NCBI GenBank assembly: GCA_021817985.1
Contig: JAKAFK010000025.1
Coordinates: 1 to 43,772, forward strand
Source: Pseudomonadota bacterium
GTDB lineage: Bacteria > Pseudomonadota > Gammaproteobacteria > Burkholderiales > JAKAFK01
DNA length: 43,772 nt
Direction: 5' to 3'
Below, in pieces: positions 1 through 43,772 of the stretch. The position numbers were made by a program, and so were the translations under genes. The notes under the pieces were generated by a model, which was given only the letters and a program-made list of their open reading frames with translations, was not told where the DNA came from and searched no databases. Position 1 is the stretch's first letter, and the number at the start of each line of letters is the position of its first letter.

Positions 1-1036
1 CGCGCAGCACCGCAAGGTCGCGTGCGGAATAGCGCAGCCCCTCCTGCTGCTTGTAGGAGGCATCATGCTCCTCGTCGACCACCACGAGCTTGAGGCGGGG
101 GAGGGGCGCGAAGACGGCGAGCCGCGTCCCGAGCACCAGCGAGGCCTCGCCCTGGCCCGCCTGGGCCCACGCGTCCGCCCGCGCCCGGCTGCTCAAGCCG
201 CTGTGCACGCTGCTCACGCGAATGCCGGGCAGCCGTTGCCGGAAGGTGTGTTCCAGCTGCGGCGTGAGGTTGATCTCGGGGACCAGCACGAGCACTTGGC
301 CGCCGTCCGCGATGACGGACTGTGCGGCCCGCAAGTAGATTTCGGTCTTGCCGCTGCCGGTGATGCCATGGAGCAGCGTCACCTGAAACCCCTGCGCCCG
401 CTGCGCGTCGATGAGGGCGAGGGCTTCCGCCTGGGCAGCGTTGAGCGCGGGAGCGAGGACGTCGGATGGCCCGGCCGCAGCCGCCAAAGGCTCAAAGGGC
501 TGCGCGGCGACCCATCCGGAGGCGACGAAGGCCGCGAGCACCCGCCGCTCATGGGCGCGGCCGCCGCCTGCGGGGAGCACCGCTTCGCCTGCCTGCAGGC
601 GGTCCAGGAGCCGCCGCCCGACCCGCGCCCGCGCGGGCAGCGCGGACGCCGAGATCCGCTTGCCCGCATCCGTGATGCGGTAAGCCAGGGGCGCGCGCTC
701 GGCCTTGAGCTTCGGACGGCGCAACAAGGGCGGCAGGCACAACGCCAGGACCTGCCCGAGCGGATGGTGGTAGTAGTCGCTGCAAAACCGCGCCAGCCGC
801 AGGATGTCCGGCGGCAGCGGGGCTTCCTCGCGCACGATGCGGGTGACGGGCTTGAGCTTGTGGGGCGCGACATCCGTGCGTTCGGTCACGGCGAGGAGGA
901 TGCCGGCCCGCGGGCGGCCGTTGAACGGCACGATCACGCGGCGTCCGATGTCGGTGTGCGTCGCATCCTCGGCGACATAGTCGAACAGGCTGCCGACAGG
1001 CACATCCAGCGCGACTTGCACGAAACGGCTGCCCAT
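1..1036 (-). CDS. priA: Primosomal protein N' (PriA helicase), N-terminal part, cut by window edge
   Basis: PriA is the superfamily 2 DNA helicase that restarts stalled replication forks by loading the primosome. The visible part (about 345 residues from the ATG at 1036) begins MGSRFVQVALDVPVGSLFDY, typical of the 3'-DNA-binding domain. It continues through a winged-helix region to the helicase core, with Walker A GITGSGKTE near residue 223 and the DEEH box near residue 319. The helicase C-terminal domain and the zinc-binding cysteines lie outside the window. The gene starts 18 bp after the hemE stop on the same strand, so it is probably the last or a late gene of the gltB-gltD-hemE-priA run. 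The family call is firm; completeness cannot be judged. Confidence 0.95.
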   Translation of the reverse strand, partial: MGSRFVQVALDVPVGSLFDYVAEDATHTDIGRRVIVPFNGRPRAGILLAVTERTDVAPHKLKPVTRIVREEAPLPPDILRLARFCSDYYHHPLGQVLALCLPPLLRRPKLKAERAPLAYRITDAGKRISASALPARARVGRRLLDRLQAGEAVLPAGGGRAHERRVLAAFVASGWVAAQPFEPLAAAAGPSDVLAPALNAAQAEALALIDAQRAQGFQVTLLHGITGSGKTEIYLRAAQSVIADGGQVLVLVPEINLTPQLEHTFRQRLPGIRVSSVHSGLSSRARADAWAQAGQGEASLVLGTRLAVFAPLPRLKLVVVDEEHDASYKQQEGLRYSARDLAVLR

Positions 1037-1054
1037 GGCCGGGGCGGGGATCGC

Positions 1055-3540
<2,486 letters not shown>

Positions 3541-3560
3541 CTACCCCGGAGTCTTTCGGC

Positions 3561-8009
<4,449 letters not shown>

Positions 8010-8099
8010 CCCTGCAAGCCCGAAATCAAGTGAAAAGTATCTGATTCTACCTTCGCGGGCGGCGTCCGGCAATCCTGATAGGCGGGAAGCGTGGCGCCT

Positions 8100-9365
8100 T
8101 CAAGGGGCCAGCCAGGCGGCGGCCGCGAGACCGGCGGCGGCGAGCACCGCCAGAGGGATCGCGGCGCGCAGGGCGGCCCGCGGGCCGGCGAAGGCCATCG
8201 CGTAGCCCGCCTTGATGAGGTTGTTGGAGGATGCGGCGATGAGCACCGCGGCGGCGGCGACCGCCGTGCCCAGCCCGGCCACCCCCCCTTGTGCGAGGCT
8301 CAGCACGAACGGGTCGATGTCGGTGAGCCCGACGATGCCGGCGAGCGCGAACAGGCCGCGGTGGCCGTAAGCGTGCTCGACCCAGGTCGAGACGATGGAC
8401 ACCAGCACGAAAAGCGCGGCGAACACGGCGGCGGCCCCGAGCTCCAGCGGATTCATGCGCTGGAGCTGGCTGTCCGTCTCGCGCAGGGCACGATGGCCCA
8501 CCCAGGCGGTCAAGGCGAATCCGAAGAGGGCGAGCGCCCCCAGCGGGGGGGCCAGCACGAGGGCGAGGCGCGGGCTGAACACGGCGACCACGGCGAGGAT
8601 GCGCAGGTTCATGAGGGCTGTGGCGAGCACGATCCCGGCCTGAAGCGCGGCGAGATTCGCGGTGCCGGTTCGCGCGCGCTGGGCGAGCGAGATGGTGGTC
8701 GCGGTGGACGAATAGAGTCCGCCCAGGCCCGCGGCCAGCAGCACGCCGCGCGTGGGGGAGACATAGCGGGTGGCGAGATAGCTGGCATAGGAGAGCCCCG
8801 AGACCACCACCACGGCGAGCCAGAGCCGGTAGGGCGTGATCTGGGTGAAGCGGGAGACGGGGTGGTCGGGCAGGAGCGGCAGGATGATCGCGGTGAGCAC
8901 CAGGAATTTCGCGAGGGTGAGGATCTCCTCGCGGGGAATCTTGCGCGCGGCGGCGTGCAGGGGCTCCTTGGTGCCCAGCAGGATGACGGCACCGACCGTG
9001 ACGGCGACGACCACCCACCGCGGCTGGGTCAAGGTCGCCGGTCCCAGGAGGAAGGCGAGCGCGTTGGCGACCGGGCTCATGAGGCCCGGCCCGCGTCGGG
9101 ACGGCTGGGCGCCGGGCCGCCAGAGCCAGAAGTAGTAGGCGAAAAGCCACACGCCCAGCACTGCGAGGCCGGCGCTCAAGGCGAGCGCATGGGCGGGGTC
9201 CAGGGCGTAGAGGAGGGTGCCCACGAGGGCAAGCAGCGGAAAGGTGCGCACGCCGCCCGGCGGCTTGACGGGATCGTCGGCATGGTATTCCTCGAACGCG
9301 AGGCCGAAGAAAAAGGACAGGGCAACGACGAGCCCCAGCGCCTCAGGCGAGATGACGAATGGCAT
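8100..9365 (-). CDS. MgtC/SapB-like, DUF4010 multi-span membrane protein
   Basis: This is a very hydrophobic protein with roughly 11-13 predicted membrane helices. It resembles the DUF4010 family, which often has an MgtC/SapB-like N-terminus. The segments GLSYASYLATRYVSPTRG and GLYSSTATTISLAQRAR in the middle, and SSNNLIKAGYAMAFAG near the C-terminus, are the conserved DUF4010 stretches as I recall them. I chose the ATG at 9365 (MPFVIS) because GGAGGGG lies six bases upstream; an ATG at 9383 has a poorer site. No substrate is known for this family, and transport is only a guess. It lies between dgt and gltB on the same strand with modest gaps. Confidence 0.8.
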   Translation of the reverse strand: MPFVISPEALGLVVALSFFFGLAFEEYHADDPVKPPGGVRTFPLLALVGTLLYALDPAHALALSAGLAVLGVWLFAYYFWLWRPGAQPSRRGPGLMSPVANALAFLLGPATLTQPRWVVVAVTVGAVILLGTKEPLHAAARKIPREEILTLAKFLVLTAIILPLLPDHPVSRFTQITPYRLWLAVVVVSGLSYASYLATRYVSPTRGVLLAAGLGGLYSSTATTISLAQRARTGTANLAALQAGIVLATALMNLRILAVVAVFSPRLALVLAPPLGALALFGFALTAWVGHRALRETDSQLQRMNPLELGAAAVFAALFVLVSIVSTWVEHAYGHRGLFALAGIVGLTDIDPFVLSLAQGGVAGLGTAVAAAAVLIAASSNNLIKAGYAMAFAGPRAALRAAIPLAVLAAAGLAAAAWLAP

Positions 9366-9430
9366 CGGCCCCTCCGCGGCCATTTTCTTTTTCCCGTGTC
9401 CTTCCTGCCGGCGGCCTCAGGCGCCGGGCA

Positions 9431-10555
9431 TCAGGACGCCTCGTTCATGTCGAACAGGCGCCGGTGCTCCCGCATGGCATAGCGGTCGGTCATGCCGGCG
9501 ATGTAGTCGGCGACCGGACGCAGCCCCTGGGCGCCCGCCTTGGCTTGATAATCGGGCGGCAGCAGGCGGGGATTGTCCCGGAACGCCTCGAACAGCTCGC
9601 GGATGATGCGCTGTGCCTTCGCGGTCATGCGGGTGACCCGGTAATGGCGGTAGAGCTGTTCGCGCAAGAAGGTCTTGAGCGTCTGCTGCTCGGCCTCGAT
9701 CGCGGCGCTGAAGCCGATGAGGCGCGGCGCCTGGCGGACCTCGTCGGGGCTGCGGGGTGCGGCCGCCTGGATGCGGGCCCGGCTTTGCTCGATGAGGTCG
9801 CGCACCAGGGTGTCGATGATGCGCCGCACCGTCTCGTGCACCAGCCGCCGTCCGGCCAGCATCGGGTAGGCCTGGCGCACGGCCCGGAGATGCCGACCGA
9901 ACAGGGCGACCTCCGACAGGCCTTCCAGGCTGATGAGGCCGGAGCGCAGCCCGTCGTCCACGTCGTGGTTGTTGTAGGCGATCTCGTCGGCGAGGTTGGT
10001 CACCTGGGCCTCGAGGCTCGGGCGCTCGTCGCGCAGGAAGCGGCGCCCGACGTCGCCCAGGGCTTCGGCCTTGGCCTTCGAACAGTGCTTGAGGATGCCT
10101 TCGCGGGTCTCGAAGGTGAGGTTCAGTCCGTCGAATTCGGCGTAGCGCTCCTCCAGCAGGTCCACGACGCGCAGGCTCTGGAGGTTGTGCTCGAAGCCGC
10201 CGTGCCCTTGCATGCAGGCGTTGAGGGCGTCCTGGCCGGCATGGCCGAAGGGCGTATGGCCCAGGTCGTGCGCGAGCGAGATCGCTTCCACCAGATCCTC
10301 GTTGAGGGCGAGGCTGCGCGCGATCGAACGGCCGATCTGGGCCACCTCCAGGCTGTGGGTCAGGCGTGTCCGGAAGAGATCCCCCTCGTGGTTGATGAAG
10401 ACCTGCGTCTTGTACTCGAGGCGCCGAAAGGCACTCGAGTGGATGATCCGGTCCCGGTCGCGCTGGGCCTGCGAGCGGCCGGGCGGCAGCGGTTCGTCGA
10501 TTGCGCGCCCGCGCGAGTTGGCCTCGCTCACCGCATAGCCGGCCGGCGCACTCAC
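9431..10555 (-). CDS. dgt: Deoxyguanosinetriphosphate triphosphohydrolase-like protein
   Basis: This HD-domain enzyme cleaves dNTPs to deoxynucleosides and triphosphate, helping to set dNTP pools. Conserved metal ligands are visible in [18 protein letters not shown] and in [19 protein letters not shown], which contains the HD pair. The [17 protein letters not shown] stretch supplies the later Asp/His residues. The length of about 374 residues fits the short bacterial dGTPase-like class rather than the longer E. coli Dgt. The start is a GTG at 10555 that overlaps the aroB stop as GTGA, with GGAAGGG at a suitable distance. A GTG nine bases upstream (10564) overlaps that ribosome-binding site and is less likely. 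Confidence 0.93.
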
Positions 10556-11637
10556 GCGCGACACCCTTCCGCCAGGGCCGCGCGCAAGGCGGCCTCGGGC
10601 ACCTCGCCGGTCAAGACCGCCTCGCCCAGACGGCGCAGCAGCACGAAGCGGATTCGTCCCCCCTCCACCTTCTTGTCGAGGCCCATGAGCGCGACGTAGC
10701 GCTCGAACCCGAGGTCCGGCGCCGTGACCGGCAGGCGGGCGGCCGAGAGAATCGCCTCGATCCGGTTCACGTCCGCGGCATCAAGCCAGCCCAGGTGCTG
10801 CGAGACGCGCGCGGCGAGCATGGTGCCGGCCGCCACCGCCTCGCCGTGCAGCCAGTTGCCGTAGCCCATGCCCGCCTCGATGGCGTGCCCGAAGGTATGT
10901 CCCAGGTTGAGCAGCGCGCGCGCGCCGCTTTCCCGCTCGTCGGCGGCGACCACGGCCGCCTTGTTTTCGCAGGAACGGCGAATGGCGTAGGCGAGCGCCG
11001 CATGGTCGCGGCCGACCAGGGCGGCCATGTTCCGCTCCAGCCAGTCGAGGAACGGCAGGTCGCGGATGAGGCCGTACTTGATGACTTCGGCGAGTCCTGC
11101 CGAAAGCTCGCGCTCGGGCAGGGTGTCGAGGGTCGCGGGATCGGCGATCACGGCGCGCGGCTGGTAGAAGGCGCCGATCATGTTCTTGCCGAGCGGGTGG
11201 TTGATGCCGGTCTTGCCGCCGACCGACGAGTCGACCTGGGCCAGGAGCGTGGTGGGGATCTGGATGAAGGGCACGCCGCGCAGGTAGGTGGCCGCCGCGA
11301 AGCCCGCCAGGTCGCCGACCACGCCCCCCCCCAGGGCGATCACCGTGGTCTTGCGCTCGCAGCGGTGCGTCAGGAGCGCGTCGAAGAGGGTGTTGAGCGT
11401 CTTCCACTCCTTGTAGGCCTCTCCGTCGGGGATGACGATGGGCACCACCTCGACCCCTTGGGCCTGCAGGGCCTGGGTGAGGATATCGAGATACAAGGGG
11501 GCCACGGTGGTGTTGGTCACCACCGCCACGCGCGGCTGGGCTAGGCGCGGCACCAGCAAGGCCGCCTCGCGCAGGCAGCCGGCGCCGATGTAAATGGGAT
11601 AGCTTCGGTCTTTGAGGTCGACGATCAGAGTGTCCAT
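10552..11637 (-). CDS. aroB: 3-dehydroquinate synthase
   Basis: AroB converts DAHP to 3-dehydroquinate, the second step of the shikimate pathway, using NAD and a divalent metal. The 361-residue product has the NAD-binding [19 protein letters not shown] segment and the strongly conserved [20 protein letters not shown]. The metal-ligand region [18 protein letters not shown] is also present. It follows aroK after a 69-bp gap on the same strand, the usual aroK-aroB order next to pilQ in beta- and gammaproteobacteria. The ATG at 11637 lacks a strong ribosome-binding site but matches the family N-terminus ([18 protein letters not shown]). Confidence 0.97.
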
Positions 11638-11706
11638 GCGGCTATGCTAGCAGGAAATGCGGGGGACGGTGCAACCGCGGTTCTTAAGGAGGAGGCACGC
11701 GGCAAT

Positions 11707-12243
11707 CTACCGCCGCGCGAGCTTCTGGGCGAGCTCCCGGGCCAGGGCGGGCACGTTGTGGCCGCGGGTGTCGAGCACCAGGTCGGCGACTTCCCGATAG
11801 AGGCCGTCGCGCTGCGCGAGGAGCTCGCCCAGCCGGGCACGCGGATCGGCGGTGGCCAGCAGCGGCCGGTTGCGGTCGCGGTGCGTGCGCGCGAAGAGCT
11901 CATCCAGCGGCGCGCACAGATAGACCACGGTGCCGTGGGCGCGCAGCAGGGCCCGGTTTTCGGGCAGGAGCACCGCGCCGCCGCCGGTGGCCAGCACGAT
12001 GTCCTGTTTCTGTGCGAGGTCCTGAATGACTGCGGCTTCGCGCGCCCGGAATCCGGCTTCGCCCTCGATCTCGAAGATGACCGGGATCTTGACGCCGGTG
12101 CGGTGCTCGATCTCGCGGTCGGCGTCATAGAAGGTCTTGCCCAGCTGGCGGGACAGCTCGCGTCCGAGGGTGGTCTTGCCGGCCCCCATGAGACCCACCA
12201 GAAAGATGTTGCCGCGCACGGAGGGCAAATCGGTCTTTTCCAA
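11707..12243 (-). CDS. aroK: Shikimate kinase
   Basis: This enzyme phosphorylates shikimate at the 3-hydroxyl using ATP. The 178-residue P-loop protein has Walker A GLMGAGKTT (Lys23) and shikimate-binding acidic residues in DADREIEHRTG. The GEAGFRAREA segment carries the conserved Arg, LATGGGAVL is the GGG substrate loop, and the lid region RDRNRPLL follows. It lies between pilQ and aroB. A hairpin in the pilQ-aroK gap suggests that part of the transcription from the pilus operon may stop there. Confidence 0.96.
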   Translation of the reverse strand: MEKTDLPSVRGNIFLVGLMGAGKTTLGRELSRQLGKTFYDADREIEHRTGVKIPVIFEIEGEAGFRAREAAVIQDLAQKQDIVLATGGGAVLLPENRALLRAHGTVVYLCAPLDELFARTHRDRNRPLLATADPRARLGELLAQRDGLYREVADLVLDTRGHNVPALARELAQKLARR

Positions 12244-12310
12244 GTTCTGGCATGCGCCGGTGCGGGCAGTGCCGATGCCCGATTATGCCACCTCGGGCGC
12301 CGACGGCAAA

Positions 12311-12330
12311 GGGGCGCCGCATGGCGCCCC
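12311..12330 (-). terminator. Hairpin between pilQ and aroK
   Basis: A perfect 8-bp GC stem (GGGGCGCC / GGCGCCCC) with a 4-base loop starts 12 bases after the pilQ stop. Read on the minus strand it is followed by only three T residues. It could be a weak intrinsic terminator or attenuator that lets some transcription continue into aroK-aroB. The stem is seen directly; the function is inferred. Confidence 0.5.
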
Positions 12331-12341
12331 GCCCGCTTGGC

Positions 12342-14426
12342 TTATTGGATGTCGAGGCTGGACTTGAGGATCTTCGGCGTCACGAAGATCAGCAGTTCGC
12401 TCCGATTGTTCTGGACGTCGGTGTTCTTGAACAGATTGCCGAGCACCGGGATATCGCCCAGGACGGGGACCTTGTTGACCTGGTTGTTGGTCGTCTGCTC
12501 GTAGATGCCGCCCAGGACTGCGGTCTCCCCGTTGTTGACCAGCACCTGGGTCTGCACCCGCTGCGTATCGATGGAGGGGACGCCCGCATAGATCTGGCCC
12601 ACTTGATCCTTGCGCACGTCGAGGTCCATGAGGACCTTGTTGTCGGGCGTGATCTGCGGCGTGACGGCCAGCGACAGGACCGCATCCTTGAAGGAGACGG
12701 AGGTCGCCCCGCTGCTGGTGGCTTGCTGGTAGGGGATTTCCGTGCCCTGCTCGATGACCGCCTTCTGCTTGTCGGCGGTCAGCACGCGCGGGCTGGAGAT
12801 GACCTTGCCCCGACCGTCGGCCTGCAGGGCGCTGAGCTCGAGGTTGAGCAGCCCGTTGCCGTTGATGCGCAGCAAGGTCAACGCGAGGCTGCCGACCGCG
12901 TTCGGGACCGGCAGGTTCACGTTCGCGTCGTTGGCGGAGATCGTGGTTGAGGCTGCCCCGCCCGCAAGGGACTGCGAGTCGGTGATGTTCGAGGCCAAGC
13001 CGGTGTTGACGGTGTTGACCCGGCCCTGGTCCGCCACGCCCAGGCGCACGCCGAGCTGGCGGCTGAACTGGGTGTCGGCGATGACGATGCGCGAGGAGAT
13101 CAGCACCTGCCGGACCGGGATGTCGATCTGGCTGATGAGGGCGCGCACGCGCTCCAGATTGTCGGGGGTGTCCTGCACGAAGGCGGTGTTCGTCCGCGGA
13201 TCGACCACGACACTGCCGCGCTTCGACAGGATGTTCTGCTTGCCGGTCAGGAGCTTCTGCACGTCTTGCGCACGGGCGTAGCGCAGGTGGAAGATCTCCG
13301 TGCGCAACGGTTCGAGGTTCGCAATCTGGTTCTTCGCCTCGAGGTCCAGCTTCTCGCGCGCGGCGATCTCGGCGCTGGGGGCGATCCAGATGACGTTGCC
13401 GTCGACCTCCTTGGACAGGCCCTTGGCCCGCAGGATGATCGCCAGCGCCTGGTCCCACGGCACATCCTTGAGGAGGAGCGTGAGGTTGCCGTGCACGCTG
13501 TCGCTCACCACGATGTTCTGGCCCGTGAAATCGGCGATCACCTGCAAGGCGGAGCGCACGTCCACGTTCTGCAGGTTGAGGGAGAGCTTCTCGCCGGTGT
13601 AGTGGGGTTTCTCGGGCTGCGCGCTGGCCGTGGCGATCGGCTTGACCTGCAGCACGAACTGCCGGTCGGTCTGATAGGCGGAATACGTCCAGTTGCCCGT
13701 CGGGGTGACCACCATGTGCACGTTGTGGTCGCGCGCGACCGTGTCGATGGTCCTGACGGGTGTGCCGAAGTCGGTGACGTCCAGGCGACGCTGGAGCCTT
13801 GCTGGCAAGGCGGTGTCGAGGAAGTCGACCACCAGCGACTTGCCCCGGGTGCGGATGTCGATTCCCGTCGTGGTGTCGGCGAGGTTCACCAGCACGCGGC
13901 CGGTGTCGTCGGGTCCGCGCCGGAAGTCCACGTTGCGGATGGCGTGGCCGGCGGGCTGCGGCATGCCGGCGGCGAAATGGGTGGCGACGTTGGTCGCCGC
14001 AGGCTGCGCGCCGACGGCCGCGAGGTCGACGATGAGTTCCTTGCCTTTGACGTGGGTCTGGTAGGTGCCGGCCTGGGTCATGTTGATGACGAGCCGCGTG
14101 CGCGTACCCGCCTGGACCACGTCGACGCCGGAGACCATGCCGCCATGCATGGCGACGGTATTGGCGCCCAGCCCATTGGTCGTGTTCAGGAAGTCGATGG
14201 CCAGCCGCGGGGGGTTGTTGACGGCGAATGCGGGCGGGGTGAACGTGAGCGGGTCCTTGAGGCTGACCTGGATCTGCGCCCTGCCGTCCGACAAGGTGGC
14301 GTAGTCGACGCGCTGCACGCTGTTGGGGGTCGAGGCCCAGGCCGATCCCCAGGCGCCCACAAGGAGGCCGACGCATCCGGCCACACGCCACGGCGCCATC
14401 CGTGTGAAGCAAGACACCATCCTCAT
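12342..14426 (-). CDS. pilQ: Type IV pilus secretin PilQ
   Basis: PilQ forms the outer-membrane secretin pore through which type IV pili extrude. The 694-residue protein starts at an ATG overlapping the pilP stop (ATGA), with AGGAG about 8 bases upstream. A signal peptide ends near AWAS. Two AMIN-type peptidoglycan-binding domains follow (roughly residues 35-125 and 150-260), then an STN/secretin short domain (EKLSLNLQNVDVRSALQVIA). An N1-type domain comes next (FHLRYARAQDVQKLL), and then the secretin core with VPVLGDIPVLGNLFKN. The protein ends with ELLIFVTPKIL, characteristic of PilQ. It is the last gene of pilMNOPQ. Confidence 0.97.
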   Translation of the reverse strand: MRMVSCFTRMAPWRVAGCVGLLVGAWGSAWASTPNSVQRVDYATLSDGRAQIQVSLKDPLTFTPPAFAVNNPPRLAIDFLNTTNGLGANTVAMHGGMVSGVDVVQAGTRTRLVINMTQAGTYQTHVKGKELIVDLAAVGAQPAATNVATHFAAGMPQPAGHAIRNVDFRRGPDDTGRVLVNLADTTTGIDIRTRGKSLVVDFLDTALPARLQRRLDVTDFGTPVRTIDTVARDHNVHMVVTPTGNWTYSAYQTDRQFVLQVKPIATASAQPEKPHYTGEKLSLNLQNVDVRSALQVIADFTGQNIVVSDSVHGNLTLLLKDVPWDQALAIILRAKGLSKEVDGNVIWIAPSAEIAAREKLDLEAKNQIANLEPLRTEIFHLRYARAQDVQKLLTGKQNILSKRGSVVVDPRTNTAFVQDTPDNLERVRALISQIDIPVRQVLISSRIVIADTQFSRQLGVRLGVADQGRVNTVNTGLASNITDSQSLAGGAASTTISANDANVNLPVPNAVGSLALTLLRINGNGLLNLELSALQADGRGKVISSPRVLTADKQKAVIEQGTEIPYQQATSSGATSVSFKDAVLSLAVTPQITPDNKVLMDLDVRKDQVGQIYAGVPSIDTQRVQTQVLVNNGETAVLGGIYEQTTNNQVNKVPVLGDIPVLGNLFKNTDVQNNRSELLIFVTPKILKSSLDIQ

Positions 14427-14941
14427 TTTTTTTGCTCCTGATTTTGCTCCAACAGGAGCTTGTTCTCCCGCTGGGTCCACTGGCCCGTATCGTCCTGCAC
14501 GATTTCCTTGAGATCGATCTCGGTCGGGGTCAGGCGGGTGACGGTGCCGAAATTCTGGCCCATGTGGTCGCCGACGCGGACCGAAAAGACCTTGCCGTCG
14601 GGGGCTTCGACGAGTGCGGTGATGTCCCCTTTCCTTTCCAGGATCCCCACCATGTGGAGCGTCTGCAGCGAGTAGGCCTCCAGGGGGCCCTTCGGGCGAT
14701 CGAGGTTGGGCCTCACGCCGCCGGCGCCGGGCGCCGGTATCAGGCGCGCGAGGTCGAAGGGGGAGGGCGCCGCATAGTCGTTGTAGGTGTAGGGCACGTA
14801 CGGCGTCACCTGCGGCAGCGGCGTCACGTGGCCGCGCAGGCCCTGGTTCGCCTGGCGGACGAACTGCTGCAGGTCCTGGTGCTCGCCGCCGGAGCAGGCG
14901 GCGCAGCCGAGCGCCAGGAGCACGATCCAAGCGCGCTTCAT
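14423..14941 (-). CDS. pilP: Type IV pilus assembly lipoprotein PilP
   Basis: PilP is an inner-membrane lipoprotein that links the PilM-N-O platform to the PilQ secretin. The 172-residue protein begins MKRAWIVLLALGCAACSGGE, a lipoprotein signal with lipobox near Cys16. An HR-type beta-sandwich domain follows (GPLEAYSLQTLHMVGILERK ... VRVGDHMGQNFGTV). Size and position between pilO and pilQ match the family. It overlaps pilO by a single base and pilQ by four, so translation is tightly coupled. Confidence 0.95.
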   Translation of the reverse strand: MKRAWIVLLALGCAACSGGEHQDLQQFVRQANQGLRGHVTPLPQVTPYVPYTYNDYAAPSPFDLARLIPAPGAGGVRPNLDRPKGPLEAYSLQTLHMVGILERKGDITALVEAPDGKVFSVRVGDHMGQNFGTVTRLTPTEIDLKEIVQDDTGQWTQRENKLLLEQNQEQKK

Positions 14942-15564
14942 CAGTGGCCTCCCTTCTTGCCTTTCTCATGGGCTGCCGCGAGTTCCTGCTCCGACAGGTA
15001 GCGGTAGGTCTTGGCGACGGCATTCATGGTGAGCGTCCCTGCGGCCGTCGGCGTGACATTGATGTCGTCGAGCGTGACGATGCGCGGCAGCTTGGCGACG
15101 TCGGTCGCGAAGGCGCCCAGGTCGTTGTAGCTGCCGTCGACGCGGATCTGGATGGGCAGCTCCGCATAAACCTTGTTGCGGGTCTCCTGCGCCGCCGGCT
15201 TGAACAGGTCGAACTTCAAGCCGCGGCCGATGCCCGCCTGGTTGATCTCGATCAGCAGCGCGGCCATCTCGGATTTGTTGGGCAGCTGGTGAAGCAGCGC
15301 GCCGAAGGAGCGCTGGACGTCCGCGTACTGCTTGCGATAGGCCGCGAGATTGACGGCTTCCCGGTCCTTGGCGAGAAAGGCGGCCCGCAGGTCCTGTTCC
15401 TTCGCCCGGGCCTTGTCGAGGCTGGCGAGCTGGTCGCTCCAGAGAAACCAGTAGCCGAGGAAAAGCACCACGGCGAACACGAGGGCGGCCACGACCGCCT
15501 TGGGTTGCCAAGGCCAGCTGCCGACGTCGCGAAAATCGAGGTTGTTGATGTCTTGCAGGTTCAT
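14941..15564 (-). CDS. pilO: Type IV pilus inner-membrane protein PilO
   Basis: PilO pairs with PilN in the inner membrane to form the alignment subcomplex of the pilus machine. The 207-residue protein has one N-terminal transmembrane helix (about residues 24-43), then a coiled-coil stretch. A periplasmic ferredoxin-like domain includes LPNKSEMAALLIEINQAGIG and RVDGSYNDLGAFATDVAKLP. It overlaps pilN by 4 bp and abuts pilP. The family assignment is clear from gene order and these segments. Confidence 0.95.
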   Translation of the reverse strand: MNLQDINNLDFRDVGSWPWQPKAVVAALVFAVVLFLGYWFLWSDQLASLDKARAKEQDLRAAFLAKDREAVNLAAYRKQYADVQRSFGALLHQLPNKSEMAALLIEINQAGIGRGLKFDLFKPAAQETRNKVYAELPIQIRVDGSYNDLGAFATDVAKLPRIVTLDDINVTPTAAGTLTMNAVAKTYRYLSEQELAAAHEKGKKGGH

Positions 15565-16148
15565 GCGCCTTTTCCTTGCGGAGCCTGCCCGTTCGCCTCG
15601 CCGGTCTGCGCCGCGCGCAGCTTGACGGTCAGCGAGAATTGGCTGACCTGCAGGCTGTTGACCGTCGCCGCCTGCGTCTCGATCAGATGAGGCGAGGCGA
15701 GCCAGGGCGAGGCGGAGAGGCGGCGCATCAAGTCCGACACGCGGGCATTGGACTGGGCGTAGCCGTTGAGGCTCACGGTGTCGCCGTTCTCGTGGATGCT
15801 CGTGAGGGCCACGCCGGGCGGCAGCTGGGTGACCAGCTGATCGAGCAGGTGCACGGTCTGCGAGCGGTCCACCTCGAGCTTCTCGACCACCTGCTTGCGC
15901 TCCAGGAGCGCCATGATTTTTGCCTTGAGGTGCTTGATGTCGGCGATCTTGTGATCGAGGAGGGCGATCTGGCCCTTGAGGTATTCGTTGCGGTCCTTCT
16001 GGTTCTCGATGCGGGCGCCGATGATGGTGTACCCGAGCAGGACGATGAGCAGGCCGACTATCACGGCACCCGCCAGCAGCGTGTTGAACTCGCGGGCGCG
16101 CGCCAGGCGCTTTTGCTCGCGATGGGGAAGCAGGTTGATGCGGATCAC
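15561..16148 (-). CDS. pilN: Type IV pilus inner-membrane protein PilN
   Basis: PilN binds PilM through its short cytoplasmic N-terminus (consensus MIRINLLPHRE). I place the start at the GTG at 16148, which overlaps the pilM stop as GTGA with GGAGG nine bases upstream. The protein then begins (M)IRINLLPHREQKRLARARE, an exact PilN N-terminus, and is 195 residues long. A more distal in-frame start would add residues that do not fit the family. One transmembrane helix (about residues 22-42), a coiled coil and the periplasmic domain follow. Confidence 0.95.
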   Translation of the reverse strand: MIRINLLPHREQKRLARAREFNTLLAGAVIVGLLIVLLGYTIIGARIENQKDRNEYLKGQIALLDHKIADIKHLKAKIMALLERKQVVEKLEVDRSQTVHLLDQLVTQLPPGVALTSIHENGDTVSLNGYAQSNARVSDLMRRLSASPWLASPHLIETQAATVNSLQVSQFSLTVKLRAAQTGEANGQAPQGKGA

Positions 16149-17218
16149 GCGTCGAACCTCCGCAGGGCGAGGCCGCACGCGATCACGAGCGCCGGGGCGT
16201 CCACGCGCAGCTTGCGGGCGTTGACGTGCGGGCCGATCGCCATGTCGGCAAACGGGTTGGCCATTAGGGTGGGCACCCGCGTGCGCGCGCCCACCGTCTC
16301 GTCGAGCCCCGCGATGCCGGCCGTGCCGCCCGCGAGCAGGATATGGTCCACGCGGTTGTATTGCGTCGAGGAAAAGAAAAACTGAAGCGCGCGCGCGACT
16401 TCCAGCGCGAGGGTGTCCATGAAGGGTTGCAGCACGTCGGGCTCGTAGTTTTCCGGCAGGCCCCCGTTGCGCTTGCCGAGCTCGGCCTCTTCCCCGGAGA
16501 GGCTATAGCGCCGCTGAATCTCCAGGGTGAGCTGGTTGCCGCCGAAGCTTTGCTCGCGCAGGTAGACCGACTGGTGGTCATGCACGACGTTGATGTGCAT
16601 GGTGGACGCGCCGATGTCCACCAGCGCGACGGTCTGGTTGCGCCCGTTGCCGGGCAGCTGGCGCGCCAGGAGTTCGTAGGCGCTCTGGGTGGCGAAGGAC
16701 TCGACGTCCATGATCGACGCCTTGAGGCCCGCCTCCTGGATGGCGGCCAAGCGGTCCTCCACCTTCTCCTTGCGCGAGGCCGCGATGAGCACTTCCACCT
16801 CTTCGGCCGAGTTGGCTGCGGGACCGAGCACTTGAAAGTCCAGATTGACTTCGTCCAGGTCAAAAGGAATATACTGATTGGCTTCGGATTCGACTTGCGA
16901 CTCGAGCTCGTGCTCGCTCAGAGCCTTCGGGGCAATGATTTTCTTGGTGATGACGGAGGCGGACGGCAAGGCCAGCGCCACCAGCTTGGTGCGCGAGCCG
17001 AGGTGCTTCCATGCGCGCGCGACCGTTTCGCTGACATTTTCCAGATTTATGATGTTGCCATCAACCACCGATTCCTTGGGCAGGGGCTCGATAGCATACC
17101 GCTCGACGCGATAATGCGCCTTGCCCGTGTCGACCAACTCGACCATTTTGACTGCTGACGAGCTGATGTCGACGCCGATCAAGGCGGGCGATTTCACCTT
17201 GAGGAAATCGAATTGCAA
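16145..17218 (-). CDS. pilM: Type IV pilus assembly ATPase-like protein PilM
   Basis: PilM is an actin/FtsA-like cytoplasmic protein that recruits PilN. The 357-residue product begins near LIGVDISSSAVKMVEL (phosphate-1 loop), contains the insert ESEANQYIPFDLDEVNLDFQ, and has a second phosphate loop VALVDIGASTMHINVV. The adenosine motif ILLAGGTAGIAGLDE follows. It is the first gene of pilMNOPQ and diverges from mrcA, an arrangement conserved in many beta- and gammaproteobacteria. Confidence 0.96.
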   Translation of the reverse strand: MQFDFLKVKSPALIGVDISSSAVKMVELVDTGKAHYRVERYAIEPLPKESVVDGNIINLENVSETVARAWKHLGSRTKLVALALPSASVITKKIIAPKALSEHELESQVESEANQYIPFDLDEVNLDFQVLGPAANSAEEVEVLIAASRKEKVEDRLAAIQEAGLKASIMDVESFATQSAYELLARQLPGNGRNQTVALVDIGASTMHINVVHDHQSVYLREQSFGGNQLTLEIQRRYSLSGEEAELGKRNGGLPENYEPDVLQPFMDTLALEVARALQFFFSSTQYNRVDHILLAGGTAGIAGLDETVGARTRVPTLMANPFADMAIGPHVNARKLRVDAPALVIACGLALRRFDA

Positions 17219-17307
17219 CGGAAATGCCCCCTATATGTCTTATGAATTACGGATGATACCCGCACGACATTTTAAATGCTAGTCGCATCAACCGGGCCGG
17301 ACGGGCG

Positions 17308-17321
17308 CTTGCCGCGGCAAG
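17308..17321. promoter_or_regulatory. Perfect 14-bp palindrome in the pilM-mrcA intergenic region
   Basis: CTTGCCGCGGCAAG is its own reverse complement and lies almost centrally in the 189-bp gap between the divergent pilM and mrcA genes. It could bind a dimeric regulator or form a small hairpin. No regulator is identified, and the call rests only on symmetry and location. Confidence 0.3.
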
Positions 17322-17361
17322 TGTGCCGTGCCCGGAGTTCCTTTTGCAGAAGGATAACGCC

Positions 17362-17367
17362 TATAAT
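17362..17367 (+). promoter_or_regulatory. Candidate sigma-70 -10 element for mrcA
   Basis: A consensus TATAAT hexamer stands out in GC-rich DNA 40 bases before the mrcA start. The region 17 bp upstream (TTCCTT) is a poor -35 match, so the promoter strength is uncertain. Confidence 0.45.
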
Positions 17368-17407
17368 TGGCGGAACTTTAGGCTGACGCCTCAACTTTTG
17401 ATGGTTC

Positions 17408-19747
17408 ATGGCAATGTTTACGCGCTGGTGGCACTACGTACTGTTCGGTTTTGTCGCATTGGGGTTCGCGGGCGCGATCGTCGTCGTGCTGGCGGCGGCC
17501 CTGATGTATCCCAACCTGCCCCCGCTCACCGCCCTCACGCATTACGAGCCGAAGATGGCGCTGCGCGTGTATACGGCGGACGGCACCCTGATCGGCGAAT
17601 TCGGCGAGCGGCGGGCGCTGGTCCGCATCGGCGCCGTGCCGCCGCTGATGAAGGACGCCATCCTGGCGGCCGAAGACGCACGCTTTTATCAGGAGGGGGC
17701 GATCGATTTCGCCGGCGTGTTGCGTGCCGGGCTGGCCGACATCAGTGCCGGCGCGAAAGTCGAAGGGGCCAGCACCATCACCATGCAGGTCGCGCGCAAC
17801 TTCTTCCTCTCGCGCGCCAAGACCTTCTCGCGCAAGTTCAGCGAAGTCCTGCTTTCCTACAAGATCGAGCACACGCTCACCAAGGACCAGATTCTCGACC
17901 TGTACATCAACCAGATCTATCTCGGCCAGCGCGCATACGGCTTCGAGGCCGCCGCCGAAACCTACTTCGGCAAGCCGCTGAAGCGGTTGAGCCTCGCGCA
18001 GATGGCCGTGCTGGCGGGCCTCCCCAAGGCGCCTTCGCGCTTCAACCCGATCGCCAGCCTCAAGCTGGCCAAGGTGCGGCAGGCCTATGTGCTCGGACGC
18101 ATGCGCGCGCTCCGGATGATCACGGCCGACCAGTACCGGCAGGCGCTGACGGCCCCCCTGGAGGTGCGCAGCAACCCGCTGCGCTTCGGGGTGGACGCGG
18201 ACTATGTCGCCGAGATGGTGCGCCAATATATGTATGGGCAGTATCAGGAGGCGGCCTATACCAGCGGGTTCAAGGTCTATACCACGATCAGCCGCGCCGA
18301 CCAGCTGGCCGCGGACCACGCCCTGTGGACGGGGGTGCTGCATTACGACTGGCGCCACGGTTACCGGGGCCCGGAAGCCTATGTCGCCCTGCCGGCCGAT
18401 GACGCCGATCTCGCCAAGACCGTCAAGAGCGGCTTGGACGGGTACCATGCCGTGCACGGGTTGAGGCCGGCGGTGGTGCTGGCGGCCTCCCAGCGCGGGG
18501 TGCGGGCGATGATGAAGGACGGCCATACCGTGGAAATCCGCGGCCCCGGGCTTGCCTTCGCGCACCGCGCGCTGTCGCCCGAGGCCCCGGAGAAGTTGCG
18601 CATCCACCGGGGGTCGGTGATCCGGCTGCTCTGGAACGCAAGCGGCTATTGGGAGATCGTCCAGCTGCCGCAGGTCGGGGCGGCGCTGGTGGCGATGGAT
18701 CCGCAGTCCGGTGCCGTGCGCGCCCTGGTCGGCGGCTTCGATTTCGCCCGCACCCAATACAATCATGCGACGGACGCGTTGCGCCAGCCCGGCTCGAGCT
18801 TCAAGCCGTTCCTGTTCTCGGCCGCCTTGACGAAAGGCTTCACGCCGGCGACCATCGTCGACGACGCGCCGATCGTCATCGATCCTGCCCAGACGGGCAA
18901 CAAGCTGTGGCAGCCGAAGGATTACGAGAATCATTACGACGGGCCGATCACGCTGCGCACGGCGCTGGCCAAGTCCAAGAACCTGGTGGCGATCCGGGTT
19001 CTGCAGGCGATCGGCATTCCCTATGCGCTCGACTACATCCAGCGTTTCGGCTTCGACCCGAAGGATCAGCCGCCCTACCTCACCATGGCCTTGGGCGCCG
19101 GCTCCGTCACGCCGTTTCAAATGGCGGGCGCCTATTCGGTGTTCGCCAACGGGGGCTATCGCGTCACGCCTTATTTCATCGGCCGCATCGTGGATGAGCG
19201 CGGGCAGGTCCTGTTCCGGGCGAGGCCCGCGTATGCCGGGGCGGGCGCGCCGCGCGTGATCAGCGCGCGCAACGCCTTTGTGATGACGAGCCTCATGCAA
19301 AGCGTCATCCGCCGGGGTACCGGGATGGCCGCGCTGCAGCTCGGGCGTGCCGACCTCTCGGGCAAGACCGGGACCACCAACCACCAGTTCGACGCCTGGT
19401 TCGACGGCTTCCTGCCCGGCCACATGGTGGCCGTCGCCTGGATGGGCTACGATCAGCCGCGCAGTCTCGGGCACGACGAGGTCGGCGCGGTCGCCGCGTT
19501 GCCCATCTGGATGGATTACATGCGCGTGGCGCTGGCGGGCATCCCGGAAGTCAACCTTCCCGTGCCCGACGGCGTGGTGACGGCGAGCATCGATCCCGAG
19601 ACGGGCATGCGGCTGCCCGACGGCGCGCCGGGCGCGAAGCCCGAGTACTTTTACGCCAACGAGGTGCCGGCCTTCGCCGCGGCGCCTGCGGCGGCGCCCC
19701 AGCCGGGCACCACGCCGGCGGTGGACGTCAGGGATCAGCTCTTCTGA
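17408..19747 (+). CDS. mrcA: Penicillin-binding protein 1A (bifunctional PBP)
   Basis: This inner-membrane enzyme polymerises lipid II by GT51 transglycosylation and cross-links peptidoglycan by transpeptidation. The 779-residue protein has one N-terminal transmembrane helix (about residues 10-32). The transglycosylase segments ILAAEDARFYQEGAIDF, GASTITMQVARNFF and ILDLYINQIYLGQRAYGFEA follow. After an OB-like insertion the transpeptidase shows SSFK (nucleophile Ser), SKN and KTGT. One oddity is that the first GT51 motif reads EDxxFxxExA rather than the usual EDxxFxxHxG. The ATG at 17408 is preferred; a second ATG two codons later is possible. It diverges from pilM. Confidence 0.95.
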   Translation: MAMFTRWWHYVLFGFVALGFAGAIVVVLAAALMYPNLPPLTALTHYEPKMALRVYTADGTLIGEFGERRALVRIGAVPPLMKDAILAAEDARFYQEGAIDFAGVLRAGLADISAGAKVEGASTITMQVARNFFLSRAKTFSRKFSEVLLSYKIEHTLTKDQILDLYINQIYLGQRAYGFEAAAETYFGKPLKRLSLAQMAVLAGLPKAPSRFNPIASLKLAKVRQAYVLGRMRALRMITADQYRQALTAPLEVRSNPLRFGVDADYVAEMVRQYMYGQYQEAAYTSGFKVYTTISRADQLAADHALWTGVLHYDWRHGYRGPEAYVALPADDADLAKTVKSGLDGYHAVHGLRPAVVLAASQRGVRAMMKDGHTVEIRGPGLAFAHRALSPEAPEKLRIHRGSVIRLLWNASGYWEIVQLPQVGAALVAMDPQSGAVRALVGGFDFARTQYNHATDALRQPGSSFKPFLFSAALTKGFTPATIVDDAPIVIDPAQTGNKLWQPKDYENHYDGPITLRTALAKSKNLVAIRVLQAIGIPYALDYIQRFGFDPKDQPPYLTMALGAGSVTPFQMAGAYSVFANGGYRVTPYFIGRIVDERGQVLFRARPAYAGAGAPRVISARNAFVMTSLMQSVIRRGTGMAALQLGRADLSGKTGTTNHQFDAWFDGFLPGHMVAVAWMGYDQPRSLGHDEVGAVAALPIWMDYMRVALAGIPEVNLPVPDGVVTASIDPETGMRLPDGAPGAKPEYFYANEVPAFAAAPAAAPQPGTTPAVDVRDQLF

Positions 19748-19758
19748 GGGGCTCGCCC

Positions 19759-20376
19759 ATGGGCAAGGCGCTCAACGCCAAGCAGCTGCAAATGCGCGAG
19801 CGGATCGCCCAAGCGGCGGCACGCCTCATCGCGCAGGATGGCGTCCACGATTATGCGCTGGCGAAGCGCAAGGCGGCGCGCCAGCTGGGCGCCCCCGACA
19901 CCCACAGCCTGCCTTCCAACGGCGAGGTCGAACAGGCGGTGCGCGCCTATCAGGCGCTCTATCAGAAGGACGAGCATGCCGAGCACCTGCGCCGGCTGCG
20001 CATCGAAGCGCTCGACTGGCTCCGCCTGCTCGAGCGGTTCAATCCCTACCTGACGGGTTCGGTCTTGAACGGGACGGCTTCGCGCCACTCGGACATCAAC
20101 GTGCAGCTGTTCACGGACAGCAGCAAGGACGTCGAGCTTTTCTTGCTGGGGCGGGGGCTCGCCTACAAGGCAGGGGAGAAGAAGGTGCGCGCGGGCGATG
20201 GCGTGCGGCTGGTGCCCACCCTCACCCTGGTCGGACCGCAGGCGCTGCTCGAACTGGCCGTGCTCGAGCCGGAGGCTCTGCGGACGGCCCCGCGCGTGGT
20301 CCCCGAGGGCAAGCTGCCGGAGCGGGCGCGGGCGGCCCAGCTGGAGGCCTTGCTGGAGGCCGAGCCGGCGGAATGA
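19759..20376 (+). CDS. Small protein with nucleotidyltransferase-like core
   Basis: The 205-residue product starts 11 bp after mrcA with GAGGGG well placed upstream, so it is probably co-transcribed. The first 75 residues are helical and look faintly like a TetR-type helix-turn-helix (MRERIAQAAARLIAQDG). The middle contains LTGSVLNGTASRHSDINVQLF, which resembles the G-S-x(n)-S-D-I nucleotidyltransferase motif, with the usual DxD partly replaced by DIN. I recognise similar betaproteobacterial proteins annotated as nucleotidyltransferase-domain proteins but know no function. It could be an inactive or minimal nucleotidyltransferase. Confidence 0.65.
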   Translation: MGKALNAKQLQMRERIAQAAARLIAQDGVHDYALAKRKAARQLGAPDTHSLPSNGEVEQAVRAYQALYQKDEHAEHLRRLRIEALDWLRLLERFNPYLTGSVLNGTASRHSDINVQLFTDSSKDVELFLLGRGLAYKAGEKKVRAGDGVRLVPTLTLVGPQALLELAVLEPEALRTAPRVVPEGKLPERARAAQLEALLEAEPAE

Positions 20377-20379
20377 CCG

Positions 20380-20402
20380 CGCCGCCTGCCCGGCATGCGG
20401 CG
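20380..20402. terminator. Hairpin between convergent genes
   Basis: An interrupted GC hairpin (outer stem CGCCGC/GCGGCG, inner TGC/GCA) occupies the 28-bp gap between the convergent nucleotidyltransferase-like and potassium channel genes. No T-run follows on either strand. It may still serve as a bidirectional end signal; this is inferred from location and symmetry. Confidence 0.35.
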
Positions 20403-20404
20403 GG

Positions 20405-21619
20405 TCAGGCCTTGTGCGGCCTGCCTTCCAGCAGGTCGTGGAACTCCGGGGGAATGGCGCCGCCCTCGACCAGGTTCGCGAGCAGCCGGCTGCCCACCAC
20501 GGCGGGGGCGAACACCAGATCCGCCCGCGCCAGCTTGAGGCGCCGGATCGAGCGGGCGGAGGTCGCCACCGCCAGCACGTGCACCCGCGGATTGAGGTCT
20601 TTCGCGGCGAGCGCGATGAAGGCGTTGTCCCCGTCGTCGTCGCGGGCGGCGATGACCATGCGCGCCGCGCCGATTCCGGCTTCCTCGAGCACGGCGTCGT
20701 CGCTGGGATCCCCTCTCACCACCGGATGGTCGGGCATCGGCGGCTCGCTCCGGGGATCGACCACCTGGACGAACGCGATGTCGCGCTGCGCCAGTTCCCG
20801 CGCGGTGTTGCGCGCAATCGCCCCCTCTCCGAACAAAATGACGTGGTTTTCCGGCTTCACTGGTTTTTCCCCGGGCGTGAAAATACGGTTGAGTTCTCGC
20901 GAAATGGCCGGCCCCACCGCAGTGGCGATGGCGGTCGCGAAAATGCTGAGCCCCACGACGATGAGGGAGACCGCAAACATGCGCGTCTCCGGGTCCACCG
21001 GCACGATGTCTCCGAATCCTACCGTGGACAAGGTCTCGATGGCAAAGTAGAAGGCGGTGGTGAGATGGTGGATCGGCGGATGGAAGCCGGCGCCCAGCAG
21101 GTAGGTGCCGAACGTGCCGTAGGCCAGGATCGCGACGATGCCGACCAGGGAGATGAGATAGTTCGCGAGGATGATCTGGCGGCCGAAATAGCGCCGGGCG
21201 AGCAGCAGCAGGAGGAGCATCGCGGCCGGCAGGACGAGCGCCACGCCGGTTTGCGCCCGCAGCAGGTCCACGCCCACCGTCACGACCAGCAGCAAGACCG
21301 CGAAGGCCCACGCTGCCTGCAGGCGCCAGAACAGGCCCACGCCGACCACGATCTGTCCCAGTCCGAGCAATATCTGGGTATTGCTCCCGAGAACCGCCAG
21401 GGAGCCGCTCAGCGTCGCGACGGGCCCCAGGCGGCCCAGCAATCCGATGGGCAGGCGGAAGCCCGCCAGTATGTTGACGGCGCCGCTCCCCATGAGCAGC
21501 AGGGCCAGCGGCCAGTGGGGGAATACCGACCGCAGCCCTGCCGGTACCACTCGGCGAAGGCTCGCCGCCCGATCGGCGTGGGCGAAGAACGCCTGGCCGG
21601 TTTTGGAAGATCTGTCCAT
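20405..21619 (-). CDS. Kch-like potassium channel with RCK/TrkA-N domain
   Basis: The 404-residue protein has several N-terminal hydrophobic helices. An ion-channel pore follows with selectivity filter TVGFGD (about residues 199-204) just after HHLTTAFYFAIETLS. A cytoplasmic Rossmann-type RCK domain begins near ENHVILFGEGAIARNTARELA. This layout matches bacterial Kch-type potassium channels; ligand control through the RCK domain is expected from the family. I start it at the ATG at 21619, with AGGTG upstream; an ATG at 21643 would add eight residues. It converges on the preceding gene and lies downstream of the GT2 gene on the same strand with a 212-bp gap. GFG rather than GYG in the filter is tolerated in known channels. 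Confidence 0.88.
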   Translation of the reverse strand: MDRSSKTGQAFFAHADRAASLRRVVPAGLRSVFPHWPLALLLMGSGAVNILAGFRLPIGLLGRLGPVATLSGSLAVLGSNTQILLGLGQIVVGVGLFWRLQAAWAFAVLLLVVTVGVDLLRAQTGVALVLPAAMLLLLLLARRYFGRQIILANYLISLVGIVAILAYGTFGTYLLGAGFHPPIHHLTTAFYFAIETLSTVGFGDIVPVDPETRMFAVSLIVVGLSIFATAIATAVGPAISRELNRIFTPGEKPVKPENHVILFGEGAIARNTARELAQRDIAFVQVVDPRSEPPMPDHPVVRGDPSDDAVLEEAGIGAARMVIAARDDDGDNAFIALAAKDLNPRVHVLAVATSARSIRRLKLARADLVFAPAVVGSRLLANLVEGGAIPPEFHDLLEGRPHKA

Positions 21620-21831
21620 GCCGCACCTGTTGTTGTCGAACATGCCGCGCCAAGCGCCCGCGGCCCCGATGGGATTGTCGTTTGGCGCATGAAGACGCGC
21701 CGCGGAAGACAGGCGAGCCCGTCCCCGGGCTTGACATGCTCGCACTTTCTGCAATCCGAGCGCAAGCCGGATGGACGGGCCGCGGGACAGCGTGCTTGAG
21801 AAGGCAGGAACGCCTTGCGGCGCGGGCGCGC

Positions 21832-23193
21832 TTAGCGGGTCAGCCAGCTGCGGGCGCGCACCGTGATCGCCGCATAGGGGAGAATCCAGAAGAGGACCAG
21901 GGCCGAGTAGTAGCCGTACACGATGCCGTAGACGAAGCGCCACGAACGCTCCGCCCGCAGGTAATACAGCATGTTGATCGCGGACATGAGTCCGATGCCC
22001 GCCAAGACGTGCAGCAGCAGGATCGGATGGACGGTCGCCGCGCTGAGGAGCAGCGCGAGGCTGCCGTAGCCCATCAGGTAGGCGCCGTTGGTGACCCCCG
22101 CATCGACGAGCGAAACGACGCGCGCAGGCCAGGGACGCGACCAGAGGATGCGCGCGAAGCGCAGTTCTTCCCGCACGTATGAACGGTCCCAGCGCAGGAA
22201 CATCTTGCACAGGCGGGCATAGGTGACGGTGGCGAGGGTGTGGACGATGCCGGTGCGCTGATAGACGGCATCGAAGCGTTCGGCGAGGATGTAGTTGGTC
22301 AGGGCGCGGTCTTCGCCGAAGGTGCAGGCGGCGCCCAAAAAGGTCTGGTCGACCCAGCGTGCGAGCACCGTGCGCACGACCGACGTGCGGTAGGCGGCGA
22401 GCGCCCCCGGGCAGCAATAGACTGTCCCGTAGGTGGACTGCACGGCCCGCAGGACGTCGAAGGTGAGCGTGAAACGCACGTTGAGCATGCGCGGGATGAG
22501 ACCTTGGTCCCGGTTGTACACGTGCACCCGGCCGGCCACCGCCCCGACCCGCGGGTTGCGGAACGGACCGGTCATGGCGAGCAGCGTGTCCGGTTCGATG
22601 ACGCTGTCGGAATCGATGGTGAGGACCACGTCGCCGCGCGCGCGGCGAAAGCCCTCCGCGAGGGCCGCCCGCTTGCCGCGGTTGCGGTCGAAGCGAATGG
22701 CGGTGATGCGCCCTCGGTGGCGACAGGATGCGGCCTCGATGTGCGTCCAGGTGTCGTCCTGGCTGCCGTCGTCGACGACCAGGATCTCCAGCCGGTCGGC
22801 GGGGTAGCGGGCGGCGGCCACGGAGTCGATCGAGTGGGCGACCATCGCGCCTTCGTTGTACGCCGGAATGATGACCGTGAGCCGCGGCGCATCGCCCATC
22901 TGCGCGGCAGGGTGCGGACGGTAGCGAAACCACAGCAGTGTCCGCAGGAGCATCAGCCCGATGCCGAGGAGCGCCCAGAACAGGCCGGCGGCGCGCAGGA
23001 ACCGCGGCCAGTGCCGCAGTTCCGCCTCATGAAGCAACGGCTGAAGGAAGCGCCCTGCGGCGGTCCCATAGATGAGCAGGCCCAAGGCCAGCATGATCGC
23101 CGCCTTGAGGGCCCAGTCCCAGGCCACCCCTTCGGGCGAGGCCAAGGCGGCAGCGTTCTCGCGCACGCCCAGCCCGAAGTCCTCTCTTCTCAT
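21832..23193 (-). CDS. Membrane glycosyltransferase family 2, hyaluronan-synthase-like
   Basis: The 453-residue protein has N-terminal helices (about residues 30-90), a GT2 catalytic domain and four C-terminal hydrophobic helices. Visible catalytic motifs are VIIPAYNEG, VVDDGSQDD, LTIDSDS (DxD), the acceptor loop GED, and KMFLRWDRSYVRE in place of the usual QxxRW box. The last closely resembles the RW-S-x-RE segment of hyaluronan, chitin and NodC-type synthases, which polymerise and extrude a glycan. It diverges from a sugar transferase gene of the PEP-CTERM-associated type, so a role in exopolysaccharide synthesis is likely. The ATG at 23193 has AAGGGG upstream. The polymer made cannot be told from sequence. 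Confidence 0.85.
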   Translation of the reverse strand: MRREDFGLGVRENAAALASPEGVAWDWALKAAIMLALGLLIYGTAAGRFLQPLLHEAELRHWPRFLRAAGLFWALLGIGLMLLRTLLWFRYRPHPAAQMGDAPRLTVIIPAYNEGAMVAHSIDSVAAARYPADRLEILVVDDGSQDDTWTHIEAASCRHRGRITAIRFDRNRGKRAALAEGFRRARGDVVLTIDSDSVIEPDTLLAMTGPFRNPRVGAVAGRVHVYNRDQGLIPRMLNVRFTLTFDVLRAVQSTYGTVYCCPGALAAYRTSVVRTVLARWVDQTFLGAACTFGEDRALTNYILAERFDAVYQRTGIVHTLATVTYARLCKMFLRWDRSYVREELRFARILWSRPWPARVVSLVDAGVTNGAYLMGYGSLALLLSAATVHPILLLHVLAGIGLMSAINMLYYLRAERSWRFVYGIVYGYYSALVLFWILPYAAITVRARSWLTR

Positions 23194-23580
23194 TCCTTGA
23201 TCCCCTTGACCGGTGACGGTCTCGTCGAAAGCGTCCCCGCAAGGTCGGCACAGGACGACCCCGGCCAACCTTACACCAAACTTACACGCATTATACTGTA
23301 TGTAAATGAACAACGCGCAAGCGGGGGAGGGTTCCCCGGGGGCGCTGGCGGATTCCCGGCCATGGACTATAACGGGAAGAAAAGCAAGTCCCGAGGTCGC
23401 GCCCCAAGCCGGGCCGCCGGTCGTCGAGGAGGGGCCGGCGGGTGCGCCGGCCATGCGCAGGGTGCGAAATTGCAAAAAAAACGAAGACAGATGCACGATG
23501 CGGCAACCCTTGCGTCGACCGGGGAGGCTCGTCCATGCGCGGCGGCGCGCCTGCCCGCCGCTTGAAGGGGCGCCTGCGGC
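23194..23580. other. 387-bp divergent intergenic region before exopolysaccharide genes
   Basis: This gap separates the GT2 gene (minus) from the sugar transferase gene (plus). It holds an unusually AT-rich patch near 23270-23315. Two copies of CTTACAC, 11 bp apart, are followed by ATTATACTG, giving TATAAT on the minus strand (23290-23295) and TATACT on the plus strand (23292-23297). No convincing -35 element, sigma-54 pair or PrsR-type box was found. The rest shows no coding signal. Confidence 0.6.
23272..23297. promoter_or_regulatory. Overlapping divergent -10 elements next to CTTACAC direct repeats
   Basis: TATAAT on the minus strand and TATACT on the plus strand overlap within eight bases, giving plausible divergent promoters for the GT2 and sugar transferase genes. 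Two CTTACAC repeats at an 11-bp interval, about one helical turn, abut the -10 elements and could be an operator. -35 elements are weak on both strands, as would fit activator dependence. Confidence 0.4.
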
Positions 23581-24984
23581 ATGATTCGCTTCTTCCGTCA
23601 TTACCTTCCGCTCAACGTGGTGCTCCTCGTCCTCATCGAGTTCGCCCTCTTCACGGGCGCGCTTCATGTCGGGACATGGCTGCGTTTCCATCAGGCGGGG
23701 GAGGACGCCGCCCTCGTGCGGTTGCCCCTGACGGCCCAATCGGTTGCGTTTTCCGGCGTGATGGTGACGGTCATGATGGCCCTCGGGCTGTATGACTACT
23801 GGGGATGGGAGGAGGGCATCCGGGGTATGACGCTGCGCCTCGGCGCAAGCTTCGTCGTCGGCTTCATCGCCATGAGCCTCATCTTCTACGTCGCGCCCCA
23901 GCTGTTCCTGGGCCGGGGGGCGTTTGCGCTGTCCTTCCTGGCCGCGATGATCGGGGTGACCGGCACGCGTATCCTCTTTTTCCGCTGGTCGGACCTCGAC
24001 ATCCTCAAACGGCGTGTGCTCGTGCTGGGGACCGGCAGCCGCGCCGCCAAGATCGGCCTCCTCCTGAAGAGCGGTTCGGCGGCCGCGCGCGGACTGTCCA
24101 TCGTCGGCTATCTCCCGCTCAAAGGCGTGCACCACTATGTGGACGCCGGCCAGATCCTGCCGGACAAGGCCCCGCTGCCTGCGATCGTCGAAAAGTACAA
24201 GATCGACGAGATCATCCTGTCCGTGCGCGAGCGCAGGGGGGGCGGACTGCCCATGCAGGAGCTGCTCGACTGCAAGCTCCTGGGCGTCGAGATCGTGGAG
24301 CTGTCGACCTTCTTCGAGCGGCAGACCGGAAGGCTCCAGCTCGAGTCGCTGTCCGCGGCCTGGATGGTCCTGTCCGAAGGCTTTCGTTCCGGCCTCGCCC
24401 GCGAGATCGTCAAGCGCACGTTCGACCTGTGTGCGGCCCTCGCGCTGCTGGTCGTCGCGTTGCCGATCATGGCGTTGACCGCGCTCGCCATCGCGCTCGA
24501 GAGCGGGGCGCCGATCCTCTATCGCCAGGAACGCGTGGGGCAGGACGGACACGTGTTCGACGTGCTCAAGTTCCGCAGCATGCGCGTCGACGCCGAGCGG
24601 GACGGGAAACCGCGCTGGGCCGCCCAGGGGGACGCCCGGATCACCCGCGTCGGCCGCCTGATCCGCAAGGCCCGGATCGACGAACTGCCGCAGATCTTCA
24701 ATGTGCTGCGCGGCGACATGAGCCTCGTCGGGCCCCGGCCCGAACGGCCGTTCTTCGTCCAGGCCCTCGCCCGCGAGATCCCCTATTACGGCTGCCGGCA
24801 TGCGCTCAAGCCGGGGATCACCGGCTGGGCGCAGATCCGCGCCGACTACGGGGCGTCGGTGGAGGAATCCCTGGAAAAGCTCCAGTACGATCTTTATTAC
24901 GTCAAGAACCACAGCTTCTTCCTCGATCTTATGATCCTTTTCCAGACCGCCCAGGTCGTTCTCTCGGGCAAGGGGGCGCGCTGA
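23581..24984 (+). CDS. Polyprenyl-phosphate sugar transferase, PEP-CTERM-associated (EpsB-like)
   Basis: This 467-residue initiating transferase moves a sugar-phosphate to undecaprenyl phosphate to begin repeat-unit synthesis. The N-terminal half has four to five membrane helices, then a Rossmann-like domain (RRVLVLGTGSRAAKIGLLL). The C-terminal bacterial sugar transferase domain begins at KRTFDLCAALALL and includes ERVGQDGHVFDVLKFRSMR, DELPQIFNVLRGDMSLVGPR and KPGITGWAQI. Its layout and its place directly before prsK match the sugar transferase family found next to PEP-CTERM systems (TIGR03013 as I recall). The stop overlaps the prsK start (TGATG), so the genes are co-translated. Confidence 0.92.
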   Translation: MIRFFRHYLPLNVVLLVLIEFALFTGALHVGTWLRFHQAGEDAALVRLPLTAQSVAFSGVMVTVMMALGLYDYWGWEEGIRGMTLRLGASFVVGFIAMSLIFYVAPQLFLGRGAFALSFLAAMIGVTGTRILFFRWSDLDILKRRVLVLGTGSRAAKIGLLLKSGSAAARGLSIVGYLPLKGVHHYVDAGQILPDKAPLPAIVEKYKIDEIILSVRERRGGGLPMQELLDCKLLGVEIVELSTFFERQTGRLQLESLSAAWMVLSEGFRSGLAREIVKRTFDLCAALALLVVALPIMALTALAIALESGAPILYRQERVGQDGHVFDVLKFRSMRVDAERDGKPRWAAQGDARITRVGRLIRKARIDELPQIFNVLRGDMSLVGPRPERPFFVQALAREIPYYGCRHALKPGITGWAQIRADYGASVEESLEKLQYDLYYVKNHSFFLDLMILFQTAQVVLSGKGAR

Positions 24985-27080
24985 TGCCGACCCCTATGGT
25001 CCAGGTGGTGGCTCTGGCGAGCTACGGCACGGCCGCCTGCGCGTTCGGCCTCCTCACGTTGTTGTTCATCGGCAGCTGGCAGGGTCGTGCCGCGGGCGCG
25101 ACGCTGGCGGTGGCGGCGGGGGTCAGCGCCGCCTGGGCCGCCGTGGGGAGCTTCTCCATCGCCACCGTGGACGGCCCATCGGTCGCCTTCGAGGCCCTCG
25201 AGATCGCCCGCAGCGGCGCCTGGTTCGCCTTCCTGCTGCAGGTCATCCGGCAGCTCAGGCGCGCCAACGGGCACTCCGACCGCCTGCTGACCTTCCTGTC
25301 GCTGGGCCTTGCCGCGGTGTTGGGCTTTCTCCTGGTGGCGACGCTCTTTCCCCGCGCGCTGCCCGCAGTCCTCGTTCCGCGGCCCTTCCTGCGCGACATC
25401 GTGGCCCGCGTGCTGCTGGCGGTGGCCGGACTCGTGCTCCTGGAACAGGTGTTCCGCAACACGCGGATGACGCAGCGCTGGAGCATCAAGCATCTGACGC
25501 TCGCCCTGGGGGGGCTTTTCAGTTACGACTTCTTCGTCTATTCGCAGGCCATGCTGTTTCACCGCATGGACCCCGGGTCCTGGGCGGCGCGCGGGTTCAT
25601 CAATGCCCTGGTCGTGCCGCTCATCGCCGTTTCCGCCGTACGCAACGCCGAGTGGTCCCTCGATGTGCATGTCTCGCGCGGATTCGTCTTCCACACCGCC
25701 TCGCTGGTCGGCGCGGGGGCGTATCTGCTGCTGATGGCGGCCGCCGGCTATTATCTGCGCGCCTTCGGCGGGTCCTGGGGCGCGGTGCTCGAGGCCGTGT
25801 TCCTGTTCGCGGCGGTGACCGTGCTCCTCTTGATGCTGTTCTCCGGGACGCTGAGGGCGCGCCTGAAGATCTTATTGAGCCAGCACTTCTTCAGCTATAA
25901 ATATGACTATCGAAAAGAGTGGCTGCGTTTCACCCAGTTCCTGTCGGCCGAACGCGAGGGCGCGCGGCCCTGGGAACGGGTCATCGAAGCGGTGGCGACC
26001 CTGGTCGAAAGCCCCGGCGGGGCACTTTGGCTCGACGCGGCCGGGACGTTCGAGCGCCTCGGTCACTGGAACATGCCCTTGCCCGCATCCGCCGTGCCGG
26101 GGGACGCTTCGCTGGTCCGCTCGCTGGCGGCACGGCAATGGGTCGTGAATCTGGACGAATACCGACGATTCCCCGAGATGTACGGCGAACTTCAGGTGCC
26201 CGGGGAGGTCCTGGCGCGCGCCGATTGCTGGCTGATCGTCCCCCTGCTCCTGGGCGAGCGGCTGCTGGGCTTCATCGTGCTCATGCAGCCGCGCGGGAAG
26301 ATGACATTCAACTGGGAGGTACACGACTTGCTGAAGACGGCAGCCCGCCAGGCGGCAAGTTTTGTCGCACAGCTGCAGGCCGGAGAGCAGCTGGCGGTTT
26401 CGCGCCAATTCGACTCGTTTCACCGGATGTCGGCATTCCTCGTCCACGACCTCAAGAACCTTGTGGCCCAGCTCGCCCTGGTGCTGTCCAATGCCCCCAA
26501 GCACCGGCACAACCCGGCCTTCCAGGACGACATGATCAGCACCGTGGAGAATGCCGTGGCCAAGATGAATGTCCTCCTGTCCCAGCTGCGCGGCACGCGC
26601 GCCGAGCCTGCCGATAAGACCGCCGTCGATCTCAAGGCGCTGGTCGAGGAGGTCGTCGCCGCGAAGGCGCACCTGCGGCCGCAGCCCGCGCTGGAATGCC
26701 CGGCTCGCGTGCCCGCGGTGGCGGCGGAGCGGGGCCGGCTCGCGCGCGTGCTCGGCCATGTGGTCCAAAATGCCTGCGAGGCCACGTCCCCCGGGGGCTC
26801 CGTCAAGGTCCGGCTGGCTATGCACGGGGGGCAGGCGATCGTCGATATCGTCGACACGGGCAGGGGGATGTCTGCGGGATTCATTCGCGAGCGCCTGTTC
26901 CGTCCGTTCGATTCCACCAAGGATTCGGGCATGGGCATCGGCGCCCACGAATGCCGTGAGTACGTGCGGGAGCTGGGAGGGCAGGTGGAGGTCCGAAGCG
27001 AAGAGGGGCGCGGGACGCTCTTCCGCGTCAGCCTCCCTGCGATGGCCGCCGCCGATGTCCTGGAAGGGGCCTTGCCGTGA
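24984..27080 (+). CDS. prsK: PEP-CTERM system histidine kinase PrsK
   Basis: PrsK is the sensor kinase partnered with PrsR in XrtA-type PEP-CTERM systems. The 698-residue protein has about eight N-terminal membrane helices (residues 5-290) and a GAF-like domain (about 320-460). The kinase region has phosphoacceptor His488 in LVHDLKNLVAQLALVLSNAP, N-box HVVQNACEA, G1 DTGRGMS and G2 MGIGAHECREYVRELGG. The start at 24984 overlaps the upstream stop; the reading frame stays open further upstream inside the sugar transferase gene, but that extension is a shadow. It overlaps prsR by 4 bp. The signal sensed is unknown. Confidence 0.93.
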   Translation: MPTPMVQVVALASYGTAACAFGLLTLLFIGSWQGRAAGATLAVAAGVSAAWAAVGSFSIATVDGPSVAFEALEIARSGAWFAFLLQVIRQLRRANGHSDRLLTFLSLGLAAVLGFLLVATLFPRALPAVLVPRPFLRDIVARVLLAVAGLVLLEQVFRNTRMTQRWSIKHLTLALGGLFSYDFFVYSQAMLFHRMDPGSWAARGFINALVVPLIAVSAVRNAEWSLDVHVSRGFVFHTASLVGAGAYLLLMAAAGYYLRAFGGSWGAVLEAVFLFAAVTVLLLMLFSGTLRARLKILLSQHFFSYKYDYRKEWLRFTQFLSAEREGARPWERVIEAVATLVESPGGALWLDAAGTFERLGHWNMPLPASAVPGDASLVRSLAARQWVVNLDEYRRFPEMYGELQVPGEVLARADCWLIVPLLLGERLLGFIVLMQPRGKMTFNWEVHDLLKTAARQAASFVAQLQAGEQLAVSRQFDSFHRMSAFLVHDLKNLVAQLALVLSNAPKHRHNPAFQDDMISTVENAVAKMNVLLSQLRGTRAEPADKTAVDLKALVEEVVAAKAHLRPQPALECPARVPAVAAERGRLARVLGHVVQNACEATSPGGSVKVRLAMHGGQAIVDIVDTGRGMSAGFIRERLFRPFDSTKDSGMGIGAHECREYVRELGGQVEVRSEEGRGTLFRVSLPAMAAADVLEGALP

Positions 27081-28429
27081 GCCGGGCCGATCGCGTGCTG
27101 CTGGTCGAGGACGACATCGGCCTGCAAAAGCAGGTGCGCTGGGCGCTTGACCGCTGGGAGGTCGTCGCGGCATCCGACCGGGAGGCGGCGCTGGCGAGCG
27201 TTCGGCGCTTCGAGCCGGCGGTCGTGATCCTGGACCTCGGCCTGCCACCCTATCCCGACGCGGCCAGCGAAGGCCTGGCGGCGCTTGAGGAGATCCTGCT
27301 GGTGGCGCCGAGCACCAAGGTGATCGTGGTGACCGGCAACGAGGAGCACAAGAACGCGGTGCGCGCCATCGGGATCGGGGCCTACGATTTTTACCAGAAG
27401 CCCTTCGATCCCGAGACGCTCGCGCTGATTGTGGAGCGTGCCTTCCGGCTGCACGCGCTGGAGCAGGAAAACCGCCGCCTCGCCGCGCAGAATGCCGATG
27501 CCTCGCCCATGAGCGGCCTCATCACCAACGATCCGGAGATGCTGAAGCTGTGCCGGACGGTCGAGAAGGTGGCCTCGAGCGATGCCACCGTGCTCCTTCT
27601 GGGCGAAAGCGGCACCGGCAAGGAGGTGCTGGCGCGGGCCCTGCACGCGTCGAGCGCGCGAGCCGCCAAGCGGTTCGTCGCCATCAACTGCGCGGCGATT
27701 CCCGACACGCTGCTCGAGAGCGAGCTCTTCGGCTACGAGAAGGGCGCCTTCACCGGCGCCGTCAAGCAGACCATCGGGAGAATCGAGTACGCCGACGGGG
27801 GCACCTTGTTTCTCGACGAGATCGGCGATCTGCCGTCCGCGCTGCAGGCCAAGCTGCTGCGCTTCCTGCAGGAGCGCGTGATCGAACGCCTCGGCGCGCG
27901 CGGCGAGATCCCGGTCAACGTGCGCGTCGTGTGCGCAACCCATCAGGACCTTGCTCGCCACATGCACGCCGGCACCTTCCGCGCCGATCTGTATTACCGC
28001 ATCAGCGAGATTTCGCTGTCCATTCCGCCGCTGCGCTCGCGCGGGGGCGATGCGGTCTTGTTGGCGCACGCCTTCCTGGACCGGTTCGGCCGATCGCAGC
28101 CGCGCGCGCCCAGGGGCTTCGCCCGCGAGGCGCTGGCGGCGATCGAGCAGCATGGCTGGCCGGGCAATGTGCGTGAGCTCGAGAACGCCGTCAAGCGTGC
28201 GCTCATCATGGCCGAGGGGCAACAGATCTCGGCCGCGGATCTTGGCCTGAATCCGGGCGAGGATGAGGCGCCGCCCCTCAACTTGCGGCGGGCGCGGGAG
28301 GATACCGAGAAGAGAGCGGTCATTCGCGCCATGAGCCGCGCGAACAGCAACATCGCGCAGGCGGCCGATCTTCTGGGGGTGAGCCGCCCCACGCTCTATG
28401 ACCTGATCAACCGTTATGGCCTCAAGTAA
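27077..28429 (+). CDS. prsR: PEP-CTERM response regulator PrsR, sigma-54 activator
   Basis: This 450-residue NtrC-type regulator has a receiver domain with phosphoacceptor Asp53 (VVILDLGLPP). The AAA+ domain has Walker A GESGTGKE, the sigma-54 contact loop GAFTGA and Walker B LFLDEIGDL. A Fis-type helix-turn-helix lies at the C-terminus (NIAQAADLLGVSRPTLYDLI). The intact GAFTGA loop predicts activation at -24/-12 promoters, and two such promoters lie before the PEP-CTERM genes at 33697 and 35236. It overlaps prsK and is followed by prsT, the standard order. Confidence 0.95.
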   Translation: MSRADRVLLVEDDIGLQKQVRWALDRWEVVAASDREAALASVRRFEPAVVILDLGLPPYPDAASEGLAALEEILLVAPSTKVIVVTGNEEHKNAVRAIGIGAYDFYQKPFDPETLALIVERAFRLHALEQENRRLAAQNADASPMSGLITNDPEMLKLCRTVEKVASSDATVLLLGESGTGKEVLARALHASSARAAKRFVAINCAAIPDTLLESELFGYEKGAFTGAVKQTIGRIEYADGGTLFLDEIGDLPSALQAKLLRFLQERVIERLGARGEIPVNVRVVCATHQDLARHMHAGTFRADLYYRISEISLSIPPLRSRGGDAVLLAHAFLDRFGRSQPRAPRGFAREALAAIEQHGWPGNVRELENAVKRALIMAEGQQISAADLGLNPGEDEAPPLNLRRAREDTEKRAVIRAMSRANSNIAQAADLLGVSRPTLYDLINRYGLK

Positions 28430-28477
28430 GGCCGTGCGCCCTTCCCCTTCGACCAAGAAACCTACCGAGGATACGAC

Positions 28478-31255
28478 ATGTCCCGCCTACCCAAACCCAT
28501 AGGTGCGGCCGGTTTTGCGCTGCTGGCAGCCGCTTTCGGCTTGAGCGGCTGCAAATGGCGCGAGACCAGCGCGCAGTACCTGCACACCGCCACGCAGTAC
28601 TATCACCAGGGCAAGCTCAAGGCGGCCGAGATCGAGGTCAAGGATGCTTTGCAGAAGGATCCGGACAACGCCAATGCGCGCTATCTGCTCGGGCTGATCT
28701 ACGATCAGGAAGGGCTTGGCCCGGCGGCCGAGGCCGAACTGGAGCGCGCCGTGGTCCTCGCCAAGCACCAGGGGGCGGTGAAGGTCGCGCTGGGCAAGGC
28801 GCTTCTGCTCCAGGGCGCCTATCAGAAGGTGCTCGACCGGATCACGTCCGCCGGACACAGCGGACCGGTGGCCGCCGGCTTGTGGACGGACCGGGGCTTG
28901 GCCTACCTGGGTTTGGGGAAGACCCGCCAGGCGCAGGGGGCCTTGCGCGCCGCCCTGGGAGCGGATCGCGACTATGCGCCGGCGCGCCTGGGCCTCGCGC
29001 GGCTTGCCGTGGCCCAGGGCCACGTGGAGGAAGCCGTGAGCCAGGTCAACACGGTGGTGGATCGCAGCCCGGACAGCATCGAGGGCTGGCTGATGAAGGG
29101 TGACCTGGCCCGCACCCAGGGCAACCCCGCGGACGCCGAGGCCGCCTATCGGCGCGTCCTCAAGCTCGATGCGCATAATGTCGCAGCCCACATCGAACTG
29201 GCGTCGATCAACATGGCGGCCAACCAGTTGAGCGATGCCCAGGCGCAGGTCGGAGCGGCGCTGGCGGCCGCCCCCAACAGCCTGGCCGCGCTTTACATGA
29301 AGGCGCTGCTGGATTTCCGCGCCAAGGACTATGGCTCCGCCCGAGACATCCTGCAGAAGATTTTGGCGGCAGAGCCCGACAACAGGCCCAGCCTCTTGCT
29401 CGCGGGAGCGGTCGGCTACGCGCTGGGCTCCTATCAGGAGGCCGAGGCGGACCTCGCGCACGTCCTTTTGTACGATCCGGAGAATCTCTATGCGCGCCGG
29501 CTGCTGGCGGCGGCCCAGTTGCGGACGGGACGCCCCGAGGATGCGCTGACCACGCTGGCGCCCGCGCTGCATGATCCCTCGCCCGATTTCACCGTGCTCG
29601 CGCTGGCAGGCCAAGCCGCGATGGACCTCAAGCAATACAGCCAGGCGACCCAATACCTCGCGCAGGCCGCGCGATTGAAGCCGAAGGACGCGCAACTGCG
29701 TACCCAGCTGGGCGTCTCCCGCCTGGGCGCGGGGGAGGCGAGCCAAGGGGTGGCCGACCTTGAGGCGGCCGCCGCGCTGGATCCGGCAAAGGGGACGGCG
29801 GATGCCTTGCTGGTGCTCAACGACCTCAGGCAGCGGCAATACAACGCCGCGCTGAAGCTGGCGCAGGCGCTGGAGCGCCGCAACCCCAAGAATCCGGTCG
29901 CCTACAACCTGGCGGGCGGGGCCTACATGGCGTTGAACGACGTGGCGCATGCCCGCAAGAGCTTCGAAATGTCGCTCAAGCTGGACCCGACCGATGTGGC
30001 GGCGGCCACGAACCTGGCCCAGCTTGATTTGCGGGACAAGGAGGCGGCGCGGGCGCAGGGCCGCTTCACGACGATCCTCGCGCATGATCCGAAGAATGTC
30101 GGTGCGATGCTGGGACTGGCGGACCTGGATGCGGCGTTGGGCCAGCGGGCTCAGGCGCTCACGTGGTTCCAGCGCGCCGGGGACGTCAACCCGGCGCATG
30201 TGGAGCCTCGCCTGCTGCTGGCGCGCTACGAGCTGGCGATCGGAAAGCCGCAGCAGGCGGAAAGCCTCCTGACCGTGCTGACGACGACCCATCCGAAGGA
30301 CGCGCGCGTGCTCGACTTGCTGGGTACCGCGCAGATGGCGGCGCACCAGCCTACCGAGGCGGTGGCGACGTTCGAGCAACTGACGGCGCTGCTGCCCAAC
30401 GACGCCTATGCCCATGTCCGCCTGGCCTTCGCGAAGGCGGCGACGCGCGACTATGCAGGGGCGGACGCCGCGCTCGAGCGGGCGCACGCGATTGATCCCG
30501 ACGATGCGAGCGTGCCGCTCGACCAGGTGGCGCTCAAGCTGCAGGCGAAGGACTATGCCGGGGCCATGGCCATCGCCCAGGCACTGCAGGCCCAATATCC
30601 GAAGGGCAACGTCGGGTGGTCCGCGCAGGGCGATGTGCTGATGGCGCAAGGACGCTACCTGGAGGCCGCCCAGCGCTACCAGAAGGCCTTCGAGGTCGCC
30701 GCCAGCGGGCCGCTGGCGATCCGGGTGGACCAGGCCCACCTCTTGGCGGGCCAGGTCAAGGGGGCGGATGGGCCGCTCAAGCAATGGCTCGCCGCGCACC
30801 CGGACGATGTCGCCGCCCGCGCCGTCCTGGCGGACACCGACATGAGGACGGGGGCCGACAAGGAGGCCATCCGGCAGTATGAGTGGCTGGCCGCCAAGGC
30901 GCCGAACAGCCCGGTCGTCTGGAACAACCTCGCCTGGCTTTACCAGCAGCAGAAGGACCCCCGTGCCCTGGCCACTGCACAGAAGGCTTTCTCCCTGAGC
31001 CCCGGCAGCCCGCAGGTGCTCGATACGCTAGGCTGGATCCTGGTGTCGCGGGGGCATCTCGCCCAAGCCGCCGGGATGCTTGAAAAAGGCGTCGCGGCGG
31101 CGCCGTCGGACGGCGAGATCAGATACCACTATGCGGTGGCTTTGGCCGATGCGGGGAACAAGGCGCATGCGCGTCATGAACTGGACGTGCTGTTGAAATC
31201 GGGCGAGGCGTTTCCTGACCTGGGTCGGGCGAAGGCGCTGGCCGCCAGCCTGTAA
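28478..31255 (+). CDS. prsT: PEP-CTERM system TPR-repeat lipoprotein PrsT
   Basis: The 925-residue protein begins with a lipoprotein signal ending LSGC (Cys25), so it is predicted to be lipid-anchored in the periplasm or outer membrane. Nearly the whole remainder is tetratricopeptide repeats, roughly twenty to twenty-five 34-residue helical pairs; clear examples start at YYHQGKLKAAEIEVKDALQK and LAQAARLKPKDAQLRTQLGV. Length and position after prsK-prsR match PrsT, a lipoprotein specific to XrtA-type PEP-CTERM loci. Its role is presumed to be scaffolding or export, but is not established. GAGGA lies just before the ATG. Confidence 0.93.
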   Translation: MSRLPKPIGAAGFALLAAAFGLSGCKWRETSAQYLHTATQYYHQGKLKAAEIEVKDALQKDPDNANARYLLGLIYDQEGLGPAAEAELERAVVLAKHQGAVKVALGKALLLQGAYQKVLDRITSAGHSGPVAAGLWTDRGLAYLGLGKTRQAQGALRAALGADRDYAPARLGLARLAVAQGHVEEAVSQVNTVVDRSPDSIEGWLMKGDLARTQGNPADAEAAYRRVLKLDAHNVAAHIELASINMAANQLSDAQAQVGAALAAAPNSLAALYMKALLDFRAKDYGSARDILQKILAAEPDNRPSLLLAGAVGYALGSYQEAEADLAHVLLYDPENLYARRLLAAAQLRTGRPEDALTTLAPALHDPSPDFTVLALAGQAAMDLKQYSQATQYLAQAARLKPKDAQLRTQLGVSRLGAGEASQGVADLEAAAALDPAKGTADALLVLNDLRQRQYNAALKLAQALERRNPKNPVAYNLAGGAYMALNDVAHARKSFEMSLKLDPTDVAAATNLAQLDLRDKEAARAQGRFTTILAHDPKNVGAMLGLADLDAALGQRAQALTWFQRAGDVNPAHVEPRLLLARYELAIGKPQQAESLLTVLTTTHPKDARVLDLLGTAQMAAHQPTEAVATFEQLTALLPNDAYAHVRLAFAKAATRDYAGADAALERAHAIDPDDASVPLDQVALKLQAKDYAGAMAIAQALQAQYPKGNVGWSAQGDVLMAQGRYLEAAQRYQKAFEVAASGPLAIRVDQAHLLAGQVKGADGPLKQWLAAHPDDVAARAVLADTDMRTGADKEAIRQYEWLAAKAPNSPVVWNNLAWLYQQQKDPRALATAQKAFSLSPGSPQVLDTLGWILVSRGHLAQAAGMLEKGVAAAPSDGEIRYHYAVALADAGNKAHARHELDVLLKSGEAFPDLGRAKALAASL

Positions 31256-31355
31256 TGCCGGGACGACGGCGTCTGGAGGAGGAGGGCTCGGTGCGGGCAG
31301 CAACGTTTCGTGGTCATCCGCGCGGCCTGCACGGCCTTGCCACAGGGGTCAGGCA

Positions 31356-32414
31356 ATGGAACCTTCGATCCCGGAGTGGGTGATCCGCCTGTGCGAGGCC
31401 GGCGGGCGGGCGCCCTCCGCCGACAATTCGCAGCCCTGGCGGTTTGTCTGGGACGGCGAGGAGCTTCGGCTCACGGTGGATGAGGTGCGCGCGCAGGGCC
31501 TGGGGCAGGATCACCCAGCGCTTTTCCTGGCGCTGGGGGCGGTCATCGAGAACATCATTCAGGCCGTTCAGGCGGCAGGGTTGCCGCTGGCGTGCGTGCG
31601 GATGTCCGATGGCAGCGGACATCCGCGCGAGTTCCTGCGCGTGAGCGTTCCGCCCGACCGCCCGCTCATTCCCCGTGTGCCCGCATTGCTCGAGCGCCAC
31701 ACCCACCGCGGCGATTTCAGCAAGGCGCCTTTGCCGGCATCCGTCCGGGCGCGCCTGGGGGCCATGGAAGAGCCGCCCGCGCGCGCGATGATCCTTGAGG
31801 ATCGGGCAGTAATACGGCAATTGGCGCGACTGATCGAGCGTGCCTCCGAGGCCCGGTTCCGCAATCAGGAACTCCATCGCTGGTTCGCGCAGAGCCTCAG
31901 GTATGGGCATGAGGCCGACAAGGGCGACGGGCTGGCCGTCGACACGCTGCACCTTCCCCCCGGGGGGGCGCTCCTTCTGCGCTGGACCGCGGACTGGAAG
32001 CATATGGCGGCCTTGAACCGGTTCGGCGCGTACAAGCTGTTTGGCGGGTTGGAGGCGGCAAAGGTGCGGCGCTGCGGCGCGATCATCGCGATCATCGGCT
32101 CGACGCGCTCGCAGGCCTCGATGATCGCCTCGGGGCGCCTGATGGAGCGGATGTGGCTGCAGTTGAACGCCGATGGCGTCGCGGTCCATCCATTTTTCGG
32201 ACTGACGGATCAGGTGATCCGGTGGCGGCGGGGGTGGCTTCCGGCCGCCTTGCGCGAGCAGGCGGCGCGTATCGCAAAGGAGACGGCGGCGCTGTTGGGG
32301 CTGGGAGACGAGGAGGTGCTGATTGTCTTGCGCGCGGGGATGGCCAGGAAATCGCCCAAGAGATCGCGTCGCTTGCCCCTGAGCGAGGTGCTCGCCGTCG
32401 TTGCGCCCGCCTGA
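31356..32414 (+). CDS. Nitroreductase-fold protein, MoeY-like
   Basis: The 352-residue protein opens with RAPSADNSQPWRF (residues 18-30), the FMN-phosphate-binding start of nitroreductase-fold enzymes. It ends with a region (GSTRSQASMIASGRLMERMWLQLNADGVAVHPFFG) typical of the fold's C-terminal half. It is larger than ordinary nitroreductases and most resembles proteins annotated as putative molybdopterin biosynthesis protein MoeY, where a nitroreductase-like domain is fused to a ThiF domain. Here the partner is the separate ThiF-like gene 52 bp downstream. AGGGG precedes the ATG. Flavin binding and redox chemistry are inferred; the substrate is unknown. Confidence 0.75.
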   Translation: MEPSIPEWVIRLCEAGGRAPSADNSQPWRFVWDGEELRLTVDEVRAQGLGQDHPALFLALGAVIENIIQAVQAAGLPLACVRMSDGSGHPREFLRVSVPPDRPLIPRVPALLERHTHRGDFSKAPLPASVRARLGAMEEPPARAMILEDRAVIRQLARLIERASEARFRNQELHRWFAQSLRYGHEADKGDGLAVDTLHLPPGGALLLRWTADWKHMAALNRFGAYKLFGGLEAAKVRRCGAIIAIIGSTRSQASMIASGRLMERMWLQLNADGVAVHPFFGLTDQVIRWRRGWLPAALREQAARIAKETAALLGLGDEEVLIVLRAGMARKSPKRSRRLPLSEVLAVVAPA

Positions 32415-32466
32415 CGCGTCGGACCAAGGCAGACGGGCTGCCCTCGGCCCGGTCCGGGAGCGTTCT

Positions 32467-33327
32467 ATGACCAGTGCCTATGACTACTTCACGGCCTTCC
32501 AGCGCAATATCGGATTCCTTTCCAAGCCCGAGCAGGAACAGCTGCGGCGCGCGCGCGTCGCGGTCGCAGGGCTTGGCGGCACCGGCGGCGCACAAGTCCA
32601 TGCGCTCGCCAGGATGGGCGTTGGCGCATTTACCCTGGCGGATCCCGATGTCTTCGAACTGGCCAATTTCAATCGGCAAAGCGGTGCGTCCATGGAGACG
32701 CTCGGCCGAAGGAAGACCCACGTCGCCCGCGACGTGATCAAGGGCATCAACCCGGAGGCCGATGTCCGCTTGTTCGAGGAAGGCGTCAATGCGGGCAATA
32801 TCGAAGCCTTCCTCGACGACGTCGACGTCGTGGTGGATTCGCTGGATTTCTACTGTTTCGCCGAGCGTTTCCTGCTGTACCGGACGGCACGGGCGCGGGC
32901 GCTATGGGTCTTGACCTCCCCGCCGCTGGGGTTTGGCTTCAGCCTGCTGTGCTTCGATCCGCACGGGATGAGCTTCGAACGCTATTTCGATTTCTCGCCG
33001 ACGACGCCGGAACGCGCCTTGATCGCATCCTTCATCGTGGGCCTGGCGCCCAAGACGTTCTTTTTCCGGTACATGGACCTGGCGTCCACGGATGCCGCCG
33101 GCCATCGCGTGCCCTCGGTCGGTGCGGCGCCCTTCATGGTGGCTGGCGTGGTGGCCACGGAGGTGACGAACCTCCTCACGGGGAAGCGCCCCTCGATCGC
33201 GGTTCCCACCGTCGTGCAATACGATGCGCTCCTGCGCCGCTACCGCTGCCGGCGCTATCCCCTGGGGCTACGCGGTCCCTTCCAGCGCCTGAAGAAAGCG
33301 TTCTTCGAGCGGCGGGTCTTGAAATGA
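32467..33327 (+). CDS. ThiF/MoeB/HesA-superfamily E1-like adenylyltransferase
   Basis: The 286-residue protein has the E1 nucleotide-binding motif VAGLGGTGG (residues 33-41). The Asp after strand two (LADPDVFELANFNRQ, Asp59/Asp61) and the Arg finger in NFNRQ (Asn69-Arg70) follow, so ATP-dependent adenylation of a carboxylate is plausible. It lacks the two CxxC pairs that bind zinc in MoeB and ThiF and has only three Cys, so it is unlikely to be a normal molybdopterin or thiamine E1 enzyme. GGGAG lies six bases before the ATG at 32467. With the preceding nitroreductase-fold gene it resembles the two halves of the ThiF-nitroreductase (MoeY/Rv1355c-type) proteins. Confidence 0.82.
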   Translation: MTSAYDYFTAFQRNIGFLSKPEQEQLRRARVAVAGLGGTGGAQVHALARMGVGAFTLADPDVFELANFNRQSGASMETLGRRKTHVARDVIKGINPEADVRLFEEGVNAGNIEAFLDDVDVVVDSLDFYCFAERFLLYRTARARALWVLTSPPLGFGFSLLCFDPHGMSFERYFDFSPTTPERALIASFIVGLAPKTFFFRYMDLASTDAAGHRVPSVGAAPFMVAGVVATEVTNLLTGKRPSIAVPTVVQYDALLRRYRCRRYPLGLRGPFQRLKKAFFERRVLK

Positions 33328-33340
33328 GCGCCGAGCCGGT

Positions 33341-33357
33341 TGTCGGAATTTCTTACG
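33341..33357 (+). promoter_or_regulatory. Distal candidate PrsR box A
   Basis: TGTCGGAATTTCTTACG shares its first nine bases with box B at 33530. The identity extends upstream as CCGGT, giving a 13- to 14-bp identical core. It is 189 bp from box B, close to 18 helical turns. A role as distal enhancer is inferred. Confidence 0.45.
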
Positions 33358-33479
33358 GATCGCGCGCCTTTGGTTCACAGCCATCGCCGGGCGTCGCTGC
33401 CGCCATCGAAGGCGGCGTCCGCGCCCATATGCGGACGTGGTTTGGCACGCCGCCGGGGCGCTGGAGAGAGGCCGTCCGC

Positions 33480-33489
33480 GGGGGGGGGG
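33480..33489. repeat. Homopolymeric G tract (10 bp)
   Basis: Ten consecutive G residues lie between the two candidate enhancer boxes. Such tracts slip during replication and can alter expression, but could also reflect chance in GC-rich DNA or a sequencing/assembly error. Confidence 0.6.
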
Positions 33490-33529
33490 CGTCGCGGTCG
33501 AGCGAGCCTGGACGTACGCGGCGCCCGGT

Positions 33530-33546
33530 TGTCGGAATATTTTGCA
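33530..33546 (+). promoter_or_regulatory. Proximal candidate PrsR box B
   Basis: TGTCGGAATATTTTGCA starts 69 bp upstream of the GG of the sigma-54 promoter at 33597. The second PEP-CTERM gene has a similar box starting 70 bp before its GG. Position and likeness suggest the enhancer site for PrsR, the sigma-54 activator encoded 5 kb upstream. Binding is inferred. Confidence 0.6.
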
Positions 33547-33596
33547 TCCCTCGCCCCCCACGATTGTTGTCCATATATAAAACAGCGCGTTACATA

Positions 33597-33613
33597 TTGG
33601 CATGGTCTGTGCT
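33597..33613 (+). promoter_or_regulatory. Sigma-54 promoter of first PEP-CTERM gene
   Basis: TTGGCATGGTCTGTGCT matches the -24/-12 consensus (TTGGCACG-N4-TTGCT) at 15 of 17 positions when the four spacer positions count as free. GG and GC are correctly separated by 12 bp. Transcription would start near 33624, leaving a leader of about 73 bases. Confidence 0.85.
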
Positions 33614-33696
33614 AGTTATACCGTAGGCAGATCCACGCGCTCCTGTGGCTGCCGCGAGGCAAACCACTTGCGAACCTTCACTGAGGACTCTCAACT

Positions 33697-34509
33697 ATGA
33701 ACATGCACTCGATAAAGGCCTTGAGGAAGCCACTTGCCGCGGCACTGCTGCTCGGCGGGCTCGTGTTGGCCGGCGAGGCCTTGGCCGATCCGGCGTCCTT
33801 CCTTCCGTCCGCGTCACCGATCGTCTTCAAGTACAACAACAACGAAACCCTCATCACGGGTGCCGGTCAGACCCTGACGGGTATCTTCAGCATCACGCAA
33901 ATCACCAATCCCCTTGGGTCGACCACCTATTGGGCGACCGGGAGCCCAGCCTTCGACAACACCTTGCTGACCGGGGTGTTTACGGGGCTGATCTCCAATG
34001 CGCCGACTGGGACATCCCCCAACGTCAACATCACCTTCACGGGGGGCACGCTCGACGTCTACAACGTGCCGGTGGGGTCTTATGTGCCTACGAGTCCCGG
34101 CGACCCGATCGATTCGCAGATTTGCGGTGGCGCCTGCCCAGCGCCGTGGCTGACCTTCAACTTCACGCCGGGGATCGTTCCCAGCGAGCCGACGACGACC
34201 CTCTCTTCCACGGTGACCAGTGCGACGGCCCCGCTCACGGGCTCCGGCTTTGGCGAGTTGACCTTGACCGGCGGTACTGCCGCCGCGCACTTCAACAAGC
34301 TGTTCTCGCTCAACTCGAATATCTCTTCGTGCCCAGGCCCTGCCGGGACCGGCTATGCGGTGCTGTGCGGCAGTGCCGGTTCTTGGCCGGTCGTCAGCTT
34401 CGATCCGGTGACCGGTACGACGGTGCCGGAACCGGGAACGCTGTTCCTGATGGGGGCCGGTCTCCTGGGCATACCGCTGGTTCGCCGCCGTCGCGCTCGG
34501 GCCGCCTAA
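33697..34509 (+). CDS. Secreted PEP-CTERM sorting-signal protein, copy 1
   Basis: The 270-residue protein has a Sec signal peptide (cleavage near ALA|DP, residue 30) and a Thr/Ser/Gly-rich beta-type body. The C-terminal tripartite signal is VPEPG (from residue 243), a hydrophobic segment and RRRRARAA. PEP-CTERM proteins are cleaved and probably modified by exosortase, then displayed or released in the exopolysaccharide matrix. Its central CPAPWLTFNFTPGIVP and the Cys pairs in QICGGACPAPW and SSC...LCGS are shared with the paralogue at 35236, suggesting two disulphides. A sigma-54 promoter with PrsR-like boxes lies upstream. GAGGA precedes the ATG by about 11 bases. Confidence 0.92.
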   Translation: MNMHSIKALRKPLAAALLLGGLVLAGEALADPASFLPSASPIVFKYNNNETLITGAGQTLTGIFSITQITNPLGSTTYWATGSPAFDNTLLTGVFTGLISNAPTGTSPNVNITFTGGTLDVYNVPVGSYVPTSPGDPIDSQICGGACPAPWLTFNFTPGIVPSEPTTTLSSTVTSATAPLTGSGFGELTLTGGTAAAHFNKLFSLNSNISSCPGPAGTGYAVLCGSAGSWPVVSFDPVTGTTVPEPGTLFLMGAGLLGIPLVRRRRARAA

Positions 34510-34534
34510 ACGCGCAGCCAGCAGCGCCCAAATA

Positions 34535-34565
34535 CCGCCAGGCCCGCGTTTCGCCGGCCTGGCGG
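34535..34565 (+). terminator. Hairpin after first PEP-CTERM gene
   Basis: A perfect 10-bp stem (CCGCCAGGCC / GGCCTGGCGG) with an 11-base loop lies 25 bp after the stop. There is no T-run, so it may act as an mRNA 3'-end stabiliser or a weak terminator. Confidence 0.5.
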
Positions 34566-34759
34566 GTCAGGATTCCCGCGCTCGTCTTTCGCTCCCGTCA
34601 CCTTCCCATCGCCCCTGGAAGCCGCCTTCGCCGATTCGCGCCGACGACCCAATCGGCGGCGACGTTCGCTTCCCGAGCATCCTAGCCCGAACTTTGGCCC
34701 CCTGAAATAGCCGAACCTGTTGTCTGATTCGGTTGGGTGAGCAGCCTGCGCGCCCCGCG

Positions 34760-34941
34760 AGGATCGCAGAACTTGTGGCCGACAAGGGGCCCTTCCAGTT
34801 CTCGCTGTTCGACGAACGCATCGAGGAAGCGCGTGCCGAGCAGATCTCGTCGGATGCAAGGCTCGCCTGAGCACCCGGCCCACACCGGTTCACGACAAGG
34901 CCTTCCGCCTCCTGGGGGCGAGCCCGGCATGCACTCGGTAG
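34760..34941 (+). pseudogene. Remnant of an IS transposase (IS1634/IS4-like)
   Basis: Translation of 34760-34870 gives RIAELVADKGPFQFSLFDE followed by RIEEARAEQISS and a stop. The FQFSLFDE stretch resembles the core of IS1634-type transposases. In a shifted frame, 34867-34941 gives STRPTPVHDKAFRLLGASPA and a stop, resembling the conserved C-terminal tail of the same family (PTP-x(3)-(R/K)A-x-xLLG). Only these short pieces remain, so most of the element is deleted. The family call is from recalled motifs. It shows an insertion once lay between the two PEP-CTERM genes. Confidence 0.45.
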
Positions 34942-35059
34942 ATGACCCTAAAAACAAAAAAAGGGTTCGTCCAATCCATGGGCTAGTATTTACCGCCTTT
35001 CAAAGTTCGGCCTGGCGTCGACGCCCTGGATTGTCGGGGGCATCGCGCTTGCGCCGCCG

Positions 35060-35076
35060 TGTCGCGGTTTTTGACA
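35060..35076 (+). promoter_or_regulatory. Candidate PrsR box C
   Basis: TGTCGCGGTTTTTGACA shares the TGTCG start, T-rich middle and CA end with boxes A and B. It sits in a short dyad (GTGTC/GACAC, 35059-35077). It starts 70 bp before the GG of the sigma-54 promoter at 35128, matching the 69-bp spacing in the first PEP-CTERM gene. A C6 run follows it, as after box B. Confidence 0.55.
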
Positions 35077-35127
35077 CCTCCCCCCGACCGGGAAATCCAT
35101 GTCTCGCAAGAACAGCAGCTTATAAAC

Positions 35128-35144
35128 GGGGCATGGTTTCTGCT
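35128..35144 (+). promoter_or_regulatory. Sigma-54 promoter of second PEP-CTERM gene
   Basis: GGGGCATGGTTTCTGCT carries GG and GC 12 bp apart and shares GGCATGGT and TGCT with the promoter at 33597. The first two bases differ from the consensus TT. Transcription would start near 35155, giving a leader of about 81 bases. Confidence 0.78.
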
Positions 35145-35235
35145 TTACTTCGGCGTTGGGCGGCAGTTGCCGCCCGAGTGCACGCAACACTGAGGGGTGC
35201 GCTCATTTCTGCAACCATCCATGGAGCTGACCATT

Positions 35236-36087
35236 ATGAAGCAAGTAGTGTCTGCGTTTGCAAGACGAGCTCTTGCGACCGGCATCGCCGCCTTAGGGCT
35301 GGGGATGAGCGCCCAGACCTGGGCAACCCCGATGCTGCCATCGGCCACGCAGCTGACGATCAAGTATACCGACTATTCTTCCCTGTTCACGCCGAGTGGC
35401 ACGGTAATACCGGGAACCACCCCACCATCCGTGGGAGACGTATTTACCGAGATCTTTGCGATCTCCAGTATCGCTCAGGCGGCCAATCCCAGTAACGTTT
35501 ACTGGGCCAGCGATGTGACCGACGGCACGCAGCTGCTGGGCGTGGCCACGGACCTGAAAGTCACGAGCGTGGGGGTGGGACCCACTTTCCCGGCAACCTA
35601 CTCCGGCGGCACGACAACCATCTTTGAGGTTCCCAAGGGGAGCTTCAGTCCAGGGGCACCGTCGACCTCCCTGGCGGCCCTGGACGCGCAGGTCTGCCCG
35701 ACGACCGGGTGCCCGGCGCCGTTTCTGACGCTCAACTTCGTGCCTGGCATCATCCCCGGAGACGCGACGGATTCGCTTTCGACCACCACGACGGCTCTGA
35801 CGGCGCCCTTTACCGGCAGTGGCGCAGCCGATTTGTTGGTGACTGGAGGCAGCTTCGCCTCGCACCTCACCACGACCGGCAGTTTGGAGACGGATTTTGC
35901 GAGCTGTGCCGGGGCCACAGGCGCCTTTGCCAACCTTTGCAGCGCACCTGGGTCGACATGGCCGGACGTCAGCAACGACCCGGTGACCCTTACGACCCGG
36001 ACGGTTCCCGAGCCGGGTTCCGCGGCCCTGCTTGGGCTGGGGCTGAGTGTGATGGCCTGCTCGCGCCGCCGGGTCAAACGTCGCTGA
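35236..36087 (+). CDS. Secreted PEP-CTERM sorting-signal protein, copy 2
   Basis: The 283-residue protein starts at the ATG at 35236, where GGAG lies about nine bases upstream; in-frame upstream ATGs are less well placed. It has a signal peptide ending near TWA|TP (about residue 33) and a Thr/Ser-rich body. The C-terminal VPEPG (from residue 257) is followed by a hydrophobic stretch and CSRRRVKRR. It is a paralogue of the protein at 33697, sharing CPAPFLTLNFVPGIIP, APFTGSG, the four Cys positions and DPVT just before the sorting signal. A Cys at the membrane-basic junction is absent from copy 1. It has its own sigma-54 promoter and a strong terminator. Confidence 0.92.
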   Translation: MKQVVSAFARRALATGIAALGLGMSAQTWATPMLPSATQLTIKYTDYSSLFTPSGTVIPGTTPPSVGDVFTEIFAISSIAQAANPSNVYWASDVTDGTQLLGVATDLKVTSVGVGPTFPATYSGGTTTIFEVPKGSFSPGAPSTSLAALDAQVCPTTGCPAPFLTLNFVPGIIPGDATDSLSTTTTALTAPFTGSGAADLLVTGGSFASHLTTTGSLETDFASCAGATGAFANLCSAPGSTWPDVSNDPVTLTTRTVPEPGSAALLGLGLSVMACSRRRVKRR

Positions 36088-36100
36088 CGGGCACGTCTGG

Positions 36101-36865
36101 TCAGTCTCCACCGGGGCGGGAGTTCTTTATCTCGCCCCTTTTTTTGTCCGTTCCGGCCGGCGCATCCAGGTGCTTGAGAAGGCGGGCGGGCACCCCGCCC
36201 CAGACTTCGCGCGGTCCGATCCGCGTGTCCTTCGGCACCACGGCGCCGGCGGATATGATTGCCCCGTCCCCGACCGTGACGCCCGCCATGAGGATGGCGG
36301 CCGCACCGACAGTCACATCGTTGCCGATGCGGATGGCCTTGAGGGCAAGGCGGCGACCTTCTATCGCGTGGGCAAACAATGTCGCGCCGTGGCCGATGAT
36401 GCAGTTGTCCCCGACGACGGTTAGCGGCGGGTCGAGGGCGACGCCTGCGATGTAGGTGTTGCGTCCCAGTCTCGCGCCAAGGGCAAGGTAAATCAGGCGC
36501 AGCAAGGGCACGGGAATCAGGTGGGTGCGAATGAGCGGATTAAAGAAGATTAGATAAAATAACATGTTGACGTGCACGGCGAACTCCTGGCGTGACTTCT
36601 CTTCAACATCGCCCTCCGTCAGCGGGAACACGAGCAGAAACAGGCGGTACCCCAGGAAGGCAAAGAGATAGGTCAGCACGACCGCCAGCACGGTCAGCGC
36701 CACGCCCCGGAAATCGCCGAGCGGCAGCGTTCGGAACGAAACGGCCGTGCATGCGATGCCCAGTGAGATGATCGCGCAAGACATCAATGCGAAGGCGATG
36801 ATTTGAGAGGCGGTGATCCTGCGCACGATATGTCCGGATGTCGAGGTTCGCGTTCGTGTGGCCAC
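36101..36865 (-). CDS. Membrane-anchored hexapeptide-repeat acyltransferase
   Basis: The 254-residue protein has two N-terminal hydrophobic segments (about residues 18-45 and 53-80) and an amphipathic linker. A left-handed beta-helix of hexapeptide repeats follows (VVGDNCIIGHGATLF ... IRIGNDVTVGAAAILMAGVTVGDGAIISAGAVVPKDT), ending with the familiar WGGVPARLLK. The fold is that of acetyl- or acyl-transferases that modify sugars or lipids. The GTG start at 36865 falls inside a hairpin. The gene is last in the minus-strand run from 43535, and its 3' end overlaps the terminator of the convergent PEP-CTERM gene. The acyl acceptor is unknown. Confidence 0.82.
   Translation of the reverse strand: MATRTRTSTSGHIVRRITASQIIAFALMSCAIISLGIACTAVSFRTLPLGDFRGVALTVLAVVLTYLFAFLGYRLFLLVFPLTEGDVEEKSRQEFAVHVNMLFYLIFFNPLIRTHLIPVPLLRLIYLALGARLGRNTYIAGVALDPPLTVVGDNCIIGHGATLFAHAIEGRRLALKAIRIGNDVTVGAAAILMAGVTVGDGAIISAGAVVPKDTRIGPREVWGGVPARLLKHLDAPAGTDKKRGEIKNSRPGGD
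36113..36145 (+). terminator. Intrinsic terminator of the second PEP-CTERM gene
   Basis: A 9-bp stem (GGGGCGGGA / TCTCGCCCC, one G-T pair) with an 8-base loop is followed by seven T residues. It lies 25 bp after the stop codon and inside the last codons of the acyltransferase gene on the other strand. Confidence 0.9.
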
Positions 36866-36896
36866 GGCGGGAGCGAGTGGCGCTTGCTCCCGCCGT
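36864..36896 (-). promoter_or_regulatory. Strong hairpin spanning devB end and acyltransferase start codon
   Basis: A 14-bp stem (one G-T pair) with a 5-base loop begins two bases after the devB-like stop and reaches into the GTG start of the acyltransferase. It could end transcription of the exporter genes or hide the downstream start. No T-run follows. The structure is direct; the role is inferred. Confidence 0.6.
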
Positions 36897-36898
36897 CT

Positions 36899-37912
36899 TC
36901 AGGGTGCCGCCCGCATGCGGGTGTCCACGGTCATGCCGAGCTTGAGCGGCGTTTTCTCAAGGAGCGCGACCTTCACCTGGGCGACCTTCAGCCCGAGATT
37001 CACGGCCGGGTTGCTCGGACGAACCTTCCTCACGCCGACGTAATCAGCGATCTGCGCGACGCGCCCGCGGAACACCCGGCCCGGGTAGGCATCCGAGGTG
37101 ATCCGCACGGGTTCCCCCAGGACCACCTTGCCGATGTCGGTTTCATCCACTTCCGCATTGACCCATATCTTATTCAGGTCGGCCACGTCGACTATGGGGA
37201 TTTCCGGGGTGACGCCTTCTCCCGGCTCGACATAGCGCTGGATCACCACGCCCGAGATGGGCGAGCGGATGAGCGTTTTCCCGAGCAGCGCACGCGCATA
37301 GTCGAGCTGGGCCCGGGCCAACTCGACCTTGTTCCGGTAGACGGTCACCGTCTGCGGCTTCGGCCCCGCCCGAAGCAGTTTTTCCCGTTGTGCCGCCTCT
37401 TCGACGGCCGCCTGGGCAGACCGGAAGGCCCTCTCCTCCTTGTCCAGGGCCGCCGGGGACACCATGCCTTCGCGACGCAGCTCTCGATAGCGCACCACTT
37501 GCCGTGCGGCCTCGTCGAGAACGGCCTTGGCGCCCTGCAAGGCGGCGGCCGCTTCCTTGATTTGCTGGGGACGTGCGCCGGCCTCGAGATCGGCCAACTG
37601 GCTCTGCGCGAGCGCCAGGTTGGCGGCCGCCTGGTTGACCGCGGCTTTGAGATCCCGGTTCTGAAGCACCGCGACGACTTGGCCGGCCCTGACCGATTGC
37701 CCCTCGCTGACCAGGATGCTTTCGACCTTGCCGTTGAGTTCGCCGGTGCCCACGTTGACGTCGAAGCCGGGCAGCGCTTCGACCCTGCCTTGGGCGGCGA
37801 CGTAAGCCGGCGGCTCGGGGGACACCGTTTGAGGCGATTTTCTTTTCCCGCCCCAGATACCGAGCAGGATGCCGAGTGCCAGGAGGGGAAGCAAGAACCA
37901 CAGTTTCTTCAT
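36899..37912 (-). CDS. HlyD-type membrane fusion protein of ABC exporter (DevB-like)
   Basis: The 337-residue periplasmic adaptor has one N-terminal membrane helix (residues 4-21). A split biotinyl-lipoyl domain follows (GKVESILVSEGQSVRAGQVVAVLQNRDL and IRSPISGVVIQRYVEPGEGV) on either side of a long alpha-helical hairpin (about residues 95-200). A beta-barrel domain completes it. It would connect the inner-membrane ABC permease to a TolC-type outer-membrane channel. Order and domains fit the DevBCA exporter family, known for glycolipid export in cyanobacterial heterocysts. It overlaps the ATPase gene by 4 bp. Confidence 0.88.
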   Translation of the reverse strand: MKKLWFLLPLLALGILLGIWGGKRKSPQTVSPEPPAYVAAQGRVEALPGFDVNVGTGELNGKVESILVSEGQSVRAGQVVAVLQNRDLKAAVNQAAANLALAQSQLADLEAGARPQQIKEAAAALQGAKAVLDEAARQVVRYRELRREGMVSPAALDKEERAFRSAQAAVEEAAQREKLLRAGPKPQTVTVYRNKVELARAQLDYARALLGKTLIRSPISGVVIQRYVEPGEGVTPEIPIVDVADLNKIWVNAEVDETDIGKVVLGEPVRITSDAYPGRVFRGRVAQIADYVGVRKVRPSNPAVNLGLKVAQVKVALLEKTPLKLGMTVDTRMRAAP

Positions 37913-38583
37913 GCCATGAGTTTCCCGTCTTCAAGGAGGGCAATGCGGTGGGCGAGGGCCTCAACCTTGGGGTCGTGGCTCACGACCGCAACGGCCTTGC
38001 CCGATTCCTCCGCCAGCGCCTTGAGAAGGCCGATGATGTCCTTGCCGGTCTTCGAGTCGAGATTGGCGGTCGGCTCGTCGGCGAGCACGATGGGGGGATC
38101 CCCCGCCAAGGCGCGGGCAAGCGCGGTGCGCTGCTTTTCGCCGCCGCTCAAGTCGGCCGGGTAGAGGTGGGCGCGTTTGGCGAGCCCGACGCGCGCGAGC
38201 AGATCCCTCGCGATCACCCGGCTCTGGGCTTTGTCGACGCGCTTCAGGCGAAGCACCAACTCGATGTTTTCCGCGGCGGTCAGGGCAGGGAAGAGGTTGA
38301 AGGCCTGGAAGACGAACCCCAGGAAGTGCCTGCGAACGTCCGGGAGATCGGCCTCGGACAAATCGCTCACCCGCCGTCCCTCAATGTAGATCTCGCCGCT
38401 CGTAGGGCGCAGAATGCAGCCCATCATCGACAATAGCGACGTCTTTCCGGAGCCCGACGGGCCCATGATGAGGAGCAACTCGCGGCGTGCCAAGGCGAGC
38501 GTGACCGAATCGACCGCCACCACCCGGTTCTCGCCCTGACCATAGATCTTGCTGATGTTCTTCACGAGCAGCGCGGGTTCCAT
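37909..38583 (-). CDS. ABC exporter ATPase (DevA/LolD/MacB type)
   Basis: The 224-residue ATPase has Walker A GPSGSGKTS (Lys47), Q-loop FVFQAFNLFPALTAAENIEL, signature LSGGEKQRTALARAL, Walker B IVLADEPTANLD and switch His in VVSHDPKVEALAH. The sequence class is that of type VII exporters (LolD, MacB, DevA), which work with FtsX-like permeases by mechanotransmission. It starts one base after the permease stop and overlaps the adaptor gene, so all three form one unit. Confidence 0.93.
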   Translation of the reverse strand: MEPALLVKNISKIYGQGENRVVAVDSVTLALARRELLLIMGPSGSGKTSLLSMMGCILRPTSGEIYIEGRRVSDLSEADLPDVRRHFLGFVFQAFNLFPALTAAENIELVLRLKRVDKAQSRVIARDLLARVGLAKRAHLYPADLSGGEKQRTALARALAGDPPIVLADEPTANLDSKTGKDIIGLLKALAEESGKAVAVVSHDPKVEALAHRIALLEDGKLMA

Positions 38584-38584
38584 G

Positions 38585-39727
38585 TCACCCCTTGAACACG
38601 GATACGGGGTCGAGCGTGCGGATCTTGCCGACCGAGAAGTAGGCCGAGCCTAGGCAGGCGAGGAGCAGAACGACGAACAGCGCGACAAACACGGCGGCGC
38701 TGAGGTGGAACGGGACGCCGGCCCGCTCGACAGTCCCTTCGGCCGACAGCACGACAACGGTCGCGAGCCCATAGCCTGCCACGGCGCCGATGACGGCTTG
38801 GCTGAAGATGACCTGGTAGATCTCGCCGTTTCTCGCGCCGATGGCCTTCAGCGTTCCGAATTCCCTCAGGTGTTCGATCGTGCTGGCATAGATCGTCTGC
38901 CCCACGATGCTGCCCCCGATGACCGTCGCCAGGAGTGCGGTGAGGAAAAACGCCATCCCCAGCCCCGTTTCAATCGTCCAGTATTTGACGCTCTTGGCGA
39001 TAAAGCCGTCCCGGGTGAACACATCGTTGTCCGGAAGCTCGCGCCGCAGGGCCGCCGCGACCCGGCTTGCATTGCTCCCAGGCCGCAGCTTGGCGACGAT
39101 GAATGCCGTCTGCCCCGGCCACCCCACGTCCGCCATCCATTGGCTCAGCGCGTTATAGTCCATGAACACGATGGGCGAGGTCGTGAAGCTTCGAATGCCT
39201 TGGGAGATGCCCACAAGCTTGAAGGATTGCGGCCTGTTGGCGAAATCGAGTTCCCAGTTGCTCCCGATGGTCAGCGGTCCGAGGCGCGGTTCGGCGCTCT
39301 CGTCCAGAATCATGAAGTCTCCGCCCTTGACGTCGGCTGCGTTTCCCACGCGCATGGCCCAGGGCGCCCCGAGCCCCGTATTGGGGTTGTATCCGATCAT
39401 CTGCACCTGTTCCAGGCCGCCATCCGGCAATTTGAGATTGCCATAGGCCAGCAGAATCTTGCCTGCGCGCTCGACTTCAGGCAGCGCGCGCACGCGGTCG
39501 ATGACTTCTTCCGAAAAAGGCAGCGCGAAATCGAAGGTCTGAATGTTGCGCGAGGTCACCCAGATGTCCGCGTCCGTATGGAGGATAAGGGCCGTTGCGT
39601 TGCGCATGCTGCCAAGATAGATGGCCACCTGCACCAAGACGAGCACGGCGGACACCGTGATGCCGATCAACGTGATGGCCAGCCGGATCTTCTCGTGAAA
39701 AAGCATCTTCAGGGCAAGCCAGAGCAT
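38585..39727 (-). CDS. FtsX-like ABC exporter permease (DevC type)
   Basis: The 380-residue permease has one N-terminal helix (about residues 15-40), a periplasmic MacB-like core domain of about 210 residues and three C-terminal helices (about 265-375). It ends GKIRTLDPVSVFKG, a typical FtsX-family tail. This four-helix topology is that of the DevC/MacB/LolCE group, which moves lipids, peptides or lipoproteins rather than small hydrophilic solutes. It heads the exporter trio and lies 160 bp after the glycosyltransferase gene on the same strand. Confidence 0.92.
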   Translation of the reverse strand: MLWLALKMLFHEKIRLAITLIGITVSAVLVLVQVAIYLGSMRNATALILHTDADIWVTSRNIQTFDFALPFSEEVIDRVRALPEVERAGKILLAYGNLKLPDGGLEQVQMIGYNPNTGLGAPWAMRVGNAADVKGGDFMILDESAEPRLGPLTIGSNWELDFANRPQSFKLVGISQGIRSFTTSPIVFMDYNALSQWMADVGWPGQTAFIVAKLRPGSNASRVAAALRRELPDNDVFTRDGFIAKSVKYWTIETGLGMAFFLTALLATVIGGSIVGQTIYASTIEHLREFGTLKAIGARNGEIYQVIFSQAVIGAVAGYGLATVVVLSAEGTVERAGVPFHLSAAVFVALFVVLLLACLGSAYFSVGKIRTLDPVSVFKG

Positions 39728-39887
39728 GGCGTTCGTGTTCGCTTGTGTGTCGTGTCGGGGATCATCGTGGTGGGGCGCAACGCGAGCCCGCGCGCGTCCT
39801 TACGCCCCCGAACGTCTGTTTTGCGCCCGAGGCCGCTCGTAGGCGATCTCTATGCTCAGCATACACGACCCGGGCGCCCGCACGCCT

Positions 39888-41177
39888 CTAAACCAGGGTC
39901 AATTCGGCCGCCTGCTGGGGCGCCCCGGCGCCCCGCATGTGCTCAGGGCTGCCCGCGGCTCCCGCGTCCAGGGCCTCCGCCAGCACGCGCTTGACGGCCT
40001 CTCCAGGTGCAAGGCGCGCGAGGACGGATTGGAGCTCTCGCGCGCGCTGGGCGGGCTGCGCGGTGGCCAGCAGGTGCTGTGCCGTCGACCGCAAGCTCTT
40101 GGCACGGGCCTTGCCGGCGCGGACGGCGCAGCCCACGCCCGCGCGTTCCAGCAGCGTCATATTGAGATATTGATCCAAATTGCCGGGCAACCCGATGACC
40201 GGCACGCCGGCAGCCAGCGCTTGATAGCAGGTCGGGCTGCCGCCGTTGCAGATCACGAGCCGCGCGCGTGCCGCCGCTTCGCTTCCCGGGAGGAAGTCGC
40301 TCACCCGCGCATTCGGCGGGACGGCCCGGGGGCGGCATCGGCCGGCCGTCGCGGCGAGCACGAATACAGGCAAGTCGCGCAGGGCTTCGAGGACGTAGCC
40401 CAGCAACGCACTCTCGCCGGAGCTGCCCAGCGTCACGTAGACGATCGGGCAATCGTCGGGCACTTCGCCCCACCAGTCCGGCCTTCTGACCGCGGGCGAC
40501 CAAAGCAAGGGGCCGATGAAGCGGTGTGTGGAGGGAAGCCCGGAGGTCGGCACCAATTCGGGCAAGTCCGCAAACAACGTGTAGTCGGCATAGGTATAGA
40601 CGGTCCTGACATCGCCCTCGAGCGGCGCAAGACCGAACCATTTGCGCGCCTGATTGAGTGGCCGCGCATGCAGCGCAAAGGCCAGCGGACGCGCGATATC
40701 GAACACCCGCTGGCCGAGCCGGGGTCCGAGCACCCGCGCAAGGAGCAACTCGGGCACGGGATAGTCCAGCAGGGCATGGGGACTCCAGTAGGCGTTGGTG
40801 ATCGTGACATAGGGCGTGCGGGCGAGCCTCGTGCTGATCGCGAGCGATAGGCGAAAATCGCCCACCACCGCATCGGGTTTGAACGCCTGCATGACCGCCA
40901 GGTCCTCATGGACGTAGCGGACGATATCGCGGGTGGAATAGATCGGCAGCCCGCGAGACAGCGCTCGCGTGAACTGGTGGTCCGGAATGGTCCGCAGCGG
41001 CTGCAGGCGGGCGGGAAGGTCGCCCAGCAACGCGTTGTAGCGGGGATCGCACGCGAGGCCGACCTCGTAGTATCGCGGATCGAGGGCGCGCGCAAGCGCG
41101 GCGAGTCGGCCGACATGCGCGAGACTTACTGCTTCTGCCATCAACAGGATCCGGATTTTCTCTTGCTGCCGATGCAT
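39888..41177 (-). CDS. UGT/MGT-family (GT1) glycosyltransferase
   Basis: The 429-residue protein has the GT-B fold pattern of GT1 enzymes. It has an N-terminal acceptor domain (IRILLMAEAVSLAHVGRLAALA) and a C-terminal nucleotide-sugar domain with IVYVTLGSSGE. The donor-binding region is ARLVICNGGSPTCYQALAAGVPVIGLPGNLDQYLN, where NGG-S stands for the usual H-G-G motif. Relatives glycosylate lipids, carotenoids, macrolides and rhamnolipids. The ATG at 41177 shares one base with the upstream stop (TAATG), with GGAGGGG just before it, so it is translationally coupled to the second nitroreductase-fold gene. Acceptor and donor are unknown. Confidence 0.87.
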   Translation of the reverse strand: MHRQQEKIRILLMAEAVSLAHVGRLAALARALDPRYYEVGLACDPRYNALLGDLPARLQPLRTIPDHQFTRALSRGLPIYSTRDIVRYVHEDLAVMQAFKPDAVVGDFRLSLAISTRLARTPYVTITNAYWSPHALLDYPVPELLLARVLGPRLGQRVFDIARPLAFALHARPLNQARKWFGLAPLEGDVRTVYTYADYTLFADLPELVPTSGLPSTHRFIGPLLWSPAVRRPDWWGEVPDDCPIVYVTLGSSGESALLGYVLEALRDLPVFVLAATAGRCRPRAVPPNARVSDFLPGSEAAARARLVICNGGSPTCYQALAAGVPVIGLPGNLDQYLNMTLLERAGVGCAVRAGKARAKSLRSTAQHLLATAQPAQRARELQSVLARLAPGEAVKRVLAEALDAGAAGSPEHMRGAGAPQQAAELTLV

Positions 41178-42517
41178 TATGACCCCCCTCCGGAAGGTGG
41201 CGGGGTACGCGCCGGGAGGGACGCCGCCCGCCGTATTACCAGTTCGGCCAGCGGCCTGCGCAACGAGCGCCAGACGGGCGTGGGCCCGGCCCCGATTCTG
41301 CCCATGAAGACGGTCCTGGGTGCCGCCTCGTTGCCCAGAAGCCGCCGGAGCCTGCGTTCGCCCATCTCGGCTTGGCGCCAAGCCGCCGCGACCGAGGTGA
41401 AGGCTCGCGCCTGTCGCACGTAACGGGAAAAGATCAGCGGCGTCATTTCGGGCTGGAGGCTCAAGCCCAGCCGGGTTGCCGTGAGCCAGAACCGCTGCAG
41501 CGCGCGTCCGGCCTCGACGTAATCGTCCACTGTCGTGGGCTCCGATTGCGACAAGAGGGCAAAATGGGCCGCGCACGCAAGGCTGGGCAGCCAGTCGAGT
41601 TCGAGACGGGGTAACCAGGTGCCGGCGAGGAAACGGTTGAAGAACTGCACCCGCCGCCAGCTTTTCATGGCGATGCACATCAAGCGAAGGCTCAGGAAAT
41701 CGAGCCCGACGGCCCGGTCGGGCACCCTGTCGGCGCTGAAGCCGGCGTTCCATTCGATGATCTCACGGTGGACGCGATATGCCTCGGGCGTGGTCAGGCG
41801 AATCTTGGCATTCGCGAACATCAGCCGGGCCGCCTGCAGGCGGGCGGACAGCCCTTCGATCCAAAGCACGCCGTAGGCGGGTCCCACCGCCGCTTCGAGC
41901 GCCTTTTTCTCCTCCGCGGCCAAGGGGCGGGTGGCCATCGGGCGGCGCTGGACGGACCGCCGGGGAATGAAAGCGATGAGCGGGCTTGGGCATCCTCCGG
42001 GATCGGGTTCGAGCATGATGTCGAAGGTGGGCATGGTGTCAGGCAGGCCGGACCTGCGCGTGCACGAGGCGCGCTGGCGTTCTCCGCTGGCCGCGAGACC
42101 GATCGTCTCGAGCAGCGCGCCGATGGAGAGCTGGCTTGCGTGCCCATCCAGATCGTAGACGCAGCGATCCCGCGTATCGAAGCCGTGAACGACGATGCCC
42201 GAATCGCCCGCCATCTCGAAGCGCCACGGTTGCGTGTTGTCCCCGCTTGGGGCCCAGCGCGCAAGCGCAAGAATGCGCTCGCGGCTCGTCGGGCGCTCGA
42301 GCGCCTCGCCAAGCGATGGGGCGTTTGGCCCGGCGGGGCGTTGGCGCGCCTCCACCCACAAGGCGGCGCGCCGGAAGGGGCCGTGCGGGCCGATGGGCCG
42401 CCGCGGCATGCCCAAACGGGCACCGGCCCCGCCCAAAGCGGCGAGGGCCGCCGGTTCTTGGGGCAGGATCTGTTGCCTTTCGGGCGAGTCAGCGGATGCC
42501 GCGTGCACACGCTTCAT
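41177..42517 (-). CDS. Nitroreductase-fold protein, second copy
   Basis: The 446-residue protein carries LARWAPSGDNTQPWRFE around residues 85-101, the FMN-binding start motif also found in the gene at 31356. It shares that protein's larger size and insertion-rich middle. The first 75 residues are Pro/Ala/Arg-rich without clear fold; the true start may be the ATG at residue 37 (MPRRPIGPHG). A redox role on a product shared with the FeeM-like enzyme and the glycosyltransferase is inferred from co-orientation and the TAATG junction with the next gene. It is not a close copy of the first nitroreductase. Confidence 0.72.
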   Translation of the reverse strand: MKRVHAASADSPERQQILPQEPAALAALGGAGARLGMPRRPIGPHGPFRRAALWVEARQRPAGPNAPSLGEALERPTSRERILALARWAPSGDNTQPWRFEMAGDSGIVVHGFDTRDRCVYDLDGHASQLSIGALLETIGLAASGERQRASCTRRSGLPDTMPTFDIMLEPDPGGCPSPLIAFIPRRSVQRRPMATRPLAAEEKKALEAAVGPAYGVLWIEGLSARLQAARLMFANAKIRLTTPEAYRVHREIIEWNAGFSADRVPDRAVGLDFLSLRLMCIAMKSWRRVQFFNRFLAGTWLPRLELDWLPSLACAAHFALLSQSEPTTVDDYVEAGRALQRFWLTATRLGLSLQPEMTPLIFSRYVRQARAFTSVAAAWRQAEMGERRLRRLLGNEAAPRTVFMGRIGAGPTPVWRSLRRPLAELVIRRAASLPARTPPPSGGGS

Positions 42518-42580
42518 CCTAGGCAGACGTCCGGCCGTGGAAGGGCGAAGCAGCGCATGGGGCGAGGGAAGGCCGGATGC

Positions 42581-42597
42581 CGCCCCAGGGCGGGGCG
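42581..42597 (-). terminator. Small hairpin between feeM-like and nitroreductase-fold genes
   Basis: A perfect 6-bp stem (CGCCCC/GGGGCG) with a 5-base loop lies in the 196-bp gap. No T-run follows. It might attenuate transcription into the downstream genes. Confidence 0.3.
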
Positions 42598-42713
42598 TTC
42601 AACCGGATGATGAGCAACGACATGACACGCGAGGCGGCATAACCGCGGCTGGAGCGAGGGTACCGAGTGCACGCATTGGGCGGGCCGTTCGAGCCAAGGC
42701 GCCGCGCGGCTCC

Positions 42714-43535
42714 TTATCCGTAATGGGCGATCCGGGCACCGGGCGCGTTGGAGGTGTCCTGCGAAGAAGCCGCGGACGAATTGGCCTTGAGCCGTTGCGT
42801 GATACCGAGTTCGTCCTGCGCCGAGAAAAAATAGGGGTACAGCGACCGGGTCCCCGTGGCCTTCTCCATCAGTCCGCCGAACTTGGCGATCTGGGCTTGT
42901 CCCCACTGAAGGTCGACGCGCAGCAGCAGGGCGGGCGCGTTGACCCGGGGGCAGAGCTTTTCCAGACCCAATTCGGTAAAGCCCAACATCCGCTTGTAGA
43001 ATGCCGCATGCCGAGGGTTGACCTCGATCACGAAATCGGTGCCGCCGTGAATCCTCCGGCCATAGATGAACGCGATGTGAAAGAGGCTGGCAAGTACCTG
43101 CTTCGACTTGATCTGGGGGTCGACGGCGAGCCGGGTGAGTTCGCACACGCGGCGTCCTTGTCGACGCAGGGCGTCGATCTCGGGCTTGTACAGATCGTCC
43201 ACCAGGAGGCCCACCGACGAGTCGTAGCCGACCGTCAGGGTCGCGACGACCGACTCGTCGGTGGAGGCCACCAGGGTGACCCGATTGGGCTCGCGTTCGG
43301 CCGGGTTGGTCAGGGCATAGCCGCGCCACGCATACATGCGCTGGATGAGCAGGCTTGCCGACTCGCGCCGGTCGCGGGAGTTGGCCAGACGGATCTTGAA
43401 GGTCTGCTGCTCGACGGCGATTTCCCGCGTGGCGACGGGGTCGGGCTCGATGCACAAATCCTGCAATCGATGGGGCGATTCGAAGGAGATGATGGTCTTA
43501 TCCCAGCATTCGGCCTCCACGCGCCGTTGATTCAT
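42714..43535 (-). CDS. FeeM-like N-acyl amino acid synthase (GNAT fold)
   Basis: The 273-residue protein resembles FeeM-type long-chain N-acyl amino acid synthases, which transfer an acyl group from acyl carrier protein to an amino acid and share a fold with acyl-homoserine lactone synthases. Visible features are FKIRLANSRDRRESASLLIQ, RVTLVASTDESVVATLTVGY, the strand VCELTRLAVDP, and the GNAT-like end DFVIEVNPRHAAFYKRMLGF. Such synthases are known to occur near PEP-CTERM/exosortase genes. I start at the ATG at 43535, which has GGGAGG seven bases upstream; the frame is open further upstream. It is the first gene of the minus-strand run that includes the glycosyltransferase and exporter. Confidence 0.8.
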   Translation of the reverse strand: MNQRRVEAECWDKTIISFESPHRLQDLCIEPDPVATREIAVEQQTFKIRLANSRDRRESASLLIQRMYAWRGYALTNPAEREPNRVTLVASTDESVVATLTVGYDSSVGLLVDDLYKPEIDALRRQGRRVCELTRLAVDPQIKSKQVLASLFHIAFIYGRRIHGGTDFVIEVNPRHAAFYKRMLGFTELGLEKLCPRVNAPALLLRVDLQWGQAQIAKFGGLMEKATGTRSLYPYFFSAQDELGITQRLKANSSAASSQDTSNAPGARIAHYG

Positions 43536-43697
43536 GACGGGACCTCCCGCAGTCAGTAGCTCGTTGCTATGTCTCAGGAATACTAGCGCATCGAGGTCCC
43601 GAAATTCATGAATCTTCCGTAATGCCCGATGCCCCTGGGCGCTATCAAGTTTGCGCGCGCGGTGCCGTAGAATGGCTGTCAAGGTGGAGATGATGCT

Positions 43698-43772
43698 GTG
43701 CCCGGTGGCAAGGCGGAAGCGTCCACAACGTGGTTGCCTGTGATGAGTGAGACGCCGAAGAACAATCCAGAG
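43698..43772 (+). CDS. Possible 5' end of a divergent gene, cut by window edge
   Basis: From a GTG at 43698, with GGAG eight bases upstream, a frame stays open for 25 codons to the window end (VPGGKAEASTTWLPVMSETP...). An in-frame ATG at 43743 is an alternative start. It would diverge from the FeeM-like gene across a 162-bp gap. The visible part is too short to assign a family. Confidence 0.3.
   Translation, partial: MPGGKAEASTTWLPVMSETPKNNPE

Follow-up and report, generated by a model that had tools for sequence, protein, structure and literature searches.

A predicted acyl-oxazolone lipid pathway with tailoring and export genes in an XrtA/PEP-CTERM bacterium

Why should genes for an N-acyl amino acid synthase, an E1-like adenylyltransferase, two nitroreductase-fold proteins, a glycosyltransferase, an acyltransferase and an ABC exporter surround two PEP-CTERM genes directly downstream of prsT? 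This question is raised by one end of a 43,772-nt contig, the whole of which was analysed here (the window). The initial annotation proposed that the cell makes an N-acyl amino acid, adenylates and oxidises it, glycosylates it and exports the resulting lipid, perhaps to modify or anchor PEP-CTERM proteins or as a signal. Every gene on which this proposal was built is found at 31356-43535 by profile matches, with small boundary corrections, and the folds of the island proteins are clear from sequence. The same block is syntenic in a second genome of this genus (G001), with 78-95% identity (92% for ThiF), and its core recurs in many families; thus, the arrangement is not a matter of chance. Judging from its genes, the island probably represents a lipid pathway like those of OxzAB, TyzABC and TrzAS, extended by tailoring and export genes and accessory to XrtA/PEP-CTERM bacteria.

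The acyltransferase, cyclase and oxidase genes

The gene for PrsT of the XrtA/PEP-CTERM system (28478..31255, + strand; TIGR02917, 798.9 bits against a cut-off of 312.2) lies directly upstream of that for NR1 (31356..32414, +), a flavin-dependent oxidase (FDO) of the nitroreductase/Acg fold that matches PF00881 and PF14512 above and NF047509 and NF005901 below cut-off. It is followed by the gene for a 286-aa ThiF/E1-like protein (32467..33327, +), a predicted N-acyl amino acid cyclase, which matches PF00899 and reaches 331.7 bits against the NF006077/PRK08223 cut-off of 266 when scored on a slightly longer ORF (32401-33327). Its adenylation residues R70, K83, D124 and D127 are invariant in 35/35 aligned sequences, whereas its only Cys residues, at positions 130, 162 and 261, form no CxxC pair. 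This protein might also be assigned to ubiquitin-like conjugation in bacteria or to a cofactor system, with the nitroreductases as general detoxifying enzymes, since it matches MoeB/ThiF structures in the PDB comparison and the E1 domains of E1-E2 defence models. However, the weak padloc matches to these models do not exceed 53.8 bits and extend over the common E1 core only, the score for the specific family NF006077 is above cut-off, and the recurring neighbours of ThiF are an acyltransferase and an oxidase; such a system is extremely improbable here.

On the opposite strand, the last gene of the island encodes a 273-aa FeeM-type N-acyl amino acid synthase (42714..43535, −) with 187.8 bits against the PF21926 cut-off of 27, a match to the FeeM structure 2g0b (E=8.2e-14) and an ATG preceded by a Shine-Dalgarno-like GGGAGG. 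The PEP-CTERM/exosortase-associated acyltransferase family TIGR03694 was also considered for this protein, and no match to it is listed at E<=1. Separated from FeeM by 196 nt is NR2 (41177..42517, −), a second flavin-dependent oxidase of nitroreductase fold (PF00881) and the commoner type of ThiF partner in the loci compared here. NR1 and NR2 fall into two deep, fully supported clades of the oxidase tree (clades 1 and 2, respectively), and their alignments to PDB nitroreductases cover the N-terminal part only. The FMN-site motif is kept, and NR1 retains the columns that are invariant across 83 FDO rows, although two positions occupied by Gln in 73/83 oxidases are Glu and His in NR1; R540 and Q651 are the TrzS residues mutated in published work. 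FeeM, ThiF and the oxidase align to successive parts of the 989-position NCBIfam model NF011425 (69-204, 313-586 and from 621, respectively), as if the trio were one polypeptide. This is a model-level hint, since a real triple fusion scored above the NF011425 cut-off in 0/299 genomes of the phylum.

According to published work, an acyltransferase, a ThiF-like cyclase and a flavin-dependent oxidase make acyl-oxazolones in Pseudoalteromonas (OxzAB), and the mycobacterial TyzABC and TrzAS systems make acyl-oxazolones as well (PMC10404671, PMC12856293). In the published chemistry of the trio, an amino acid is N-acylated, and the resulting N-acyl amino acid is activated at the expense of ATP and oxidised by a flavoenzyme (PMC10404671, PMC12856293, PMC12479983). 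The order of acylation, adenylation and oxidation proposed in the initial annotation agrees with this chemistry; what went unrecognised is that the three genes constitute the known oxazolone/N-acyl-dehydroamino-acid pathway, in which adenylation by ThiF leads to ring closure. By homology, FeeM would attach a fatty acyl chain to an amino acid (possibly Tyr or Phe), after which ThiF would adenylate the carboxylate and close the ring to a 5-oxazolone, and NR2 and/or NR1 would desaturate the 2,3 bond with O2, giving an acyl-oxazolone, or an N-acyl dehydroamino acid after ring opening.

The same enzymes could also yield an open-chain N-acyl dehydrotyrosine or dehydrophenylalanine of the kyonggic or thalassotalic acid type as the end product, with ThiF only activating the acid for the oxidase and the ring opening; this sub-case is a serious possibility, to which we give somewhat less than even weight. 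Massilia, a betaproteobacterium, is among the organisms with open-chain products; however, oxazolones hydrolyse easily, and open acids may therefore be products of the work-up. The kyonggic acid, thalassotalic acid and stieleriacine clusters (NAS-ThiF-nitroreductase) have the same trio, and in Massilia, Thalassotalea and Stieleria it goes with open-chain N-acyl dehydrotyrosines, no oxazolone being observed (PMC12479983), whereas in P. rubra and mycobacteria it is the ring-closed compound that was found (PMC10404671, PMC12856293).

Compared with the P. rubra oxazolone synthetase OxzAB, as described in PMC10404671 and PMC12856293, the island has the same three functions, and OxzB-like ThiF-oxidase fusions occur among the related genomes; here, in contrast, ThiF lies ~9 kb from FeeM and NR2, and the gene set also includes a second oxidase, a GT1-fold glycosyltransferase, a hexapeptide acyltransferase and DevBCA. 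The three functions are likewise those of TyzA/TyzB/TyzC and TrzA/TrzS, where TyzA is structurally FeeM-like, the step order has been studied in vitro, and the RND gene mmpL9 near tyz may encode an exporter (PMC10404671, PMC12856293).

Distribution of the core genes and the PEP-CTERM system

Conservation of the neighbourhood was assessed in 35 ThiF loci from 200 related genomes, with flanks fetched up to ~10 kb, and in 80 named loci; the two sets overlap, the G102 and G087 loci reappearing in the second as L145 and L185, respectively. Within the fetched flanks, 29/35 ThiF loci have FeeM and 30/35 an oxidase, and ThiF-oxidase fusions are present in eight of the 35. The co-occurrence check suggested with the initial annotation returned recurrence: not only the trio but also GT1, the hexapeptide acyltransferase and DevBCA with it are found beyond the genus. 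Among the named loci, 23/80 have neither FeeM nor an oxidase by BLAST; six of these 23 were examined, with a TIGR03694 acyltransferase in four and none among the tested proteins in two. TIGR03694 lies near ThiF in L132, L136, L149 and L150.

The three core genes are mostly adjacent or fused in relatives, unlike in this genus, where ThiF and NR1 form one group and FeeM and NR2 another, ~9.4 kb apart on opposite strands. One may argue that these are two side-by-side systems, ThiF-NR1 on the + strand and FeeM-NR2-GT1-DevBCA-acyltransferase on the − strand, the latter working without the cyclase and exporting a glycosylated N-acyl dehydroamino acid. The separate clades of NR1 and NR2, the adjacency of NR1 to ThiF and the coupling of NR2 to GT1 fit this division, and in the stretches fetched for L109 and L108, FDO1, ThiF and FeeM are present but FDO2 is missing. 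Nevertheless, the closest named relatives of ThiF (62-66% identity) include L107 and L110, whose oxidases belong to clade 2, many clade-2 oxidases adjoin ThiF or are fused to it, as are relatives of NR2 in other genomes, and ThiF of this family is single-copy in the genome at E<=1e-40. Two independent systems are therefore unlikely, and one pathway of the acyl-oxazolone kind drawing on both gene groups is the preferred reading.

Among the 200 related genomes, ThiF is nearly confined to those with a PEP-CTERM system: PrsT is present in 34/35 ThiF-bearing genomes compared with 54/200 overall, and 20 of the 21 families with ThiF, out of 50 families in all, also have PrsT. Long-chain N-acyl amino acid synthases have reportedly been linked to PEP-CTERM/exosortase loci by Craig, Cherry and Brady in 2011, in a synthase-centred study. 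The island likewise has a FeeM-type synthase beside PEP-CTERM genes, and here ThiF, the oxidase, GT1 and the exporters share the association. In one bacterial order, then, the PEP-CTERM system is closely tracked by the ThiF cyclase, beyond the N-acyl amino acid synthase alone.

Proposed glycosylation, acylation and export

Downstream of NR2, the ATG of GT1 (39888..41177, −) overlaps the NR2 stop codon by one base (TAATG), the 621-aa ORF at this place being over-extended. GT1 has the fold of natural-product glycosyltransferases (PF06722/PF00201), with CalG1/OleD-type relatives in the PDB. After 160 nt follow, in one operon, a DevC-type permease (38585..39727, −; MacB_PCD and FtsX), a DevA-type ABC ATPase (37909..38583, −), 1 nt away, and a DevB-type membrane fusion protein (36899..37912, −; PF16576), whose gene overlaps that of DevA at an ATGA. 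DevC and DevA have TIGR01185 (devC) and TIGR02982 as their best families, with 134.2 bits against a cut-off of 290.35 and 213.9 against 295.8, and DevB reaches 123 bits, just under the TIGR02971 cut-off of 129. Since all three stay below the heterocyst cut-offs, the exporter is called DevBCA-type and not heterocyst DevBCA, and the ThiF-adjoining DevC proteins of other phyla are also under the TIGR01185 cut-off (89-159 bits). The membrane acyltransferase of the initial annotation (36101..36865, −) does have two hydrophobic N-terminal segments (near residues 17-45 and 49-82) that would anchor it in the membrane, but its type had to be corrected to hexapeptide (LbH; PF00132); its relatives in G172 and L107 are 60-61% identical.

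Gene linkage suggests that GT1 would glycosylate the product, for example on a phenol or enol OH, that the hexapeptide acyltransferase would add an acyl group, for example to the sugar, and that DevBCA would export the glycolipid from the inner membrane. Alternatively, these three parts might serve an unrelated glycolipid or exopolysaccharide and stand beside the oxazolone genes by coincidence. In heterocysts, DevBCA, likewise a three-gene ABC system, exports glycolipids, although the scores here are below cut-off and a different lipid is expected. A separate origin would also suit the 160-nt and 196-nt gaps and the position of the acyltransferase in G033, G077 and G015, where it lies after PrsT and outside the FeeM-ThiF operon. 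On the other hand, GT1 directly follows the oxidase or a ThiF-oxidase fusion in G029, G033, G045, G077 and G119, and of the 13 GT1-bearing genomes among the 200, 12 contain ThiF as well (p=1.6e-9 across the whole set), GT1 lying within the ThiF locus in 10 (10/35 loci, in six families). Within PrsT genomes alone, the links to ThiF are weak (GT1, p=0.011; acyltransferase, p=0.05; DevC, p=0.15), and thus part of the 200-genome signal is the shared presence of PEP-CTERM.

Only 2/35 related-genome loci, both of this genus, include a full DevBCA, and the next two closest DevC proteins (39%) are on other contigs; an uninterrupted run of DevCAB and the core genes is seen in 5/80 named loci (L113, L120, L125, L147 and L152), from Planctomycetota, Rokubacteria and an alphaproteobacterium. 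Other loci have a different, Lol-like exporter set composed of two FtsX permeases, an ABC ATPase, a LolA-like protein and a DUF1302 protein, with three or all four of these kinds of component found in 8/35 and 10/80 loci with trimmed queries. Considering both sides, coincidence is rather improbable as an explanation of GT1, the acyltransferase and DevBCA, and a glycosylated, exported lipid from the acyl-oxazolone-type pathway is favored, with DevBCA and the Lol-like set as two candidate exporter types.

The words "PEP-CTERM" and "glycosyl" have no mention in the texts of PMC10404671 and PMC12856293, and "export", "transporter" and "glycosyl" have 0 occurrences in the text of PMC12479983. In the literature searched, neither the glycosylating, exporting variant nor its close nesting within PEP-CTERM genomes seems to have been described before, and the lipid class of OxzAB, TyzABC and TrzAS, itself very recent, would gain a predicted glycosylated and exported branch.

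The PEP-CTERM genes and the possible role of the lipid

PrsK, PrsR, PrsT, exosortase and PEP-CTERM substrates of the XrtA/PEP-CTERM system were all found, with two exosortase genes elsewhere in the genome. The two substrates in the island, PEP1 (33697..34509, +) and PEP2 (35236..36087, +), are paralogues (41-42% identity in G001 cross-matches) and both match PF07589 above cut-off. The flocculation protein PepA (NF033554) was rejected as their identity, since PEP1 scores 33.4 bits and PEP2 13.7 where 80 are required; PEP1 is distantly PepA-like only. Upstream of PEP1 are two copies of a 17-nt element of repeat family D5 (33340..33356, +, a candidate PrsR-type motif 1, and 33529..33545, +), the second 52 nt before a sigma-54-like -24/-12 box (33598..33613, +; 10/12 consensus letters), a layout as in PMC1569441. 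PEP2 is preceded by a similar box (35129..35144, +; 9/12), and both boxes are also present in G001. Since such matches turn up quite readily in a window as GC-rich as this one, with an 11/12-letter match inside GT1, the boxes count by position and not by score. PrsR-type elements were seen before the PEP-CTERM genes only and at none of the lipid genes of the island, and simple scans for promoters and terminators (31200-43772) stayed within ~1 standard deviation of shuffles.

What the lipid may do for such bacteria is a further question. Most likely, it is a cell-surface or secreted lipid that acts alongside the exopolysaccharide/PEP-CTERM matrix, as a signal or matrix lipid, and not a protein anchor. 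The suggestion of the initial annotation that it modifies or anchors PEP-CTERM proteins found no direct evidence in its favor, and the core is present in G014, where neither PrsT nor an exosortase was detected. In its boldest form, this idea would make the exported acyl-oxazolone glycolipid a part of the exosortase system, serving as lipid acceptor or, being an azlactone, as electrophilic acyl donor for processed PEP-CTERM proteins, with its head group made by GT1 and the hexapeptide acyltransferase and its delivery by DevBCA or the Lol-like transporter. We consider this very unlikely; if true, it would supply the long-missing cell-surface anchor of PEP-CTERM proteins. With the genes in hand, the question of which lipids the PEP-CTERM/exosortase lifestyle needs becomes testable.

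Some smaller features of the window may be added. No tandem repeats were found at 20300-23700. The contig ends where the window ends; past FeeM, G001 continues with a PilZ protein gene and hemB. Behind PEP2 there is a strong terminator-like site (36113-36138), which shares sequence with the end of the acyltransferase gene.

Core genes and their chemistry

The island is a real and conserved gene set, observed directly in its genes, their families, conserved residues and co-occurrence; its core chemistry is already known from published systems, and it is probably an exported, probably glycosylated new variant tied to PEP-CTERM bacteria. The window is the entire contig C11 of its genome, G000 (GC 67%). 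Past the end of prsT (a TIGR02917 match 5' of NR1), its forward strand carries the nitroreductase-fold oxidase NR1, the E1-like cyclase ThiF (start 32467) and two PEP-CTERM genes. The reverse strand reads, from the contig end inwards, FeeM (the N-acyl amino acid synthase; start 43535, with GGGAGG ahead of it), the second oxidase NR2, the glycosyltransferase GT1 (start 41177, its ATG overlapping the NR2 stop in TAATG), DevC, DevA, DevB and a hexapeptide acyltransferase, an ATGA overlap joining the DevA and DevB genes. The sister genome G001 has this block in synteny; its contig does not stop after FeeM, and the genes that follow there are a PilZ gene and then hemB.

FeeM matches PF21926 at 187.8 bits as well as the FeeM structure 2g0b. 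ThiF is a member of NF006077, scoring over the family cut-off, and keeps R70, K83, D124 and D127, which are invariant in all 35 aligned relatives, and family matches place both NR1 and NR2 among nitroreductase-fold oxidases of the Acg kind. A single model, NF011425 (989 positions), aligns to FeeM, then to ThiF and then to the oxidase. According to published work, in Mycobacterium tuberculosis TyzA acylates Tyr, the ThiF protein TyzB performs an ATP-dependent cyclisation and the oxidase TyzC desaturates with O2 to yield an acyl-oxazolone (PMC10404671); TrzAS applies the same chemistry to Trp, with cyclisation preceding desaturation, and OxzAB of Pseudoalteromonas rubra is an earlier description (PMC12856293); the same trio occurs in Massilia kyonggiensis, Thalassotalea and Stieleria, with N-acyl dehydrotyrosines or relatives as products (PMC12479983). 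Because this published chemistry of the same trio matches, the order of acylation, adenylation and oxidation proposed in the initial annotation is correct, and the class already has a name. Judging from their sequences, the core enzymes would carry out these reactions in the window's organism.

Neighbourhoods were counted in 200 related genomes, comprising the window's own and others from its genus and order. ThiF (E≤1e-40) is present in 35, strong FeeM (E≤1e-20) in 37 and PrsT of the XrtA/PEP-CTERM system (E≤1e-60) in 54. All 35 ThiF loci were covered with flanks of up to ~10 kb per side, several ending at contig edges (G127 at 3.7 kb). FeeM lies in 29 of them and an oxidase in 30, and thus the predicted co-occurrence of FeeM with the ThiF/nitroreductase pair held up; a rough chance model that treats genomes as independent puts the 29 FeeM adjacencies at ~1e-49, to be read as an order of magnitude only. 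Within the fetched flanks, FeeM was not found at six loci (G049, G091, G102, G110, G127 and G156) and the oxidase was not found at five (G049, G056, G091, G117 and G166). Eight of the 35 carry a ThiF-oxidase fusion (G033, G045, G050, G062, G077, G094, G119 and G158).

Several further observations concern these neighbourhoods. A PilZ (YcgR-like) gene and/or hemB often adjoin FeeM (L036:17848-20000, L039, L038, L090, L098, L100, L103, L110 and L185), which suggests a fixed chromosomal site and perhaps a cyclic-di-GMP link. A ~350-aa protein common to G017, G081 and G172 sits directly beside ThiF, between the oxidase gene and ThiF (L040, L102, L103). At L049 and L050 (genomes G030 and G017), a FeeM-family match adjoins an ~800-aa ORF with more distant ThiF and oxidase domains, possibly a second oxazolone-type locus in these genomes. 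Two further acyltransferase genes of the window's genome (G000:C78:13679-13984, L001, and G000:C83:12220-12465, L002) match PF13444 (Acetyltransf_5) and are absent from the strong FeeM-family matches. In the window at 20405-24912 (reverse strand), two forward-strand ORFs tested gave no NCBIfam match, and reverse-strand ORFs resemble, by eye only, an ion-channel/TrkA-like protein and a family-2 glycosyltransferase.

Tailoring genes and exporters

The initial annotation also placed GT1 and DevBCA with the core. GT1 is present in 10 of the 35 ThiF loci, spread over 6 families; among the 35, a complete DevBCA stands at the ThiF locus only in G000 and G001. Across the 200 genomes GT1 (E≤1e-30) occurs in 13, of which 12 have ThiF (p=1.6e-9), although the link is weaker among PrsT genomes alone (p=0.011). 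Outside the ThiF locus, GT1 lies ~2.8 kb from PrsT in G062 and directly adjoins a DUF1302-ABC-LolA-like exporter in G110; in G063, a genome without ThiF, its neighbour at ~1.1 kb is an FtsX permease sharing 81% identity with the permease near ThiF in G106, of the same genus. The hexapeptide acyltransferase has matches in 10 of the 200 genomes (E≤1e-15), six of them strong (E<1e-50) and all six in ThiF genomes; it directly follows PrsT in G033 and G077, follows it by ~0.5 kb in G015, and comes after PrsT and GT1 in G172. A sugar step on the core lipid would fit these neighbourhoods in the window's organism.

DevC relatives at 39% identity are found in G029 and G062 on contigs other than ThiF's, each with DevA and DevB and with no other gene of the island set near them. 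A broader sample consisted of 80 named ThiF loci, the best 80 of at least 520 relatives when ranked on how closely they resemble the window; the 35-locus set shares at least two loci with this sample. Five of these best 80 carry DevC, DevA and DevB in one uninterrupted same-strand run with ThiF and oxidase and/or FeeM (L113, Rokubacteria; L120, L125 and L152, Planctomycetota; L147, Alphaproteobacteria), and L118 has DevB alone, at a contig edge. The DevC proteins of the five loci match TIGR01185 only (E≤1e-15), under its cut-off, as does the window's DevC.

A second exporter type is composed of two FtsX permeases, an ABC ATPase, a LolA-like protein (PF17131) and DUF1302. At least three of its four kinds of part occur at 8 of the 35 related loci and at 10 of the best 80 of at least 520. 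The set lies near ThiF/FeeM in several families (L033, L039, L092, L099, L084, L089 and others) and probably serves to carry lipid out to the outer membrane. Since DevBCA and FtsX/LolA-like sets both recur at core loci, a lipid exporter next to the core is a recurrent theme, with differing machines; in mycobacteria, mmpL9 is located close to the tyz genes (PMC10404671). The window's lipid would be exported as well.

Relation to the PEP-CTERM system

PrsT is present in 34 of the 35 ThiF genomes (Fisher 3e-23) and 36 of the 37 strong-FeeM genomes, and lies inside 13 of the 35 ThiF loci; by family, 20 of 21 with ThiF have PrsT (p=2e-8; 50 families in all, counted from listed codes). Twenty PrsT genomes lack ThiF of the window's family, and 15 lack both this ThiF and strong FeeM. 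The exception, G014, has FeeM-ThiF-NR2, and a search of its genome gave no PrsT and no exosortase match. Because G014 has the core without such matches, and mycobacteria make oxazolones, the oxazolone-type pathway does not need PEP-CTERM. The lipid may have a role with the PEP-CTERM proteins.

At PEP1, the first PEP-CTERM gene (33697-34509, forward), two copies of a 17-nt element lie upstream (33340-33356 and 33529-33545), the nearer ending 52 nt ahead of a sigma-54-like box (33598-33613); PEP2 (35236-36087, forward) has such a box at 35129-35144. In layout, the arrangement corresponds to that of PrsR-regulated PEP-CTERM genes as described in PMC1569441, and the 17-nt element is a candidate PrsR-type motif. 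The 17-nt pattern, derived from the two PEP1 copies themselves, gives 2 matches in the window at ≤3 mismatches, a number reached by 7 of 100 shuffles, and 2 exact plus 5 one-mismatch matches in the genome versus 1 for the reversed pattern. No copy was seen at the lipid genes.

In the freely accessible literature searched, a Rubrivivax gene table has ThiF-type proteins in the vicinity of PEP-CTERM and polysaccharide genes (PMC3684757), and two other papers that mention both PEP-CTERM and ThiF are unrelated (PMC3226654, PMC2887384). The word "glycosyltransferase" was not found in the three pathway papers (PMC10404671, PMC12856293, PMC12479983), and in PMC13385065 and PMC13190842 it stands unconnected with the oxazolone or acyl-tyrosine terms. 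Because this literature holds no connected report, the glycosylated, exported branch and the nesting of ThiF in PEP-CTERM genomes appear new, as far as the searches reach.

ThiF in other settings and two oxidase clades

Among the best 80 of at least 520 ThiF relatives, BLAST found FeeM or oxidase at 57 loci and neither at 23, GT1 relatives at 8 and acyltransferase relatives at 3, one of them weak. In the cultivated relative Pelomonas sp. CA6 (L151), a single locus holds GT1, oxidase, ThiF and PrsT. Ten neighbours were inspected in 6 of the 23 loci without FeeM or oxidase: four (L132, L136, L149 and L150) have a TIGR03694 PEP-CTERM/exosortase acyltransferase, and the tested neighbours at L122 and L129 include PepA-type PEP-CTERM proteins, over the family cut-off only in L122.

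A tree of 83 oxidases, built by a quick method, has two clades with full support. NR2 belongs to the larger, home of every ThiF fusion in the tree, and NR1 to the other, where its nearest relative outside the genus is from Ca. Accumulibacter adjunctus (L109) and most planctomycete partners sit further out. Only the window and G001, in this 83-row sample, have one oxidase of each clade at a single locus; the two may work one after the other or in separate pathways. Both NR1 and NR2 keep the columns invariant over the 83 rows, and NR1 deviates at two usually-Gln columns.
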